Positions 1 to 64,000 of a stretch of 64,000 bases of DNA are shown here, piece by piece. Under the pieces are notes generated by a model. It saw nothing but the letters and a program-made list of their open reading frames with translations, was not told the origin of the DNA and ran no database searches. The translations under genes were made by a program, and so were the position numbers. Origin of the DNA: Methanolinea sp. (lineage in GTDB: Archaea > Halobacteriota > Methanomicrobia > Methanomicrobiales > Methanospirillaceae); contig JARYMB010000007.1 in the NCBI GenBank assembly GCA_029907345.1, positions 1 through 64,000 of the forward strand. Direction: 5' to 3'. Each line of letters starts with the position of its first letter. Position 1 is the first letter of the stretch.

Positions 1-442
1 ACGTGATGATGATCGTGAACAAGGCTGTTGACCAGGTTCGGCGTTTCGAACAGAAAATCTGAATGATAGGCAGAGGGACTCCTTAAGTTCATTGAAAACA
101 ATGAACCTGAAAACCGTGAGAGCATATCACCTGAAATTGAATTTTCAGGAATTTTATCGGATGGATGATCCGATTCTTGCAAGAGACTTCTTCAGGAAAT
201 GGTATTTCTGGGCAACTCACTCGAAACTGAATCCCATGATCGAGGCCGCGAAAACCATGAAACGTCATCTGGATGGTATTATTCACTATTTCGAGAATGG
301 GGCCACAAATGGCTTTCTTGAGGCCATCAATGGAACCATTCAGTCTTTAAAACGATCTGCAAGAGGTTACCGGAACCCGGACAATTTCATTGCAATGATT
401 TATCTCAGGTGTGGAAAACTTGAATTCAACTTACCCACTTAA
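1..442 (+). pseudogene. ISL3-like transposase, decayed 3' part
   Basis: Positions 3-62 (frame 3) encode a peptide ending VRRFEQK, as in the middle of DDE_Tnp_ISL3 transposases. The frame then stops. Positions 92-442 (frame 2) encode the C-terminal part, with NLKTVRAYHLKLNFQEFY, the Asn/Gly/Glu segment (NGFLEAINGTIQ) and the final KRSARGYRNPDNF block typical of ISL3 C-termini. A frameshift plus probable loss of sequence between 62 and 92 separates the two parts, so the copy should be inactive. The upstream portion lies beyond the window edge. Confidence 0.8.
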
Positions 443-456
443 AATGACGAAGAGGG
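1..456 (+). mobile_element. right end of an ISL3-like insertion sequence
   Basis: Only the transposase 3' half and the right terminus lie in the window; the left end is outside. The terminus at about 427-456 is identical over about 30 nt (reverse complement) to the left end of the small element at 14774-14997, so these belong to one IS/MITE family. The transposase stop codon lies inside the terminal inverted repeat. ISL3-family assignment comes from transposase sequence and from the 8-bp target duplication of the related short copy. Confidence 0.75.
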
Positions 457-976
457 TAATCCGCTGGGGTTTCCTTGTTAGAGGTTTTCAGAAGATGTGC
501 AAGGTCGGTTTTTCCCCCAGGAACTCTTGTATTTTGCCGATTTTTTCTTTAATGGCTCTTTTGTCTCATCTTCTGATTTTCATTCTTTTCAATATCTGCA
601 GTCCCCATAACTGAATATAAACCATATAATGCTATATTATAAGTCGTATTTCTTTTCTGACTTGTCATCACCTCCAAATCCAGGTTTCCCTCTCCCACGA
701 AAAAAATCAAGAAGTCAAAATAGAATTGATCCCAAGAAAGATTTATGATCAATTAACAGGATATAATGACCCATTTTGTTAAAATAACAAATATAAATTT
801 ATATATCATTCTTTAAATGCTAGCGTTTTTTCCACTAGAAAATGTATTTATTCCCATCTGTATTTCCTTTCCCTCGCTACTCTCTTATGGAATGAACGAG
901 AATAGTCTCATCAAGCACGCTGCCCTGTGCTGGAATATTCGGTTCAGGGATCAGTCATACACAAGGAGAAAGCCAC
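457..976. other. A+T-rich intergenic region with a possible gene remnant
   Basis: No convincing intact gene. On the minus strand, 668-549 could encode a 39-residue peptide preceded by a GGAGGTG sequence that lies too close to its ATG. A further coding-like stretch in other frames runs toward the IS end at 456. This could be a small gene cut by the insertion, but the family is not recognised. The last 80 bp hold the promoter region of the kinase gene at 977. Confidence 0.4.
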
Positions 977-1993
977 GTGGAACAGGAAATCACCATCCCG
1001 GAGGAATGGAAAGAGATACTCCGTTTTCTCGGCGAGCGCAGGAGTGGGATGGTATACGTGGTCGGCGCGGCGGACAGGGGAAAGACAACGTTTTGTCGCT
1101 GGCTGACTTCCGGCCTGGCCAAAACCGCCACCACCGGATTTCTTGACTGCGATATCGGGCAGTCCACGCTCGGTCCTCCTGCCACAGTCGGACTGGCAAT
1201 TTATTCGGGGAGCACAGAAGCCCCAAAATCTATGTACTTCAGGTTTGTCGGGGCAGTCACACCGAGCGGTCACATGGTCCAGGAACTGGTGGGGGCACTC
1301 CGTCTCAAAGAAAAGGCAAGGGAGGAAGGGGCGATATACCTCGTGGCAGATTCACCGGGATGGGTTGTTGAGCCTGCCGCCCAGGAGTTCCATGTCAGGA
1401 TGATAGACCTGCTCCAACCGGACATCATCGTTGGATTCGAGAAGGGACCCGAGCTCGAAGGAATCCTCGTGAATTTCCGCCGCCACCCGCGCATCAGCAT
1501 ATTCGAGTGTGCAACACCCGCGCAGGTCGTGGAGAGAAAGAGAGACTGGAGGCGGATCTACCGATTCCAGCGTTTCTCAGAGTACTTTTCGCATGCAGTA
1601 CCCCATGCCAGGTTCCTGTCGGGCCTTGGCATTCACGGCAGGATACCAGAGTCATTTTGCGAGGACGAATGGCACGATCTCCTCATTGCCCTCTGCGACC
1701 CGGAGATGATGGTCGTTGCACTGGGACTCGTCGACCGCCTTGATCTCGTGACCGGAACCCTCTCGTTCCGGGCACCCCCCCACGATGCCCACAAGGTGGC
1801 GTCCATCCACGTGGGCTCGCTCCAGGTCGATCTCTCTAATCCGCCGGGAAGGATTCAACAGGGTACCCGGCAGATCTCATGGCAGCAATCAACCCTTTCC
1901 GATGAGGAAGGCCCCTCACTTCCAGTTCGAGCGTCACCCTCATCTGGTGCACGGGCAGGCCGGGGACACTCCTCTCCTGGAAGATCTGGCTGA
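977..1993 (+). CDS. Clp1/Grc3-type polynucleotide 5'-hydroxyl kinase
   Basis: Predicted to phosphorylate 5'-OH ends of RNA (tRNA or rRNA processing, or RNA repair) using ATP or GTP, as in archaeal Clp1. A P-loop GAADRGKTT lies at residues 30-38 (Lys36). It is followed by the Clp1-family segment DCDIGQST at 57-64 and a DSPGW segment near 127. The start is GTG with an AAGGAG ribosome-binding site at 963-968. The last 52 codons run antisense through the end of ilvA and look Ser/Arg/Gly-rich rather than conserved, so the natural stop may have been lost or a frameshift may be present near 1830. Kinase identity is confident; the C-terminus is not. Confidence 0.8.
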   Translation: MEQEITIPEEWKEILRFLGERRSGMVYVVGAADRGKTTFCRWLTSGLAKTATTGFLDCDIGQSTLGPPATVGLAIYSGSTEAPKSMYFRFVGAVTPSGHMVQELVGALRLKEKAREEGAIYLVADSPGWVVEPAAQEFHVRMIDLLQPDIIVGFEKGPELEGILVNFRRHPRISIFECATPAQVVERKRDWRRIYRFQRFSEYFSHAVPHARFLSGLGIHGRIPESFCEDEWHDLLIALCDPEMMVVALGLVDRLDLVTGTLSFRAPPHDAHKVASIHVGSLQVDLSNPPGRIQQGTRQISWQQSTLSDEEGPSLPVRASPSSGARAGRGHSSPGRSG

Positions 1994-3053
1994 CCACGGC
2001 ACCCTGTTTGGCGATAATATCGAGGAGAGCGGGAAGCGAGCCCCGCCCCTCCTCGAGCACGACACGAATCTGGACCATTCGTCCCCCTGTGTATAGCCCC
2101 TTCTTAAGGACCCTTTCCAGGAGAAAGGCGTCCATGTTTCCACCGCTGATAACGACAGCGACCTTCTCACCCCGGCTCACCCTGATGCCGCCGGAAAGGA
2201 GGGCTGCAAGGGGAGCGGCGCCTGCACCCTCAGCGAGGACTTTTTTCCGCTCGAGGAGCGCGAGGACTGCATTTACAATGGCACCCTCGTCAACGAGAAC
2301 GATCTCATCGACAAGATCCCGGATGACCGGGAAGGAAAGATTCCCCGTCTTCTTGACCCGAATTCCGTCGGCGATTGTCGGGCGGTCTTCAACGGTAACG
2401 GGGTGCCCGGCCCTGATTGCCTCTCTCGCAGACGGGCAGGCCTCTGCCTGAACACCCAGAACGCGAATTTTTCGCCGTGATGCAGTCAGGGCGGTTGCGA
2501 TACCTGCGATCAGTCCGCCACCCCCGATAGGCACAACCACACACTGAACGTCAGGAAGATCGGAAAGGATCTCAAGACCAATCGTGCCCTGCCCGGCAAT
2601 GACCGCCGGATCATCGTACGGGTGGATGAAAGTGAGACCATGTTCCATGGCGGTCTGTTGGGCAAACCCGATACTCTCTTCGAGACTCTCCCCTGCAAGG
2701 ATAACCCTTGCCCCGTACCCTATCGTCGCCTCCTGCTTTGCAAGCGAGACCCACGTAGGCATGACGATGGTTGCCGGGATTCCTGCCATGGAAGCTGCGA
2801 CAGCGACTCCCTGGGCGTGGTTGCCTGCAGAGGCGGCAATTACTCCCCCGGGGCCGATCTCCTCCCTGTGTGAAAGGATGCGGTATGTTGCACCCCTGAC
2901 CTTGAAGGATCCTGCCTTCTGCATGCATTCGAGTTTCAGGTAAACTTCAGCACCTGTTATTGCGGAAAAGGTTGGTGAATGGACGAGAGGTGTCCGTATC
3001 ACTTTTCCCTTGAGGATTACTGCTGCAGCCTGAATGTCGGTGAGAGTGACCAT
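1836..3053 (-). CDS. ilvA: threonine ammonia-lyase with C-terminal ACT domain
   Basis: PLP enzyme deaminating L-threonine to 2-oxobutanoate for isoleucine synthesis. The PLP lysine is Lys51 in GSFKVRGA. The substrate loop SAGNHAQG follows, and the glycine-rich phosphate-binding loop is GGGGL near residue 180. From about residue 327 the protein carries an ACT-like regulatory domain. At 405 aa it matches the IlvA/TdcB short form rather than the two-ACT biosynthetic form. Because Methanomicrobiales often make 2-oxobutanoate by citramalate, this enzyme could be catabolic. The 3' end overlaps the convergent kinase gene by 158 bp. Confidence 0.92.
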   Translation of the reverse strand: MVTLTDIQAAAVILKGKVIRTPLVHSPTFSAITGAEVYLKLECMQKAGSFKVRGATYRILSHREEIGPGGVIAASAGNHAQGVAVAASMAGIPATIVMPTWVSLAKQEATIGYGARVILAGESLEESIGFAQQTAMEHGLTFIHPYDDPAVIAGQGTIGLEILSDLPDVQCVVVPIGGGGLIAGIATALTASRRKIRVLGVQAEACPSAREAIRAGHPVTVEDRPTIADGIRVKKTGNLSFPVIRDLVDEIVLVDEGAIVNAVLALLERKKVLAEGAGAAPLAALLSGGIRVSRGEKVAVVISGGNMDAFLLERVLKKGLYTGGRMVQIRVVLEEGRGSLPALLDIIAKQGAVVSQIFQERSVPGLPVHQMRVTLELEVRGLPHRKGLIAAMRSAGYPVESFPAD

Positions 3054-3222
3054 GGGGCAATCTCAGCAGGAAGAGCATTTAACTTTTCAGGGCAGGGTGT
3101 AGTTTCGGGAAGGTACTTCCTTTCCGGCCCGAAGGAAAAATCCCCGGGAGTGGCACGCCTGAAGCGATGCCTGCACGCAATTTAAGGTCTCCGGACGAGA
3201 GACATTAGGCAGCTGAAGAACC

Positions 3223-4146
3223 ATGCTGTACGTTGTTACCGGTGGGACGGGTTTCATTGGTTCGCACATTGTCGAGGCCCTCTCTCTTGCAGGCCATGAA
3301 CTGGTTATCATAGACGACCTCTCGTCAGGCAGGATTGAGAATATAGGCAGCGTCTCTTCCAACCCGAGGGTCAGGTTCGTGCAGGGGACGGTTCTCGATC
3401 TCGGGCTCCTCCTGGAAGAATTCCAGGGGGCAGACGGCGTCTTTCACCAGGCGGCGTTTGTCTCGGTACCTGGTTCCATCAGACACCCGCTGCAGAGCCA
3501 CGAAGTCACACTGACCGGGACACTCAACGTCCTCCTGGCTGCACGGGATACGGGTGTGAAAAAGGTTGTACACGCATCGTCTGCGGCAGTATATGGAAAC
3601 CTGCCCGGGATCCCCAAGAAGGAGGACATGCCGATCGAACCCCTATCTCCCTATGCCGTTGCAAAATATGCGGGTGAGCAGTACTGCAGGGTCGTTGGAC
3701 TTCTCTATGGACTCTCCACGGTCTCTCTCCGGTACTTCAATGTGTACGGGGCACGCCAGGACCCGGCATCGGACTATGCCGCTGTCATTCCTCGTTTCAT
3801 CGCGAATATACGGAATGGAAAGCCTCCTGTCATCTTTGGAGACGGGACCCAGACCCGGGACTTCGTATACGTCAAGGACGTTGCAAGGGCAAATATCCTG
3901 GCAATGGAGAGTGGTGCAGAGGGGGTCTATAACATCGGGTCCGGCAAGGAGACGAGTATCAACGAACTCGCAACCATCCTCATGCGCATCCTGGGATTCA
4001 GAAGCAAACCCGTCTATGCCGAGGAGCGACCGGGGGAAGTCAGGCATTCTGTCGCTGATATTTCGCGGGCGCGCACGCTCCTCGGTTGGGAACCTGCATT
4101 CAGCCTCGAAGCGGGCCTTTCTGACACCCTGGCATCAATGGAATGA
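3223..4146 (+). CDS. NAD-dependent nucleotide-sugar epimerase/dehydratase (GalE-like)
   Basis: Extended short-chain dehydrogenase. The Rossmann motif GGTGFIGSH lies at residues 7-15, the catalytic Ser at 119/120 in HASSAAVYG, and the YxxxK pair is Tyr144/Lys148. The substrate is probably a UDP-sugar (UDP-glucose/UDP-N-acetylglucosamine 4-epimerase type) used for surface glycans; exact specificity cannot be read. Length (307 aa) is typical for archaeal GalE-like proteins. A TATA-like ATTTAA sequence sits at about 3180-3185. WecB at 7185-8261 is a second nucleotide-sugar enzyme nearby, consistent with a cell-envelope role. Confidence 0.88.
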   Translation: MLYVVTGGTGFIGSHIVEALSLAGHELVIIDDLSSGRIENIGSVSSNPRVRFVQGTVLDLGLLLEEFQGADGVFHQAAFVSVPGSIRHPLQSHEVTLTGTLNVLLAARDTGVKKVVHASSAAVYGNLPGIPKKEDMPIEPLSPYAVAKYAGEQYCRVVGLLYGLSTVSLRYFNVYGARQDPASDYAAVIPRFIANIRNGKPPVIFGDGTQTRDFVYVKDVARANILAMESGAEGVYNIGSGKETSINELATILMRILGFRSKPVYAEERPGEVRHSVADISRARTLLGWEPAFSLEAGLSDTLASME

Positions 4147-4212
4147 TATGGTATCCCGGGAGTCAGGGGGTTACACAACCCTTATGCATATCCCGGCACT
4201 AAAGGTCGGAAC

Positions 4213-5871
4213 ATGAATGCCTGCATTGCCGTCATCCTCGTTGCACTGGTGCTTGTAACGCTGGGTTGCACCACGACAAGGGAATCCGTGGAATCCTCCG
4301 ATACTCCCATGAACAGAACTCTGGAACAGGCCGTCGGCGCCATCAACGCAGAACTCGTATCTGTCCGCACAGTGAATCTCGCCAGTGCAGAACGCCTCTC
4401 TCCGGTTGGGCTGAGTGGAAAGGAGGCGGAATCGGTCCTCTCAGAAAAACTCATCTCCCTGCCATGGGCCATCTCCTCCGTCACCATCTCATCTGATGGG
4501 ATAATTGCCGCGGCCGTCCCGGCAACATTCCGGGATATAGTCGGCAGGGATGTCAATTACCAGGATGCTGTCAGGGATGCGCTTGAAACGAAGGCCCCGC
4601 GGGTGAGTGGAGTTTTCATGATGGAGGAAGGCTTTGCAGGCATCTCCCAGAGTGCTCCCGTTTTTTCTCCAGCCGGGATTTACGTTGGGTATACCGATGT
4701 GACCTATCGCCCGGAGACACTGATCGGAAGGGCAGTGGAACCGGTCATCGCAGGGAGCCCCTATGATATATGGGTGGTCCAGAAAGACGGGAGGGTGATA
4801 TATGATACAACGCAGGAGGAGATCGGGAGAAACCTCTTTTCCGATCCGGCGTACCAGTCCCCGGAACTTCAGGTATTCTTCTCTCGGGTTGTGTCCGAGC
4901 CGGAAGGCAGGGGGGTTTACCGTTTCTGGGACAGGAACTGGGACCGTGTCATTACAAAGGAAGCAGTATGGGCAACGGCGGGAATCGACGGGGCGGAATG
5001 GCGTGTTGTCCTGACAACATCAGGGGAAGAAGCAGTGCCGGCCGGTGGAAAGCCATTGACTAATGCTACGTTCCCGAACATGTCAGGTCTCGATGCATTT
5101 GTCCGGGACGCCGCCTCGTTTGCCCGGGAGGCAGGCAAAGATGGAGCCCTTCGGGAGTTCAATGACCAGAAGGGACGTTTTTGCGAGGGTGAACGGTACA
5201 TATTTTCATACGATATGAACGGGACTGTCCTTGCCCTCCCCTACCAGCAGGGACTTGTCGGGGAAAATCGCATCGATGTCCGGGATGCTAACGGGGTTGA
5301 ATATATCCGTGCCATGGTTACCCTCGCGTCCCGGGGAGGCGGGCACACCTATTACGTGTATCCCAATCCCTCCGCGGGATTTTCCGAGCAGTTGAAATTA
5401 TCCTCTGTCCTTCCCGTGGACAATGAATGGTTCGTGGGTTCTGGAGAATACCTGCCCCAGGTCGACGCGGGTTTCAGCCAGAAGGAGCGGGACCAGCTCG
5501 TGCAGAGGGTGAAGAAGGCCCGGGACTTTGCGCAGCAACAGGGAAAGGAGGCAGCTCTTGCCGCCTTCAATGACCTTTACGGTCCATGGGCAGATGGAGC
5601 AGGATATATCTTTGCATACGGTTTGAACGGAACAACCCTTGCTCTTCCGAACCAGCCCGAATTAATTGGGACAAACAGGCTTGGATTTTTAGACCATTAC
5701 GGTATTGCCGCAGTCGGATGGGAATGTGACGTTGCAGCAGGAGGCGGCGGTTTCGTGTACGTGGTATACCAGAATCCCGAAACAGGGAACGAAGCTCTCA
5801 AGCTCTGTTACGTGCTTCCCGTAGACAGGGAATGGTTCGTGGGATCCGGGATCTATTCAACCTCTGTCTGA
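4213..5871 (+). CDS. lipoprotein with tandem Cache sensor domains
   Basis: The N-terminal signal ends in the lipobox-like LVTLGC with Cys19, so the protein is probably lipid-anchored outside the cell. A first sensor-like region (about 40-275) is followed by two similar single-Cache repeats at about 290-415 and 425-550. Each has an FN(D)..G helix segment, YIF(S/A)YxxNGT, ALPxQ and a closing EWFVGSG motif. Cache domains bind small extracellular ligands, but no kinase, methyl-accepting or transmembrane output domain follows, so this may be a ligand-binding or scavenging lipoprotein. Start chosen from AAGGTC just upstream of the ATG. Convergent with the next gene. Confidence 0.85.
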   Translation: MNACIAVILVALVLVTLGCTTTRESVESSDTPMNRTLEQAVGAINAELVSVRTVNLASAERLSPVGLSGKEAESVLSEKLISLPWAISSVTISSDGIIAAAVPATFRDIVGRDVNYQDAVRDALETKAPRVSGVFMMEEGFAGISQSAPVFSPAGIYVGYTDVTYRPETLIGRAVEPVIAGSPYDIWVVQKDGRVIYDTTQEEIGRNLFSDPAYQSPELQVFFSRVVSEPEGRGVYRFWDRNWDRVITKEAVWATAGIDGAEWRVVLTTSGEEAVPAGGKPLTNATFPNMSGLDAFVRDAASFAREAGKDGALREFNDQKGRFCEGERYIFSYDMNGTVLALPYQQGLVGENRIDVRDANGVEYIRAMVTLASRGGGHTYYVYPNPSAGFSEQLKLSSVLPVDNEWFVGSGEYLPQVDAGFSQKERDQLVQRVKKARDFAQQQGKEAALAAFNDLYGPWADGAGYIFAYGLNGTTLALPNQPELIGTNRLGFLDHYGIAAVGWECDVAAGGGGFVYVVYQNPETGNEALKLCYVLPVDREWFVGSGIYSTSV

Positions 5872-5930
5872 CTGGAGGTTCTAAAATTATCTTTGGGAGT
5901 TGTCAAAAAAGAGGGATGCCCATCCAGCGC

Positions 5931-5956
5931 ATGACCCGGGGACAATTCCGGGTCAT
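5931..5956. terminator. bidirectional hairpin between convergent genes
   Basis: A 9-bp inverted repeat, ATGACCCGG/CCGGGTCAT, has an 8-nt loop and is followed on plus by TTTCCTTTTT. It lies between the Cache lipoprotein gene and the convergent surface-protein gene, whose stop codon is inside the right arm. Confidence 0.55.
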
Positions 5957-7131
5957 TTCCTTTTTACTATCCCAAAGGCCATCAGGGTTATCACGATTGC
6001 AAATAGGGCTGCTGCGGGGAAGATGCCGGCCTTCGGTGTGGGAGATGCTGCCGCAGTGATTTGACTCGCCGTTACCGTGGTTACTGTGGCAGTCATGGTT
6101 GTCTCTGTTGCAATATTCTGTGTCTTGACGATGCCGATCGGCCGGACCAGGGCGTATATCCCTCCCTTACCGAGAGGTGCAGTGACGTGGTTCCCTGCAA
6201 CCACCGATGGCAGGAGGATCCAGGAATCACCGGAAAAGAAGGCTACAGCGGTATTATTTCCAGCCTCGGTTTTACCGGGGGAGAATAAAATCTCTCCCGG
6301 CGGAGAAAAGACTGTTTCGTAGGGTACAATGGCATAGGGACCGGTAATGACCTCCATCCCCTCGGGTGCACCCGACGAGGGGACCTTGACAATGCTGATC
6401 CGCATGCCCAAAGGCACGCTGACTTTCACGGCCTCATCGACAGACAAGAAGGAGACCGTTTCCTGGGACACTGATGGTCCGGGAGAGGATGTCTGACCCG
6501 GTGACAGGGGTGGCTCTCCTGACCCGACAGGGATAGTTTTGTAAAGAACCTGGGCTCCATCCACCAGGGCGGCCAGCGTGATCGTGCCGGAAGGCAGACC
6601 GTTGACCACGAACCCGATCTCGGAATCCACAGGGCCCTGTTTGACCCCAGTCACCTGGAACCGGGTGGTCATCGATCGCGCTGACGGAAGCGTCGTCCCG
6701 GAGAGGCGGAAATAGTCATATGTTCCGGCTGTAATATCGTAAGATTTCGTGGTGGTGAACCGGCCGTCGGTTGACTTGCCGGAGACACTCACGATAGTGT
6801 CCTCTTTTTTTACCTCAAGGCGGTTTTGCGACGTTCCCTCCAGTGTCGCAGTGATACTCCCCTGCTTCAGGGAGAAAGGCATTTCGAACTGGCTCATCTG
6901 GAACTGGAACTCGGTATTGGGAGAAACATCATACGTTGTTTCCACGAGGAGTGAGAATTGCGCTCCGTCCGGAAGGTTGGTGATTGTCACAAAGAGTGGA
7001 TGACCATTTGAGACGGTCTCAGGCCGCCCGGTAATGGTCACCGATACGGCCGGGATGATGAGAAGAGAGAGGAAGAGAAGAACAGCCAGAGTCCTCCTTT
7101 CATGCATTTCACTTATAACAGGTATTTCCAT
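5953..7131 (-). CDS. secreted surface protein with C-terminal membrane anchor
   Basis: Not recognised as a named family. It has an N-terminal signal segment (RRTLAVLLFLSLLIIPAVSV), a roughly 320-residue beta-rich extracellular part, a Ser/Thr/Pro-rich stretch (ATETTMTATVTT...) likely to be glycosylated, and a C-terminal hydrophobic segment ending in KRK. That is the usual layout of a membrane-tethered archaeal surface protein. The start is uncertain: ATG at 7131 is used, ATG at 7107 also gives an intact signal peptide, and a TTG at 7155 is possible. It follows wecB after 53 bp and could be cotranscribed. Confidence 0.75.
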   Translation of the reverse strand: MEIPVISEMHERRTLAVLLFLSLLIIPAVSVTITGRPETVSNGHPLFVTITNLPDGAQFSLLVETTYDVSPNTEFQFQMSQFEMPFSLKQGSITATLEGTSQNRLEVKKEDTIVSVSGKSTDGRFTTTKSYDITAGTYDYFRLSGTTLPSARSMTTRFQVTGVKQGPVDSEIGFVVNGLPSGTITLAALVDGAQVLYKTIPVGSGEPPLSPGQTSSPGPSVSQETVSFLSVDEAVKVSVPLGMRISIVKVPSSGAPEGMEVITGPYAIVPYETVFSPPGEILFSPGKTEAGNNTAVAFFSGDSWILLPSVVAGNHVTAPLGKGGIYALVRPIGIVKTQNIATETTMTATVTTVTASQITAAASPTPKAGIFPAAALFAIVITLMAFGIVKRK

Positions 7132-7184
7132 AAAGGATTCTGGATTCCCTCCCAAGAAAAACTTTCCCGGTCTTTATTCCCCTT

Positions 7185-8261
7185 TCAGAACCTTTCCCGA
7201 AGTACTTCAAGGATCCGGTCGGCCGCATGCCCATCGCCGAATGGATTTTTCCAGTCCCCCCTCCTCCCGATCATTGCAAGGCCCTCCCTGACAATTCGTA
7301 ACGGATCGGTCCCTGCAAGCACGTTAGCCCCTGCATCTATGGTTTCAGGCCTCTCGGTGTTCTCCCTGAGGGTAACGCACGGTACTTTTAGAATGCAGGC
7401 CTCTTCCTGGACTCCTCCGGAATCGGTCAGGACCAGGCATGAAGAAGCCTCAAGACGGAGGAATTCGAGGTATCCAACAGGGGGAATGGTGAAGAGACCA
7501 TCGCTGTCAAGTGCAAACACATCCATCATCTTCCGCGTCCGGGGGTGAACCGGAAAGACAACGGGCAATCCTGTCTCATTGCCAAGGCTCTTTAAACCTT
7601 CCAGTATACCCCTCAGGTTCTCCTTTGCATCCACATTTTCTGCCCGGTGGGCCGTTGCAAGGATAAAATGACCTTCTTTTAATCCGGCAGTACCGGTTAC
7701 CCGGCCTGCTTTTCTCCTCGAAATGTCCAGGTTCTGGAACACGGCATCCACGATGGTATTTCCGGAAACGTGAATCTTTTCCGGGTCAATACCCTCGGAG
7801 AGAAGGTTCCGTTCTGCCATATCCGTGGGTGCAAAGAGGTACGTTGAAATGTGGTCGGTTACGACTCGGTTGATCTCTTCGGGCATTCTCCTATCGAACG
7901 ACCGTAACCCGGCCTCGATGTGGGCAACGGGAACATGGAGTTTTACCGCTGCCAGTGCCCCGGCAAGGACCGTATTTGTGTCTCCCTGCACAAGGACTGC
8001 GGAAGGAGTATTGGCATTGAGGATTCTCTCGACCCCCGCAAGGATTGTACCCGTCTGCCTGGCATGTGACCCTGATCCCGCATCCAGGGTATATTCAGGT
8101 TCCGGGAGCTGGAGTTCCTCGAAAAAGATCCGGTCCATCTCGTACGAGTAATGCTGGCCGGTATGGATGATGGAGTAAGGTACATTCTCCCTCTCGAAGA
8201 GGCGGATGAGAGGACTGCACTTGATGATCTCGGGGCGCGTGCCGAGGACGAAGGTGAACAT
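7185..8261 (-). CDS. wecB: UDP-N-acetylglucosamine 2-epimerase (non-hydrolysing)
   Basis: Interconverts UDP-GlcNAc and UDP-ManNAc for surface glycan or N-glycan synthesis. Family motifs are present: GTRPEIIK at the N-terminus, HTGQHYS, HIEAGLRSFDR, the UDP-binding TDSGGVQEEA, and RENTERPET. Length about 358 aa is standard. ATG at 8261 fits the family N-terminus better than a GTG three codons upstream. Followed by a surface-protein gene and preceded by a membrane hydrolase gene on the same strand. Confidence 0.93.
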   Translation of the reverse strand: MFTFVLGTRPEIIKCSPLIRLFERENVPYSIIHTGQHYSYEMDRIFFEELQLPEPEYTLDAGSGSHARQTGTILAGVERILNANTPSAVLVQGDTNTVLAGALAAVKLHVPVAHIEAGLRSFDRRMPEEINRVVTDHISTYLFAPTDMAERNLLSEGIDPEKIHVSGNTIVDAVFQNLDISRRKAGRVTGTAGLKEGHFILATAHRAENVDAKENLRGILEGLKSLGNETGLPVVFPVHPRTRKMMDVFALDSDGLFTIPPVGYLEFLRLEASSCLVLTDSGGVQEEACILKVPCVTLRENTERPETIDAGANVLAGTDPLRIVREGLAMIGRRGDWKNPFGDGHAADRILEVLRERF

Positions 8262-8349
8262 GTCTTGCACAGGGTATGTGATTCCGCGATTAATGAATCC
8301 GTTGGATCATCGCTCTCCCTCATGCTGGATGAAACGACAGGTTCCCCCC

Positions 8350-9060
8350 TCATTGCAGGTTTTTTAAATGCTTCTCTCCTCCCTGCATGAACCCTGCATA
8401 TTCCATTGCCAGGCAGATCGCCCCTCCAAGAAGGACGAATGCAACAATCAGGCTATCGGACCGGGAATCCCAGCCTGAGAGCGGACAGAACGATCCACCC
8501 AGGGCACAGATCACCAACCACAGTGCAGCAAAGCCAAGGATGAGTGACAGTCCTGCCACAAGTGGCGCCCGTGCACACCCGGCCCCGAGAAACCAGGCAC
8601 AAAGGAAGAGGACGGTGATTCTGATTCCTGCAAGCCATTCTGCAGGCTGAAGAACATCAGCGAGGATATACGGGATTATCTCTATCTCCTTTCCAGGAGG
8701 GAAAGGTCCCATGAATGGCCAGAACCAGGTTGCAGGTGACTGCCACATCGCATCGAGGATCTGGTGGAGGAGAAATCCCATGCTAAGTGCGATCAGTATC
8801 CCGGTGTTCCTGGTGGACCTTCGGAGGAATGCCCACAAAACAACCCCGATACCGAGGAGAAAAAGCCCCATCACGAGTGCATGCGAGTAAATCCTTCCGT
8901 ACCCAATAGTACCCGAGATTGCAAGTCCGAGTGGCTTGTCCACGAGGTCAGGGAGGATTGCGCCCAGCGTGCATGCGATGGTCATCCGCCTGTCCCCGGT
9001 GGAACGTGAGAGGAGTGTCCCAAGAAGGATGCCCGAGAGGAGATGGCACATCACATACAT
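8350..9060 (-). CDS. membrane-bound metal-dependent hydrolase-like protein (DUF457/YdjM-like)
   Basis: Polytopic membrane protein with about six hydrophobic segments. Conserved His and Asp residues (CHLLSG near the N-terminus, LPDLVDKP, a SHAL motif and HQILDAMW) match the pattern of membrane metal-dependent hydrolases of the YdjM/DUF457 group. Catalytic activity and substrate are unproven in that family. A TATA-like GATATATC on minus is centred near 9088, about 27 bp before the ATG at 9060, suggesting a leaderless transcript starting here. Confidence 0.7.
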   Translation of the reverse strand: MYVMCHLLSGILLGTLLSRSTGDRRMTIACTLGAILPDLVDKPLGLAISGTIGYGRIYSHALVMGLFLLGIGVVLWAFLRRSTRNTGILIALSMGFLLHQILDAMWQSPATWFWPFMGPFPPGKEIEIIPYILADVLQPAEWLAGIRITVLFLCAWFLGAGCARAPLVAGLSLILGFAALWLVICALGGSFCPLSGWDSRSDSLIVAFVLLGGAICLAMEYAGFMQGGEKHLKNLQ

Positions 9061-9189
9061 ATGCAGAATCTATGGGTGGCAGGGAGATATATCGGGCCGT
9101 GTCTTGAGATCTGGTGCCGGCTCATGTGAAGCGGATAAGAGTATGTATTTATGAACACCCTTGCATATTCCTGTAATGGAGATGCCATA

Positions 9190-9978
9190 ATGACTGCCAC
9201 ACACCAGAGGATTCCATTTTATTTTTTATTCCTGCTCATCCTCCTCGTTCCCCTTATCTCACTGCCCGTCGCAGCAGGGAGTTCTCCGGAACCGGATGAG
9301 TCGATACCCGTTATGACTGCTCCCCTGTGGAACGACCGGGGTAACACCTATTCCAGCCAGTTACGTTGGGACCTTGCGATAGACGCGTATTCCCGTGCAA
9401 TTGAACTCGAACCGAGCTTTGCCAGGGCTTACTTCAACCGCGGAAAGGCATACGCGGAGCTGGGCCGCTACGACGACGCGATTGCAGACTACGAGATGGC
9501 TATCGCTCGTGACCCCTCTCTCAAAGGTGTTATTGAACATTTTCTCGATATTGCAGTCAGGAACCGTTACGTGACCCTTCCGGGTGAGGCTTTGCTCAAG
9601 GGCACACTGTTCCCGGGTGGACAATTCCTTGCAGTCGACAACACAAAAGGTACGTCCGATGTCGTGGTTGCCCTGACCCCGCGGGGTCAGCGGGGAGCGG
9701 TCCTCGCGGTCTACGTTGCAAAGGGTCATTCTCACCGGTTTGACCAGGTCGTCCCGCCCGGGATATACGATGTCTATATAACGACCGGGGAACGCTGGAA
9801 CCCGAAAGAAAAGGCATTTGCAGTCGAGACAGGCTACCTGATGTGGAAAGCACCACAGGTCTTTGCAGGGTCCGGGAATGCCGGGCTTACCCTGACCTTC
9901 ATTCAATGGTACCCGCCATCGTGTTGGTGGGACCCGGCCCTGACATCCATCACCCCCGAGCAGTTCCCGGCACTCTAG
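9190..9978 (+). CDS. exported TPR protein
   Basis: An N-terminal signal segment (FYFLFLLILLVPLISLPVAAG) is followed by two tetratricopeptide repeats at about residues 45-115 (WNDRGNTY..., AYFNRGKAYAELGRYDDAI) and a C-terminal beta-rich domain of about 130 residues with no recognised family. The C-terminal domain resembles small carboxypeptidase-regulatory-like or Ig-like folds only in general character. Start set at ATG 9190, which has GGAG at 9178-9181; an upstream ATG at 9151 lies inside the probable promoter (TATTTATG near 9148-9155). Probably a surface protein-interaction factor. Confidence 0.78.
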   Translation: MTATHQRIPFYFLFLLILLVPLISLPVAAGSSPEPDESIPVMTAPLWNDRGNTYSSQLRWDLAIDAYSRAIELEPSFARAYFNRGKAYAELGRYDDAIADYEMAIARDPSLKGVIEHFLDIAVRNRYVTLPGEALLKGTLFPGGQFLAVDNTKGTSDVVVALTPRGQRGAVLAVYVAKGHSHRFDQVVPPGIYDVYITTGERWNPKEKAFAVETGYLMWKAPQVFAGSGNAGLTLTFIQWYPPSCWWDPALTSITPEQFPAL

Positions 9979-10182
9979 GGGCTACAAAATCTTTTTTCAC
10001 GGTTCACCAGAGAAGTGTCACCGACAGGATCCCCCTAGTTTTTCCTGCTGTACAATTCTGCATACCAGTTCATCGCGTCACAGACCACGTTTTTCTGACG
10101 GTTGCCAGGTGTCGCGGGAAACAGGTAGAAGAACCGACGGCGGTTAATGTATTTTCTGATGGGAAAAAGGAAAAGGATCTTT

Positions 10183-11517
10183 TCACCGTCTCCTTCCCAA
10201 TAATACCACTGCAAGGATCCCGATACCGAGGACGGCAAGAACTGCCGGGAGCGGGGCCTTTGTCGGGGTTATGGTCGGTGAAGGGGAAAGTGTTGCATCT
10301 ACCGGCGTCTGGAGGTCTCTGTTTACCTGAATTGTTGCCCTCCAGTCGGCATATCCGGGATGGGTCAGGAGGACCGTGTGCGTTCCGGGGGCAATCGAAT
10401 AAAGAACGAGCGGGGTAATTCCCATATACTCGTTGTCAAGGTATACGCTCGCCCCGGCAGGGTTCGACTGGATGGAGAGCGAACCCGTACCAGATACCTG
10501 GGTTGGAGTGGGAGTGACTGAGAGTGTCTGAGAGATCCTTGTCGTCTCACCGGAGTTGACCATCACGTTCCCAATCCAGTCCTGGAAACCCGAGAGGGAT
10601 ATCCTGACCTGGTGGTACCCCGGGGGGAGGCCGGATGCAAGCTGTGGCGAGGGGCCATAGTATGTCCCGTCAACGTAGACACTTGCACCAGAGGGTAGTG
10701 ACGTGACATAGATAGACCCGGTCGAAGGGGTGATTTGGGAGAGTGATGCAAAAACCTGCGTGTTTTGGCCGGAACTGACCGATGTGGTCGTACTCCATAC
10801 CTGATACCCGGACTTGCTCACCTGGACGGTATGGAGGCCGGGAAGCACGTTATGGAACGTGCAGGGTGTGACCTGTGACTGCGCCCCGTCGAGAACAGCA
10901 GTCGCACCGGAGGGCGATGACGTCACGGTGATGCTCCCGTAGGTCTGGACAGGCTGCAAAGTTGCGGTTACGGGGACGGTCTCGCCTTCGCCGGGGTTAC
11001 CGGGCTGGTAACTGCTCCACTCCTGATAGCCGGAAAGCACGAGCCGGATGTTGTGTCCCGGCGTGCCTGTTGTCGAAACGGTCACTGTGAGCGGGGTGGT
11101 TCCTTTGTAGGAGTCATCGAAGTAAACCGATGCTCCCGAGGGGCTGGAGGATATCCTGTAATATCCCTTCCCCCCTCCCGGCGTGGGCTGGAGCGTCGCG
11201 CTGATGTGAATCGTCTCACCCTCGAAGGGGTTGCCCTCATACGTATCAGTCCATTCAACGTACCCGGTCTTCGTAATCCGGATGGTATGGGACGGTGTCC
11301 CTGTTGTGGAGACAGGAATGGTGACAGGGGTCGTGCCCTGGTATGTCCCATCAAAGTAGACCGTCGCATCCGAAGGGGACGAGGAAATCTGGAAATATCC
11401 CGTGCCGCCACCGATCATGGCGGAGACCTGCGCTGTGCATGCCACCAACGCGATGGCAAACAGAATGACAGTGGGAATCGGGCGTAAGGAGAAAGACACC
11501 ATGGATACATGCCTCAT
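10183..11517 (-). CDS. surface protein with five PEGA domains
   Basis: Signal peptide (residues about 12-33), then five PEGA repeats of 70-80 residues. Each has the S(S/N)PSGA(S/T)VY.D and (Y)xGxTP signatures and an H.(V/I)xx(S/T)K(T/S)GY block. A Thr/Pro-rich linker (SPSPTITPTKAPLP) and a C-terminal transmembrane anchor ending GRRR follow. PEGA domains are extracellular beta-sandwiches common in methanogen envelopes. A TTTTTATAG box centred near 11547 lies 27-30 bp before the ATG, so the mRNA is probably leaderless. Confidence 0.9.
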   Translation of the reverse strand: MRHVSMVSFSLRPIPTVILFAIALVACTAQVSAMIGGGTGYFQISSSPSDATVYFDGTYQGTTPVTIPVSTTGTPSHTIRITKTGYVEWTDTYEGNPFEGETIHISATLQPTPGGGKGYYRISSSPSGASVYFDDSYKGTTPLTVTVSTTGTPGHNIRLVLSGYQEWSSYQPGNPGEGETVPVTATLQPVQTYGSITVTSSPSGATAVLDGAQSQVTPCTFHNVLPGLHTVQVSKSGYQVWSTTTSVSSGQNTQVFASLSQITPSTGSIYVTSLPSGASVYVDGTYYGPSPQLASGLPPGYHQVRISLSGFQDWIGNVMVNSGETTRISQTLSVTPTPTQVSGTGSLSIQSNPAGASVYLDNEYMGITPLVLYSIAPGTHTVLLTHPGYADWRATIQVNRDLQTPVDATLSPSPTITPTKAPLPAVLAVLGIGILAVVLLGRRR

Positions 11518-11836
11518 GTTTTCATATCTGGATTGCCGCAGAGACTATAAAAATCATGCATAAAACCGGTCCGCGATACCTTTCATCATCATGGTGAAAA
11601 GAGAGAAGATGATTATGCGATGGTAAAACAGGAATCGCATATTTTTATGAGTCGCCGGGGTGCTTTTTTTCATGGAAGGAAAGGAATTGGTGCCTGATAT
11701 GCATATCAGCTGATTGACAGGAGAAAATTTGAATGTTGAAAGGGTAATAACCCTGAATTAAATATTCTTCCTGCCCATTATTCTTAGGTCAAAAGTCCTT
11801 GTGGATTTTTGTCCAGTCGGAATGGATCAGAGAATT
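11518..11836. other. intergenic region upstream of the PEGA gene and tRNA-Gln
   Basis: No gene seen. It contains the PEGA promoter (TATA near 11543-11551 on minus), a perfect 16-bp palindrome at 11694-11709, a shorter palindrome GGGTAATAACCC near 11741-11752 and the A+T-rich segment TTAAATATTC at about 11758-11767 that may contribute to the tRNA promoter. Confidence 0.6.
11694..11709. promoter_or_regulatory. perfect 16-bp palindrome
   Basis: CTGATATGCATATCAG is exactly self-complementary and lies in a gene-free interval about 180 bp upstream of the PEGA start and about 130 bp upstream of the tRNA. It could be a dimer-binding operator; nothing else supports that role. Confidence 0.35.
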
Positions 11837-11909
11837 ACCCCCGTAGTGTAGCGGTCAATCATGCAGGACTTTGGATCCGGCGACACCAGTTCGAATCTGG
11901 TCGGGGGTA
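11837..11909 (+). tRNA. tRNA-Gln (anticodon TTG)
   Basis: Cloverleaf with acceptor stem ACCCCCG/CGGGGGT, U8-A9, anticodon loop CTTTGGA (TTG at positions 34-36) and T-arm ACCAG-TTCGAAT-CTGGT. CCA is not encoded. The anticodon stem CAGGA/TCCGG has an A28-G42 mismatch; the other four pairs are intact. No intron. Confidence 0.92.
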
Positions 11910-12431
11910 TCTAAACGTCAAGTTCTATACTCTCCTTTTCCCTATCGCGCAAATAATCGCCCCTGCGACCGACCCCTCCCACGACCCCGCCCCTACCAAC
12001 CCGAACGGTCGGGGCCTCCACCCCGGCGCCCCTCTTCCTGCGGCATGGGACCCCTGCCCCATGCGATTCCTCCCTCTGGTCAGAATCTCATCGCAGGAGA
12101 GAGGAGACCAGAGAGATCTTGATACACAATAACGGGGCAACGTGCTCGCTCTGCTCCATCTCCGTCCGCTCCTCCTCCCAGTCCGGTGCTCCTCCATTTC
12201 GCTATACTCGCACTATGCCCCTGATTTTCTCTTCCTAATCCTGATTCACTGACGCTCCCGGCTTTGTCGTTCCACTCCTTTCCGGCAGCTGTTCCATCCC
12301 GTTCCTTGCATCGTGCTTTGCACCAGGCTCGTCGCTGTTTACCGGACAATGAAGACGCTCAGTGACTCGCTCCTTTCGGTCGCTCGGGCCGTTGCGGTTG
12401 TTTTGTTGGCACCACCACCATTTGACTGGAA
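11910..12431. other. gene-free region downstream of tRNA-Gln
   Basis: About 520 bp without a credible gene. The first part is C-rich on plus (CCCCTCC, CCCCGCCCC runs). The rest is mixed composition and shows no codon structure in any frame. No duplicate of the tRNA 3' end was seen to mark an integration site. Could be decayed sequence at the edge of the accessory region. Confidence 0.5.
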
Positions 12432-13739
12432 TTAGAGCAAGCACTTGGAGTTCTTATCTCTGACCTTCTTAATAGCTAGTGCTGCAATACACCCCGCAAT
12501 CAGTGTGAAGCAGGTAAAACCCGGTGATGATGCCGAAGGCATTACTTCACCCTTATCAAGTGAATTGGTCGCAGGAGTCAGAGAGTTGCCGTTTCCCGGA
12601 CGGGTATCCGTGCCGGATACGGTCTCTTCAGGCTGGGAGAAGAGGATAAAGAGGACGACCTCGCGGGGCTCCCTTGACCAGTCTTTTCCTGCGCCCCGTG
12701 TGAAAATTACCCGTTCCCCTGAGATAACCGGATGGGAAAGCCCACGCTCGAAAGGAGTGATCTGGCTTTTTTCTCCTGTGTGTAGGTCCATTATCATGAC
12801 CGCGCTTCTGCTATCCCTGAAATCGAGAGGATTCATAGACTGTAACCATACAACCCGGTCATCCGAGACGGAAGGAAGATGCCCCTGGTGCACGCTTCCC
12901 TGACCTATAACGGTCCTGGTCCGGGAAGAGATGGAGTAATGAACAATCGTATGGATCCCATGGATCTTTTCTGTCCAGATCACATTGTCACCGGAGAGAT
13001 ACGGATTGCTCTCTACAGGATTTTCCGTTGGCAGACGTTCCTCTTTTCCGTTCTTCAGATCATAGAGGTACAATTCCTGGTCATCCGGACCACTGGAGCG
13101 GTAGTCTTTCCACAGTATGAAATTACCTGATATCATAGGGGTACTCTGGTTGCCCGGTGAACCAGTCGGGAGGTACCGTCTCTCCCCAGTTGTCAGATTG
13201 AGGATGACGATCTTTCCCCCGTCAACACTTGAGTGGGCAATTCCCTCGTGTTCGGTCCAGATAACCCGGTCCCCGTCAATACAAGGATTCTGATTGAACC
13301 TGAGATCGGATACAGGGAGAACCGCATCATTCTGGTTGGTGAGTTGAACTGCAGATCCTGTTGAGAGATTTATGAGTATGATCCCTTTTTCGCTGAACAC
13401 AAGCCGATCACCTGATGTTCTTGCTGTTTCAACCTGATGCATTATGGGAATCGTACCGTCTGAACTCATTTGCCCTTTTTCTCCGATCCGAACGAGTTGT
13501 CTTTTCGTCCCCTCTGTTAGGTTATACCCATAAAACCCCCGTTCTGACGCATTCAGGTACGTGTTATCCTGTATCCAGAAGAGTTGATCCTCCTCTAGGA
13601 TCATGTAGAATGGCTCCCCTGATAGAGTGAAAAGCACTGTTTCGGTCCCAGATACCGGTTCTGCACTTGTGACCAAGGGAATAGTGACCAGACAGATGAC
13701 GATTATCAGGAGGCCGCTGGAATGTCGATGGTTATTCAT
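12432..13739 (-). CDS. exported TolB/WD40-like beta-propeller protein with PGF-type anchor
   Basis: Signal peptide (LIIVICLVTIPLVTSAEP), then about 350 residues of repeating blade motifs of the form (I/V)SGxxxxW(K/T)(D/E)...(L/I)YLYDLxxGxExxLP, i.e. a TolB-type propeller of probably six or seven blades. The C-terminus has a Ser/Thr-rich linker, then SPGF followed by a hydrophobic segment and a basic tail (KKVRDK). This is the PGF-CTERM layout processed by archaeosortase A in other archaea, which would link the protein to membrane lipid. Ligand unknown. First gene of the secreted-protein region. Confidence 0.82.
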   Translation of the reverse strand: MNNHRHSSGLLIIVICLVTIPLVTSAEPVSGTETVLFTLSGEPFYMILEEDQLFWIQDNTYLNASERGFYGYNLTEGTKRQLVRIGEKGQMSSDGTIPIMHQVETARTSGDRLVFSEKGIILINLSTGSAVQLTNQNDAVLPVSDLRFNQNPCIDGDRVIWTEHEGIAHSSVDGGKIVILNLTTGERRYLPTGSPGNQSTPMISGNFILWKDYRSSGPDDQELYLYDLKNGKEERLPTENPVESNPYLSGDNVIWTEKIHGIHTIVHYSISSRTRTVIGQGSVHQGHLPSVSDDRVVWLQSMNPLDFRDSRSAVMIMDLHTGEKSQITPFERGLSHPVISGERVIFTRGAGKDWSREPREVVLFILFSQPEETVSGTDTRPGNGNSLTPATNSLDKGEVMPSASSPGFTCFTLIAGCIAALAIKKVRDKNSKCLL

Positions 13740-13753
13740 GGCTGAAAAAATGG

Positions 13754-14389
13754 TTAGTGGAAGCTGAACACCGAAGTGTCGTCATAGTCATCAGCATAGT
13801 AGGGCGTTGGAATATACCCCCATGCATGGACATAGTACTGGCCATTCGCAGGATATAACTTATCTTTCGATGCGGTGACTGACCATACCCCCTGTTGTGA
13901 ACTTGCCGATGTCGAATCCACGGTCTGTCCGGTCCCCCGGTTAATCAGGAACGCTTCGACATAGATATACCAGGGAGGTCCCTCCAGTCCCGATGCAGTA
14001 CAGGTTCCTCCAAAACGGATGGTTCTCCAGTCAAACTTATATCCGGTCGCACTGACAGAAACAGTGGCACGATCCAGGGCCGGCTGTTCATCGTTGGTAT
14101 CGTTGTCCGGTGCAGGCTCCGTGCTCCACCAGGTCATCTTCTGACCGGCCATATTCTTCCTGTATGAATCGGGAATCCCGACAAGGTGTTCCGGGTGGAC
14201 CTTTTCCATATATTCAAGAACGGTAATGTCCTTGCCATAGAGCTCATTGATTAGGCTCAACTGCTCTGTAGTGGCATCCGATCGGACGACTCCCTTCTCG
14301 TCTTCCGCACTCGCTACACCGATCAGTGCAGATGCAAACAGCAGGATCAGCATGAAAACCGATCCTGTTTTTATTCCATAGAGTTTCAT
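13754..14389 (-). CDS. secreted protein of unknown function, under leader copy A
   Basis: Start at ATG 14389, directly preceded by GGAAGGAG within the conserved leader; an in-frame upstream extension to 14509 lies wholly inside that leader and is rejected. The product (211 aa) has a signal peptide (VFMLILLFASALIGVASAED), a helical segment with ELYGKDITVLEYMEKVHPE, and a beta-rich C-terminal half with several Trp and Tyr and two Cys-free sheets. No catalytic motif is recognised. It shares its leader, but no visible protein sequence, with the genes behind leader copies B and C. Confidence 0.75.
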   Translation of the reverse strand: MKLYGIKTGSVFMLILLFASALIGVASAEDEKGVVRSDATTEQLSLINELYGKDITVLEYMEKVHPEHLVGIPDSYRKNMAGQKMTWWSTEPAPDNDTNDEQPALDRATVSVSATGYKFDWRTIRFGGTCTASGLEGPPWYIYVEAFLINRGTGQTVDSTSASSQQGVWSVTASKDKLYPANGQYYVHAWGYIPTPYYADDYDDTSVFSFH

Positions 14390-14657
14390 GATTTTGCTCC
14401 TTCCGGGCTTTATGCGATGCGTCGATTTCGAGCCCGGATTTATGACAGCAGGGAAAGCATCCTGCCTTCCGGAAAGCTGTCGGGTGATGAGGGACTTGCC
14501 CTCACCCACTATGGGTAATTGGATCCAGGTGCATAAACGATCTCTGTGCCAGATCCAGAACTGTCAGCAGAATGATTCGGAGTAGAGCACGTGACGGTAT
14601 TGATGATTCTCCGTATCAATGATTCTCCCGGATGAGCCCGGTCTGCATCTCGATCCC
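14390..14657 (-). ncRNA. conserved structured 5' leader, copy A
   Basis: Full-length copy of a repeat found three times. On minus it runs from a probable transcription start (TATA-like TTTTAAAAT at about 14671-14679) to the ATG at 14389. Inverted repeats (plus coordinates): 14403-14409/14431-14437 (CCGGGCT/AGCCCGG, immediately upstream of the ribosome-binding site on the transcript), 14444-14449/14476-14481 enclosing 14452-14458/14464-14470, 14482-14493/14499-14507, 14520-14525/14552-14557 and 14599-14604/14615-14620. About 94% identical to copy B and 97% to copy C over shared parts, counted by eye. RNA function is inferred. Confidence 0.6.
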
Positions 14658-14765
14658 GGCCGGAATGATATTTTAAAATCATGCACATTCCCGAAGATTA
14701 CGAATTCGCCATCCCAAGTCTGCAAGTGCGATTTCGATTGCTGCTGTTTTTTATTGGTGTACCAT

Positions 14766-15005
14766 TTCAATCTCCCTCTTCGTCATTTTAAGTGGGTAAG
14801 TTGCATGAGTGCATGACATTCTTTCTTCGTTTTGAATTGGTTTATTCAAAGAAGAAACATAGACTTTCTATGAAACCCTTCGTGAAACCGCCGCCGGGGC
14901 GCCCTTCGGGGGCGGCGGAACCATCCTCATGTGGGGGTGTGGGGGCGACCAGCCCCCACATTGGGTTCTCATTACCCACTCAGATTAGCGAAGAGCCTTC
15001 AATCT
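14766..15005. repeat. 8-bp target-site duplication flanking the MITE
   Basis: TTCAATCT occurs at 14766-14773 and again at 14998-15005, directly abutting the two ends of the 224-bp element. An 8-bp duplication is the size made by ISL3-family transposition. Confidence 0.8.
14774..14997 (+). mobile_element. MITE of the ISL3-like family, copy 1
   Basis: A 224-bp non-coding element with imperfect terminal inverted repeats of about 26 bp (outer CTCTTCG, inner AGTGGGTAA at both ends). Its left end is identical over about 30 nt to the terminus of the transposase-bearing element at 1-456. The inside is G+C-rich with self-complementary stretches (GCCGCCGGGGC/ GGCGGC). It lies between two secreted/membrane protein genes. 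It should be mobilised only in trans by an intact family transposase. Confidence 0.85.
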
Positions 15006-15109
15006 ACTCCTTGCACGAAAGTAATCATCATAACCGTTAATAGGACAATCACCGGATCACTGAAAATCCCCCTGGAACATAAGGGAGCATTAAAGCCTGT
15101 CAGTGTCCC

Positions 15110-15661
15110 CTACACTGAAGCCAACTTCCCGGAAAAGCGATAATAGAGGGCAACTCCCCCGTACACGAGCGATGCAATAACCACAGCCTCGATGAATAGG
15201 ACCGACAGAAATACTATGGGAGAGTACAAGTTCGGGAGGGCGCCGGACAAAACTCTCACAAGTCCAGCCTGGTTCACCACCTCTGCGACGAATAAGTAAA
15301 AAAAAGTTATTATTGACGTTTCGAAAACGTAAATCCAGGATTTTGTTTTGGGCAACCTCCTTTCGAACAGGGGAAACGGAGTGATCGTTCCCATGGAGAT
15401 TAAGGCGCCGAAGAGCAGCCAGCTTATTGCAGCGACAAACCCCACTGTTTTATACAGCATCTCCAGTCCCGGGCCGGCTGTCGAGAGGATGACAGCGATC
15501 ACGATGAATATAACTGGGGGAAGGATCAGTCGTACGAATTTTATCCGGACTTTGTTTATCACTACGAAAAACAAAGACGAGAGGAGTGAGTAGAGTATCG
15601 AGGGTATACCGATAAGAAGCAGAATAACGATAAATCCCCGGAACCATTCTATCGGGGTCAC
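15110..15661 (-). CDS. polytopic membrane protein of unknown function
   Basis: 183 residues with about five hydrophobic segments, at roughly 8-33, 42-62, 70-92, 110-130 and 148-172. No motif of a known family is recognised. There are few charged residues apart from short basic loops (NKVRIKFVR, ERRLPKTKS), which would place those loops inside. It sits between the MITE and the phospholipase-like gene, in an A+T-rich stretch, and has no obvious operon partner. Confidence 0.65.
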   Translation of the reverse strand: MTPIEWFRGFIVILLLIGIPSILYSLLSSLFFVVINKVRIKFVRLILPPVIFIVIAVILSTAGPGLEMLYKTVGFVAAISWLLFGALISMGTITPFPLFERRLPKTKSWIYVFETSIITFFYLFVAEVVNQAGLVRVLSGALPNLYSPIVFLSVLFIEAVVIASLVYGGVALYYRFSGKLASV

Positions 15662-15717
15662 GATTTCTCACCGTATTAGAAATGGAAACGGCATATTCAT
15701 CTTTTCCCGGTCGAATT

Positions 15718-15733
15718 TTTTTAAAAAAATGGT
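15718..15733 (-). terminator. T-tract terminator after the phospholipase-like gene
   Basis: On minus, a run of seven T followed by seven A lies a few bases after the stop at 15741, forming a small A/T-only inverted repeat; U-tracts terminate archaeal RNA polymerase. Confidence 0.45.
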
Positions 15734-15740
15734 ATGTAGT

Positions 15741-16910
15741 CTAATCCCGCACATAGTTCACCAGTCCGAGGGTATGCTTCGACGTATCTATCAAAACATT
15801 GGAGGTGATCATGTAGGTGTTGGGATCATTCTGCAACGTGTATGGATTGTTGTAGACGTAATAATACAGGGTATTCAATTTCGTATTTGAATACTGGGCC
15901 AGCGATTGAGCGGATACGAAGGGATCGGTCATTGGATAGTAGTACCAGTTGTTTGTGACGAAGTAATTGAACGCATATGGACCAGAGGGCGGTGCGGTGG
16001 ACCAGTACGAATTGACATAACCTTCGTAATTGTTGTGTACCCACGAATACAAGGGTGGTGACCAGGGGGGACTGATTCCTTGGAATAGCTGTTCGGCCTC
16101 CTTTCCGGTATGGAGAGGATTCCCGAGATCGGTCAGGAAATGACTTGAATATCCCAACTGCTGATAAGCGAGCGAATTATATCCAAGGTCGAGGTTTGAT
16201 TTTCCCAGATCCGCGTAGTAGTCGCAATAATACCTTCCCTGACCCAGCCATGAGAGTGAGGGATCAGGATTCCAGTAATGATTTATAAGATTGTATGGAA
16301 ATGTCCAGAAGGAATCCGGTATTGGCGCTGATGAAGTTGCCTGGTTCCGGTAATACGAATCAACGCCCCATTTCCAGCACGAATCATTTATAATCATTGA
16401 ATGCTCGTTCCCTGACCATTTCGGATTGTTGCCGTCGCTGAAAAGGTCATTGAGATATCTTGTTATCTCAGAATCGACTTTTTTGAGTCCTTTTTGCTCC
16501 TCATCTGTTAACATGAGTCCCTGTTCTTTCCCTTCAATGGAAATATAGGTATATCCATCGCTTTTTGCAAATTTTACAGGATATTTCTCCCACATCTTCC
16601 AGAGGAAATCGGCCATCCACGATTTATCCTCGTTCGAGGCATAACATTCATCAATTGCACGAAGCATATTGGCCTTACCATCGCTGTTCAGGATGAGGAG
16701 CATGTAATATGGGGTTTCCCTTTCAAGGAGAGGGTCCCATGTGACGAACTCCATATCTGAATAGAATTCTTTTACATCGCTGTTAGCGACAGAAATCGGA
16801 ACCGGTCCTCCAATTTCATTGACAGCGGCCGCGGCGCTCACGCATGGTACCATCGCCATTCCTGCCAGCAGCAGCGCCAGCAGAACGGCTCTAAATTTCA
16901 TTGCTTTCAT
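15741..16910 (-). CDS. secreted zinc-dependent phospholipase C/P1 nuclease-like protein
   Basis: Signal peptide (FRAVLLALLLAGMAMVPCVSAAAA), then about 360 residues rich in Tyr, Trp and Asn. Key segments are NEHSMIINDSCW, NHYWNPDP and HFLTDLGNPLH. The last matches the H-x3-D-x3-P-x-H zinc-binding pattern of phospholipase C/S1-P1 nucleases, and a further His lies in WVHNNY. The fold assignment is moderate; lipid versus nucleic-acid substrate cannot be decided. Start set at ATG 16910 (GAGTGAAAAG upstream); an extension to 16964 would spoil the signal peptide. Leader copy B lies about 240 bp upstream. Confidence 0.68.
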   Translation of the reverse strand: MKAMKFRAVLLALLLAGMAMVPCVSAAAAVNEIGGPVPISVANSDVKEFYSDMEFVTWDPLLERETPYYMLLILNSDGKANMLRAIDECYASNEDKSWMADFLWKMWEKYPVKFAKSDGYTYISIEGKEQGLMLTDEEQKGLKKVDSEITRYLNDLFSDGNNPKWSGNEHSMIINDSCWKWGVDSYYRNQATSSAPIPDSFWTFPYNLINHYWNPDPSLSWLGQGRYYCDYYADLGKSNLDLGYNSLAYQQLGYSSHFLTDLGNPLHTGKEAEQLFQGISPPWSPPLYSWVHNNYEGYVNSYWSTAPPSGPYAFNYFVTNNWYYYPMTDPFVSAQSLAQYSNTKLNTLYYYVYNNPYTLQNDPNTYMITSNVLIDTSKHTLGLVNYVRD

Positions 16911-17538
16911 CTTTTCACTCTCTGTTTTTTCGATACGTTCCGCTCGGCAATCTGGATCAATCACCAGCGGAACCGGGAAGGATTCAGATGGTGTGCAAAT
17001 TTCTATGAATCCTGCCGTTTCTTATTGGATATCTTAAGATTGTCCGCATTGGTGTTCGTGACTATGGCACCAAATAATTTCTGTCCACATCCTCAAACTG
17101 CCAGTTTGATGATTTGGAAACAAACTGGGAACCATTTACAGTCATTGACGTCAATCCCGAGCCCGGCTATACAACAGCAGGGAAAACATCCTGACTTCCG
17201 AAATGCTGTCGGGTGATGAGGGACTTGCCCTCACCCTACATGGATAATCGGATCCAGGTGCATAAACGATCTCTGTGCCAGATCCAGAACTGTCAGCAGA
17301 ATGATTCGGAGTAGAGCACGTGACGGTATTGATGATTCTCCATATCAATGATTCTCCCGGATGAGCCCGGTCTGCATCTCGATCCCAAACAGTCCATGGG
17401 TGTGATCATATTCACGATTCATTAAAACGGAATCCATGCGTCATTCAGGTGTTTTCCAGGTAGTGTGCATATAAAGAGAAATCATACATGAACGAGAAGA
17501 TCTCCCCCTTATATTTCAGGCAACGGTCGACGAGTCAT
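16911..17538. other. intergenic region containing leader copy B
   Basis: No gene. 17148-17386 is the leader repeat. The interval 16911-17147 between that repeat and the phospholipase-like gene is unique A+T-rich sequence with possible minus-strand TATA boxes around 17027-17037 (AATAAG, TTAAGATATCC), so the gene may have an additional proximal promoter. Confidence 0.55.
17148..17386 (-). ncRNA. conserved structured leader, copy B
   Basis: The core 17158-17386 is exactly as long (229 bp) as 14429-14657 in copy A, with about 14 differences by eye. The distal 145 bp differ at a single position. It lacks the portion with the ribosome-binding site, so it is not fused to a start codon. A TATA-like GAATATGATC on minus near 17404-17413 would place transcription start near the conserved boundary. 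The GACAGC/GCTGTT stem is kept through a G-U pair; one internal pair of the nested stem is lost. It may be a solo or partly decayed copy. Confidence 0.55.
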
Positions 17539-18072
17539 TTAATATTCCAGTTCATTCACCTTTCCGCTTACATTCACCGTAATCCAACCCCGATGAGTAA
17601 CGATGGGAGTCATGTTCATATTGACACGGAATAAGTAATCCCCTTCCGGGAGTTGCGGTTCGGTGTATATGATAAGCGTGGAGACGTACGTCCCATTGGG
17701 CGATACGACATACTCGGACGGTGACATGCTTACATTCAGGTATCGCGGCATTGGAATTTCCTCATCAGAATTTACTGATTTCTCTTTTACCGGGACTATC
17801 CGCTGTGTGACCAGCCCCTGACCCTTCGCTCTCGTATTGAGAATTATCTGTTCCTCTTTTATCTCCCCCGCATGTATCTCTATCCTGCTAGGATGAAACC
17901 ATACCGGAATCCCCAAATGTTGTTTCCCTGGCGTCACACTTGGGGGTTCCCATGTTTCGTTCCTCCTATCTATTGATGAGATGTCTGTAATTTGGCTGGT
18001 AATGAGCGATAATACGCTGATTAACAGGATAAGAGTCGCAAAGACCAAAAAAAATAGCGTGGTTTTTTTCAT
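17539..18072 (-). CDS. membrane-anchored extracellular beta-sandwich protein, unknown function
   Basis: An N-terminal transmembrane or signal segment (TTLFFLVFATLILLISVLSLI) is followed by a roughly 145-residue beta-rich domain resembling Ig-like or fibronectin-like surface modules. Regular alternation of hydrophobic residues and N-glycosylation sequons (NVS, NGT, NMT, NVS) support an extracellular location. The first segment lacks a clear cleavage site, so the protein is probably tethered by its N-terminus. The gene lies 17 bp after the stop of the frameshifted gene at 18090-19179 and may be cotranscribed with it from leader copy C. Confidence 0.65.
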   Translation of the reverse strand: MKKTTLFFLVFATLILLISVLSLITSQITDISSIDRRNETWEPPSVTPGKQHLGIPVWFHPSRIEIHAGEIKEEQIILNTRAKGQGLVTQRIVPVKEKSVNSDEEIPMPRYLNVSMSPSEYVVSPNGTYVSTLIIYTEPQLPEGDYLFRVNMNMTPIVTHRGWITVNVSGKVNELEY

Positions 18073-18089
18073 CCCAGGTATTTCTCCGT

Positions 18090-19179
18090 TCAGTTTGCCG
18101 TGTGCAATGTCACCATCGAATCGGAATAGATCTGAACATCCAACCCGGAAAGATACTCCTCTGCAACTTCATCAATGTCTTCTTCCCAATTAAATTCCAC
18201 ATTCTGTAAATTCAGATCTTTCAACCGCATATCGTAGAATGTCGTGTCGCCCGGCACTTCTGAGTCGCCATCGACATAATATCCTTCAAGAGTGCAAAAG
18301 ACTGCATTATTCTGGTAACCAACACATCCAGACCAGTTCATGGTCGAAATGGCGGAGTCTTCATTCTTGAATATGATATTCCATTGACTGAGACCAGGGT
18401 TCCAGCCCAATGTTCCCTTAATAGTATCGCCAACGTCAACATCGATTGGTTCACTATAATAACCCTCCTGTTGATATGGGACAAACCATGCCGCGCCTGT
18501 CCAGTCACGATACGCATGTCTGTTCCATTCAAGGACCGGTTGCACTATTCCCTGCCCGTTTGAAGGCTCTATAGCATTGAAGAGAAAAATAACTGAGTCA
18601 GACTGCGAAGACGGTGATGAAGGTACATCCCAATAGGCGATAAACTGTGCGATCTCATCGATGCTCCAATTATTTGCTTGTTCAATCCATCCCTCATAAG
18701 AAGGATACGGCAATTCTTTCTCGGTGCCCCAGCAACCAAGAACGGTCAAAATACAGACCTCATCTTTGTAAACTTTCGTCATATTGTTCTGTGTGATAAT
18801 ATCCGATCCACTTGGAACCCTATGAACATGGGTAACCGGTAATAATCCAGCAGATGGAACAGGCACCTTTTTTTGAAAAAGCATCTATAGCGGATATAAT
18901 CTGTGTCCCTTCAGGAGTAAATACGCGGGTAATTCCATCGGACGAATGTTGAATTATTGCACCAACAGGAATGGAATAGAGATTTTTACCTTCCGCTGGA
19001 CTCAATTCTCCATTTAAAATTACAGGTTCTGACGATTCATCGATCTTCAGTTCAGGCTGGGCCCATTGAGGAGAAAGCGCACTCACCCCCGGCACTATAA
19101 CACTACCCATCAGTACTACTACGATGAGAAGTATACCTCCACTGAATGTACCTTTTTCTTTCATCGTTCTTTCCGCCAT
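18090..19179 (-). pseudogene. secreted jelly-roll-like protein, frameshifted at an A7 run
   Basis: Two overlapping frames together make one protein of about 362 residues. The first (19179 downward) encodes a signal peptide (GGILLIVVVLMGSVIVPGVSALS) and continues to DAFSKK. The second resumes with VPVPSAG after removing one base at the run of seven A (plus 18868-18874). The C-terminal 250 residues have YEGWIEQANNW, an EWN segment and DVGDTIKGTLGW, similar in character to secreted beta-sandwich proteins (peptidase A4/G1-like) of methanogens. Catalytic residues are not identified. This could be a true mutation, phase variation at the homopolymer, or a sequencing error. Confidence 0.7.
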
Positions 19180-19196
19180 TTCTCTTCTGATTTCAC

Positions 19197-19368
19197 GATT
19201 TCGCTCCTTCCGGGCTTTGTGCGATGCGTCGATTTCGAGCCCGGATTTATGACAGCAGGGAAAGCATCCTGCCTTCCGGAAAGCTGTCGGGTGATGAGGG
19301 ACTTGCCCTCACCCTACATGGGTAATCGGATCCAGGTGCATAAACGATCTCTGTGCCAGATCCAGAAC
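19197..19368 (-). ncRNA. conserved structured leader, copy C
   Basis: Shares 172 bp with copy A (14390-14561) with about six differences, including the ribosome-binding site next to the gene and the four proximal stems. The distal 100 bp of copies A and B are absent. Instead a short inverted repeat TCGCGA at 19373-19378/19384-19389 leads into the TATA box at 19401-19410. The codon corresponding to copy A's ATG is GTG here (19196) but is out of frame; the gene's ATG is 17 nt further on. Confidence 0.58.
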
Positions 19369-19400
19369 TATTTTCGCGACGATTCGCGATCCGGCACAGA

Positions 19401-19412
19401 AAGGTTATAAAC
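19401..19412. promoter_or_regulatory. near-symmetric TATA box shared by divergent genes
   Basis: GGTTATAAAC reads as a TATA element on both strands (TTATAAAC on plus, GTTTATAACC on minus). It lies about 65 bp before the regulator ATG at 19473 and would start leader C near 19380. One element may serve both directions. Confidence 0.5.
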
Positions 19413-19472
19413 GTCTCTGGCGAGATCTGAACAATGCCGGGTGGTATATCTTCAGAAGGGAAGGAGGGTATC

Positions 19473-20258
19473 ATGGAGAACCGTCAATCACATCGATTTC
19501 ATACCGCCCTTTCCATGATGCTATGGATTCTGTTTTTCGGATTTTGCGTCCTGGAACTGGTCTACATCCCCCTCTTCGGCGTCGATGGCACGGGGGTGCC
19601 TGTCCCCCGGTGGCAGATGAGGCCGTCCGATCTCATCTGCCATATGGTCCATTCCGTATCCCCCACTCTTGTGGAGCCGATACAGATCCTCCTTTTCTGG
19701 GGAATCGGATTCGGGGCTTATTTTGGATTCCGCACCATCTCGAAAAAAACTGTACTTGACAATACTGCAAGGCTGCAGGTCTTCAACACAATCCGGGAAT
19801 CCCCTGGCATTCACTTTTCGGCGCTTCGTGACCGGACCGGTTTGAACCGGGGGACACTCCGCTACCATCTCTCCATTCTGGCACTGACCGGGAAGATCAC
19901 CTCCTTCCGGGACGGAATATTCTCACGGTATGTCACCAGCGAGAGGAGTATGTCAGCATACGACCGTATCGTGGCATCCAGGTTCCAGAACGGACCCGAC
20001 CGGAAGATCCTAACCTACCTTCTCGATCACCCGGACTCGTCCCAGCGTGATATTGCCAGGGCTCTCGGTGTCGTACCATCGGTGGTGAACAGCCGGATAC
20101 GGCAACTGTACGATGAAGGGATTGTTGCAATGGTGCGTCTTGGCAGAACCACACGGATTGCTCTGACCGATGACTCTGTCGAGGTGATCAGGAGGATCAA
20201 AGGTGCAGGACCATGTCGAGATCCCACTTGGGCACCAGCCCCTGAAATCCCTGGATGA
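19473..20258 (+). CDS. membrane-anchored regulator with two winged-helix domains
   Basis: Two hydrophobic segments (about residues 13-36 and 71-90 of the 261-aa product) put the C-terminal part in the cytoplasm. The first winged helix (about 100-160) includes GIHFSALRDRTGLNRGTLRYHLSIL; the second (about 175-250) includes SQRDIARALGVVPSVVNSRIRQL. Start at ATG 19473 has a strong AAGGAGG site. It is paralogous to the gene at 23346-24509 (shared RxITxKTVL and TLRYHL). It is divergent from the leader-C gene across a single TATA element, so it may control the secreted-protein genes; that is inference. Confidence 0.83.
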   Translation: MENRQSHRFHTALSMMLWILFFGFCVLELVYIPLFGVDGTGVPVPRWQMRPSDLICHMVHSVSPTLVEPIQILLFWGIGFGAYFGFRTISKKTVLDNTARLQVFNTIRESPGIHFSALRDRTGLNRGTLRYHLSILALTGKITSFRDGIFSRYVTSERSMSAYDRIVASRFQNGPDRKILTYLLDHPDSSQRDIARALGVVPSVVNSRIRQLYDEGIVAMVRLGRTTRIALTDDSVEVIRRIKGAGPCRDPTWAPAPEIPG

Positions 20259-20954
20259 AATGTCTATTCCTGCCTCTCTCCCTTGCCCCTCCCGAAAGAT
20301 TCAATTGACAAGTCAAGGAATTGGAACGAACTTCTTTTTGATGAGAAAAATATCAGTTCAATGCCAGAAAATCCAAGACCTGGAGTCTGTTCGGATTCCT
20401 ACACAGAGATCGTTTAAACAATCGGCTCTTCGCTCATCTAAGTGGGTAGTGAGAACCGAATGCGGGGGCTGGCCGCCCCCACACCCCCCACCCATGAGGA
20501 TGGTCCCGCCGCCCCTAAAAGGTGCGCCCCGGCGGCGTTTTCACGAAGGGTTTCATAGAAAGTCTATGTTTCTTCTTTGAATAAACCAATTCAAAACTGA
20601 GAAAGAATGTCCTGCACTCATTCATCTTACCCCTCCAAAATGATGAAGAGGCGTTTTATTCAATGTCCGTGTATTCTTCTTTTATAACCAAATCAAAGAA
20701 TCCTTTTTAAAAAGACTCCGCCCGGAGATCGCATCCAAAGACTGGCAGGATTGGACCGTTCAAAAAGCTGCCGGGAATGATTATTTGTCACATCGGACTC
20801 ACTTGCATATATCTGCACTTGACTAAAATTCTCTACCGGAAGGAAATTGTGGACACAATGACGGGGCAGGCTGCAATAATCAGTTTCATATCTGATATTT
20901 CCGGATTTCGTCATGGCTCAGGTTCAGGGAAAAACCGATCAGATGCCCACCCCC
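20259..20954. other. intergenic region with MITE copy 2
   Basis: 20424-20652 is the second MITE. The remaining parts show no convincing gene. 20653-20954 is A+T-rich with scattered short open frames lacking ribosome-binding sites. The 3' end of the transporter gene is at 20955. Confidence 0.55.
20424..20652 (-). mobile_element. MITE of the ISL3-like family, copy 2
   Basis: Inverted relative to copy 1 and similar to it along the whole 229 bp, including the G+C-rich core and the stretch around GAATTGGTTTATTCAAAG. Differences are spread throughout, with the terminus reading GGCTCTTCGC on one side and GAAGAGGC on the other. No flanking 8-bp duplication is recognisable, so this is likely the older copy or one affected by rearrangement. 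Confidence 0.82.
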
Positions 20955-21851
20955 CTAACCCCACAGCGCGATGAGAACAGTCCCCGTCACCATCACGACG
21001 GTCCCAAAGGTCCTCTGCCGGATACAACCCTCCCTGAAGAGGTACCCCCCTATGATGACTCCGAAGAGGACCGAGAGCCTCTTTATTGCAATTACATAGG
21101 GGACGAGGGACAGGGTATATGCCGTATTTATTGTTACCGCCTCCAGGGTCAGGACAAGTCCGAGTGCAGGCATGAGCAGACCTGTCCCTTTAATCTCTCC
21201 CCGGGCAGCAGGGGGAACTGCTTTTCCGGACAGTATCGGGATCGAGGTCTGAAGGAGAAACACGCATGCAAGGAGCCCGAAGACGACAGAAGATCCAAAG
21301 ACGGGGTCGGACCGTTCCACGACGACCTTGTCGTAGTTAACCGATATGCTGTAGAGGAATGCTACGATGAGCATGAACCGGACACCCCTATCCGAGAGGA
21401 GAAAACGGAATGGTCCCATCCAATCCCCGGCCCTGCCGGGGGTACCATCAGCCGCAAGCAGGTATGACCCTGCAGCAACCAGGATGATACCTGCAAGGCC
21501 TGCAATGCTCGGGACCTCATCGAGTATCACAAAAGAGGTTATGAGCAGGAAAACGGGTGTGAAGGAGAGTAGGGGAAGGCAGAGAGAAAGGTCAGAGAGG
21601 GAGAGTGCCCTGTAAAAGAGGACGGTTGCAAATGTGTTGATCGCAACAGTGACAAGGACGGCTTCTGCAAAACCCGGTCCGATCGACGGAAATCCCCTTA
21701 CGATGGAAATGGCGGCGAGGGATGCTGCAGCGACGAGAAAAGATCCCCCGGCAACCTGTGCAGGAGGCACCTGACGAAGGAGTACTTTTGCTCCCGCAGA
21801 GTACATCGCCTGGGCCATCGCACCCGCAAGGGCAAGGGGAAACCATAACAT
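20955..21851 (-). CDS. EamA/DMT-family transporter
   Basis: 298 residues with ten predicted transmembrane segments in two five-helix halves, the drug/metabolite transporter layout. The first half ends near DGTPGRAGDW and the second starts at RFMLIVAF. EamA signatures include NTFATVLFYRALSLSDLSLCLPLLSF-type and the corresponding second-half TINTAYTLSLVPYVIAIKRLS, which are kept short here. The substrate is unknown; such proteins export amino acids, nucleotides or other metabolites. It stands alone on this strand. Confidence 0.85.
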   Translation of the reverse strand: MLWFPLALAGAMAQAMYSAGAKVLLRQVPPAQVAGGSFLVAAASLAAISIVRGFPSIGPGFAEAVLVTVAINTFATVLFYRALSLSDLSLCLPLLSFTPVFLLITSFVILDEVPSIAGLAGIILVAAGSYLLAADGTPGRAGDWMGPFRFLLSDRGVRFMLIVAFLYSISVNYDKVVVERSDPVFGSSVVFGLLACVFLLQTSIPILSGKAVPPAARGEIKGTGLLMPALGLVLTLEAVTINTAYTLSLVPYVIAIKRLSVLFGVIIGGYLFREGCIRQRTFGTVVMVTGTVLIALWG

Positions 21852-22081
21852 GCACCATGTGACACGGGAAGATATTTACGTGTCCCGGATCAGCTTCCAC
21901 CGGTTTTTTGTTGGACTCTTGGAATAATAAGGTTCAGCAGGAATGTTCCGGAAAAACAAGCATGACGCCTGTCAGGGAATCATCCGGTCTGAAAGCAGCG
22001 CGGCGGGGAAGATTTCCGGTTCTCCGAGGTGTAACCTTGCGGAGGGATGGAGAAAAAGAGGCGTCTTGCCCTTGTCCCCGG

Positions 22082-22615
22082 TCATTGCTTGAGCGAAGAG
22101 TGCTCGTCTTTGACTGTGAAACGCCACATGCAGAAGAGGTCTTCCGGGTGGGGGTCAGGTGGTGCAAAGAGACATTCGACCCTGATCCTTGGGTCTATCT
22201 CGCGAGCGAAACTGGAAAACTCAGCCCTGTGCATCTCCCTGCATGCATACTCGTCGAGTCCCCTGCGGAGTCTGGCCTCCTGCGTGGGACAGTGGGGGAC
22301 GCGGATAAGGATCTCGTCCTCCCCCTCCTCGATCAGGTACCCGACGATGAGTGCCCAGGGAAAGAGCCGCAGTGCCTCTGAAAACCCGCGCAGACCCTTT
22401 TTCTTCAGGGAAAAACGCTCTTTCAGGTCACGGGCCGCCATTCCGGCAACCCTCCCCCAGACCTGTTCGTTGATCTGCTCGGCAACGGGCTGGCCAAACC
22501 TTTCTGTTACGTAAATGAACCAGAAAGCGTCCACCACGCGATAGTGCCAGAGAAGAAATTCGATGTACGAGAGAATCCCGTCCCGGTTCATCTCCCTGAT
22601 ACGGTCAAGTTCCAT
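22082..22615 (-). CDS. DUF6125-like cytoplasmic protein
   Basis: About 177 residues, mostly helical, no signal. Recognisable segments are [17 protein letters not shown] near the N-terminus and the [21 protein letters not shown] segment (His-Cys then Cys), followed by a closing C-terminal segment with Cys near LFCMW. These features match a family of small methanogen proteins (DUF6125, related in fold to L-2-amino-thiazoline-4-carboxylate hydrolase-like proteins); the match is from memory and the function is unknown. ATG 22615 is preferred to a GTG at 22639. Confidence 0.6.
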
Positions 22616-22913
22616 GGGGGAAGATGGGACGATACCCACACATCAGGCTTTTCATGATCCCGCTTTGATCCTTGTTATGTGATTTCCCTCTTTTTGCAAA
22701 CAAATGGTTTCCCTTTCCGGGAATAATCCTGAAATGTGCCTCTATTCGGGCGACAGGGGGGAACAATCCGGAGAATTACAGATATCTTGAGTCCCAGCCG
22801 GAAAACCGGTGGCAGGGAATGATCCAAAGCCCCCTCTGTGTTGCGGGGCAGTCCATGCAGGGTAAATGAAGAATCTTTGAAAAAAGAAGAGGGGAATTTT
22901 CATCATAAAGGGG

Positions 22914-23240
22914 TTATCCGGTCTGGACCGGGCAGTTCCCGCACGATCCATCCCGGAGTCTTGTCTGGTTTCTTGCCATGATGCGCACCTGGTCACCGAT
23001 TCCCCTGCCTGCAGATACCCTGTGCATTTCGGCGAACCTGTACTGGTCGGCGTTTTCCTCGCCGTTCATTGTGCAGAACCGGTTCTGGCCGCATGCGGGT
23101 GTAGATTCGAGTGACTGTTCCCCTATTCCCAGAGCGGGTGCTCCGGCACCACTTTTCCCCTGCCCGTGTGCTCCTGCTGCCATGACGGTCGCAGGGACAA
23201 GGACGAGCAGGAGAATGCAGAGTGTCAGTATCTTTTTCAT
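22914..23240 (-). CDS. small secreted Cys-containing protein
   Basis: 108 residues with a clear signal peptide (ILTLCILLLVLVPATVMAAG) and a short mature part with a Gly-rich start (GAHGQGKSGAG), CGQNRFC and a terminal CGNC pair. No known family is recognised. Start at ATG 23240 is fixed by AGGAGG upstream. It lies 105 bp after the stop of the anchored regulator at 23346-24509 on the same strand; both products carry similar Gly/His/Gln-rich stretches after the signal, hinting at a functional pair. Confidence 0.72.
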   Translation of the reverse strand: MKKILTLCILLLVLVPATVMAAGAHGQGKSGAGAPALGIGEQSLESTPACGQNRFCTMNGEENADQYRFAEMHRVSAGRGIGDQVRIMARNQTRLRDGSCGNCPVQTG

Positions 23241-23345
23241 TTCTGATTTCCTCCTGTATGCGACGGGATCCCGGGTCTGTTGACCGTGGACCCGTTCTGA
23301 ATACCACGTTGTCGGGAGGATATTAGTGATCTCTCGCACCGGCAG

Positions 23346-24509
23346 CTACGTTTCTGCGGGTGAACCGCGAGGGAGATGGCTATTGCAGGCGAGAACAGAC
23401 TCCCTGGACGGGTACTGGTGAACGGAACAGCCGTCGATAACCGCGGGATGAGCAAGTATGGGCGGTGTCAGGTAATGGCAGGAAAACCTCCCCTGTTTCC
23501 TCACCTCCACAATTCCATCGTGGGAGAGGTTCTGGATGTGGCGTGTGACGGAAGGCCCTGCAATCCCGAGGGTTGTTGCAAGCGCCTCCCTTGTCATCCC
23601 GGGTGATTCGGCCAGGGCCAGGATGATTTTTCTGGTCGATTCACCCCGGAGGTAATGGAAGAGACACTGGAGGCGGGGCGGGAAGAGCCCGTTGTTTACG
23701 AAGTAGCGGACGGTACCGGGGCGGGAAAAGTAAGTAATCTTCTCTTCCCGTGCAAGGGTGAAGAGGTGGTAGCGAAGCGTATTGATATTCATGCCAAGGA
23801 GGGCTGCAAGCGCCGGGGCATCGAGGCCGGGATTTTCAGCAATTGCAGTGTAAACGCGGTTCCGTTCAGAACTGGCAAGGACCGTTTTTCTTGTTATCCT
23901 CCGGTAACCAAGAGCCGGTAAAAAGGGCGCAGGAACCGGGTACCCGGGGAGAGGGGGGCTCCCGCCATCATCCTCGGCATCACCCTCTTCGCGCCTTACC
24001 CGCGGCATACCGGGAGATACGTGGGCAGAGGGTTCTGCGGGACCTCCGGCGGGCAGGGGACCTGACGTCTCGGCAGGTCCGCAGGGATACCGGTCCTGAA
24101 TAGGGACAGGTACAGAATGCCACGGGCCGGGGGAATGCGGGTTGCGGGGCATAGGACTCCGAACGGGTCCTGCACCATTGCCCGGGGAGGAGGATGGGGC
24201 CGCGGTTCCCGTGAGACGGCCCACCAGGGGAGAAGGACCGCCAGACGGGTTTCCGGCACTGTTCCCGGAGAGAACCGGTCCTTTCCCCTGACTGTTTTTG
24301 GGCGGGGAGATGGAAGGGTCTGGAACGCCCTGCATGGCATTGCCGGTATTGGCAGCACCGTTTCCGTGCTGGATTCCCTTACCCTCCCCCAAACCAAACT
24401 GGTTGGGGTTTGCGTGGCCTCCTCCCCCGCCGGCAGCACAGGCAGGGTATGCAATAATGCAGATGAAGAGCAGGACAACGATGGCAGGGATATACCAGGC
24501 GATGCGCAT
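23346..24509 (-). CDS. membrane-anchored two-winged-helix regulator with Pro/Gly-rich linker
   Basis: One N-terminal hydrophobic segment (WYIPAIVVLLFICIIAYPACA), then about 165 residues of Gly/Pro/Ser/Asn-rich low-complexity sequence. Two winged-helix domains follow, at about 205-280 (LDAPALAALLGMNINTLRYHL) and 290-355 (MTREALATTLGIAGPSVTRHI). Paralogous to 19473-20258, but with the second membrane segment replaced by the linker. For the DNA-binding part to be cytoplasmic, the single segment must be N-out/C-in. A GTATATATAA box at 24531-24540 lies about 27 bp before the ATG, so the mRNA is probably leaderless. Confidence 0.8.
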   Translation of the reverse strand: MRIAWYIPAIVVLLFICIIAYPACAAGGGGGHANPNQFGLGEGKGIQHGNGAANTGNAMQGVPDPSISPPKNSQGKGPVLSGNSAGNPSGGPSPLVGRLTGTAAPSSSPGNGAGPVRSPMPRNPHSPGPWHSVPVPIQDRYPCGPAETSGPLPAGGPAEPSAHVSPGMPRVRREEGDAEDDGGSPPLPGYPVPAPFLPALGYRRITRKTVLASSERNRVYTAIAENPGLDAPALAALLGMNINTLRYHLFTLAREEKITYFSRPGTVRYFVNNGLFPPRLQCLFHYLRGESTRKIILALAESPGMTREALATTLGIAGPSVTRHIQNLSHDGIVEVRKQGRFSCHYLTPPILAHPAVIDGCSVHQYPSRESVLACNSHLPRGSPAET

Positions 24510-24946
24510 CGTGTTCAGGATAAATGACAGGTATATATAAGAAATTTATGATGCCGGAAGCTATCCATTTCCGGTTCCCTTACCGGCCCGTGAAAAAGCC
24601 CCTTTATGATGTTCGGAAAAAGCTTTGACCTCTCCCCGCAACGGGCAGGGGAGTAAAATATCCCGGCTGGTATGGGACAAGAAAAAAAAGAAGGGAGAGG
24701 GTGTGCAGCACTGATGGTGAGTGTGGAAAAGAGCCGGGCGTCACCCCGACTGTCCCGACCTGTTCATCTGTAGGGTAGAATGAGTAATAAATTTTTTTAT
24801 TTTTTTATTACAAAAACAAACAATATTTTTGAAAAACAAATAATCATCCCCTCGCGAAAACCATCAGGAACGCCCCCGTCTTCTTACCCCACCGACTTGT
24901 GGGACCATACCTTTAATCCCCTGTCGGGAACGACAATTATACAAGC
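24510..24946. other. intergenic region between divergent genes
   Basis: No gene seen. It holds the regulator promoter at 24531-24540 and an A/T tract with three T-runs at about 24780-24840. A second promoter for the cyclo-ligase is likely near 24910 (CTTTAATCC), about 37 bp before its ATG. Confidence 0.55.
24531..24540 (-). promoter_or_regulatory. TATA box of the regulator gene
   Basis: TTATATATAC on minus, centred about 27 bp upstream of the ATG at 24509, the spacing expected for a leaderless archaeal transcript. Confidence 0.6.
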
Positions 24947-25549
24947 ATGTGCATCTCCAAGGAGGTGCTCCGCACACGGGCAAGGGAAGCGCGGGCGGCG
25001 ATACCTGAAGAGAAGCGGAAGGAATACAGCTGCACGATATGCAACAGGGTCGTTTCACTCCTCGACGGGCAGGACCCTGTCCTTGTCTATGTCTCAAAAC
25101 CTCCCGAGGTCGAAACGATACCGCTGATTACGACCCTCTTCTCACGGAAGACCTCGGTTGTCGTGCCCATCATCGAGCGGGAAGAGCGTACCCTGCGACT
25201 CTCCTTCCTCCGTGACCCTTCGCACCTCTCGATCAGCACCTTTTCTGTTCCGGAACCGATAGGCCACGAGTTTCCGGCCGATCCGGGAAGCATTCATGTT
25301 GCAATCGTCCCCCTGATTGCCTATGACCGGAACGGGCACCGCCTCGGGTACGGCGCGGGGTATTATGACCGGTTCCTCTCCCGCAATCCCCACATGTTCA
25401 AGATAGGGATTGGGTTTTCATGCCAGGAAGTGGACCAGATCCCTGCGGATAGCAGGGACGTGAGCATGGATGTGATCGTGACCGAGAACGAAATCATCCG
25501 GACAGGGGAGAAAAGAGCGGTTCAGAGGTATTCTGCACCGTTCATGTAG
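24947..25549 (+). CDS. 5-formyltetrahydrofolate cyclo-ligase family protein
   Basis: ATP-dependent conversion of 5-formyl-THF to 5,10-methenyl-THF, or a related pterin reaction. The family signatures are the N-terminal basic segment, Y.SKPPEVET near residue 47, VPLIAYDRNGHRLGYGAGYYDRFL (kept here as the GYGAGYYDRFL motif near 127) and a terminal GFSCQE..D. Methanogens use H4MPT as C1 carrier, so the natural substrate may differ from that of bacteria. The 3' end overlaps convergent serS by 28 bp. Confidence 0.88.
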   Translation: MCISKEVLRTRAREARAAIPEEKRKEYSCTICNRVVSLLDGQDPVLVYVSKPPEVETIPLITTLFSRKTSVVVPIIEREERTLRLSFLRDPSHLSISTFSVPEPIGHEFPADPGSIHVAIVPLIAYDRNGHRLGYGAGYYDRFLSRNPHMFKIGIGFSCQEVDQIPADSRDVSMDVIVTENEIIRTGEKRAVQRYSAPFM

Positions 25550-26799
25550 GGCTGCAGGACACGCGGGACTGCCACCCGCCCGTCTGCCTCCTGGTAATTC
25601 TCGAGGATTGCCCGGATCGTCCGTGATGTTGCCACGGCCGTGGAGTTGAGCGTGTGGACGTACCGTTTTGACTCGAAGTTCCTGGGGTCACGGACGCGGA
25701 TACGCAGGCGGACAGCCTGGTACGAGGTGCAGTTGGAACAGGACACGACCTCGCGGTACTTCTCTTCCCGTGGCATCCAGACCTCGATATCGTATTTCTT
25801 GGCAGCAACGGTCCCGATATCCCCCGTGCAGATCGAGACGACCCTGTAGGGGAGCCCAAGGAGCGTGTATATCTCTTCTGCGTGGGCAAGGAGCTGCTCG
25901 TGAATGTCCCATGAATCTTCCGGGCTGCAGAAGACAAACTGCTCGACCTTGTGGAACTGGTGGACACGGAAGAGCCCCTTCGTATCAAGACCATGGGAGC
26001 CAATCTCCCTGCGGAAACAGGGAGAGACCCCGCACAGGCGCAGCGGGAGGTCGCGTTCCTCGAATATCTCGTCCTGGTACATGGCACAGAGGGGATGTTC
26101 GCTGGTGGCAATCAGGTATGCATCGTCATCCTCGATCTTGTACATGACGTTTTCAAAGTCGGCAAGGTCTGTCACACCCTCGTAGGAAGACCGGTTCATC
26201 ATGTAGGGGGGGATCACGGGGATGAACCCTTTCTTCGTCAGAAGGTCGATAGCAAATCTCTGGAGCGCAAGGTCGAGGAGGACAAGGCTTCCCTTGAGGT
26301 AGTAGAACCCGGCGCCTGCAGCCCGGGCAGCCCTCTCGAAGTCGGCCCAGCCGCACTCGGCTGCCAGTTCACCATGGTTCCTGAGGGGAAATTCAAAGGT
26401 CCGTGGCGTTCCCACACGGCGCAGTTCGAGGTTTTCGGAATCATCCCTGCCGACAGGAACACTCTCATGGAGGATATTGGGCAGGCTCATGAGAACCCGT
26501 GTGATCTCGCTGGAGAGGTTATCGATGACACTTTCCAGTTCCTTAATCTTTTCGGGTAAACGGGAAGCTTCCTGCAGGAGGTCGCTGCTGTCCCGGCCGG
26601 CTTTCCTTGCTTCGTTGATTTCGCGGGCGATGGTGTTTCTTCTCTGCCTGAGCCTGTCGATCTCCGCTTTCAGCGTTCTCGACCGCCTGTCCTTTTCGAG
26701 GAGGTCATCGACCATCCAGACGTCGCCGTTCCTTCCCCTCCTGCGGAGGTCGGCCCGGACAATCTCCGGGTTTTCCCGTACAAACCTGATATCCAGCAT
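25522..26799 (-). CDS. serS: serine--tRNA ligase (bacterial/eukaryal type)
   Basis: Class II synthetase that charges tRNA-Ser and tRNA-Sec-like substrates. The N-terminal antiparallel coiled coil spans about residues 30-100. Motif 2 is FRREIGSHG, preceded by the TSEHP block that binds serine, and motif 3 is [11 protein letters not shown] near the C-terminus. At 425 aa it is the common SerRS form, not the divergent zinc-dependent SerRS found in some methanogens. It ends in a 28-bp overlap with the convergent cyclo-ligase gene. Confidence 0.95.
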
Positions 26800-27065
26800 C
26801 TGCGGCCCCTCTCACGCCATCGGCGATGTTGTCCTTCCTTTCTTGGACGGCAAGAGGCATTGTCTTTACGGGTCATAGACCCGGCTCCCGGAAGACCGGG
26901 ATTTTTGCGGGAAAATTGCGTTTTGGCCAGCCAAAACGATATCGCGGCTTTCTGGAGACTTTTTCGACTGGCCGGCGGGATATGCCGATTCAGGTGGTTT
27001 TATATAGTGTTAATCCCTTACTTTTAGTAAATGTTGGAAAACGATTACAAGGGGAGCACATGAAA
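26800..27065. other. divergent intergenic region serS/cdc48
   Basis: No gene. An in-frame upstream extension of the cdc48 frame exists to 26826, but it lies upstream of the promoter and is not expected to be translated. The cdc48 TATA box is at 26998-27007. Confidence 0.6.
26998..27007 (+). promoter_or_regulatory. TATA box of cdc48
   Basis: TTTTATATAG-type sequence centred at about 27002. A start of transcription near 27028 would leave a short leader with GGGGAG at 27051-27056 before the ATG. Confidence 0.65.
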
Positions 27066-29447
27066 ATGGCAGATTCAGATACCATCGAGGTCATTGTCAA
27101 GGAGGCGGCGAGGGACGACGCAGGGCGGGGTATTGCCCGGCTGAGCATCGAGGCCATGCGGAAACTCGGACTTGTATCAGGCGATGCCATCGAGATACAG
27201 GGGAAGAAGAAAGCGACCGCCATTGTCTGGCCCGGATTTCCCCAGGATACCGGTCAGGCCATCATAAGGATCGACGGCACGATCCGGAGCAATGCGGGAA
27301 CAGGTGTCGATGAGCGCGTCAAGATCCGGAAGGTGGAGGTTGGATACGCAAAGAAAGTGGTCATCAACCCCACCCAGCCCATCCGGCTTGTCGGCGGCGA
27401 GCAGTACCTGTCGCGAATTCTCCGCGGCCGCGCCGTCATGGAAGGGCAGACGGTCAGGGTCGATGTGATAGGAAATCCGCTCACTCTCGTGATTTCCAAG
27501 GTCAGCCCGAAGGGAATAGCCATCGTCACCGAGGATACCCAGATCGAGCTGAAGGAGACGCCTTACGAACCGGAAGAGAGGAAGAAGGGCGAAGTAACGG
27601 ACGTTCACTACGAGGATATCGGCGGCCTGACCCGCGAGCTCGAACTCGTCCGGGAGATGATCGAGCTCCCGCTCCGTCATCCCGAGCTCTTCGAGCGCCT
27701 CGGGATAGACCCGCCAAAGGGTGTCCTTCTCTACGGGCCGCCCGGGACCGGGAAGACCCTCATCGCCAAGGCTGTTGCAAACGAAGTGGACGCGCATTTC
27801 ATCTCGATATCCGGCCCTGAAATTATGAGCAAGTATTACGGGGAGAGCGAGGGAAGGCTCCGCGAGGTCTTCGAGGAGGCCCAGGAGAACGCCCCGGCCA
27901 TCATCTTCATCGACGAGATCGATTCCATTGCACCCCGGAGAGAAGAGACAAAGGGGGAGGTGGAAAGGAGGGTGGTAGCCCAGCTCCTGTCGCTCATGGA
28001 CGGGCTCAAGGCACGGGGGCAGGTCATCGTCATAGCGGCCACGAACATTCCCGATGCAATAGACCCGGCATTGCGACGCGGCGGCCGGTTCGACCGCGAA
28101 ATAGAGATAGGGATACCCGACAAGAAGGGCAGGCTCGAGATCTTCCAGGTCCATACCCGTGGAGTTCCCCTGGCAGATGACGTCCGGCTCGACGACTACG
28201 CTGAAACAACGCACGGGTTCGTCGGCGCAGATATTGCCCTCCTCGTCAAGGAAGCAGCGATGCATGCCCTCCGGAAGGTCCTGCCCAGGCTTGACCTCGA
28301 CAAGGAGATACCGGCTGACATGCTGGAACAGCTCAAAGTCACGAAAGAGGACTTTGAGGAGGCCCGCAAGCACGTGGAACCGAGCGCAATGCGGGAGGTG
28401 CTCGTCGAGGTTCCGGACGTTACATGGGAGGACATCGGAGGGCTTGACGAGGTCAAACAGGAGCTGCGCGAGGCAGTGGAATGGCCCCTGCGTTACCCCC
28501 AGGTCTTCGAGAAGCTCCAGACAAGGCCACCAAAGGGGCTCCTCCTCTTCGGGCCGCCCGGAACGGGAAAGACCCTGCTTGCAAAGGCAGTGGCAAACGA
28601 GAGCGAGTGTAACTTCATCTCGGTCAAGGGACCCGAGCTCCTCTCCAAGTGGGTCGGAGAGTCCGAGAAGGGAGTCAGGGAGATCTTCCGGAAGGCAAGG
28701 CAGGCCTCTCCGGCCATCATCTTCTTTGACGAGGTGGACGCCCTCGTCCCCAAGAGGGGGATGTACATGGGCTCCTCGCACGTCACGGAGAGCGTTGTAA
28801 GCCAGATACTGACAGAGCTCGACGGACTGGAAGAGCTCAAGAACGTGACTGTTATCGGTGCCACCAACCGGCCCGATATGCTCGACCCCGCACTGATGCG
28901 CCCCGGAAGGATGGAGAGGCATATCTACGTCCCGCCGCCGGATGCCGGGAGCAGGAGGAAGATCTTTGAGGTCTACCTCGGGAGCGAGGGGAAACTTGTC
29001 ACGGGCGATGTGAAGATCGATGACCTCGTTGCAGTGACGGAAGGGTACGTTGGTGCAGATATCGAGGCCCTCGTCCGCGAGGCCAAGCTCTGTGCCATGC
29101 GCGAGTTCATCAGCGTGATGGGTGGAAAGAGCGAACAGGAAATTGCCGATGCCGTGGTCAACGTCCGGATCTCGAGGAAACACTTCGAAGAGGCCCTCAA
29201 GAAGGTCAAGGGCTCGATGGACCGCGAGTCCCTCGAAGCGGCCGAACGGATGGCCTGGGAGATCCTCTACAACCAGGAGCAGAGGACGATCCTCGAGAAC
29301 GCCGTTGCCGCCCTCAAGCAGGCAGAGATCAGGAGCGGCAGGACATACGATACCGAACCGCTCCGGAAGGCCACGTTTGCCAGGAAGAAAGACTGGAACG
29401 AGATAAAGAGGTTGACGCACCTGCTCGAGGAAGACCTGAAAGCCTGA
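27066..29447 (+). CDS. cdc48: Cdc48/VAT-type AAA+ unfoldase
   Basis: 793-residue double AAA+ ATPase that extracts and unfolds proteins, feeding the proteasome. The N domain (about 5-185, CDC48_N plus CDC48_2) is followed by D1 with Walker A GPPGTGKT at 224-231 (Lys230) and Walker B IIFIDE at 279-284, and D2 with Walker A at 496-503 (Lys502) and Walker B IIFFDE at 551-556. Both SRH regions are present ([28 protein letters not shown]). ATG 27066 has a 9-nt spacing to GGGGAG; ATG 27060 is a close alternative. Followed by an Hsp20 gene. Confidence 0.96.
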
Positions 29448-29512
29448 AAAGAGCGGGAATGGAAAAGACCCGGTCTGCGTGAAAGGAGAAGAAGAATCAC
29501 CACTCACGAACA

Positions 29513-29956
29513 ATGACAGAAAAGCAGGAAGATCCCAAAAAAACACTCGAGGAGATGGTCAGGCACCTGATAGCTGCTGCCCATGACGGAAGGCTTCAGC
29601 CCATCTTTGTCGGGATGAACGTGGTCATCTCCCCGGGTGGTGGATTCCCCGTCCCGCCCCAGCGTGCGAGGGGGGCTGGGAAAGAGCCGGATATCGAGAT
29701 CCAGAGAGTCGGGGACCGCATCCTCCTCGTCACCGAGCTGCCGGGACTATCCCCGGAGAACGTCCAGGTCCTCTTCCGGGGTGACAGGGTCTTCATATGG
29801 GGAAAGGACGGGGAGAGACAGTACAGGACGAGTGCAGTTGTCCCCCCGCCCCGGGCTGGTTCGGAACAGGTAACGTACCGGCACGGAGTATTGGAAGTAT
29901 CCTACATCCCGCTGGAAAAAAGCAACACCGGCACCAGCCCGCCTCTTCACGGTTGA
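29513..29956 (+). CDS. Hsp20/alpha-crystallin-type small heat-shock protein
   Basis: 147 residues. A helical N-terminal part (about 1-40) and a Pro/Gly linker precede an alpha-crystallin-like beta domain (about 60-135) with the typical VTELPG(L) and (L)EVSYIPLEK segments. The closing I-x-I motif of many Hsp20 proteins is only approximate. It should hold unfolded proteins. Its position 66 bp after cdc48 on the same strand suggests joint expression of holding and unfolding functions. Confidence 0.8.
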   Translation: MTEKQEDPKKTLEEMVRHLIAAAHDGRLQPIFVGMNVVISPGGGFPVPPQRARGAGKEPDIEIQRVGDRILLVTELPGLSPENVQVLFRGDRVFIWGKDGERQYRTSAVVPPPRAGSEQVTYRHGVLEVSYIPLEKSNTGTSPPLHG

Positions 29957-30044
29957 ATGGTGGGTAGAGGGGTTTTTCAAAAACACACACATTTTTACCT
30001 TCCCGTCCCCTTACTATGTGTGTATAACACTCGAGGGTAATTTC

Positions 30045-31142
30045 ATGCCAAAAACCACTATTTCTCTGATCAAAGCAGATATTGGGAGTTTTCCGGGGCA
30101 TTCCCGCACACACCCCGTCGTTCTTGAAAAAGCTGCCAGGATGCTCAAGGAACAGGAAGGAAAGCTGCTCATCGACTCTTTTGTCACCCACTGCGGTGAC
30201 GACCTCGAACTGATAATGACGCATACCCGCGGCGAGGATAACAGGGAGATCCATGCACTGGCCTGGAATGTGTTCCAGGAATGCGCAAGGATGGCCAGGG
30301 AGATGAAGCTCTACGGTGCCGGCCAGGATATATTGTCCGATGCATTCTCGGGCAACGTGAAGGGAATGGGGCCGGGCGTTGCAGAGATGGAGTTCGAGGA
30401 ACGCGGGTCCGACCCTGTTCTCCTCTTCATGGCGGATAAGACCGAACCCGGGGCATGGAACTTCTATCTCTACAAGATTTTCGCAGACCCGTTCAATACT
30501 GCAGGGCTCGTCATCGACCCCTCGATGCACGAGGGCTTCATATTCGAGGTTCACGATGTCATCGAGAAGCGGAAGATCGAGTTCCGGACCCCGGAGGAGA
30601 GCTACAGCCTCCTTGCATACATCGGGGCACCGTCACGGTATGTCATCAAGTCGGTCCGCAGGAAGGACGGGGTTATCGCTGCGTCCACGAGCACGCAGAG
30701 GCTCTCTCTCATCGCCGGCAAGTACGTCGGCAAGGATGATCCCGTCATGATTGTCCGCGGCCAGAGCGGCCTTCCGGCGGTTGGAGAGATCATCGATCCC
30801 TTTGCCACTCCTATCATCGTTGCCGGCTGGATGCGGGGATCCCATCACGGCCCCTTCATGCCTGTCGGGCTGCCGGATGCAAACTGCACGCGGTTTGACG
30901 GGCCTCCGCGGGTCATCTGCCTTGGTTTCCAGGTCTGTAACGGGAAACTGATCGGCCCGGCAGACATGTTCGACGACCCTGCGTTCGACCGGGTGAGAGC
31001 CAGGTGCAACGAACTTGCAGATATCCTCCGGGCGCACGGGCCGTTTGAGCCGCACCGCCTCTCTCTTTCTGAAATGGAGTATACGACCCTTCCGGCCGTG
31101 GAAAAGACCCTCAAGGACCGGTGGGTTCCGATCGGGGAGTAG
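30045..31142 (+). CDS. fbp: fructose-1,6-bisphosphate aldolase/phosphatase
   Basis: Bifunctional archaeal gluconeogenic enzyme that condenses triose phosphates to FBP and then hydrolyses it to fructose 6-phosphate. The product (365 aa) starts with MPKTTISLIKADIGS, where the near-N-terminal Asp helps bind Mg2+. Conserved blocks are GHSRTHP, the DDLELIMTHT segment, GPGVAEM(E/D)FEER with metal-binding acids, and the flexible loop near YKIFADPFNTAGL. Start at ATG 30045 follows GAGGG; a start at 30018 is unlikely. A T-tract terminator follows. Confidence 0.96.
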   Translation: MPKTTISLIKADIGSFPGHSRTHPVVLEKAARMLKEQEGKLLIDSFVTHCGDDLELIMTHTRGEDNREIHALAWNVFQECARMAREMKLYGAGQDILSDAFSGNVKGMGPGVAEMEFEERGSDPVLLFMADKTEPGAWNFYLYKIFADPFNTAGLVIDPSMHEGFIFEVHDVIEKRKIEFRTPEESYSLLAYIGAPSRYVIKSVRRKDGVIAASTSTQRLSLIAGKYVGKDDPVMIVRGQSGLPAVGEIIDPFATPIIVAGWMRGSHHGPFMPVGLPDANCTRFDGPPRVICLGFQVCNGKLIGPADMFDDPAFDRVRARCNELADILRAHGPFEPHRLSLSEMEYTTLPAVEKTLKDRWVPIGE

Positions 31143-31162
31143 TACCCCCGGGGAGCATCCTC

Positions 31163-31171
31163 CTTTTTTTT
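31163..31171 (+). terminator. T8 terminator after fbp
   Basis: A run of eight T, 21 nt after the fbp stop; a simple U-tract as used by archaeal RNA polymerase. Confidence 0.55.
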
Positions 31172-31198
31172 AACCCGGCAGGGGCCCGGCTGAAAACC

Positions 31199-31208
31199 AA
31201 TAAATACC
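31199..31208 (+). promoter_or_regulatory. TATA box of the LSm gene
   Basis: AATAAATACC is centred about 27 bp upstream of ATG 31231, which predicts a leaderless or nearly leaderless mRNA. Confidence 0.55.
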
Positions 31209-31230
31209 GGCACTCCCCAATAAGGTGCAG

Positions 31231-31467
31231 ATGGTGAACGGTATCGTATTACCTATCAAGAAGGTCTTTTCTCTGGTGGATTCGAGGATTATCGTGGAGA
31301 TAAAGGACGATCAGCGCAAGCTCCAGGGACGCCTTGTCGCCGTTGACGAATACCTCAACATCCACATGGATGACACCACCGAGTACGTGAACAACGTGCG
31401 GGGAAGGACGCTTGGAACCGTTGTCATCCGTGGCAACAATATCCTTTCCATCCAGCCGCAGGCCTGA
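31231..31467 (+). CDS. Sm-like (LSm) RNA-binding protein
   Basis: 78 residues forming one Sm fold. The Sm1 motif is about 10-50 (DSRIIVEIKDDQRKLQG, LVAVDEYLNIHMDD) and the Sm2 motif is VVIRGNNILSI at about 64-74. Archaeal LSm proteins form heptameric rings that bind U-rich RNA and associate with RNase P and tRNA precursors. ATG 31231 is used; a GTG at 31225 overlaps the possible ribosome-binding site. The next gene starts 26 bp downstream, so the two are probably cotranscribed. Confidence 0.93.
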   Translation: MVNGIVLPIKKVFSLVDSRIIVEIKDDQRKLQGRLVAVDEYLNIHMDDTTEYVNNVRGRTLGTVVIRGNNILSIQPQA

Positions 31468-31492
31468 AATATCTCACAGGACTGTCCGAGAT

Positions 31493-31834
31493 ATGACAAA
31501 GACCCCTGAAGATGCACTCAAGGTGATACAGTCCCACCCCGAGGGCGTCCTGCAGAGCGACCTATGGAAGATACTCGATGTCGACAGCCGCAAGTGTTCC
31601 CGGCTCGTCAAAAAACTGCTGGATGACGGCCTGATCGAGCGGATCGAGTTCCGGAAGGAAGGTATCAAAACATTTGTCCTGAAAGCGGTCCGCTGCCCGG
31701 TCGATCCGGCGCACCTCCTTGCAGGGGACGAACTCATCCCGTGCATAGGGTGTGACCTCGAGTGCCGGGTCGAGGAGTGCCCCCGCCTCCTCGACTGGAT
31801 GTACCAGCTGGCAATTTCAGATGCAGAAAAGTAG
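31493..31834 (+). CDS. winged-helix protein with a four-cysteine C-terminal site
   Basis: 113 residues. The winged helix at about 5-65 (GVLQSDLWKILDVDSRKCSRLVKKLLDDGLIERIEF) is followed by a hydrophobic linker and a cysteine cluster Cys84-x2-Cys87-x3-Cys91-x4-Cys96, suited to an Fe-S cluster or zinc. The arrangement resembles the Rpc34/TFE-beta type of transcription factor, in which a winged helix is followed by a cubane Fe-S site, but a generic regulator is possible. It follows LSm closely, linking it to RNA metabolism. Start at ATG 31493; upstream in-frame codons overlap LSm. Confidence 0.72.
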   Translation: MTKTPEDALKVIQSHPEGVLQSDLWKILDVDSRKCSRLVKKLLDDGLIERIEFRKEGIKTFVLKAVRCPVDPAHLLAGDELIPCIGCDLECRVEECPRLLDWMYQLAISDAEK

Positions 31835-31948
31835 GCGGACTTTGAGGCTCCCGTAGGAGAAATCACCTTTTCCTGACCATCCCCGTATTGGGGGGTTTTA
31901 AGCCGGATAATCAGCGGGTCGTCCGGGTTATCCCGGAAAAAAGATTTT

Positions 31949-33223
31949 TTAGAAGCTGAAGTGCCGGTTCACTATCTTGAGTGCGCAGTAATCCCCGCAC
32001 ATCGTGCAGGCATCGGCATCGGCAGGCATCCGCTCGCTCCTGATCTGGCGGGCCCGCTCAGGGTTCATCGCTATCTGGAACTGCCTTTCCCAGTCGAGGT
32101 CACGGCGGGCATGACCCATCTCGAGGTCCGCCTCTCTCTTCTTCAGCTTGATCATGTCACCCACGTGAGCGGCAATGCGCGAACTGATGACTCCCTCGTA
32201 GACTTCTTCAGGGGTAGGAAGCGCAAGGTGCTCGGAGGGGGTGACATAGCAGATGAAGTCCGCACCATATGCAGAGGAAAGGGACGCCCCGATGGCAGCG
32301 ACACGGTCATCGTAACCGGGCGCAATGTCGGTCACGAGGGGCCCGAGCATGTAGAAGGGTTTCCGGTTACTGACCCTCTTCTGGAGGATGACGTTTGCCT
32401 GGATCTCGTCGATGGGGATATGTCCCGGCCCCTCGATGATGACCTGCACGCCTTCTGCATGTGCCTTGTCAGCAAGCTCGGAGTTGATCAGGAGCTCCTG
32501 GATCTGGGCACGATCGGTTGCATCGTGGACGGCACCGGCCCGCATCCCGTTGCCCATGGAGAGCGTGACCTCGTGCTCCTTCATGATCTCGAGGAGGTAG
32601 TCGAACTCCGAGTAGAGGGGGTTCTCCTTTTCGTTGTGGAGCATCCATGCCGTCATGAAGGCCCCGCCGCGGGAGACGAGACCGCCATGGCGTCCCTGGT
32701 TCCGCAGGCGCTTGACGGTCTCCCAGTTGATTCCCGTATGGATGGCCATGAAGTTGGTCCCGAGCTTCGCCTGCTCGGCCGTGATGCGGAAGAGATCGTC
32801 TTCCTTCATATGGACGACGGCGCCGTCTTTTCTGGCAGCCTCGATGAAGGCCTGGTAGAGGGGGACGCTCCCGACCGAGAGCGTGGTCGCCGCGATAACC
32901 CTCTTTCGTATCTCGACGAAATCCCCCCCGGTGGAGAGCTCCATCAGCGTGTCAGCGCCCGCCCTCTCTGCCTGGCGGGCCTTTTCCACCTCCATGTCGA
33001 CGTCCACGATATCGGTCGACGTCCCGATGGATGCGTTCACCTTGGTCCGTAACCCCTCCCCGATCCCACAGATCCTGACCTTCCTGTACGGGGAGACGGG
33101 GATGACGATATGGCCCCCTGCAATACCCCGGCGCACGAAGTCCTCTGTGACACCCTCCTGCTTTGCCACGACACGCATCTCTTCGGTTATCCTGCCTGCC
33201 CTGGCGTCATCGATCAGACTCAT
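31949..33223 (-). CDS. thiC: phosphomethylpyrimidine synthase ThiC
   Basis: Radical-SAM enzyme that rearranges 5-aminoimidazole ribotide to HMP-phosphate in thiamine synthesis. The C-terminal cluster-binding motif CTMCGDYC has Cys406, Cys409 and Cys413 of 424 residues. Conserved core blocks include [20 protein letters not shown], the EGPGHIP motif and [12 protein letters not shown]. The start is ATG 33223. A minus-strand TATA element (CCTTTTATCTT, 33247-33257) lies about 27 bp upstream, leaving no space for a TPP riboswitch. Confidence 0.96.
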
Positions 33224-33246
33224 GGGAAGTAATAGGAAGAAAGACA

Positions 33247-33257
33247 AGATAAAAGGT
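33247..33257 (-). promoter_or_regulatory. TATA box of thiC
   Basis: CCTTTTATCTT on minus, centred about 29 bp before the ATG, predicting a leaderless transcript. Confidence 0.55.
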
Positions 33258-33456
33258 TCTTTTTCAAATCAAAGACTAAAATTGGCTTGTTTTGATAACA
33301 ATTAAATTTGATTTGTGTAGAATCAAACTGGATTGAAAAATCGCAGGCTGGGCATCCGGGGACAGGGGGGGAGTCGGCAGAGTCGCCCTGCCATCCATGC
33401 AGGGTACCATAGATTGATGAAACTTCCCGGTTTATTACTATAGAGCGGTGACACGG

Positions 33457-34284
33457 GTGCAGGTAAATTTTGGCGGGTTTGTTGACCTGAGCACGATTGA
33501 CTGGCCGGGCAGGGCTGTATGCACGGTCTTTCTCCGGGGGTGCCCCCTCCGGTGCTCATACTGCCACAACGCGGCTATCCAGACCGGAAGTGATATGCGC
33601 GAGGTCGAGTGGCTGGTGGAAAAGATTGCACGCGTCCGCCCCCTCGTGTCAGGTGTGATCTTCTCTGGCGGGGAACCGACAATGCAGAGGGAACCGCTCA
33701 TCGCCCTCGCGCGGGCTGCACGGGATATGGGACTCCTCGTCGGGATCCAGACGAACGGGTACTTTCCGGATACCCTCCGGCAGCTCCTCTCCGAGCGCCT
33801 CGTGGACCGCGTGGCGCTCGATTACAAGAGCCGGTGGGAAGGTTTTTCGAAGCGCTGGGAAGGATACGGGAACGTCTGCAGGGAGGATTACACGCGGCAG
33901 GTCCGGGAATCGGTTGCCCTTTGCCAGGACGCCCATGTCGCAGGTATCCTTCCCTCGTTCGAGGTGGTCCTGACGGTCTTCTGGGGGAACGAAAAGGAGA
34001 TACTCGCAATAGAAAAGGAGCTCCCGCGGGGGACGATCGTGCTCCAGCAGGGAGTGCACAAGAGGTTCTGGAAGGACTGGACACTTGCCCGCGAGGTAAA
34101 AGGAAAGCCATATCTCAGGGAAGAAGAGGTGAAGGGTCCGCGCCCGCCGCTTTCCCTGGAAGAACTCTCGTCGCTTGCCTCAAAGATGGTCAGGGTTGGC
34201 AGGACAATCCGGATCCGGACCCGGGAGACAGGGGAGGTGATCTATGAAGGTGATCGGGGTCGTTGGGTTCCCTGCAAGTGGTAA
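33457..34284 (+). CDS. anaerobic ribonucleotide reductase-activating-like radical SAM protein
   Basis: Cys29-x3-Cys33-x2-Cys36 (CPLRCSYC) binds the [4Fe-4S] cluster that cleaves SAM, and GGEP follows. The N-terminal VNFGGFVDLST.DWPG segment is typical of archaeal NrdG-type activases (TIGR02495 group). No nrdD is seen in the window, so the activated partner is unknown; related proteins also modify other glycyl-radical enzymes or RNA. The start is GTG 33457 (GTG 33448 also possible). A TTTATTACTATA box ends about 13-15 bp upstream. The 3' end overlaps the next gene by 41 bp. Confidence 0.82.
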   Translation: MQVNFGGFVDLSTIDWPGRAVCTVFLRGCPLRCSYCHNAAIQTGSDMREVEWLVEKIARVRPLVSGVIFSGGEPTMQREPLIALARAARDMGLLVGIQTNGYFPDTLRQLLSERLVDRVALDYKSRWEGFSKRWEGYGNVCREDYTRQVRESVALCQDAHVAGILPSFEVVLTVFWGNEKEILAIEKELPRGTIVLQQGVHKRFWKDWTLAREVKGKPYLREEEVKGPRPPLSLEELSSLASKMVRVGRTIRIRTRETGEVIYEGDRGRWVPCKW

Positions 34285-34792
34285 GGGCGAGTTTTCCAGG
34301 GTTGCGGGGGAGATGGGAATCCCGGTGGTCGTCATGGGGGACGTCATCCGCGAGGAGACCCGGAAAGCCGGGCTTCTCCCGACCGACGAGAACCTCGGTG
34401 CAGTGGCACAGCAGCTGCGCCGGAACGGGGGGATGGACGCCATTGCCCGCCGCTGCATCCCGAGGATCAGGGCAACCGGAGCCAGGCTCGTCCTCGTCGA
34501 CGGGATACGGGGGGATGCCGAGGTCCGGCTGTTCCGGGAAGCTTTTCCCGGCTTTGTCCTCGTCGGTATCCGCGCACCCTTTCCCGAGCGGGTCGTCAGG
34601 CTCGCGAAGAGGGGACGCGAGGACGATCAGGATACCCCGCGGGCGCTCGCAGAGCGGGACCAGCGCGAGCTTGCATGGGGCCTTGACCGTGCCCTTGCCA
34701 GTGCTGACCATATCCTCGAGAACGAGGGGACGCTTGAGGAGTTCGTCCGGGCAACACGGGCCCTCCTCCGGAAGATTTCGGAGGATCCATGA
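34244..34792 (+). CDS. UPF0200-type P-loop nucleotide kinase-like protein
   Basis: 182 residues. The P-loop GFPASGKGEFS lies at about 8-18, and the MGDVIREE segment resembles the NMP-kinase nucleotide-binding region. A DGIRGDAEV block and a C-terminal helical part follow. The layout matches the archaeal UPF0200 family, which is related to dephospho-CoA and adenylate kinases and whose substrate is not established. It overlaps the preceding gene by 41 bp and the following by 4 bp, so it belongs to a run of four translationally coupled genes at 33457-36506. Confidence 0.85.
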   Translation: MKVIGVVGFPASGKGEFSRVAGEMGIPVVVMGDVIREETRKAGLLPTDENLGAVAQQLRRNGGMDAIARRCIPRIRATGARLVLVDGIRGDAEVRLFREAFPGFVLVGIRAPFPERVVRLAKRGREDDQDTPRALAERDQRELAWGLDRALASADHILENEGTLEEFVRATRALLRKISEDP

Positions 34793-35562
34793 GTTTTCGC
34801 ATCTACTTCTCGTCGTCCTCGAAGGTATGGGACGATATCTCCTGGATCTACGGCATTGAGGAGGCGGGTTTCGAGGGGTGGGAGATCGTTGCAGACGGCA
34901 GCTACAGGCTGGACAGCCCTGAGAACGTCCGCCGGATCGACGAGGCAATCTCGTCAACGCATCTGGGAATAACAGTCCATGCACCGTACGCCGACCTCAA
35001 CCTCGCCACGCTTAACTATCCCATCTGGCGGGAGTCGATCCGGCAGGTCTCCTGCTGCATCGAACAGGCATCGGAGTGGACCGACCGCGTGACGGTTCAT
35101 CCCGGTTACGTCTCCCCTGTCGGAAAGATCATGCCCGACCGCGTGTGGGAGTTCCAGAAGGCTGCCCTTCGGGAGATTGGGAAGGTCGCATCGGACCATG
35201 GTGTCGTGGCATGCCTCGAGAACATGATCGGGGCACGGGAGTTCCTCTGCCGGGACCCGGGAGAACTTCTCGGCATGACGGAGGGTATCGAGGGGATCGG
35301 AATGACGATAGATATCGGCCATGCCCATACCGTGGGCCTCGTCCATGATTTCCTGCCCCTCGTCTCCCAGGCATCGCACATGCACGTGCACGATAACCAC
35401 GGGCAGAGCGACGAGCATCTCCCCATCGGGGACGGGAGTGTCGACTGGGAGGCAGTCGGGCCGGTCATCGGGCGTCATTTTACGGGTGTCGTGGTCATCG
35501 AGGGGCGGGGCGTCGCAGAAGGGAAGCGGAGTCTTGCGGTTGCCCGGGGGTGGCATGCATGA
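34789..35562 (+). CDS. sugar-phosphate isomerase/epimerase-like TIM barrel protein
   Basis: 257 residues of the AP_endonuc_2/xylose-isomerase-like TIM barrel family. Metal-site features are VHAPYADLN, VTVHPGY, CLENM, DIGHAH, HVHDNHGQSDEHLPIGDG and VIEGRG at successive strands. Divalent-metal catalysis on a sugar phosphate or an abasic DNA site (endonuclease IV fold) is possible; the sequence does not discriminate. The gene overlaps its upstream neighbour by 4 bp (ATGA) and RNase Z by 4 bp. Confidence 0.85.
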   Translation: MSFRIYFSSSSKVWDDISWIYGIEEAGFEGWEIVADGSYRLDSPENVRRIDEAISSTHLGITVHAPYADLNLATLNYPIWRESIRQVSCCIEQASEWTDRVTVHPGYVSPVGKIMPDRVWEFQKAALREIGKVASDHGVVACLENMIGAREFLCRDPGELLGMTEGIEGIGMTIDIGHAHTVGLVHDFLPLVSQASHMHVHDNHGQSDEHLPIGDGSVDWEAVGPVIGRHFTGVVVIEGRGVAEGKRSLAVARGWHA

Positions 35563-36506
35563 GCGGCGAGACGCTGCATGTCTATTTCCTCGGGACTGCT
35601 GCAGCGCTTCCCACGCCCTCGCGGAACCCTTCGTGCATCATGGTCAGGCGGGGACACGACACCCTCCTCTTTGACTGCGGGGAGGGGACCCAGCAGCAGA
35701 TGATGAGAGCGCGGACGGGTTTCCTCGTCGATGGAATCTTCATCACCCACTGGCATGCGGACCATTTCCTCGGGATCTTTGGCCTTGCGCAGACGCTCTC
35801 GTTCATGGGCAGGACAGATCCCCTGACGATTTACGGGCCCGAATGGGTGACCGAGGTCGCGGCGGCGGTAAAAAGCCTCGCACGGTACAATATCAGGTTC
35901 CCGGTCATCCCCGTCGAACTCCGGCCGGGTTCCGCCGTCCGGTTCGAGGGATACACGGTCAGGGCATTCGGGACGGACCATGGAATGGCGGGCCTCGGAT
36001 ACGTCCTCTGCGAGGATCCACGCCCCGGCCGGTTCGACAGGCAGAAGGCAATCGATCTCGGCGTCCCACCCGGACCGCTCTTCGGAAGGCTGCAGCGGGG
36101 AGAAACCGTCCGCGTCGTGAGGGATGGTGATACCAGGGAGGTTTGCCCGGACGAGGTGATGGGTCCTCCCCGGCCGGGAAGAAAGATCGTGTATACCGGG
36201 GACACCCGGCCGGTTCACACCCGGATAGCCGATGTGGCAGGGGATGCCGATCTCCTCATCCATGACGCAACGTACGACGATTCGGCCCGTGACCGGGCAG
36301 AGGAGGCCCTCCATTCAACCGCGGGAGAAGCCGGTGAGGCTGCCGCCTTCCTCGGAGCCGGAACCCTTGCCCTCGTCCATATCAGTTCGCGGTATACCAC
36401 GGTTGCCGGTCACATGCGGGATGCCCAGGCACGGTTCCCGGGGAGGGTGATCATCCCGTCGGATCTCGAGATGATCGAGATACCGTACAGGGACAGCAGG
36501 GAATGA
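35559..36506 (+). CDS. rnz: ribonuclease Z
   Basis: tRNA 3'-end-processing endonuclease of the metallo-beta-lactamase superfamily. The zinc motif THWHADH has His64, His66, Asp68 and His69 of 315 residues. The long-arm exosite region is at about 140-190, followed by the GDTRP block, the DATY(D) acidic motif and terminal HISSRY. Start ATG 35559 forms an ATGA overlap with the upstream gene. It ends the four-gene coupled run and directly precedes the DHH/S1 protein gene. Confidence 0.95.
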   Translation: MSGETLHVYFLGTAAALPTPSRNPSCIMVRRGHDTLLFDCGEGTQQQMMRARTGFLVDGIFITHWHADHFLGIFGLAQTLSFMGRTDPLTIYGPEWVTEVAAAVKSLARYNIRFPVIPVELRPGSAVRFEGYTVRAFGTDHGMAGLGYVLCEDPRPGRFDRQKAIDLGVPPGPLFGRLQRGETVRVVRDGDTREVCPDEVMGPPRPGRKIVYTGDTRPVHTRIADVAGDADLLIHDATYDDSARDRAEEALHSTAGEAGEAAAFLGAGTLALVHISSRYTTVAGHMRDAQARFPGRVIIPSDLEMIEIPYRDSRE

Positions 36507-36545
36507 GAAGGAAAGCGCGGAATCATTCCATACATACATAAGAGT

Positions 36546-36606
36546 TCCGGACGCATTCATATATTCAGAGGAGTCCGGACGGGTTCGCAAGGGGGATCGT
36601 CCCCCG
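36546..36606 (+). promoter_or_regulatory. promoter with TCCGGACG direct repeats and a leader hairpin
   Basis: Two copies of TCCGGACG at 36546-36553 and 36574-36581 flank the TATA sequence CATATATTC at 36558-36566. The predicted leader holds GGGGG-ATCGT-CCCCC (36591-36605). The repeats could be a repressor or activator site for the DHH/S1 gene. Confidence 0.5.
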
Positions 36607-36627
36607 TTGTCCCGCCCGCTGGTCAAT

Positions 36628-38472
36628 ATGAATGAGGCGAATATCACGGTATACCGCATGAGCCCGGGATGTGACCTCGGGGATGTGGAAGTGGGAAAGA
36701 CCTACATCGGGCGTGTCCAGGGCTTTGCCAACTTTGGCACCTTCGTCCAGCTGAACGACAGGGTAAAGGGACTTGTCCACAAGAGCAACGTGCGCACGCA
36801 GCACAAGGAGCGTGACAGCATCCTCGTCAGGGTGCTCAACATCCGCACCAATGGGAACATCGACCTCGAAGAGGTTACAATCCCGGTCTACACCGTCGAG
36901 ATGGTGGAGAAGAAGTCGACTGCCGTGCGGCTCGCCGAACTCGGGGGCAAGGTGGGAAAGACGGTCAGGATAGAGGGAGAGATTGCCCAGATCAAGCAGA
37001 CGAGCGGCCCGACCATATTCACCATCGTGGACGAATCGGGGACCGAGAACGCGGCCGCATTCGTCGAGGCAGGCGTGCGGGCGTACCCCGAAGCCGAGTG
37101 CGGGGATATGGTCAGGATCGTTGGCGAGGTGATGATGCGCCAGAACCAGCTCCAGATCGAGGTGGAGAGCCTGACCATCCTTGCCGGAGAGGATGCCGAA
37201 GCCGTCAGGGAGAGGATCGAGAAGGCCCTGGACCTCCGTTCCGAGCCCCCGGACATCCCGCTCCTGGTCGAGTCCCCGGTGCTCGAAAGGCTGAAGCCGG
37301 AGATGCGGAAGGTCGCAAAGATCATCCGGAGGGCCGTTTTTACGTCCCAGCCGATAGTCCTGCGCCACCACGCAGACGCAGACGGGATCTGCGCAGGAGT
37401 CGCCATCGAGCAGGCGGTTATTGCACTCATGAGGGAATCGGGTGCAGACTTCGATGCCGATTACTTTCTCTTCAAACGTGCCCCCTCGAAGGCTCCTTTC
37501 TACGAGATAGAGGACATCATACGGGACCTGGATTTTGCCACGAAGGACAACGTCCGGTACGGCCAGAAGATGCCGCTCGTGATCCTGATGGACAACGGCT
37601 CCACGGAAGAGGACCTGCCCTCGATGAAGATGGCACAGGTGTACGAACTTTCCATGGTCGTGATCGACCACCACCACCCGGACGAGGTGGTGGACCAGTA
37701 CCTCGTCGGGCACGTCAACCCCTACCATGTCGGCGGGGATTTCGGTATCACGGCCGGGATGCTCGGAACGGAAGTTGCCCGCCTCGTCAACCCTGTGGTC
37801 GAACCGGTCATCAGGCACCTTCCTGCCGTGGCGGGAGTGGGGGACAGGAGCGAGGCACCCGAACGCGCCAGGTACCTTGCCCTCGTGCAGGATTCCTACA
37901 CCGAGGAGAACTGCAAGGACATCGCCCTCGCCCTCGACTACCAGCAGTTCTGGCTGCGGTTCAACGACGGCCGTGAGATCATCAAGGACGTCCTCAACCT
38001 TGCGGGTGACACGGAACGGCACAGGAAACTCGTCGCGCACCTCGTAGAGGGTGCAAACCTCGCGATACAGGACCAGATGAGTGCATGCATGCCGCATGTC
38101 CGCCACCAGACCCTTCCCAATGGTGCTGAACTCTTCCTCATCGACGTCGAGATCCATGCCCACAAGTTCACCTTCCCGCCACCCGGCAAGACATCCGGCG
38201 AGGTGCACGACCGTCTCTGCCAGCAGCACGCGGGATCCCCCGTGGTCACGATCGGGTTCGGCCCTGACTTTGCCGTCCTCCGGTCAAGGGGCGTGATGAT
38301 GAACATACCGCAGATGGTGAGGGAACTCAGGGAAGAGATCCCCGGTGGGGGTATCTCCGGAGGGGGGCACCTGGTCGTCGGCAGCATCAAGTTCGTGGAG
38401 GGCATGAGGGAGGAGGTCTTGAACGGGCTCATCGCCAAAATATCCCGTGTCAGGACCGGAATGCCGGCATAA
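36628..38472 (+). CDS. DHH-family phosphoesterase with S1 and OB domains (RecJ-like)
   Basis: 614 residues. The N-terminal S1 RNA-binding domain is at about 20-85 (VGKTYIGRVQGFANFGTFV), an OB-fold at about 105-185, then the DHH catalytic core with RHHADADG, the VIDHHHPDE motif and a DHHA1-type C-terminal GGGISGGGHLVVGSIKF. Related archaeal proteins are 5'-3' exonucleases or RNases of the RecJ/GAN group that work with GINS or in RNA decay. The S1 domain points to RNA or RNA/DNA substrates. ATG 36628 is chosen; ATG 36607 lies inside the leader hairpin region. Confidence 0.87.
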   Translation: MNEANITVYRMSPGCDLGDVEVGKTYIGRVQGFANFGTFVQLNDRVKGLVHKSNVRTQHKERDSILVRVLNIRTNGNIDLEEVTIPVYTVEMVEKKSTAVRLAELGGKVGKTVRIEGEIAQIKQTSGPTIFTIVDESGTENAAAFVEAGVRAYPEAECGDMVRIVGEVMMRQNQLQIEVESLTILAGEDAEAVRERIEKALDLRSEPPDIPLLVESPVLERLKPEMRKVAKIIRRAVFTSQPIVLRHHADADGICAGVAIEQAVIALMRESGADFDADYFLFKRAPSKAPFYEIEDIIRDLDFATKDNVRYGQKMPLVILMDNGSTEEDLPSMKMAQVYELSMVVIDHHHPDEVVDQYLVGHVNPYHVGGDFGITAGMLGTEVARLVNPVVEPVIRHLPAVAGVGDRSEAPERARYLALVQDSYTEENCKDIALALDYQQFWLRFNDGREIIKDVLNLAGDTERHRKLVAHLVEGANLAIQDQMSACMPHVRHQTLPNGAELFLIDVEIHAHKFTFPPPGKTSGEVHDRLCQQHAGSPVVTIGFGPDFAVLRSRGVMMNIPQMVRELREEIPGGGISGGGHLVVGSIKFVEGMREEVLNGLIAKISRVRTGMPA

Positions 38473-38602
38473 TCCCTTTTATCATCCTGTTTGCCGGGAT
38501 GCAACGTCTTTCCCTTAGGTAAGTGTCGAGAATAACATTATAATCCGCCGAATTTTGTGATGCTCCTTCATTAAAGCCTTTGTTTGAACCGATCCCGATG
38601 GG

Positions 38603-38615
38603 TATTTATTTATAG
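38603..38615 (+). promoter_or_regulatory. TATA box of the DUF7123-like gene
   Basis: TATTTATTTATAG, centred about 42 bp upstream of the ATG at 38651, predicts a short leader. Confidence 0.55.
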
Positions 38616-38650
38616 ACGTAAAGTGTACCAGACTACCACGGCTGAGGTGA

Positions 38651-38908
38651 ATGGACGTGACCACTTCACGCAATATCAGGCAATGCTATAATGAGACCCA
38701 GGCCAGAATTGTCCAGTACCTCAAGGGAGGTCTCGAGAAGGGAAAAATCTACTTCAAATCAAAATATATCGCCAGGGAACTCGGTCTTTCACCCAAAGAG
38801 GTGGGGACCAACATGGCAATCCTCTCCGAGATCTGCCAGGAACTGGCAATCATCAAGTGGAGCTATTCAAACAGTACCACCTGGATGGTGACGTCAAGGT
38901 CGGTATAG
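38651..38908 (+). CDS. small winged-helix-like archaeal protein (DUF7123-like)
   Basis: 85 residues with one helix-turn-helix: QARIVQYLKGGLEKGKIYFKSKYIARELGLSPKEVG (shown here in part only as KSKYIARELGLSPKEVG) followed by KWSYSNSTTW. The motif pattern is the DUF7123 family found in halophilic and methanogenic archaea. It probably binds DNA, but no target is known. Followed 33 bp later by another small conserved-looking gene. Confidence 0.83.
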   Translation: MDVTTSRNIRQCYNETQARIVQYLKGGLEKGKIYFKSKYIARELGLSPKEVGTNMAILSEICQELAIIKWSYSNSTTWMVTSRSV

Positions 38909-38941
38909 AGGAGGATCCAGGGGACCTCCATTCATCTTCCC

Positions 38942-39130
38942 ATGAGCAAGGTCATCCAGTTCGAATCGGTCATCGAGTTTGTGGCTGACATCAACGAGGA
39001 GAAGGACTGCATCATGTCCCAGGACAAGACGCAGGACCAGCCGGAGGCCCTCTGGTTCAACATCGATGTACCCAAGGGGCACGGTGTCCGCGCCGGGGAC
39101 CGGGTCAGGATAACGGTCGAGAAGCTCTGA
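38942..39130 (+). CDS. small conserved-looking protein, unknown function
   Basis: 62 residues, no signal peptide, no cysteine pair beyond one Cys. It has SKVIQFESVIEFVADINEEKDC at the start and PKGHGVRAGDRVRITVEKL at the end, the latter resembling a short SH3-like or AbrB-like strand region. No family is recognised. Probable cotranscription with 38651-38908, ending at a long T-tract terminator. Confidence 0.6.
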   Translation: MSKVIQFESVIEFVADINEEKDCIMSQDKTQDQPEALWFNIDVPKGHGVRAGDRVRITVEKL

Positions 39131-39172
39131 CCGAGTTTCTCGTCGCGAATCGCTCCGACAGATTACCGGAGG

Positions 39173-39183
39173 TTTTTTTTTTT
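39173..39183 (+). terminator. T11 terminator
   Basis: Eleven consecutive T about 43 nt after the stop of the 62-residue gene, followed by CAAAAAG. Confidence 0.55.
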
Positions 39184-39404
39184 CAAAAAGACTGCAGATG
39201 CAGGGGCATGTCGTCCTCCCCACCCGGGCATGGGATAGACCCGCCGCCACCCCAAAGCCCACGTTCTCTCGGGGATTCTCCTCATCACCTTCGCAATAAA
39301 AAGACATTTTTCTTTGGATGAACCAGCCCGGAACTGCGAGAGGTTGGAAAGCACCCATGGTATTCGCGTACTTGAATTAACGAAGGGGGAAAAGGAAAAA
39401 AGGG

Positions 39405-40526
39405 TCAGTCTGCAGAGGATGCGTCCTTCTCGATCTCGTCGACGAGTTCGGATCCTGTCTTCTTTCTCGTCCTGCTGATATCCTTCAAATCCTCGACCGA
39501 TATCTCTGTCTTCACCGAGGTGTCCATCTCCCTGAGGATCTCCTTCACCTCGTCGGCTGTCGGGATGGTCCCGAGGATATCTGCTTCAGGGACGCCTGCG
39601 GCGGGCATCCCCTCTTCACCAGCACCCCCCTCCTCCTGTGCGCCCAGGAACCGTGCGGCCTGCTTCATGAGGGTCGAGACCTCGAACGGGAAGATGATCT
39701 TTGTTGCCTGCCCGTCAGCCATGGTCTTGAGCGCATCGAGCGAGAGGACGGTGATCGCCCTGCGGTCGAGGGGCCGTGCACCGACCGAGAGGATGCGCAG
39801 CGACTGCGCCTCTCCCTGTGCCTGCAGGATACGAGAGATACGTTCCCCTTCAGCCCTGAGGACCTTGCTCTGCCGATCACCCTCGGCCTCGAGGATCATG
39901 CTCCTCTTGGTTCCCTCCGCCTTGAGGATGGCAGACCGCTTCTCGCCGTCCGCACGCAGGATGGCCGCACGCCGGGCCCTCTCGGCAGCCGTCTGTTCTG
40001 TCATGGCCTGCTTGACAGCCCCGACGGGATCCACCTCCTTTATCTCAACGCGCTCCACCTTGACACCCCACTGGTCGGTCTCCCGGTCAAGGATATCCCG
40101 GAGCTTCGTGTTGATGATGTCCCGGTTATAGAGGATCTCGTCCAGTTCCATGTCGCCGATGATACCGCGGAGGCTCGTCTGGGCGAGGGCGACTGTTGCC
40201 ATCCTGTAGTTCGCCACCTCGAAAAACGCCTTTTCCGGGTCAATGACCCTGATGTAGACGATGGCATCAACGTTGGTCGGTGAGTTATCCTTCGTGATGA
40301 CCTCCTGCGAAGGCACATCCATGACCTGCGTGCGCAAATCCAGCTTCACGACGTTCGTGATCAGGGGAAACACCCAGCGGAAGCCGGGATTCATGCGGCC
40401 GGTATAGCGCCCGAGCCTGATGGAAAGCCCCTGCTCGTAGGGCTGGATGATGACAACCCCGCGGGCGAAGATGATCACAATCGCGATGATCAGGAAAAAC
40501 GTCACAAGTGTCTCGATAACCGCCAT
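39405..40526 (-). CDS. SPFH/Band 7 (stomatin-like) membrane protein
   Basis: An N-terminal membrane segment (TLVTFFLIIAIVIIFARGVVI) is followed by an SPFH domain at about 25-185 with IIQPYEQGLSIRLGRYTG and NVDAIVYIRV. A long Glu/Ala-rich coiled coil (about 165-235, with EGTKRSMILEAEGDRQS) follows, then an Asp/Glu-rich tail with LKDI. It forms membrane rings or scaffolds that bind proteases. Start at ATG 40526 is favoured because GAGGTG sits 8 nt upstream; GTG 40535 also fits. Translationally linked to the upstream NfeD gene, its usual partner. Confidence 0.9.
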   Translation of the reverse strand: MAVIETLVTFFLIIAIVIIFARGVVIIQPYEQGLSIRLGRYTGRMNPGFRWVFPLITNVVKLDLRTQVMDVPSQEVITKDNSPTNVDAIVYIRVIDPEKAFFEVANYRMATVALAQTSLRGIIGDMELDEILYNRDIINTKLRDILDRETDQWGVKVERVEIKEVDPVGAVKQAMTEQTAAERARRAAILRADGEKRSAILKAEGTKRSMILEAEGDRQSKVLRAEGERISRILQAQGEAQSLRILSVGARPLDRRAITVLSLDALKTMADGQATKIIFPFEVSTLMKQAARFLGAQEEGGAGEEGMPAAGVPEADILGTIPTADEVKEILREMDTSVKTEISVEDLKDISRTRKKTGSELVDEIEKDASSAD

Positions 40527-40531
40527 TTGTA

Positions 40532-40990
40532 TCACACCTCTTCAACAACCACGTGGACCCCCTCGGACGCGATAATCCTGACCTTCGCGCCCACGGGAAT
40601 CTCGCCGTCCTTACTCCGGGCACTCCACTCCTGTCCGGACACAACGACCTTTCCGGAGAGGTCTTCCGGGATCACCTTGCGGATGACACGCCCTTCCCTG
40701 CCCACGAGCGAATCCCGGCTGACCGTTACCGGGGCGGCATCGCCCGGGTTGATCCGGCGGTACAGCCAGATCGTGATGAGCGAGACGATAACTGCGGAGA
40801 TGACCCCTGCGACGAGTCCAGCGGGCCCGGAGAATATGTCGACTCCAAGGAGGATCATCGCCCCGAGGATGATCATCACTGTTCCCGGTACCGCGATGAA
40901 GAAGCCCGGGTTCGAGGCCTCGATCACAAGGAAGATCGTTCCAAGGATGATTAAGATCCAGCCAAACGAGAGGCCTACCAGCTCGACCAT
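40532..40990 (-). CDS. NfeD-like membrane protein
   Basis: 152 residues with four hydrophobic segments (about 7-29, 31-50, 57-80) and a C-terminal OB-fold domain (about 90-152) with GREGRVIRKVIPEDLSGKVVV-type NfeD motif. The partner of stomatin-like SPFH proteins, controlling their ring or associated protease. It lacks the N-terminal ClpP-like protease of long NfeD forms, so it is the short type. The SPFH gene follows directly. Confidence 0.88.
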   Translation of the reverse strand: MVELVGLSFGWILIILGTIFLVIEASNPGFFIAVPGTVMIILGAMILLGVDIFSGPAGLVAGVISAVIVSLITIWLYRRINPGDAAPVTVSRDSLVGREGRVIRKVIPEDLSGKVVVSGQEWSARSKDGEIPVGAKVRIIASEGVHVVVEEV

Positions 40991-41156
40991 ATCAGGATCT
41001 ATTGCCCGTCGAGAAGAAAATACTCCCGCCCCCGGGAAAAGAGCATCTGTTTCCTGGAAAGTGAAGGAGTCATCCTTCCGGCGGGGAAAGGGGCCGCCAT
41101 TCCGGGCAGGGTGTTTCCGGTAACTTAAAATTTTTTCCGGTCAAAAAATGTGCAGT

Positions 41157-41744
41157 ATGAGCGAGTCTGTCCTGAACAAGATACGCGGTTTTCTCTTCAG
41201 CCCCTCACTTTCATTCCGGAAGGCCAGGGATGAGGAAGCGGGAGATACTGTGTCCTACCTGATCATCCTTGCCGTCTTCTATTCCATCATGGGAACCATC
41301 CTGACCGTCCTTGAGATCTTCATGCACCCCTTTGCAGTGCTCTCCTCTCTCCATCCCGGGCCGGCTGAACCACTCCTGATCGTGTCGCTGATATTCGTCA
41401 TCCTCGTGCTCTTCCTTATCATGGCAGTGGTCTTCGGCCTCTTCCTCCATATCTTCGTGTACCTCGTCGGTGGCAGGAAAGGTGTCTGGCAGACAGAAAA
41501 GGCTGTCTTCTACTCTCTCACACCGGTGTTCGTTCTCGGGTGGATCCCCCTTATCGGCATAATCGTGGGTGGTATCTGGTCGATCGTGCTCGGGGTTATC
41601 GGGATCCGCGAACTACAAGGTGTATCGGATACAAAAGCTGCCATTGCCATGATCATTGCCATCGTGATTGCAGCAGTTATTGCCGTTGTCATACTCGGGG
41701 CCATGCTTCTTGCGGTCGTATCGAGCATCCGGATGACAGCGTGA
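41157..41744 (+). CDS. YIP1-family membrane protein
   Basis: 195 residues with five hydrophobic segments. Yip1-domain features are the N-terminal FSPSLSFRKARDEE segment, helices with a central PLLIVSLIFVILVLF, the conserved GG(R/K)KGVWQTEKAVFYSLTPVFVLGWIP pattern (quoted in part only as GGRKGVWQTEKA) and a final GI.GIRELQGVS. Function in archaea is unknown; eukaryotic relatives act in membrane trafficking. ATG 41157 is chosen; a TTAAAATT box near 41125-41132 lies about 27 bp upstream, so the mRNA is probably leaderless. ATG 41148 is possible. Confidence 0.83.
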   Translation: MSESVLNKIRGFLFSPSLSFRKARDEEAGDTVSYLIILAVFYSIMGTILTVLEIFMHPFAVLSSLHPGPAEPLLIVSLIFVILVLFLIMAVVFGLFLHIFVYLVGGRKGVWQTEKAVFYSLTPVFVLGWIPLIGIIVGGIWSIVLGVIGIRELQGVSDTKAAIAMIIAIVIAAVIAVVILGAMLLAVVSSIRMTA

Positions 41745-41773
41745 GGGTACCCTCCAAAAAACCAGTTTTTTAG
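41743..41773. terminator. bidirectional terminator between YIP1 and DUF89 genes
   Basis: Perfect palindrome GAGGGTACCCTC (41743-41754), then A6/T6 in inverted arrangement (AAAAAACC/ GTTTTTT). Lies between convergent genes; the arms give U-tracts on both strands. Confidence 0.55.
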
Positions 41774-41789
41774 CCGGGGATATCTTCTC

Positions 41790-42647
41790 TCAATTCACCC
41801 GGAGCATTGCCACTTTCTTCCCTCGGGGGACGCCCACCTCGTCCGCGATGGGGTCACACTTGACGGCCATCAGGTATGCAACAGGGGGAAGACCGCTGTA
41901 TTCGGAGAGTGACTCGTAGTTTGCCATTCCCTTTGAAATGACGATGGTGCATGTGTCCATGGCCCGGGCAAGGTCATCGGGCATGCAGTCGGGCCTGACA
42001 CCAAGTTCACACCCGCATCCCGTGGTGGTAACGAGGGCGGCAAACCTCCCCATGTGAACGGCATTCGCATCGGCACGCGTCGCATCGTTGAGAATCGGCT
42101 CGTCACGGACGGCGACCGTGATGTGCGATCCCCGCCGGGACAGGTACTCGACGAGGAGGCGGTCAAAGACGATCTCCCCGCAGTTGTCGGTGAAGTAGAC
42201 GACGCGATCCGTGAGTGGCAGGATCCGGTCGGTATCATCGATAAAGAGGCCCTCTGCAAATTCATGCTCGAAATAACGCGCAAAGTCCGGCTCCACGGCA
42301 TGGGAGAGGACCCCGAAATCAAAGGTGTTGCCGATGACGGCCGCGGTCACGAAGTCCCGGAACGTCTTTAAGCGCGGCCTGACCGACCTGCAGACCTCCA
42401 TGGCCTTCCTGGTGCTCTCTTCCTTGAGGGCGAAAAAAGGGTCCCGGGTCCCGAGCATCCTGTATGCGAGCCGGTGGAGAGCGCTTGCAACCTCCGGGTG
42501 CAGGAGCGGCTTCTCTTTGAGGTCGTTGAGCAATCGTTCACATTCGTCATGGACTCTCCTTGTGAGAGCCGGGTCTGCGTTGCAGAGTTCGCACTCGAGG
42601 GAGACACGCGAGAGGAGGCAGGGGAAACAGCGCGGATCCCATTTCAT
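41790..42647 (-). CDS. DUF89/ARMT1-family damage-control phosphatase-like protein
   Basis: 285 residues. N-terminal CFPCLL with a Cys pair, a helical first half, then the metal-binding core: VYFTDNCGEIVFDRLL (Asp, Asn, Glu), RDEPILNDATRADA and ISKGMANYESLSEY. DUF89 proteins are metal-dependent phosphatases that remove damaged or excess sugar phosphates (metabolite repair); the substrate is not known here. Length fits archaeal members, which start with the double-Cys motif. It lies beside tRNA-Pro on the same strand. Confidence 0.88.
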   Translation of the reverse strand: MKWDPRCFPCLLSRVSLECELCNADPALTRRVHDECERLLNDLKEKPLLHPEVASALHRLAYRMLGTRDPFFALKEESTRKAMEVCRSVRPRLKTFRDFVTAAVIGNTFDFGVLSHAVEPDFARYFEHEFAEGLFIDDTDRILPLTDRVVYFTDNCGEIVFDRLLVEYLSRRGSHITVAVRDEPILNDATRADANAVHMGRFAALVTTTGCGCELGVRPDCMPDDLARAMDTCTIVISKGMANYESLSEYSGLPPVAYLMAVKCDPIADEVGVPRGKKVAMLRVN

Positions 42648-42671
42648 GGCTGCACCAAAAAGTATCGTTCA

Positions 42672-42745
42672 TGGGGCCACCGCGATTTGAACGCAGGTCA
42701 GAAGACCCCCAGTCTCCTAGGATGGCCAGGCTACCCTATGGCCCC
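42672..42745 (-). tRNA. tRNA-Pro (anticodon GGG)
   Basis: Acceptor GGGGCCA/TGGCCCC, D-arm GGG...CCT, anticodon stem GGAGA/TCTTC with a G28-U42 pair, loop CTGGGGG with GGG at 34-36, variable region GACC, T-loop GTTCAAAT and discriminator A. No intron and no encoded CCA. Confidence 0.92.
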
Positions 42746-43084
42746 GGACAAGTTGGCAGGGAACGTGCATTTTCCAGCCCGGGAAGCTGATACATTGCCG
42801 TTCAAAACCCAAAATGTCACCATTCTGGGCTGTATCATGTATGGAAGGGATGCGTAATAAAATATCCCATCGGAAATTCCCCTGGGGAGACATTTACCGG
42901 GAAATTATCAGGAAAATTCCGGTCGCAGCGGTTACACAGCAAGTCCTGACAGGGTCCGCAAGGGTCGTGCGCCGGGAAAACGGGGGGTGCGGTGATCAGG
43001 AATATCAACAAAAAGGATGAATACACAATAGATCATTCTTGCAGTTTAAGGGGTGGCAGAGAAGTCCCTAACGGTGAGGAACAC
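42746..43084. other. intergenic region upstream of the Roadblock gene
   Basis: No gene. Probable promoter for the Roadblock/response regulator pair around CAGTTTAAGG near 43040-43049, about 37 bp before the ATG. Contains a moderately A+T-rich stretch near 42850 (AATAAAATAT). Confidence 0.5.
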
Positions 43085-43444
43085 ATGCTGAAAGAGAAGG
43101 TAAAAGCATACATTGAGAAGGTCCGGGCAATCGATGGTGTCAAGGGATGTGCCCTCGTCTCCCGCGACGGAATCATGCTTGGCCAGTCAATGGAGAGGGA
43201 TTTCAATGAGCCCTGGCTTGCAGCGATGTGCGCCACCCTCTTTGCCTCGGCCGAGTCCACATCAGGGATTCTGAAGATGGCCCCGCCGGAATATGTCTGC
43301 GTCCATGGTGGTGCACACTCCCTCGTCGTGCTCGGGGCTGGCGATAAGATACTGATCGTTGTTGTGGCGGAAAGGGGTTTTGAGCACTCGCCCGGGGCCC
43401 GGACGCTCGAAGTCCTTGCCGGTGAGATCGGGGGGGCTTTCTGA
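43085..43444 (+). CDS. Roadblock/LC7 domain protein
   Basis: 119 residues forming one Roadblock/LC7 fold: an N-terminal helix (LKEKVKAYIEKVRAI), a strand-rich centre with GVKGCALVSRDGIMLG, and a C-terminal helix with ARTLEVLAGEIGG. In prokaryotes such proteins act with small GTPases or signalling partners. Start at ATG 43085 has GAGGAA upstream. Only 2 bp separate its stop from the response regulator start, so the two act in one operon. Confidence 0.87.
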   Translation: MLKEKVKAYIEKVRAIDGVKGCALVSRDGIMLGQSMERDFNEPWLAAMCATLFASAESTSGILKMAPPEYVCVHGGAHSLVVLGAGDKILIVVVAERGFEHSPGARTLEVLAGEIGGAF

Positions 43445-43446
43445 TT

Positions 43447-44082
43447 ATGTACACCATCATGGTCATCGATGACAGTCCCTTTATCGTCGATATCTTCGTG
43501 ACGATGCTCCAGAGGGGGGGCTACCAGACGGTTGCCGCGTACGGGGGCCAGGAGGCGCTCGATCTCCTCCAGACCGTGAAACCCGACCTCATCCTCCTCG
43601 ATATCATGATGGAACCCATGGACGGCTGGGAGACCCTGATGCACATCAAGAATGACCACAGGATCAGGGATATCCCTGTCATCATGCTCACCGCCAAGCA
43701 GCTGACCCCGAACGAGGCGCAGGAATACGGTATCTACATCGAGGATTACATCATGAAGCCCATCACCCACAAGGAGCTCTACGAGGCTATCGAGGCCCAG
43801 CTGAACCGCAGGGGGGTACTGGAGAGGGACCTCCGGATGGCACGCGAGGCAGGGGTCGATGAGGCGGTCATCCAGAACTACAAGCGCCTTTGGAGGAGCA
43901 TCGATATCAACAAGCGCCTCCTCCGGATCCTCGAAAACACCTACCGCATGAGCGAGGACAGGGAAGAAGGAGAAGACGATTTTTCCATGGCTATCCGGAA
44001 CATGGAAATGAACGTCCGGTTCCAGGAAGAACAGCTGAATTCGCTGCGGAACGCGTTCATAAACAGGACTGCCTCTGCGTAA
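43447..44082 (+). CDS. response regulator with C-terminal coiled coil
   Basis: REC domain at 1-120 with acidic pair Asp8/Asp9, phosphoacceptor Asp52 in LILLDIMM, Thr82 and Lys104. The remaining 90 residues are charged and helical, with several heptad-like repeats (YKRLWRSIDINKRLLRILE, AIRNMEMNVRFQEEQ), likely a coiled coil for partner binding. No DNA-binding or enzymatic output. It probably works with the Roadblock protein or with a histidine kinase or chemotaxis protein outside the window. Confidence 0.9.
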   Translation: MYTIMVIDDSPFIVDIFVTMLQRGGYQTVAAYGGQEALDLLQTVKPDLILLDIMMEPMDGWETLMHIKNDHRIRDIPVIMLTAKQLTPNEAQEYGIYIEDYIMKPITHKELYEAIEAQLNRRGVLERDLRMAREAGVDEAVIQNYKRLWRSIDINKRLLRILENTYRMSEDREEGEDDFSMAIRNMEMNVRFQEEQLNSLRNAFINRTASA

Positions 44083-44091
44083 CAGGTTGAC

Positions 44092-44140
44092 CGCAGCGGG
44101 CGCGACGGGCAGCAACTCCCTCCCGTTCCGCTGCTATTCT
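44092..44140 (+). terminator. hairpin terminator after the response regulator
   Basis: GCAGCGG (44093-44099) pairs with CCGCTGC (44128-44134) and is followed by TATTCTTTT. The right side contains the stop codon of the convergent tfuA gene. Confidence 0.5.
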
Positions 44141-44802
44141 TTTAAAATTCCGGACCCGGTTGCAATTTCCCGTGTCCGCATGAGTGCAGCAATCGCATCC
44201 TCTCTCTTCTGGTCCACCGCATGGGACCTTGCAAACTCAAGGAACCTCCGGCACGTCTCCGCGGACAGCCTCTCCCCGGCACGCCTGCAGACATGCGCGT
44301 AGGTCCTGTCGGGAAAGTAGAGTGATCGGGCGGAAGCGAGGAACTCCCGTTCATCGGTTCCGGTGATGATACCAGCGTTCCGCGCTTCCCGCAGCGTGCA
44401 GCGGATGTTGATGAGCGGCTCGGAGAGGGCGCAATAGGTCTCGGGGTCGTAGACGAGTGCGACCTCGTCGTCTGAGACGAGCCTTCCATCCCGGTAAAGC
44501 CTGTAGATGAGGCCGACTCCCTCCATTCCGAGCGTGTCGAGCTCCGATGCACGGAGTGCACCCATGCTCGAGGCACCGATGACACGGATGCCCTGCGACA
44601 GGGCGGCGATGATCTCGCGGTGACCAACGGCGCTCTCCTGGAAGAAGACACCGTCGATGAGCGTGATGATGCGGGCACCTTCAGCAGCCGCGGCGGTGAT
44701 GTCGCCGCGGGCAGCAGGCGGACGGTAGTCTGCGGCAAGGATCCGTTCGGCGACGGACCGGTCACAGCTGGGGCCGAGAAAAACGACGATCCCGTGCGTC
44801 AC
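44134..44802 (-). CDS. tfuA: TfuA-related protein for McrA thioglycine formation
   Basis: 222 residues of the TfuA core: GIVVFLGPSCDRSVAE at the N-terminus, VFFQESAVGHREIIAAL, GASSMGALRASEL (the most conserved block) and GVGLIYRLYRDG. In methanogens, TfuA works with YcaO to convert the active-site glycine of methyl-coenzyme M reductase alpha subunit to thioglycine, probably delivering sulfur. It overlaps the ycaO reading frame by 41 bp on the same strand. Its mcr target operon lies outside the window. Confidence 0.92.
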   Translation of the reverse strand: MTHGIVVFLGPSCDRSVAERILAADYRPPAARGDITAAAAEGARIITLIDGVFFQESAVGHREIIAALSQGIRVIGASSMGALRASELDTLGMEGVGLIYRLYRDGRLVSDDEVALVYDPETYCALSEPLINIRCTLREARNAGIITGTDEREFLASARSLYFPDRTYAHVCRRAGERLSAETCRRFLEFARSHAVDQKREDAIAALMRTREIATGSGILKE

Positions 44803-45976
44803 GGCACCTTCTCCCTGCCCTTTCCGGGTCCATTGCGAAGACTTCGAGGCCCGGGACGATGACCCTCACGACGGGAACCCCTATCTCGGGCCGCGTGAGG
44901 TCGACGACGATGACCCGGTCCATGCCGGCACGGCGGATCCGGTCGAGTGCGATCCTGATGTCCGAGAGGAAGTCGTCGGTATCGAAGGAGGGGACTTTGT
45001 CAAACGGCTTCTCTGATGTCCCGTCGAACCAGTATGCGTTCATCCTCCTGACCCTCTCGTATCCCGCCCTGCGCCGGAGATCGGCGGTATCGGTATCCTC
45101 CCGGGCACCGTGGATCTGGGTCAGGCGGCTCTGGGCCACCTCTGTCAGGGCCCGGAGAAGGGCTATCCGGGCACTCGTGTGGGTGCCCATCCCGATGGTG
45201 AGGAGGGCCGGGTCGCGGAGCTGCAGGTCGTCGGAGACCGCGGCGAAAGTGGGGATGCCAAGGTCGCTCGTGATATCCCTGATATGGACCTCGACCTGGG
45301 CGGATGCGAACCGGGAGAGGAGATCGGCCGAGAGGGAGTCCCCGATTGACGTGACGCGGGGGCCCGTGTCCCTGCTCGCCTCGACGAGTGACCACGCATC
45401 ACGCTCGATGACCTCCATGAGGGCATGGAACACTGCCTCCTCGAGCGTGTTCCCGGAGGCAAGGCCGTTTGTCGACGTCCTGAAGAGCTGCGGGTATGTT
45501 TCCGGCAGGGGATGGAAGACGGCACTTGCCGGGACGAGGATCTCCTCCTCATGGAGGATATCGTAGCCTGCGATCCACGGAATGGCCATCCGGGGGTCCC
45601 TCCCCCGGGGGAGGATGAGGTCGGCAGGGTCGAGGGCAGGGATGTCGCCTGAGACGTCCGGGTACCTGGCCATCGGGAGAGTGGTCCCGGGCGGGACTTC
45701 GGCAGAGTACCGCTCGATGCCCTCCATGATTGCCGACACCCGTGCCTCCGTCGGGGTGGCCCCCTTCCCGTTGTAAACGGAGATCGCACCCCTCCCGGCG
45801 GTCGGGCGGATACTGGAAAAAACCGGTATGCCGATCCTGTCGAGGTTCGTGATGTCGGCGACCCTCGTGATACCTGCGGCGGGCAGCGCCTTTTCAACGC
45901 GGGCAAGGGTCTCCTCGGGCGAGGTGGTCCTCTGGGTCTCGTTGTCGTATAATTTCTTGCAGGGTCGGAGAATCAT
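44762..45976 (-). CDS. ycaO: YcaO-related McrA-glycine thioamidation protein
   Basis: ATP-dependent backbone-activating enzyme. YcaO motifs: KGATPTEARVSAIMEGIERYS near residue 75 (quoted in part), SASG-type SNGLASGNTLEEAVFHALMEVIERDAW (only NGLASGNTLEEA quoted as distinctive) and the glutamates that bind ATP-Mg. The C-terminal Pro-rich tail common in bacteriocin YcaOs is not present. With the adjacent TfuA it should thioamidate McrA glycine. The start is ATG 45976; GTG 45982 also fits. Confidence 0.92.
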   Translation of the reverse strand: MILRPCKKLYDNETQRTTSPEETLARVEKALPAAGITRVADITNLDRIGIPVFSSIRPTAGRGAISVYNGKGATPTEARVSAIMEGIERYSAEVPPGTTLPMARYPDVSGDIPALDPADLILPRGRDPRMAIPWIAGYDILHEEEILVPASAVFHPLPETYPQLFRTSTNGLASGNTLEEAVFHALMEVIERDAWSLVEASRDTGPRVTSIGDSLSADLLSRFASAQVEVHIRDITSDLGIPTFAAVSDDLQLRDPALLTIGMGTHTSARIALLRALTEVAQSRLTQIHGAREDTDTADLRRRAGYERVRRMNAYWFDGTSEKPFDKVPSFDTDDFLSDIRIALDRIRRAGMDRVIVVDLTRPEIGVPVVRVIVPGLEVFAMDPERAGRRCRDARDRRFSRPQL

Positions 45977-46110
45977 CGTCACTTCACGTTACTCCCGAAT
46001 GTGCAGGATTCGTTGCTGTACATGTGTGAAGGATGGCACTTATGCATTCCTTCCCGGCAAGCGAAGGCCAATCCGGGAAGGAGGGACCCGCTGTCCGCCG
46101 GGTGAATGAC

Positions 46111-47472
46111 CTAGATGTGGAGCAGGTAGGGAAGGAACACGAGTGCAAGGAGCATCACCACCATGACGGATGAGACCAGGGAGACGACGGGTATCGCGTA
46201 TTTCGAGATCCCCCACCGCTCGAAGAGCCTCTCGACACCCTCCTTGAGGATGTATCCCCCGTCCAGAGGGACCATCGGGATGGCGTTGAATATACCGACG
46301 TTGATGTTGATCCAGGCGCACCAGAAGAGGACATGGACCAGTCCCCAGAATCCCGGGAAAGGTTCATCGTAGAACCTGGTTTCGGGCGTCTCGAAAGCCA
46401 GTACACGCAGCGCCTGGCCTGCGGCGGAGGGGTCGAAGGGTATGGTGAGGAAACGGATGAGGCCGGGGAACGAGAGGCTCTGGCGGACTCCCTCCTTGAT
46501 GGCTGCACCGTCGTAGTACGAAATACCCATGAACCCGGAGTTGTGCAGTCCCAGTTCTTCCGGCCATTCTGACAGGACGAGTGCATAGTCCCTGACCTCT
46601 CCACCGGCATCGAGAGTGAGCGTCACCCGGTCGCCGGGACGCGTGGCGTTCAGGATGCGGGAGACATCCTCCCGGCTCGTGACAGGGATGCTGTTGACGG
46701 CCGTAATCACGGAGGGTGCGGGGACTCCCGCGTCCCATGCCGAGTAGTTCTTGTACACCCCTGCGATGACGGGGTTTCCCGTCGGAACGACCATGCCGAA
46801 GAGGAGGATGAGTGCGACAAAGCAGATAGTCCCCACCACGATGTTGTTCGTGATACCGGCACCGAACATGCGGATCTTCGGCATACCACGCGACTTCTCG
46901 AGTTCCTGCTCATCCGGCTCGACAAAGAACCCGATCGGGATGACGGCAAAGAGTGCCCCCATGCTCCGCACGGTAATGTTTTCCACGCGGCAGAGAATCC
47001 CATGCCCCCACTCGTGGATGGCAATCGTCAGGACGAATGCAAACCAGACCGCGAACGTGGACGGGACGTACTCGTTGATTCCCGGGATCAGGAAGATGTT
47101 CTGGGGGGCGTAGATCCCCGTCGGTTCCGGCCGGAAAAGGAACGTGAGACGGACGGAGAGGAACAGGATGGCAGCGATACCGGCCGAGATGAGGGCCACC
47201 ATGACGACGCCGAGCGTTGCGTAGACCCGAAGGACCGGTGCATACCGGATGTACCTGTCAAAGAACCCGACCCGTTCCGTCTTTATGGCAAGAACCGGTC
47301 CATAGAAGACGATCGAGTCCCATACTGACTTTTCAGCGGTACCGGCACCTGCTCCCGGAAACGCGATCCTGTCGGCCTTCTCCCTCTCGTATGCGGCCTT
47401 CCGGATGTAGATGGAACCGGCCGCCACCGCGTAGATGAGAAGTGCAAGGATGACCCAGAAGAGCCAGTGCAT
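46111..47472 (-). CDS. site-2 protease-family membrane metallopeptidase (M50) with PDZ-like domain
   Basis: 453 residues. The zinc motif HEWGH is at residues 153-157, the second-site motif NAIPMVPLDGG at 396-406. Between them lie membrane segments and a PDZ-like domain at about 265-335 (VITAVNSIPVTSREDVSRIL). The protein probably cleaves membrane-bound regulators or anti-sigma-like proteins within the bilayer. Near the N-terminus is a hydrophobic segment and an extended cytoplasmic or surface linker. The substrate is unknown. Solo gene. Confidence 0.93.
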   Translation of the reverse strand: MHWLFWVILALLIYAVAAGSIYIRKAAYEREKADRIAFPGAGAGTAEKSVWDSIVFYGPVLAIKTERVGFFDRYIRYAPVLRVYATLGVVMVALISAGIAAILFLSVRLTFLFRPEPTGIYAPQNIFLIPGINEYVPSTFAVWFAFVLTIAIHEWGHGILCRVENITVRSMGALFAVIPIGFFVEPDEQELEKSRGMPKIRMFGAGITNNIVVGTICFVALILLFGMVVPTGNPVIAGVYKNYSAWDAGVPAPSVITAVNSIPVTSREDVSRILNATRPGDRVTLTLDAGGEVRDYALVLSEWPEELGLHNSGFMGISYYDGAAIKEGVRQSLSFPGLIRFLTIPFDPSAAGQALRVLAFETPETRFYDEPFPGFWGLVHVLFWCAWININVGIFNAIPMVPLDGGYILKEGVERLFERWGISKYAIPVVSLVSSVMVVMLLALVFLPYLLHI

Positions 47473-47553
47473 TCCCTTGTACTAAGTGGGAAATCTACAT
47501 AAAAGTGTGGAAGGCAGACAGACCCCGGAAAAAAAGCCTTCAGAAGGATTCCT

Positions 47554-48198
47554 TTACCCTTTGGAGAGAAATTTCAGGAGGTCACTCTGCTCCGCCCGTG
47601 CGAGGATCGTCCGTGTCGTCTCCCAGCTCCTGCGCGCGATGGGCGGGATCTCTCCCTTCTCTTCGAGGTACCTCTCGAGGAACCGGATGGTGACCGGGTC
47701 GGAGGGGTACCCGCTCCCGAACGATCCCCACTCGTCATGGAGGCGGCGGATCACGCCGTCCCGCTCGACCTTGGCAACGATGCTTGCGGCCGAGACCGCC
47801 GGGTGCTGCCTGTCGGCATGGTGGCAGGAGATGACCCTGCATGGAACCGCAAGGAACCCGGTCACCATCTCGCCGTAGCGGGATGCGTTCACGTCGCAGG
47901 CATCGACCACGGCGACGGATGGTGCGAGCATCGAGATGACGGCCGCGTGGCTGTGTGCAACGAGGGTGTTGAGACCGATCCCGCGCCCGTCAATCTCGGC
48001 TGGCGAGAGGGAGAGGACGGCAACCGGGAAGGACCGGCGGATCTCCCCGGCGAGTGCCTCGCGCCGCTGCGGTGAGAGCTCCTTTGAGTCCCTCACACCG
48101 AGGTCCGCGAGCTCGTCTTTTCTCCTGCACCCGACAGCAGCCACGACAAGGGGTCCCAGTACCGCGCCCTTGCCCGCTTCATCGACCCCGCAGAGCAT
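47554..48198 (-). CDS. rnhB: ribonuclease HII
   Basis: 214 residues. Removes ribonucleotides from DNA and RNA primers. Active-site acids are Asp6, Glu7 (GVDEAGKG), Asp99 in VVDACD and a later acidic residue in the SAASIVAKVERD region, which holds the conserved motif of type 2 RNase H. ATG 48198 is chosen; a GTG three bases before is possible. Lies divergent to trkA across 59 bp. Confidence 0.95.
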   Translation of the reverse strand: MLCGVDEAGKGAVLGPLVVAAVGCRRKDELADLGVRDSKELSPQRREALAGEIRRSFPVAVLSLSPAEIDGRGIGLNTLVAHSHAAVISMLAPSVAVVDACDVNASRYGEMVTGFLAVPCRVISCHHADRQHPAVSAASIVAKVERDGVIRRLHDEWGSFGSGYPSDPVTIRFLERYLEEKGEIPPIARRSWETTRTILARAEQSDLLKFLSKG

Positions 48199-48257
48199 CA
48201 CGTACTACATGTGCAGCCCGCAAAATATTTGAATGCCGATGGTGGTAACCCGTACGC

Positions 48258-48926
48258 ATGTACATCATCATCGTGGGGCTCGGCGGGATCGGGCGGAGTC
48301 TCACCCAGCTCGCAGTGGAGCATGGCAATAACGTGGTGATCATCGATCGCGACGAGCAGCGCTGCAGCGAGATTCTGGAGCACTACGATGTGCTTGCCGT
48401 CACCGGGAACGCAACCGACAAGTCCATCCTCGAGGACGCCGGGATTGACCGGGCGGACGCCCTTGTTGCGACGACGAGCGACGACTCGGTGAACCTGATG
48501 ACCTGCTGGCTTGCAAAGAGGTTCAAGGTCCCCAACGTCGTCTCGATCGTGAACCAGAAGGAACATTCCGACCTCTTTTCCGAGGTAGGGGTCAAGATAT
48601 CCGAGAATCCCGATGAACTCGTTGCCCAGAGGCTGTATTACTGGGCGGAGAACCCGCAGATGCAGCAGCTCGCATCCATTCCGGGCGGGACGATCTTCGA
48701 GGTCGTCGCGGAGAAGGGTGCCCCTATCGTGGACCACGAGATCAGGGAGCTCAAGGTCAAGGACTTTGTGTTCATCGCGATCCGGAGGGCCGGGGGCGAG
48801 CTGATCATCCCGAGCGGCAACGTGAAGATCCGGCCCGGTGACACGATCACGGTTTTTACGAAAAAAGAGGCAGAAGACGAGTGCCTTGCCATCCTGAACA
48901 AGCAGCTGCGCGCATCACCGAAGTAG
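48258..48926 (+). CDS. trkA: TrkA-type potassium regulatory protein
   Basis: 222 residues. The NAD-binding TrkA_N fold starts with GLGGIG at 7-12 and the acidic residue of VVIIDRD; TrkA_C is at about 145-220. It gates K+ uptake channels, but no trkH/ktrB gene is in the window. The final 12 bp overlap the convergent GGR gene. Confidence 0.9.
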
Positions 48927-50111
48927 GAACGAGAGCTTCGCGAGATCCCCGAGGAGCAGCGGGTTCTTCTTGACCAGTTCCTTGACGAGGTTCAATGTCG
49001 AGAACTCATCCAGGTCCATCGTCGAAGCGGAGCTGATCAGTGCATTGAATTTCTCGTCCGTCATCCTGATGAAGTACTCCTTTATATGCCAGTTCCGGGC
49101 GATCGTCTTTCCCACAGGGGACTCGCGCCATCCCCTGTCATAGGCCATCAGAACGTCCTTTGAGCACTTTCCGTTCTGGATGGCGGATATCGCGGTCTGG
49201 GCAGCGAGCCGTCCCGTGAACATGGCGTTGTAGATCCCGCCCCCGGTCAGGGGGTCAACCACCCTTGCCGCGTCACCAACGATCATGAGCCCGTCGGAGA
49301 CCGTGCAGGCGAGGGGCTGGCAGACGGAAACGCCCCCCACGATGTGCTCGATGGTCTTTCCGGACGGGAACTTCGAGGCAACGAACCGGTCGAGGTAGTC
49401 CCGTGCACGGTGACCTGTACCACTCTTTGCCCCGCTGATACCGATGCCGACGTTGGCAGACCTCTCCCCCTTGGGAAAGACCCAGAGGTAGCCCTGGGGG
49501 GCGACATTGTTGCCGACGTAGAAGACCGTGACGGTGGGGTCGATATCGATGTCGGTCATCAGGTACTGGGCAGACGTCATGATCTCCCGGACGGGGACGG
49601 TCGTATCGATCCCGCACCACCGCGAGAACTTGGACTCGACACCGTCGGCGGCAATCACGATGTCCGCCCCGATCCGCCGCGTCTCGCCGCAGTGATGGAG
49701 CACGGCCCCCTTCACGGCACCGTTTTCGAGGATGGGCGCGGATGCCCGCGTCTTGACGGCAACGTCCGCACCTGCTTCTGCCGCCCGCCAGACGAGTTCC
49801 CGGTCAAAGACCTTGCGGTCGAGGATGTACCCCACCTTGTTGCCTGCCTTCTCCGGGTTCAGCTTCAGCGAGGATCCGTCGGGTGCGACGATCTCTGCAC
49901 CTTTCAGTTCCGCCGAGATGAAACACGGGTCGGGCTCGACGAACTCCGTGAGAGCTTCCCTGCCTATCCCTTCGGCACACCGGACCGGGGCACCGATTGC
50001 CGGGCGTTTCTCCGCCAGCAGGACGGACAGGCCCGCCTTTGCGGCCGTTTCTGCAGCAACCGCCCCACCCGGACCGCCGCCGATGACGAGGAGATCATAC
50101 CGGGGTTTCAT
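48915..50111 (-). CDS. geranylgeranyl reductase family (digeranylgeranylglycerophospholipid reductase)
   Basis: FAD-dependent saturation of geranylgeranyl chains of archaeal lipids. The dinucleotide motif [11 protein letters not shown] is at residues 11-21. The FAD-binding [19 protein letters not shown] motif (short form [13 protein letters not shown]) is near 285. Conserved Cys in PVRCAEGI resembles the GGR active-site region. The ferredoxin gene upstream overlaps by 17 bp and probably supplies electrons, as found for other archaeal GGRs. Confidence 0.92.
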
Positions 50112-50277
50112 CCTTCACCTCCAGGGCACCGAGGGGGCACACCTTTGCACAGATACCGCATCCCGTGCAGTTGTCACCGATTTCGAGGTAGGCATCGATC
50201 AGCTCGAGCGCACCCTCCGGGCAGACCGAGACACAGCACCCGCAATACCCGCATACATCTCGGAGAACGTGCAACAT
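50095..50277 (-). CDS. 2[4Fe-4S] ferredoxin
   Basis: 60 residues. The first cluster motif is Cys9-x2-Cys12-x2-Cys15-x3-Cys19 and the second is Cys37-x2-Cys40-x2-Cys43-x3-Cys47. It is very likely the electron donor for the GGR gene, with which it overlaps by 17 bp and shares an operon. Low-potential electrons needed to reduce isoprenoid double bonds fit this role. Confidence 0.93.
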
Positions 50278-50365
50278 CCCGGTACTGTATGTACCGGATC
50301 CCCTAAAATCTTTGCATGAAAACGGATTTTGGGTTATTTCCGCGCCTTAATGGGGAAATCTGCCG

Positions 50366-51490
50366 TCAGAAAAACGAGAATGTACCGTACCTTCCCCCGC
50401 CGCCGGGAACGAGGCGCACCCTGCCGGACCGTAGTGCATCGACTGCGGCGGCAGCCCCGGGATGAATCTCTGAGAGATTCTGTGGGGGAACTTCCATGAG
50501 TACGGAGATCTCGTTCCCGAAGGCCCTGATGAACCGGTCGTAGAGGGTTGAAACAGACCGTGACCGGACGGATGAGACCGAAAGCACGCGTGCGAGAATC
50601 TCGGCAAGGGGAATCATGTGGAGGTAGGGTGGCCGCGGGAGCGCGGGCCCGGACGAGAGCTCGCGGGCCCGGTCACGTACCCCCTTCTTTATCCTGCCCC
50701 CGCAGCAGGGACACTTCCAGGAGAACGAAATGGCGTCATCCGCAGGGAACTGGTGGTAGCACCGCGTGCAGGCCGTCCGGTTGTATTTTCCCTCCTCCGG
50801 GAAGAACCCGGCGTTGCGGACGACATCTCCCTTCCTGATCGCATCGAGGACCGCGGCAGGTGTTCCTTCCGGGGCGCAGAGGACGACGAACTCCCTTCCC
50901 AGCCGCCAGGGATCGGGCCCGTGGGCGTCGGAGCTCGAGATGAAGGGAATACGCGAGAGGTGCGGGATTGCGGCACCGTAGGAACTGTCCGCCGAGAGTC
51001 CGAGTTCCAGGAAATCAACGTGTTCGCTCCCGTAACACGCTTCCAGGCTGTCATGGGCCGCGTAGAGCGAAGTCCACGGCGTGAACGCATGGGCGGGCCC
51101 GACCAGCCCTCCCCTCCTGTGCACCAGCCGGGCAATCTCCCCTCCGGTGAGAACAACCCGCGGGCGTCCTGTTGATACGAGACCCGGTGCAGAGGGAGCA
51201 AGGTCCAGGGCAAGATCCCGGAACGAGGCAAAGTCCTCCATGAGAACGAGGTGGTGGACGCGGTTCCTGTCCTCGATCTCGGCGGAAGGGACAACGCAGG
51301 TGCCGCAGTCCCCGGCGCGGGAGAGAGTCTCCTCCCACATCCTCCGCCATTCCGGGTAGAGGGCGTCGCCGCTCCCGATAACGTCAAGCCCCTTTGTCCT
51401 GCAGGCTTCCAGGATCAGGGGCGGGACCATTCTGCGCGAGGTGGCTATCGAGAAGCAGGAGTGGATGTGCAGGTCACAGGAGAGATCCAT
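50366..51490 (-). CDS. endonuclease Q-like DNA repair nuclease
   Basis: 374 residues of the PHP-type phosphoesterase fold with N-terminal DLHIHSCFSIATSRRM, later AEIED, GPAHAF and SSSDAHG metal-binding motifs. A zinc-like site at about 232-265 (CTRCYHQF..CPCCGG) is followed by a C-terminal domain ending GGGGRYGTF. EndoQ cleaves 5' to deaminated bases (uracil, hypoxanthine) and abasic sites. The assignment is by remembered family signatures. Adjacent (8 bp) to the PAC2 gene at the end of a replication/translation run. Confidence 0.88.
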   Translation of the reverse strand: MDLSCDLHIHSCFSIATSRRMVPPLILEACRTKGLDVIGSGDALYPEWRRMWEETLSRAGDCGTCVVPSAEIEDRNRVHHLVLMEDFASFRDLALDLAPSAPGLVSTGRPRVVLTGGEIARLVHRRGGLVGPAHAFTPWTSLYAAHDSLEACYGSEHVDFLELGLSADSSYGAAIPHLSRIPFISSSDAHGPDPWRLGREFVVLCAPEGTPAAVLDAIRKGDVVRNAGFFPEEGKYNRTACTRCYHQFPADDAISFSWKCPCCGGRIKKGVRDRARELSSGPALPRPPYLHMIPLAEILARVLSVSSVRSRSVSTLYDRFIRAFGNEISVLMEVPPQNLSEIHPGAAAAVDALRSGRVRLVPGGGGRYGTFSFF

Positions 51491-51498
51491 GCATCTCT

Positions 51499-52251
51499 TC
51501 AGACGATGTACCTGAGTTCATCTTCGCGCATGCTGCGCTCGGTGTCGACCAGTCTCTCGATCATGTGCTCCATCTCGCGGCCCCTCTCCTCGAGCGTCGT
51601 GGCGTTTACCTCGATCCCAAGGAGGGTGCAGAGCACGCTCAAGACCCGCGCAGCGCTCTTTGGGTCCACGAGGTACCCGCTCGTCTCACCCATGAGGCAG
51701 ACCCCCTCGATCCCGCGGGAAAGGCCGAGACCGAGCAGGAGACCCGCCGCCCCGATTATTCCGCCGCCGGGCTCGTCGGGGCTGATGACCGCACCGGCAG
51801 CCTCGACCTCCTCCCGGAGGTCTTTGCGGTTGACTGCGCCGAGCACGCGGGGGACGTCAACGAGGTGACCGACACCGTATCCCCCGAGGGTATAGATCCT
51901 CCTGACCCCGAGCTCCAGCGCGAGGGAGACGTACGTGTCGGCAAGCAGGTAGTGGCCTTCGCCTGACGTGCTCTGGAAGTCCCCGACGAGGAAGAGGAAC
52001 CGCTTATCCCCGCTCCGGGCGTAATAGAGTTCGTTGTTTGCGAGCCGGATTGTCCCGTTCTCCCTGATGATGACCTGGGGGGGAAAGTAGATGGACTCGA
52101 TCTCGGCGACCTTCCGGGCAGAGAGCTCGTGGATCATGTGCTCGGCAACGAGTTTTCCCACGTGCCCGATCCCAGGCAGGCCCTCGATGAGAATGGGAGC
52201 GCGGATCTCCGATCCGTCCCCGTCGGTGAACCGGACGGTTATATCGTCCAT
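51499..52251 (-). CDS. PAC2-family proteasome assembly chaperone
   Basis: 250 residues. PAC2 features are PILIEGLPGIGHVGKLVAEH (in part: GLPGIGHVGKL) at about 20-30, the LGGYG loop and GLLLGLGLSRGIEG. Archaeal members chaperone proteasome alpha-ring assembly or are otherwise linked to it. The start is ATG 52251, after GTACAGGAGG; the 5' end overlaps nop10 by 13 bp. A C-terminal coiled region (ERGREMEHMIERL) resembles other archaeal PAC2 forms. Belongs to the cluster with Nop10 and aIF2-alpha. Confidence 0.85.
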   Translation of the reverse strand: MDDITVRFTDGDGSEIRAPILIEGLPGIGHVGKLVAEHMIHELSARKVAEIESIYFPPQVIIRENGTIRLANNELYYARSGDKRFLFLVGDFQSTSGEGHYLLADTYVSLALELGVRRIYTLGGYGVGHLVDVPRVLGAVNRKDLREEVEAAGAVISPDEPGGGIIGAAGLLLGLGLSRGIEGVCLMGETSGYLVDPKSAARVLSVLCTLLGIEVNATTLEERGREMEHMIERLVDTERSMREDELRYIV

Positions 52252-52400
52252 CCCCGTGCAATCCTCCTGTACCGTCCCAGGTTGTCGGTCGGAGAAAAAC
52301 GCGCGGGATGCGCCGGCACGGTGGGGTGGCCGCAGACAGGACAGGAGACCTGCAGTGTGTACGTCCGGTCCCGCGGGCACCGCCTCAGCCGGCCACTCAT
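52239..52400 (-). CDS. nop10: H/ACA ribonucleoprotein Nop10
   Basis: 53 residues. Part of the pseudouridine synthase RNP that modifies rRNA. The zinc-binding and family segments are RRCPRDRTYTL (Cys8), the CPVCG pair (Cys20, Cys23) and AHPARFSPTDNLGRYRR, the conserved basic C-terminal motif. It overlaps aIF2-alpha by 4 bp (ATGA) at its start and PAC2 by 13 bp at its end. Recognition comes from translating a frame of only 53 codons, so small-gene filters miss it. Confidence 0.95.
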   Translation of the reverse strand: MSGRLRRCPRDRTYTLQVSCPVCGHPTVPAHPARFSPTDNLGRYRRIARGWTI

Positions 52401-53182
52401 GCGACCTTCCCGGACTTGTGTTTTTTCACGAACCGGCCTTCGCCTCCGGCCCGTTCGATGACTCCGATGGCAGCCGAGGCAGCTTTTTCGATAGCCTTTT
52501 CCGCTGCCTTGTAATTGCCTGCGGTCACCTTGATGCGGTAGTTGGGTGCACCCACATAGGTAAGCTCGATGTCGACACCCGGTACTTTTGGTTCTGCAGA
52601 GCGAAGCGCCCTGCGGATGATGTTGACGCCATCGGGCTTGCTCGAAGTGAGGACGAGAGTCCCGCTGACCGTCACGCGCGGTATCTTGACGTTTTCCCTG
52701 GCGACCTGTTCGAGTGCGGCCTTTGCGGCCGGGGAGACGGGAAGAGACGCCGCGGTGTCTTCTCCGGTGACGATATCCTCAAAAACGGAATATAGGTCGC
52801 CGTAACGGGAGTATATCGCTGCCTCGAGGTCTTCCGCCTTCTCGCCGGCGGCGGCAGCGGCAAAGCCGATCCACTTGCGTGCCTTGGACTCGTTCTTCCA
52901 TTCCCGGATCTTCTCGCGGCGCTGGTGCTCGTTGACGTCCTTGAGCGAGAGGTCGATGTGCCCGCGTGACGGATCGACGTGGAGGACCTTGCAGACGACT
53001 TTCTGGCCCTCGCGGATGTGGTCGCGGATATACTTGATCCAGCCGGTTGCCACCTCCGAGATGGGGATAAGCCCGACGCGCCCGGGGTACTCGTCGAGGT
53101 TGACAAAAGCGGCAAAGTCCTTGACGTCTTTTACAGTGCAGACGACAAGTTCCCCGTTTTCCGGCCAGTCTCTCTCGCTCAT
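52397..53182 (-). CDS. translation initiation factor aIF2 subunit alpha
   Basis: 261 residues. N-terminal S1 domain at about 10-85 (VVCTVKDVKDFAAFVNLDEYPGRVGLIPISE, short form DFAAFVNLDEYPG), a helical domain at about 90-170 and a C-terminal alpha/beta domain that contacts the gamma subunit. ATG 53182 is used; an upstream in-frame ATG at 53209 overlaps the S27e stop region. Ordered after L44e and S27e in a typical archaeal cluster. Delivers initiator tRNA to the ribosome as aIF2. Confidence 0.95.
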   Translation of the reverse strand: MSERDWPENGELVVCTVKDVKDFAAFVNLDEYPGRVGLIPISEVATGWIKYIRDHIREGQKVVCKVLHVDPSRGHIDLSLKDVNEHQRREKIREWKNESKARKWIGFAAAAAGEKAEDLEAAIYSRYGDLYSVFEDIVTGEDTAASLPVSPAAKAALEQVARENVKIPRVTVSGTLVLTSSKPDGVNIIRRALRSAEPKVPGVDIELTYVGAPNYRIKVTAGNYKAAEKAIEKAASAAIGVIERAGGEGRFVKKHKSGKVA

Positions 53183-53192
53183 CGGTGACACA

Positions 53193-53381
53193 TCACTCGA
53201 ATGTCGCAAGGATTTCTGCCTGGAGCCTTGCCTTTCCGCCGGCAGGCTCTGATAAGACCCTTCCGCAGACGATGCAGTCGACCCTCGTGCTCGCCTTCTC
53301 GAAGACGACCTGCTCGTTCTCGCAGTCAGGGCACTTGACCTTGAAGAACCTGCTGCGGTTCTCCCGGATTTGCTGGACCAT
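53193..53381 (-). CDS. rps27e: ribosomal protein S27e
   Basis: 62 residues with a zinc finger Cys17-x2-Cys20 ... Cys36-x2-Cys39 (CPDC, CIVC). It begins MVQQIRENRSRFFKV. GGAG of a ribosome-binding site and the L44e stop precede it by 6-14 bases. The product sits on the small-subunit surface. An upstream in-frame extension into L44e is rejected. Confidence 0.95.
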   Translation of the reverse strand: MVQQIRENRSRFFKVKCPDCENEQVVFEKASTRVDCIVCGRVLSEPAGGKARLQAEILATFE

Positions 53382-53386
53382 GCTGT

Positions 53387-53665
53387 TTACTCCTTCAACT
53401 CGAACTTGCCGGCGCGGAAACCGGGACGCAGGTGTGCTTTTCCGCAGGCACTGCACCGGTACCGGACGTTTACTCTCTTCGTTGGCTTGTCACCGCCGGG
53501 GACCTTGGAAAACTTCCCCATGTTCCCGACCGTGCTCCTCCGTGCCTTCTGCCTGTCGATCCAGTGCAGACCCGAGGTCTTGCTCTTCTTGACCTTCTCC
53601 ACCTCGTGGGTCTGGTGAGCCCGGCAGAACGGGCAGTATGTCCTGAATTTCTGTGGCATTTTCAT
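53387..53665 (-). CDS. rpl44e: ribosomal protein L44e
   Basis: 92 residues. Basic protein with a zinc finger of CPFC near residue 11 and CSAC near 72, family start [13 protein letters not shown] and a conserved GKFSKVPGG segment. Start at ATG 53665 or, two codons later, 53659; both fit. In order after Gins51 and before S27e as in many archaea. Confidence 0.96.
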
Positions 53666-53702
53666 GGAATCGGCCTCTTATTCCGGATATCGAATATCAG
53701 TA

Positions 53703-54323
53703 TTATTTGCCCGGGTTGATATTTAAGACTATGTTGCGCTCACACAGGACGTCCGCGTTCCTCGCGGGCAGTGTCACGATATCCTCCCGGCAAAGGTCGT
53801 AAATCCTGCCGTCCACGCCCATGAACGGCTCGACGTCCTGCAGGACCCGCGTGACGACAAAGGAGGGGGTCCCGGCCGCATCCCCCGCGCCGGTTGCAGG
53901 GGCGCAGGGTTCGTTTCCGCCGGAAGGCATGGACACCGGGGTTGGCGGGGCAGTCCCGACGAGGAGCCGGCACCGGGCCTGCCCGAGGGCCTGCACGATG
54001 AGGTCGTACATTTCCCTCTCTTCGGGAAGCAGCCTCTTTAACTCGTCGCGGTCGATATAGTGCCCGTCTTCCTGGGTACGTGCGAGCGAGAGTATCTTTT
54101 CCGCCCGGATATGGAAGAGGTCGGAAAGTGTCTCGCGCATCGCGTGGATACGCTGGATGAGAACCTGGGCCTCGTCCGAGAAGGGGTCACTGCATGCATG
54201 GAGCTCTCCATACAGGTCCCCGAGGCTCTTTTGGGCCGATGCGAAGAGGTCGTGGGGGATGTGGACCAGCCGCCCGGTCTCCCTCTCGGAGAGGAGGATT
54301 ATCCGCAGCTCGTCGAGGTTCAT
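53703..54323 (-). CDS. GINS replication complex subunit (Gins51)
   Basis: 206 residues. The N-terminal helical A-domain (about 1-110) is followed by a Pro/Gly-rich linker (about 120-150) and a C-terminal small beta domain (about 155-206), the A-then-B order of Gins51 (Sld5/Psf1-type). GINS forms the CMG helicase with Cdc45/RecJ-like protein and MCM. The start overlaps the priS end by 4 bp. No Gins23 gene is in the window. Confidence 0.86.
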   Translation of the reverse strand: MNLDELRIILLSERETGRLVHIPHDLFASAQKSLGDLYGELHACSDPFSDEAQVLIQRIHAMRETLSDLFHIRAEKILSLARTQEDGHYIDRDELKRLLPEEREMYDLIVQALGQARCRLLVGTAPPTPVSMPSGGNEPCAPATGAGDAAGTPSFVVTRVLQDVEPFMGVDGRIYDLCREDIVTLPARNADVLCERNIVLNINPGK

Positions 54324-55477
54324 GCCCTGCTCCCCCCTGCGATCTCGGCTGCGCCCCGGCAGCAGAGGAAGACCGCGAGGGCCTCGGGAACGCGTGCGTA
54401 TCCTTTTTCCAGCCTGTACACGGATCCGAGGATGGGCATCGTGAGGGGGAAGGCAACATCGACAGCGACCTCGCGGTCCGAAAAGACCACGGCGTCCACG
54501 AGGGGATCGAAACCGGTCAGCTCGCCGGGTGCAAGAGGGGTCACCCGGAAGCCGCTCCCGCCGTGGAGGGACGTGGGCATGCGAATCAGCCTCTTCGTAT
54601 CGGTTGTCACGGGTTCGTCGGCAAGGGCCGCCCTGTCCCGGAGCAGGGCCGGAAAGCGACCCTCCCGGTCGGATGAAAGGCCACGGATGACCCGGGAGAT
54701 GACCGGGTCACGCAGGGAGAGCTCGCGGGGGGCGCTCTCGAGGAGCGAAAGGATGGACGGTATCCGTCGGATGAACTCCTCAGCGGTCGTCTTTCCCACC
54801 CCCTCGAGGGCCGTCAGCGTGGCAACCCTTTCCTTCTCCTCCAGGCTCTCCAGCCATAGCAGGTACTCGGCGAGTGCATCTATATAGCGATGATGCCATC
54901 CGCGGGGTGAAAGTGTCCTGTGCGAGAGGACGCGTCCCGGGTCAAGGCCGATACCGCAGACGTAATCGATGATCTCCCGCCTCTCGCTGCTGCCGAAGTC
55001 CCGGACGGCCGGATCCCTGACGTGCACGTGGTATCCCCTGCCTCCCGAAAAGACTACCTCCACGTCTTTTTCGGAAAAACCGAGTTCCCCGGTGAGCATT
55101 TCCAGGAGTTTTTCCGTCTCTTCCCGGACGCGTTCGAGCATCCGGTCATAGGGTCCCCGCATGAGGTGGTCTGCGTCGAGATCGAAGATGAGGTCGGCGC
55201 CGAGCCACCCCTTCTCGGCCATGGTCGGTGCACCGGGCCTGCTGTAGTAGGCCGTCGAGTAGTACGCGTGGGCCGGGACCATGCTCCGGATGTAGGAGAA
55301 GACCTCGTCGCGAGTTTCGAACCCCAGGTGCCTGCGCATGCGTGTATCGGTGGCATCCGGTTCGAAGAAGATGAAGGCCCATTCCCGCTGGGGTACGGAG
55401 GGCGGCGGGAGGAGGAGGGCGTTTTCGTAGTACGAGGAGAAACGCTGGCGCAGGAACTCGAATGTGGCAGCCTTCAT
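54320..55477 (-). CDS. priS: DNA primase small subunit PriS
   Basis: 385 residues. The catalytic acidic motif is Asp99-Leu100-Asp101 in FDLDADH. The SGGRGYHVHV segment binds nucleotide and a third acidic site is in DAVVFSDREV. A zinc-like region seen in some PriS proteins is not obvious. The start overlaps elp3's end by 4 bp and its end overlaps Gins51 by 4 bp, so the primase, GINS and Elp3 are translationally coupled. PriL is not in the window. Confidence 0.95.
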   Translation of the reverse strand: MKAATFEFLRQRFSSYYENALLLPPPSVPQREWAFIFFEPDATDTRMRRHLGFETRDEVFSYIRSMVPAHAYYSTAYYSRPGAPTMAEKGWLGADLIFDLDADHLMRGPYDRMLERVREETEKLLEMLTGELGFSEKDVEVVFSGGRGYHVHVRDPAVRDFGSSERREIIDYVCGIGLDPGRVLSHRTLSPRGWHHRYIDALAEYLLWLESLEEKERVATLTALEGVGKTTAEEFIRRIPSILSLLESAPRELSLRDPVISRVIRGLSSDREGRFPALLRDRAALADEPVTTDTKRLIRMPTSLHGGSGFRVTPLAPGELTGFDPLVDAVVFSDREVAVDVAFPLTMPILGSVYRLEKGYARVPEALAVFLCCRGAAEIAGGSRA

Positions 55478-57048
55478 GCAAGCTTCTTGTGCATGTATGG
55501 TCCCCGCCGCTCATATCCGTGACGCCGGTAGTAGGGCCGGACACCGATCCCGCTCATGACGGTGATCGCACGGTATCCTTCCGATGCCGCGGTCTCCTCC
55601 GTGGCAGAGAGGAGTGCCTTCCCGAACATGCGGTGCTGCCTCTGTTCTGCCGACGGAAAACTCCCGAGCGGCACGACGCTTCCGTACACGTGGAGTTCGC
55701 GGAGGAGGGCCGAGCCTTCCGTTTCGGGCCGCCACCTCTCTCCGCCGGTGCGGAGCCGGGCAAATCCTATCAGGGCACTGCCCGAGACGACCGAGATGAA
55801 GTATTCGCGCCCCCCGCATGCATCGTAGGAGAAGACCGAGAGTTCTTCCGGGCCCCCTCCCTCCGACCTGCCTGCCTCGCGGCACCGGATGCACCGGCAC
55901 GCCTTTCCCATCGCGGCAAGGCGCTGCTGGCAGAGCTGGCGGAAGTTGCTGTGCCGCGACCCTGCAACGATCAGCCGTGCCGGGATATCGCGCTGGATAC
56001 GCTGGAGCCTGACGTAGCAGGGCAGGAGCGACTTTGCATAGGCAACGAGGTCGATGAGGGTGTCCTCGGGGTACGGCGAGTACTGCCCCTGCTTCCAGAG
56101 TTCCTCGATCCCGGAGCCGGGCGTGACGAGTGTCGGGTATATCTTGAGAAAATCGGGCCGGAAGCAAGGGTTGTCGAAGAGCTCGCGGAACATCCAGCGG
56201 TCCCGTTCGATGTCGCTTCCCGGGAGGTTTGGCATGACGTGGTACCCGACCTTGATCCCCGCATTCCGCAGCAGGCACGTCGCCTCCACCGTGTCTGCGA
56301 ACGTGCAGCCCCGCCTGTTGAAGGAGAGGATGGAATCGTCGAGGTGCTGGACCCCCAGTTCAACCTTGGTCACCCCGAGATCGAGCATCCGGTTGATATG
56401 TTCCTTCCTGCACCAGTCGGGACGTGTCTCGAACGTGGTGGCAACGCACCGGACCGGCGAGAACTCGTTCTCCGCAAAGACGCGTGCCGTGTCCGCCCGG
56501 GAGACCCGGACGGTCCCCCTGTATTCGTTCATGGCGCGGACGCATTCCCTGACGAACCATTCCTGGTAGTCCGCCGGCCGGGACGTCATCGTTCCCCCCA
56601 TCACGATCAGTTCCACCTTGTCGACGTGGTGTCCCAGGAGCTCGAACTGCTCGAGGCGTGCCCTGACCTGTGCATACGGATCGTATCCGTGGTCACGTGC
56701 CCGCAATGCCGCAGGTTCCTCACCCGTGTAGCTCTGGGGCGACTGGAACGGGTGATCCGGCCCCCCGGGGCAGGGGAGGCATTTCCCGTGGGGGCAGGGG
56801 AAGGGGGACGTCATCACGGCGACGGGTGCAACACCCGAGAGCGTCCGCGTCGGTTTGACGAGGAGGAGCCTCCGGAGGAGGGTCCGTTCTTCCGGTGTCG
56901 CCGCAGCAAGGAGAGCGGAGTTCCGGGGAACCGCCGGAGCGCCGTGTTTCCTGCAGACCTCGACCTTGATCTTCGTGACGTCTTCGGGCCGGGTCGCACG
57001 GGAGATGAGGGCCCAGAGTATCTCGCGGGAGATATCGGGCTCTTGCAT
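55474..57048 (-). CDS. elp3: Elp3 tRNA uridine-34 modification enzyme (radical SAM plus GNAT)
   Basis: 524 residues. Adds a carboxymethyl-type group at U34 of tRNA using acetyl-CoA and SAM. The cluster motif Cys85-x4-Cys90-x2-Cys93 (CPHGKCLPC) opens the radical-SAM core (about 75-350). The GNAT domain is at about 360-524 (FGKALLSATEETA, GVRPYYRRHGYERRG). The start is ATG 57048, 11 bp after UPF0058. An in-frame extension to 57183 would overlap UPF0058 and is rejected. Confidence 0.95.
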   Translation of the reverse strand: MQEPDISREILWALISRATRPEDVTKIKVEVCRKHGAPAVPRNSALLAAATPEERTLLRRLLLVKPTRTLSGVAPVAVMTSPFPCPHGKCLPCPGGPDHPFQSPQSYTGEEPAALRARDHGYDPYAQVRARLEQFELLGHHVDKVELIVMGGTMTSRPADYQEWFVRECVRAMNEYRGTVRVSRADTARVFAENEFSPVRCVATTFETRPDWCRKEHINRMLDLGVTKVELGVQHLDDSILSFNRRGCTFADTVEATCLLRNAGIKVGYHVMPNLPGSDIERDRWMFRELFDNPCFRPDFLKIYPTLVTPGSGIEELWKQGQYSPYPEDTLIDLVAYAKSLLPCYVRLQRIQRDIPARLIVAGSRHSNFRQLCQQRLAAMGKACRCIRCREAGRSEGGGPEELSVFSYDACGGREYFISVVSGSALIGFARLRTGGERWRPETEGSALLRELHVYGSVVPLGSFPSAEQRQHRMFGKALLSATEETAASEGYRAITVMSGIGVRPYYRRHGYERRGPYMHKKLA

Positions 57049-57059
57049 GGAGGAGAAAA

Positions 57060-57326
57060 TCAGTGTTCGGCAGCGACCTGCCCGGAGGCCGCCTCGGGGG
57101 AATATCCGACCCTCATCATCTGGCTGTTGCGCAGGTGGGTGACAATCTCTTCGCCGAGGGCCAAAATAGCATCCTTGTGGCACTTCTTGTTCTTGTGGAT
57201 GTGGACAGGAGAGATCTCGAGGGAATTGTACCGTTTTGTCGGAATTTCCTGGTTGGTGATGGTTTCGTAGTATTTCTTGATGTGGATCATCAGCATGTGG
57301 AGATGGAGGAGCTCTTCCTTTTGCAC
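57060..57326 (-). CDS. UPF0058 family protein
   Basis: 88 residues beginning MQKEELLHLHMLMIHIKKYYE and containing SPVHIHKNKKCHKDAILALGEEI, characteristic of the archaeal UPF0058 family (metal-binding His residues possible). Function unknown. The start is GTG 57326 with an AAGGTGA ribosome-binding site at 57333-57341. A minus TATA element AATAAAGTATATC at about 57364-57376 gives a transcription start near 57345. First gene of the large minus-strand run. Confidence 0.87.
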   Translation of the reverse strand: MQKEELLHLHMLMIHIKKYYETITNQEIPTKRYNSLEISPVHIHKNKKCHKDAILALGEEIVTHLRNSQMMRVGYSPEAASGQVAAEH

Positions 57327-57379
57327 ACTATCACCTTCTTCAAATGACTACTTTTTTCCTGACCAGATATACTTTATTG

Positions 57380-58264
57380 GTGACCTTTATATCGGACTTT
57401 TCGCGCGCTGCAGGCGTCCTTGCGGGGCTTGCAATTGGTGATGCATTGGGTGCGCCCTTCGAGGGAGGACCACCTCCGGGGGTGGCCGTCCGCTCGTTCT
57501 TCGCGGGGGGCAGAAACCCGCGGAAAGCAGGGGAATTCACGGATGACACGTTCCAGGCGCTTGCCCTGGCCGAGTCTCTCGTTGCATGCCGCGGTTTTTC
57601 CCCGGAGGACTTCATGGTCAGGCTCGTGAGGGACTATTCGCTGCACCGCGGGTTCTACGGCCCGACCTCGGCCGCGGTTTTTTCCCTCGTCCGGAAGGGA
57701 ACCGGCATCCACGAAGCGGCGTCCCGCGTCCATGCCGCCCGGGGATGGAGCAGGAGCAACGGGAGCGTGATGCGGGGTGCGCCGATCGGGGTCTTTTACT
57801 CCGGCCCGGAGGTGGAAGCGGTCTCGTACGCATGTTCTGCGCTGACCCACGCGGACCCGGTGCCGGGGGCCTGCTCGGCGTTCGTGAACCGCATGGTGAG
57901 CGACATGTGCCGGGGCATCTCCCGGGCTGTGGCACACGGCCGGGCTCTGCGGAGGTGCCGCGATGCCGAGGTCGCCCGGATGCTGGGGTGCTACGAGTCC
58001 GCCACCCCTGTTGCCGGCCTCGATGCGCTCGAGGCGACGCACGCCGCCCTCACGGTCTTCATGCGCTCGGACAGGTTTTCCGACTGCGTCTCCCTTGCTG
58101 TCGGCCTTGGCGGCGATACCGACACGGTGGCTGCAATCGCGGGTGCCCTTGCGGGAGCCCTGTACGGTCTCGACGGGATACCCCCTGAATGGGTGGCACA
58201 CCTCGCAGGCCGGGAGAGGGTGCTTTCCGTTGCCCATGCCCTCTGGTCCGGACGACGGGGATGA
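57380..58264 (+). CDS. ADP-ribosylglycohydrolase family protein
   Basis: About 294 residues. Removes ADP-ribose from arginine or other sites; Mg2+ binding motifs are GEFTDDT near residue 55 and GGDTDT near 255 (both Asp-rich), with further matching blocks GLAIGDALGAPFEG and SVMRGAPIG. GTG 57380 puts the N-terminus where the family usually begins, but ATG 57344 (12 extra residues) is possible. Divergent from the UPF0058 run across a shared promoter region. Confidence 0.87.
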   Translation: MTFISDFSRAAGVLAGLAIGDALGAPFEGGPPPGVAVRSFFAGGRNPRKAGEFTDDTFQALALAESLVACRGFSPEDFMVRLVRDYSLHRGFYGPTSAAVFSLVRKGTGIHEAASRVHAARGWSRSNGSVMRGAPIGVFYSGPEVEAVSYACSALTHADPVPGACSAFVNRMVSDMCRGISRAVAHGRALRRCRDAEVARMLGCYESATPVAGLDALEATHAALTVFMRSDRFSDCVSLAVGLGGDTDTVAAIAGALAGALYGLDGIPPEWVAHLAGRERVLSVAHALWSGRRG

Positions 58265-58277
58265 GCAGGCGGGGTTT

Positions 58278-58739
58278 TCAGGCTGCCCGGAGCTCAACGA
58301 GCTGGAGTTTCCATCCCCTCTCGCAGGCACCCGGCGCACTCCCGATGACTTCTGCGACCACGTACTTCTCGCCGGGGATAACCCCTTCCGGGTTACAGAG
58401 GGAGAAGTTCTCACAGTTCTGCCGCGTGCAGGAGGTCTCGAAGACTATCCGGGTGTTCCTGATGGCCATGTCGGCGCTGATGAGGGCGCGGACGGGAGCC
58501 TCCACGACCTCGACGGCACAGGCGTCCTGGTCGTGCACGCTGCAGGAGTGGCGGGTCTTGCGGACACCCACGATGAGGTACTTTCTCCCCTTCTGGAGGT
58601 TGTGGCAGGCCTTCTTCACGGAACACCCGTCGCACTCGGGAAGCGGCCCCTCGTAAATGAATTCAAGGCCCACCTGTGCGATCGTGCTCCCGATGAGGGT
58701 GACCCTCGGTTTCTGTTCTGCCGCCTTTTCACTCTTCAT
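58278..58739 (-). CDS. UPF0179 cysteine-rich archaeal protein
   Basis: 153 residues. Cysteine pattern CDGCSVKKAC, CSVHDQDAC and CTRQNCENFSLC resembles the UPF0179 family, whose function is unknown (probable zinc or Fe-S binding). It overlaps egsA by 11 bp at its 5' end, suggesting coupling to lipid backbone synthesis. Confidence 0.88.
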   Translation of the reverse strand: MKSEKAAEQKPRVTLIGSTIAQVGLEFIYEGPLPECDGCSVKKACHNLQKGRKYLIVGVRKTRHSCSVHDQDACAVEVVEAPVRALISADMAIRNTRIVFETSCTRQNCENFSLCNPEGVIPGEKYVVAEVIGSAPGACERGWKLQLVELRAA

Positions 58740-59811
58740 AGAGCATCTTCACGAGCCTGGTTGCCGATTCCCGTGACAGTCCGGTATCGAGGATAGTGAA
58801 CCTCTCCGGCCGGATGGTCCGTGCTGCAAGGAGTGCCTCGACTGCCGTGGCATCATCGATCCCGAGATCGCGGGGGGTGGTGGGGGCCCCGATGGCACGC
58901 AGTGCCGCCTTAATCGCCCGCCAGTCACCGCCGTGCAGGTACATCACCATGATCGTCCCTATCCCGCACGCCTCGCCGTGCAGGACCTTTCCCGGCGCAA
59001 GCCTCTCCAGGGCATGCCCGAACTTGTGTTCACCCCCGGATGCCGGGCGGGACGACCCGGCAATGCTCATCGCGACACCCGACGAGACGAGGGCCTTTGT
59101 GACCATCCAGGCAGACTCCTCGCTGTGCGGCTTGATGCTGCGGGCGTTCTTCATCAGGAGCTCGGCGGTCATCCGTGAGAGGGCGATTGCGTACTCGCTT
59201 ATCACCTCGTGCCTGAGCCGGTGCGCCAGTTCCCAGTCGAGCACTGCAGTGGAGTTGGAAATGACGTCGGCGCAGCCCGCTGCGAGGAGCCGGTGGGGTG
59301 CGGCAGCGATGATCCCGGTATCGGCAACGATGCCCATCGGGGGGTGCGCCTCCAGGGATGCGTTGCCGTCCACGAGGGGAACCGACGCCCTCGCCGACGC
59401 GATCCCGTCGTGCGATGCAGCAGTCGGGACGGAGAGGAAGGGGCGATCGAGGTTGTAGGAGACGATCTTCGCGCAGTCGATGACCCGGCCGCCCCCGACG
59501 CCCACGAGGAATCCGGCACCGCGGGCAGCCTCCTCGGCCTCCGCGATGGTCTCCATGCTCATCTCCCTGACGGTGAACGTGGAAACGCTGTACTTCTTTC
59601 CGAGGAGGGAGACCACGCGGTCGCCGGCACATTTCCGCGTGTTCTCTCCCCCAAAAAGGACCATGGCCCCGTCTTCGAGGCAGAGGTCGGCGCAGACCTC
59701 GGGGATCTGGGAAATAACGTCATGGCCGATGACAACGTCGCGGGGGAGCTGCATCCACCGCGATTTGTCAAAACCCTTTGTTTTGAGTAATTTTATCGGG
59801 TCTGCGCTCAT
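58729..59811 (-). CDS. egsA: glycerol-1-phosphate dehydrogenase [NAD(P)+]
   Basis: 360 residues. Makes sn-glycerol-1-phosphate for archaeal lipids. NAD-binding GVGGGRVIDCAK, the PTAASHDG block that closes the site, and zinc-site residues in EHKFGHAL (His) and HGEACGIG (His). It overlaps the downstream UPF0179 gene by 11 bp and is divergent to DUF63. Together with GGR (48915) it forms the lipid-synthesis side of the window. Confidence 0.96.
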   Translation of the reverse strand: MSADPIKLLKTKGFDKSRWMQLPRDVVIGHDVISQIPEVCADLCLEDGAMVLFGGENTRKCAGDRVVSLLGKKYSVSTFTVREMSMETIAEAEEAARGAGFLVGVGGGRVIDCAKIVSYNLDRPFLSVPTAASHDGIASARASVPLVDGNASLEAHPPMGIVADTGIIAAAPHRLLAAGCADVISNSTAVLDWELAHRLRHEVISEYAIALSRMTAELLMKNARSIKPHSEESAWMVTKALVSSGVAMSIAGSSRPASGGEHKFGHALERLAPGKVLHGEACGIGTIMVMYLHGGDWRAIKAALRAIGAPTTPRDLGIDDATAVEALLAARTIRPERFTILDTGLSRESATRLVKMLYEE

Positions 59812-59823
59812 AAGTATCCGGAA

Positions 59824-60672
59824 ATGATTGGGGATTTCATAGAGAAATATTACATCGATCCGATCCGTTACGGGCAGCCTTACAACGTGGTGGATACGAC
59901 GACCTACGCTCTGGTTCTGATCATTGCCCTATATATCATTTATCGCTGGCTGTCGCGGTCCCGGACGATCCGCATCGACAGGGACTTTGTCCTCGTGACG
60001 CTCCCCTACGTGGTGATGGGGGGTCTCCTCCGCGTGGTGGAGGATACGGGGATCGTCCCGGTCGGCTGGAACTACCTCCTGATCACCCCGCTCATCTACT
60101 TTGTCATGTTCCTCTATACCGCCGGGGTACTCTTTGTTTCCGTGACCCTGCAGGAACACGGGTATATCCGGGATTATCACCGTCCCTATGCCGGTGCCGG
60201 TATTGCGGGTGCGGTGGTCACCGGCCTCGTGCTCGTCTCTTTCGGCCTTAAAAACGGGGTCATCGCTCCCGACGTCCTCTTCATCATCCTCTTGCTTGCG
60301 GCGGGCACCACCGCCGCCGTCTGGCTCGTGATGCGCAGGGTACTTTCCTGGGAGTACGTCAGCGATCCCCTTTACGTCACCCTCCTCTTCGGGCAGCTCC
60401 TCGACGCGAGCGCCACGAGCTACGGGATCGACCTTCACCCCCTGCACTACGTGGAAGTGCACGTCGTGGGTTCACACCTGATAGAATGGACGGGCACGGC
60501 ATTTTCGATGTTCGCCCTCAAGCTCCTCGTCCTCTTCCCGGGGATTTACATCCTCCAGAGGTTCCGGTCGGAGGGCCCGCAGGCACTCTGGCACCTGATC
60601 CTCCTCGCCATGATCACCGTTGGCCTTGCACCGGGAATCAGGGACATGGCACGGATGGTGCTCTATGTCTGA
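59824..60672 (+). CDS. DUF63 polytopic membrane protein
   Basis: 282 residues with about seven hydrophobic segments. Features of the archaeal DUF63 family are FIEKYYIDPIR near the N-terminus, LPYVVMGGLLRVVEDTG, and GQLLDASATSYGID...HYVEVHVVGS (in part). Function unknown. The start lies 12 bp from egsA's, divergent. The stop overlaps the SpoIIM-like gene by 8 bp, giving translational coupling. Confidence 0.87.
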   Translation: MIGDFIEKYYIDPIRYGQPYNVVDTTTYALVLIIALYIIYRWLSRSRTIRIDRDFVLVTLPYVVMGGLLRVVEDTGIVPVGWNYLLITPLIYFVMFLYTAGVLFVSVTLQEHGYIRDYHRPYAGAGIAGAVVTGLVLVSFGLKNGVIAPDVLFIILLLAAGTTAAVWLVMRRVLSWEYVSDPLYVTLLFGQLLDASATSYGIDLHPLHYVEVHVVGSHLIEWTGTAFSMFALKLLVLFPGIYILQRFRSEGPQALWHLILLAMITVGLAPGIRDMARMVLYV

Positions 60673-61225
60673 CCTTGCCCGGAACATGGTCACGGCGGCT
60701 GTCATCCTCGCTGTCTCCATCGGCATGGGAATTTTCGCGACGGTGCAGGATCCCTCCACCGGAGAGAAGGTCATCTCGGTGCTCCGCGACACGATCCTGG
60801 GCGGCAGTGCAGATATGTCGGGTCCCATCCTGGCCGTCAATCTCTTTTTCAATAACCTGCAGGCGTGCCTCGTGATGTTCCTCGGCGGGGCATCCCTTGG
60901 CATCATGACGGTGTTCATCATCACCGTGAACGGGTTCGTCATCGGCTCCGTGCTCGAACTCGTGCGCCAGCAGCACAGCCTTGCATTCGTGGCGGCCGCC
61001 ATCGTTCCCCACGGCATCTTCGAGATCCCGGCATTCCTCCTGTCAGGGGCACTCGGGTTCATGCTCGCCCGGGCGCTCTGGAACGAGTGGATGTCAGGAA
61101 GCGACGCAGCCGCAGAGGCAGCAGCCCTCGGGAAAACGTTCCTTTTCCGCGTCGTGCCGCTCGTCGCTGTCGCAGCACTCGTAGAGGCATTTATTACGCC
61201 ACAAATCCTACATTTCCTCGTTTGA
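60665..61225 (+). CDS. SpoIIM-like (DUF95-type) membrane protein
   Basis: 186 residues with five hydrophobic segments. Family motifs are [19 protein letters not shown] and [10 protein letters not shown], with [17 protein letters not shown] (the histidine, Glu and Pro of the SpoIIM core). In archaea this family has no sporulation role; a membrane-structure function is possible. ATG 60665 gives an 8-bp overlap with DUF63. The following ProRS gene starts only 10 bp downstream. Confidence 0.88.
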
Positions 61226-61235
61226 GGTGCATTTT

Positions 61236-62672
61236 TTGGCAGAGGCAGAAGAGGGCACCCTGCCCCCCAAGGAAGACTTTTCCGCGTGGTACAACGAGCT
61301 GCTGTGGCGCGCGGAACTGATGGACGTCCGTTACCCGGTCAAGGGACTGTACGTCTGGTACCCGTTCGGGTTTGCCTTAAGGAGGAACGTCTATTCCCTG
61401 ATGAGGAACCTGCTTGACCGTGACCACCAGGAGGCACTTTTCCCGCTCCTCATCCCCGAGACGGAACTTGCCAAGGAGGCAGAGCACATCAAGGGTTTCG
61501 AGGAGGAGGTCTACTGGGTGACCCACGGCGGCACCTCTCCGCTCGATGTCCGGCTCGCCCTGCGGCCCACGAGCGAGTGTGCAATATACCCCATGTATGC
61601 CCTCTGGATACGATCCCATGCCGATCTTCCCCTCAGGATCTACCAGATCGTCAACACGTTCCGGTACGAGACGAAGCACACCCGGCCCCTCATCCGCCTC
61701 CGCGAGATCACGTCGTTTAAGGAGGCCCATACCGTGCACGGGAGCTGGGAGGAGGCCTCTATGCAGGTGGAGGCTGCCATTGCACTCTACCGGGAGTTCT
61801 ACGATGCCCTTGCTGTCCCCGTCATCGTTTCGCGCCGGCCCGACTGGGACAAGTTCCCCGGGGCGGACTTCACGATCGCGGTCGATACGGTGATGCCCGA
61901 CGGGAGGACACTCCAGATCGGGACGGTCCACCACCTCGGCGACCACTTCTCCCGCACGTTCCAGATCCGGTTCGAGGACGCCGCCGGGCAACAACAGTAT
62001 GCGTTCCAGACGTGCTACGGGATCTCCGAGCGGTGCATCGCAGCCCTCGTCTCGCTCCACGGGGATGACAGGGGGCTCGTCCTGCCGCCCGTGGTCGCGC
62101 CGGTCCAGGTCGTCATCGTGCCCATCGTCACCGGGAAACGGAAAGAGGAGGTGAGTGCTGCCGCCGCAGGGGTCGGCAGGAGGCTTGCGTCGGCAGGGTT
62201 CCGGGTCCGTGTCGATACCCGCGACATCCGGCCCGGCGCCAAGTATTACTACTGGGAGATGCGTGGCGTCCCCCTGAGGCTCGAGGTGGGACCGCGTGAC
62301 CTCGATTCCCGCCAGGTCATGGCCGTTACGCGCCTCGGGGAGAAGGTCGCGATCCCGGACGAGTCCCTGGAAGAGGGGGTCAGGACAGTGCTCGATTCCT
62401 TTATCTCCAGGCTCCGGGAGAGGGCCGGTGCACACGTGCAGAGCCGCATCCGTGTATCGCGGACGCTTCCGGAGGTCACGGAGGCCGTTGCATCGGGCGT
62501 CACCCTCGTCCCGTGGTGCGGGGACAGGGGGTGTGCCGATGCAATCGAGGAGAAGACACGTGCAAGCGTGCTCGGGACAGACGTCCGGCTGGAAAACTGC
62601 GAACGGCCGGAGGGCCCGTGCATCGTGTGCGGGCGCGAGGGGAAAACGGCACTCGTGGGACGGTCCTATTAG
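61236..62672 (+). CDS. proS: proline--tRNA ligase (archaeal/eukaryal type)
   Basis: 478 residues. Class II motifs include [20 protein letters not shown] and the catalytic core with [13 protein letters not shown] (part), plus the archaeal C-terminal zinc-like domain and terminal SY. The best start is TTG 61236, with GAGGTG at 61224-61229 as ribosome-binding site; GTG 61227 overlaps that site. Coupled by 10 bp to the SpoIIM-like gene. tRNA-Pro(GGG) at 42672 is its substrate. Confidence 0.94.
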
Positions 62673-62704
62673 GAGTCAGGTGCAGTAAAAACAGGAGGAG
62701 AGAT

Positions 62705-62729
62705 GCGGGGGGACTCCCCCGCCTTTTTT
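62705..62729 (+). terminator. hairpin and T6 terminator after proS
   Basis: GCGGGG and CCCCGC arms (62705-62712/62715-62722) with a short loop are followed by six T (62724-62729), a strong intrinsic-type structure 33 nt after the stop. Confidence 0.65.
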
Positions 62730-62786
62730 GGCCCCTTTACCCGGGCCGGACGGGCCCGGCCATCCCTTTTGCCAATTTTTTAAAAA

Positions 62787-63245
62787 TCACCGGCAGGATT
62801 TGCACCGGTAAACGACACGGTAGCCCGGGAGGGAGAGGTCACCGGAGATGATCTTCCTCCCCCCGCCCAGGAAAAGCCTCCCGCACCTGTCGCACCGGTG
62901 CGGGATGATAGCGTCGAACCGCCCCGCGGGCAGGTCAAGCTCGAAACGGGTATCCATGGGGGACTGCCCTTCCCTGGCGATCGCGTCCTCGTACAGGGAG
63001 ACGAGCTGCATCACCTTGAGCGGGCTTGCGCCCATGTCTGTGAAGGTCTTGAAGAGGAAGTAATTGAAGATGAGCCAGGAGAAATCCGCCCGATCCACGA
63101 GTTCCTCGACATCGTTCTCCAGTCCTTCCAGGTCTTCAAGGGTGCACCCGCAGAGGGGGCAGCGGCCTTTCACGAGCTCGTCAAGGTAGACTTCTTCCTG
63201 GCAGCCCGGACAGGTCGTATGGGCAGCATGGGTCCTGTATGTCAT
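62787..63245 (-). CDS. archaeal protein with two zinc ribbons
   Basis: 152 residues. The N-terminal ribbon pairs CPGC (Cys12/15) with CPLC (Cys29/32); the C-terminal ribbon pairs CDRC with CKSC at the end. Between them is a helical stretch (about 40-105, LENDVEELVDRADFSWLIF). No family name is recognised; the double-ribbon layout suggests nucleic-acid or protein binding. T-run on minus downstream. Confidence 0.72.
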   Translation of the reverse strand: MTYRTHAAHTTCPGCQEEVYLDELVKGRCPLCGCTLEDLEGLENDVEELVDRADFSWLIFNYFLFKTFTDMGASPLKVMQLVSLYEDAIAREGQSPMDTRFELDLPAGRFDAIIPHRCDRCGRLFLGGGRKIISGDLSLPGYRVVYRCKSCR

Positions 63246-63582
63246 GGTTGGATGGGTATTGTCTCTACCCCGGTGATGGGTGGGAACATGTCTTTACTGC
63301 ATCGCCGTGCTGTAGTGAGATGGTCCGCATAACGGTACCGTGTCTAATCACCGCACGCCTGGAGAGGATTCCGGGGGGCGATCCTGGGAACCGATCCCGG
63401 GGTGACCCGGTCCAGGGCAATTTCCTTTCCTATTTGTACCTCCATTACATAAACCATGCGCTCGGGGACTTTCTCTCGTCGCAATGGACAAATAAGGGAG
63501 AATTTGCAGGTATAAAAAACATGTGGCACCGGCCGGACGGGGGCTCTTTGCCTCCTGCGCGCCGGGCCTGCCCCTGGCGGGA
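63246..63582. other. intergenic region
   Basis: 337 bp with no gene seen. Contains the start of the zinc-ribbon gene's upstream region and, on the other side, the 3' end of the TPR gene. An A+T-rich stretch near 63430-63470 may be a promoter for the zinc-ribbon gene. Confidence 0.5.
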
Positions 63583-64000
63583 TCACCTGACCAGTATCCC
63601 GAGGGCTTCGGAGAGCGATCGGAGCCCTTCCTCCTTTCTCCCCTCCCTTAAGAGGGTGACGGCACGAGAGATGCAGTCCCTGATGGACTCCTTGTCAAGA
63701 CCGTAGGCGACCATGAAACAGCGGACCGACTCCTCGATCTCGCCGGAGAGGAAGTAACAGTTGGACAGCTCGATCCAGGCATCCACGTTCCGGGGGTCGT
63801 CGCGGACCACGCCTTCCAGGATACGGATGGCATCCTTCCGCATGCCGGTCCGGGAAAGGGCAAGCCCTTTCCAGTAGAGGTTCCGGGACCCGGAAAGCGG
63901 CCGGGACTCTTCCGCACGCGTAAAACAGGAGACGGCGTCCCGGAACCGGCCCAGCTCACAGGATGCGATCCCTTTCAGGATCCAGGCCGCGGAAAAACCG
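63583..64000 (-). CDS. TPR-repeat protein, 5' end outside the window
   Basis: At least 139 residues; the frame is open to the window edge, so the N-terminus is missing. Three or more TPR-like units are visible: AAWILKGIASCELGRFRDAV, NLYWKGLALSRTGMRKDAI and DAWIELSNCYFLSGEIEESV, followed by a final helix and stop. An internal ATG at 63843 is not the likely start. Probable protein-interaction scaffold. Confidence 0.82.
   Translation of the reverse strand, partial: GFSAAWILKGIASCELGRFRDAVSCFTRAEESRPLSGSRNLYWKGLALSRTGMRKDAIRILEGVVRDDPRNVDAWIELSNCYFLSGEIEESVRCFMVAYGLDKESIRDCISRAVTLLREGRKEEGLRSLSEALGILVR

Follow-up and report, generated by a model that had tools for sequence, protein, structure and literature searches.

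The stretch between gene C and the regulator gene raises the question of whether one TATA box serves two divergent genes or whether each gene has a promoter of its own, and of which protein acts there. The locus lies in the first 64,000 nucleotides of contig JARYMB010000007.1 of Methanolinea sp. (assembly GCA_029907345.1), here called the window, in which gene C (ATG 19179, minus strand) and a gene for a regulator with two winged-helix domains (ATG 19473 or 19434, plus strand) are transcribed away from each other, as an earlier sequence-only reading had held. That reading placed a single symmetric TATA box between them and suggested control of leader C, and perhaps of leaders A and B, by the regulator. 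Judged from sequence comparison, the interval 19300-19473 probably represents, with a likelihood of about 65%, two separate back-to-back promoters, each with a box TTCNNGATCYGGCACAG, that belong to a local regulon bound by the regulator. No description of the region was found among the literature matches listed. The coordinates of the features are collected in the table.

Features of the divergent control region, its regulator and the surrounding block in the window
Feature	Positions	Strand	Remarks
Leader A promoter: GATCTGGCACAG + AGATCG + TTTATGCA	14530-14555	-	From alignment and geometry
Leader B promoter, identical in sequence to that of leader A	17259-17284	-	From alignment
Gene C, secreted protein of unknown family	18090-19179	-	Frameshift near 18880 in its own genome
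Predicted 5' leader of gene C	19180-19314	-	Can be folded as three hairpins, with covariation no higher than in shuffles
TTTATGCA, TATA-like box of leader C	19337-19344	-	TTTAT in 12/12 leaders; predicted start ~19314
Leader C promoter box GATCTGGCACAG	19351-19362	-	Left arm of inverted pair; 12/12 columns invariant, 8 loci
TCGCGA-CGAT-TCGCGA inverted repeat	19374-19389		Between both promoters; missing from leaders A and B
Regulator promoter box GATCCGGCACAG	19388-19399	+	Right arm of inverted pair; 9/12 columns invariant, 8 loci
Box GGTTATAAAC	19403-19412	+	Read best as the regulator TATA (TTATAAA, 19405-19411); predicted start ~19434
Regulator	19473-20258	+	Hydrophobic N-terminal part, then two winged helices; 19434 is a second in-frame start
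Gene D promoter remnant, GTTC..TTC..CACAGAGATCGTTTAAA	20389-20418	+	Precedes secreted-protein gene D in relatives
Block homologous between genomes, in differing surroundings	11922-20423		From locus comparison
Repeat of ~229 bp	20424-20652		Right after the gene D promoter remnant

The genome of the window (G000) comprises 1.86 Mb and is 88% complete, and the relatives compared with it are metagenome-assembled genomes. Thirteen genomes of the genus, including G000, G003, G004, G005 and G008, were scored for leaders and regulator orthologues. Two loci, L121 and L122, are near-identical repeats of L120 and were omitted from the column counts over eight loci, and their four leaders were omitted from a leader comparison for the same reason. 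A match in Bavariicoccus (L125), covering 39 residues at 49%, was discarded as unrelated. Two divergent regulator copies each are present in RA.bin51 (L118 and L122) and in 1-no_shock_S1_004 (L123 and L124), and these pairs are either genuine doubles or mixed strains.

On the regulator side, the GGTTATAAAC box of the sequence-only reading is present, though 2 nt away from the 19401-19410 given there. It occurs once in the window, and this exact 10-mer, a motif chosen post hoc, is expected 0.02 times per shuffled window. The palindrome is confined to the TTATAA core. The two strands score nearly equally in the window (7.0 plus, 6.9 minus) with a weak profile that was trained on 29 tRNA upstream regions of the same genome and is insufficient to decide alone, and in this sense the proposed symmetry holds for this sequence. 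Seven of the ten columns of the box are invariant across eight non-redundant orthologous loci. Read along the plus strand, the regulator promoter consists of GATCCGGCACAG, then AAAGG, then TTATAAA. Of the two in-frame ATGs of the regulator, the one at 19473 is preceded by a good ribosome site, GGAGGG (19463-19468). In Pyrococcus, the last A of the TATA box lies 23 bp ahead of the transcription start (excerpts of PMC6640164), and if this rule applies here, the alternative start codon at 19434 coincides with the predicted transcription start.

The leader C side has a TATA-like box of its own, TTTATGCA, which is identical in leaders A (14537-14530) and B (17266-17259), both of which have upstream neighbours on the same strand and are hence not divergent. 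TTTAT is common to all 12 aligned leader copies at a fixed spacing, and YAGTTCYGGATCYGGCACAGRGATCGTTTAT is likewise kept in 12 of 12 copies from five genomes, with more variable flanking sequence. The conservation among leaders A, B and C can derive in part from common descent or gene conversion, as they are similar copies. The tRNA-trained profile ranks the minus-strand candidates of the window differently, with AACCTTTCTGTGCC (8.4) above the shared box (6.9) and TTTATGCA (6.1), and in leaders A and B it favours sites further upstream (8.4-9.5). Farther out, a stretch of ~100 bp preceding the A-type box is near-identical in five leaders from four genomes (window 14560-14657 and 17290-17386; L037, L038 and L039) and holds the repeats GAATCATTGATACGG / GAATCATCAATACCG, which are perhaps further sites.

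Several relatives offer natural tests of whether the two TATA boxes depend on each other. In G005, homology with the window stops at 19402, directly before the regulator-side TATA, which is thus absent, and leader C and an open C frame are kept. The converse is found in L123, where the leader C side is replaced right after GGCACAG, so that the leader C box is missing and the regulator promoter is intact with its TATA. Because one locus has one box and the other genome the reverse, the two boxes are separable. In addition, the position of GGTTATAAAC reads TTATAAGC or TTATTAGC in L120, L123 and L124, a change that is probably one event rather than three independent ones. With the same weak profile, the altered box scores 5.6, 5.6 and 7.3 in these loci in the direction of the regulator and 2.9, 2.9 and 2.5 on the minus strand, compared to 6.9 in the window, and the own box of leader C scores 9.6 in L120 and L124. 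L120 is the clean case, since L123 is without leader C and the L124 regulator is interrupted by ~1.1 kb; in L120, gene C and the regulator are intact despite the decayed minus reading.

These comparisons bear directly on the proposal that the symmetric TATA at 19403-19412 fires both ways, in which case leader C would start at ~19384 and the segment 19314-19384 would lie inside a longer leader. There is a documented precedent in Pyrococcus furiosus, where a single TATA box drives transcription in both directions from starts 49 bp apart (excerpts of PMC6640164), and the proposal would also fit the balanced strand scores in the window and the box of L117, which is changed in the other way and reads better on the minus strand (9.3) than on the plus strand (8.1). 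Leaders A and B, which share TTTATGCA, nevertheless have no counterpart of the symmetric box at that place, gene C persists in L120 after decay of the minus reading, and gene C is open in G005 without any such box. A single TATA for both genes is therefore not favoured, given the TTTAT common to the leaders, G005 and the L120 comparison, and joint use of the box is improbable; a weak antisense-type start or weak extra starts from the 19403 box are possible. As far as sequence can tell, the most probable reading of 19300-19473 is a divergent control region of an ordinary archaeal type, conserved sufficiently for a private candidate operator to be defined, which was misread as a single shared TATA.

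The two predicted promoters have a common architecture. Each side has its own copy of GATCYGGCACAG located 5-6 nt ahead of its TATA box, and the two copies face each other as a conserved inverted pair with TCGCGACGATTCGCGA between them, resulting in a mirror geometry in which box, 5-6 nt and TATA follow each other outward on both sides and the TATA boxes are 60 bp apart. The stretch between the arms is invariant at 21 of 25 columns in the eight non-redundant orthologous loci. The regulator-side box is found reversed and at equal distance in all 10 aligned rows, with changes at one of 12 positions in L117 and at three of 12 in L118 and L119. Taken alone, a 12-bp inverted pair appears in 33 of 1000 shuffles. 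The TCGCGA inverted repeat that had been noted beside the TATA box is present (19374-19379 / 19384-19389) but not unusual, with at least as many perfect 6-bp pairs (spacer 0-8) in 180 of 1000 dinucleotide shuffles of 19180-19472. Because of this frequency, the argument for the repeat is its conservation in relatives, with a single-base change to one arm in L118 and L119.

The distribution of the box points to a candidate operator that is private to this locus. The exact 14-mer GATCYGGCACAGRR has four sites in the 88% complete genome of the window, which are those of leaders A, B and C and of the regulator. It is present at least once in 8 of the 13 genus genomes, with 21 matches in the genus, six of which lie outside such clusters, within open frames 165 to 689 codons long; two of these outside matches, L054 (G008) and L059 (G005), have a TATA-like run behind them and are apparently the same coding stretch. 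Allowing up to two mismatches, GATCYGGCACAGARA matches 25 places in the genome of the window versus 7 for the reversed control pattern. None of these places is at exactly one mismatch, and a TATA-like run just downstream is found only at the four exact ones. Leader DNA was not found in 28 other genomes outside the genus. The box of an additional L123 leader, GTTCCGGACCCAGTACAG, has diverged and retains neither TC nor CACAG.

In 35 instances of the promoter (17 of them distinct), drawn from 11 sources, the spacing of TTC, TC and CACAG is constant, for which the free test consists of the upstream TTC and TC only, as CACAG was part of the promoter search key. The same spacing is found at the gene D promoter, which reads GTTC..TTCC..CACAGAGATCGTTTAAA and occurs together with gene D in six non-redundant other loci (L116, L117, L118, L120, L123 and L124; L122 repeats L120 and was not counted). 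No gene D promoter was found in L119, and in the genome of the window gene D itself is not found behind its promoter remnant.

The regulator itself has properties expected of a membrane-anchored DNA-binding protein. Its two winged helices are confirmed by Pfam, the first matching PF24266 (HVO_0163-type; 39.8 bits versus a cut-off of 31) and the second PF13412 (64.1 bits versus a cut-off of 21.9). The membrane anchor is predicted from hydropathy, with one strong segment of 19 residues (mean 2.28), and the predicted transmembrane segment(s) would place the protein among the membrane-bound one-component regulators. A structure model contains long helices at residues 3-31 and 64-87 and is of low confidence (mean pLDDT 55). 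The window also encodes a second two-winged-helix protein (23346-24509), a distant relative in which a hydrophobic N-terminal stretch is followed by a long segment rich in Gly and Pro, and whose DNA-binding part shares 33% identity with the regulator over 142 residues.

Presence of the regulator follows presence of the leaders. Leaders occur in 5 of the 13 genus genomes, and all four genomes that carry a regulator orthologue (at least 91% amino acid identity; G000, G003, G004 and G008) are among them (Fisher p 0.007, uncorrected for relatedness), while neither leaders nor an orthologue were found in the other eight. The exception is G005, which has leaders and in which no orthologue was found; the G005 contig continues for just over 200 nt beyond the arm. 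Putative control of leaders A, B and C would follow from the box that they have in common with the regulator promoter, and this claim of the sequence-only reading gains from the box at all four sites and loses from the leaders of G005 that stand without an orthologue. The box could instead be bound by another factor, such as a related two-winged-helix protein or a repressor, with the regulator gene as a member of the regulon. This would account for the leader boxes in G005, and 12 of the 13 genus genomes encode more remote relatives (~25-35% identity to the regulator, E at most 1e-11) that might fill the role. The orthologue is nevertheless confined to genomes with leaders (four of four) and occurs in none of the eight without, and binding by another factor is accordingly rather doubtful.

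The favoured reading, binding by the regulator itself, suggests the following scheme. Each promoter would consist, going outward, of the box TTCNNGATCYGGCACAG, a BRE-like element of 5-6 nt and its own TATA box, TTATAAA for the regulator and TTTATGCA for leader C. The membrane-anchored regulator would most likely bind TTCNNGATCYGGCACAG as a dimer or higher oligomer and, presumably in response to a signal, switch on its own gene, leaders C, A and B, as well as gene D in the genomes that have it, and the TCGCGA repeat may serve as a second, autoregulatory site. Archaeal activators act just upstream of the BRE. Since the box is located at this position, activation would be more likely than repression.

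The arrangement resembles several known systems. The gvpA and gvpD genes of haloarchaea, with their activator GvpE, have opposite promoters, each with its own BRE and TATA as is probable here, and facing activator elements that adjoin the BRE (excerpts of PMC4390858); here, too, a common element adjoins the BRE on both sides and faces outward. The gvpA and gvpD starts are 108 bp apart, similar to the ~120 bp predicted here (19314 and 19434), and the GvpE elements consist of two 8-nt halves that overlap in the centre (PMC4390858), whereas the 12-bp boxes here are 25 bp apart. Unlike gvpA/gvpD, the present locus has a separate TCGCGA repeat, and its box also precedes further genes. ArnR and ArnR1 of Sulfolobus acidocaldarius are likewise membrane-bound DNA-binding regulators, control surface structures and are associated with inverted-repeat boxes in the flaB promoter (excerpts of PMC6396743). 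In these proteins an N-terminal HTH is followed by HAMP-like and sensor regions and two C-terminal membrane segments (PMC6396743), the opposite of the layout here, where the membrane part is N-terminal and the two winged helices are C-terminal. Their boxes also differ (TCGAC-N5-GTCGA), and ArnR bound two promoters without them (PMC6396743). The bidirectional promoters of Pyrococcus furiosus similarly have a TATA box with a symmetric core that is in principle readable both ways, with starts 49-50 bp apart around one TATA (PMC6640164), unlike the ~120 bp and separate boxes predicted here. Finally, the regulator shares with HVO_0163-type proteins an N-terminal PF24266 winged helix followed by a second winged helix. 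No role of HVO_0163 itself was found among the literature matches listed, in which the name occurs in one paper, a proteomics study.

The sequences behind the two kinds of promoter differ, with the leaders preceding genes for secreted proteins. When folded, the leaders at 19180-19314, 14387-14507 and 17140-17236 are compatible with three hairpins, which are found in many copies. Across 16 distinct leaders, 90.0% of cells are paired under the three-hairpin model, as compared to 40-49% when the model is slid. Covariation is 0.137 against a shuffled mean of 0.133, with 200 of 500 shuffles as high, and single-sequence folding yields a z of -1.68, with 13 of 200 shuffles as stable. Assignment of the leader to a known RNA family was rejected, as the only match at gathering level to Rfam in the 64 kb window is a tRNA. 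The secreted proteins A, B and C (the latter as two split frames) have no Pfam match at E 0.01; the same applies at E 1 to the C and A copies of L120, the A copy of L122 and the B copy of L116, and no NCBIfam match was obtained at E 0.1 for A, B and the C of L120. The gene D product has a sub-threshold Pfam match only. Searches of solved structures at E 1 returned nothing for C and B, and the structure model of gene C has a mean pLDDT of 33. The gene C frame is open in G005 and L120.

The gene behind the regulator-proximal leader varies between genomes, being gene C in the window, G005 and L120, gene B in L116, gene A in L118 and, in L117, the gene of another secreted protein whose signal peptide is B-like. 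L119 has a C with an internal shortening and an A that is fused to the propeller-type protein. A near-identical signal peptide, AVLLALLLAGMAMVPCVSA, together with the preceding DNA, is common to different secreted proteins (window 16820-17124; L117 1667-1801; L123 6147-6437), as if the two were exchanged as a unit. The near-identical leaders would be an obvious substrate for exchange of secreted genes.

The surroundings also change between related Methanolinea-type genomes. In G000, the block is flanked by tRNA-Gln (11836-11911) and an EamA gene (20955-21851), which are ~280 bp apart in G003, ~50 bp in G007 and ~160 bp in G010; this adjacency was seen in 3 of 11 non-self loci, the other eight showing no tRNA within the stretch examined. 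G003 carries the block at another place. In L119, the block (4954-8751) is flanked by stretches that are near-contiguous at 58158-58357 of the window, a site that is empty here and occupied by the block in G008/UBA275. The ~229-bp repeat matches the genome of the window at 38 places, in whole or in part. It is MITE-like, and the copy upstream of leader A (14775-14997) shows inverted ends (at 14776-14995).

An alternative explanation is that the stretch from box to leader is kept not as an operator but as a recombination or mobility sequence for swapping secreted-protein cassettes. The different genes behind the leaders (B in L116, another in L117, A in L118) would be consistent with this, as would the breaks of L123 and G005, which sit at the outer ends of the arms. 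The same box and TATA spacing is, however, also found before the regulator and gene D, where the downstream sequences are unlike the leaders, and a Pfam scan of eight frames from the block returned no recombinase, making this explanation quite unlikely. With the box retained as a candidate operator, the block 11922-20423 may tentatively be viewed as a roaming, self-contained regulon, in which one membrane-anchored switch would govern its own gene and several secreted-protein operons via a private operator. Such a regulon would move between chromosomal sites as a unit and acquire, lose or swap its secreted proteins through recombination between the near-identical promoter-leaders, a possibility that is held with low confidence.

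Few archaeal regulators have a known operator, and in this case a locus-private candidate operator, the promoters that carry it and a candidate regulator all emerge from comparative sequence. Most interesting is the way in which the block, which extends outside the coordinates originally considered, changes in place and content, as it offers a view of an archaeon swapping secreted proteins under one switch. If the view of a roaming regulon is true, it would give archaea an equivalent of the exchangeable surface-protein cassettes that stand under a single promoter type.
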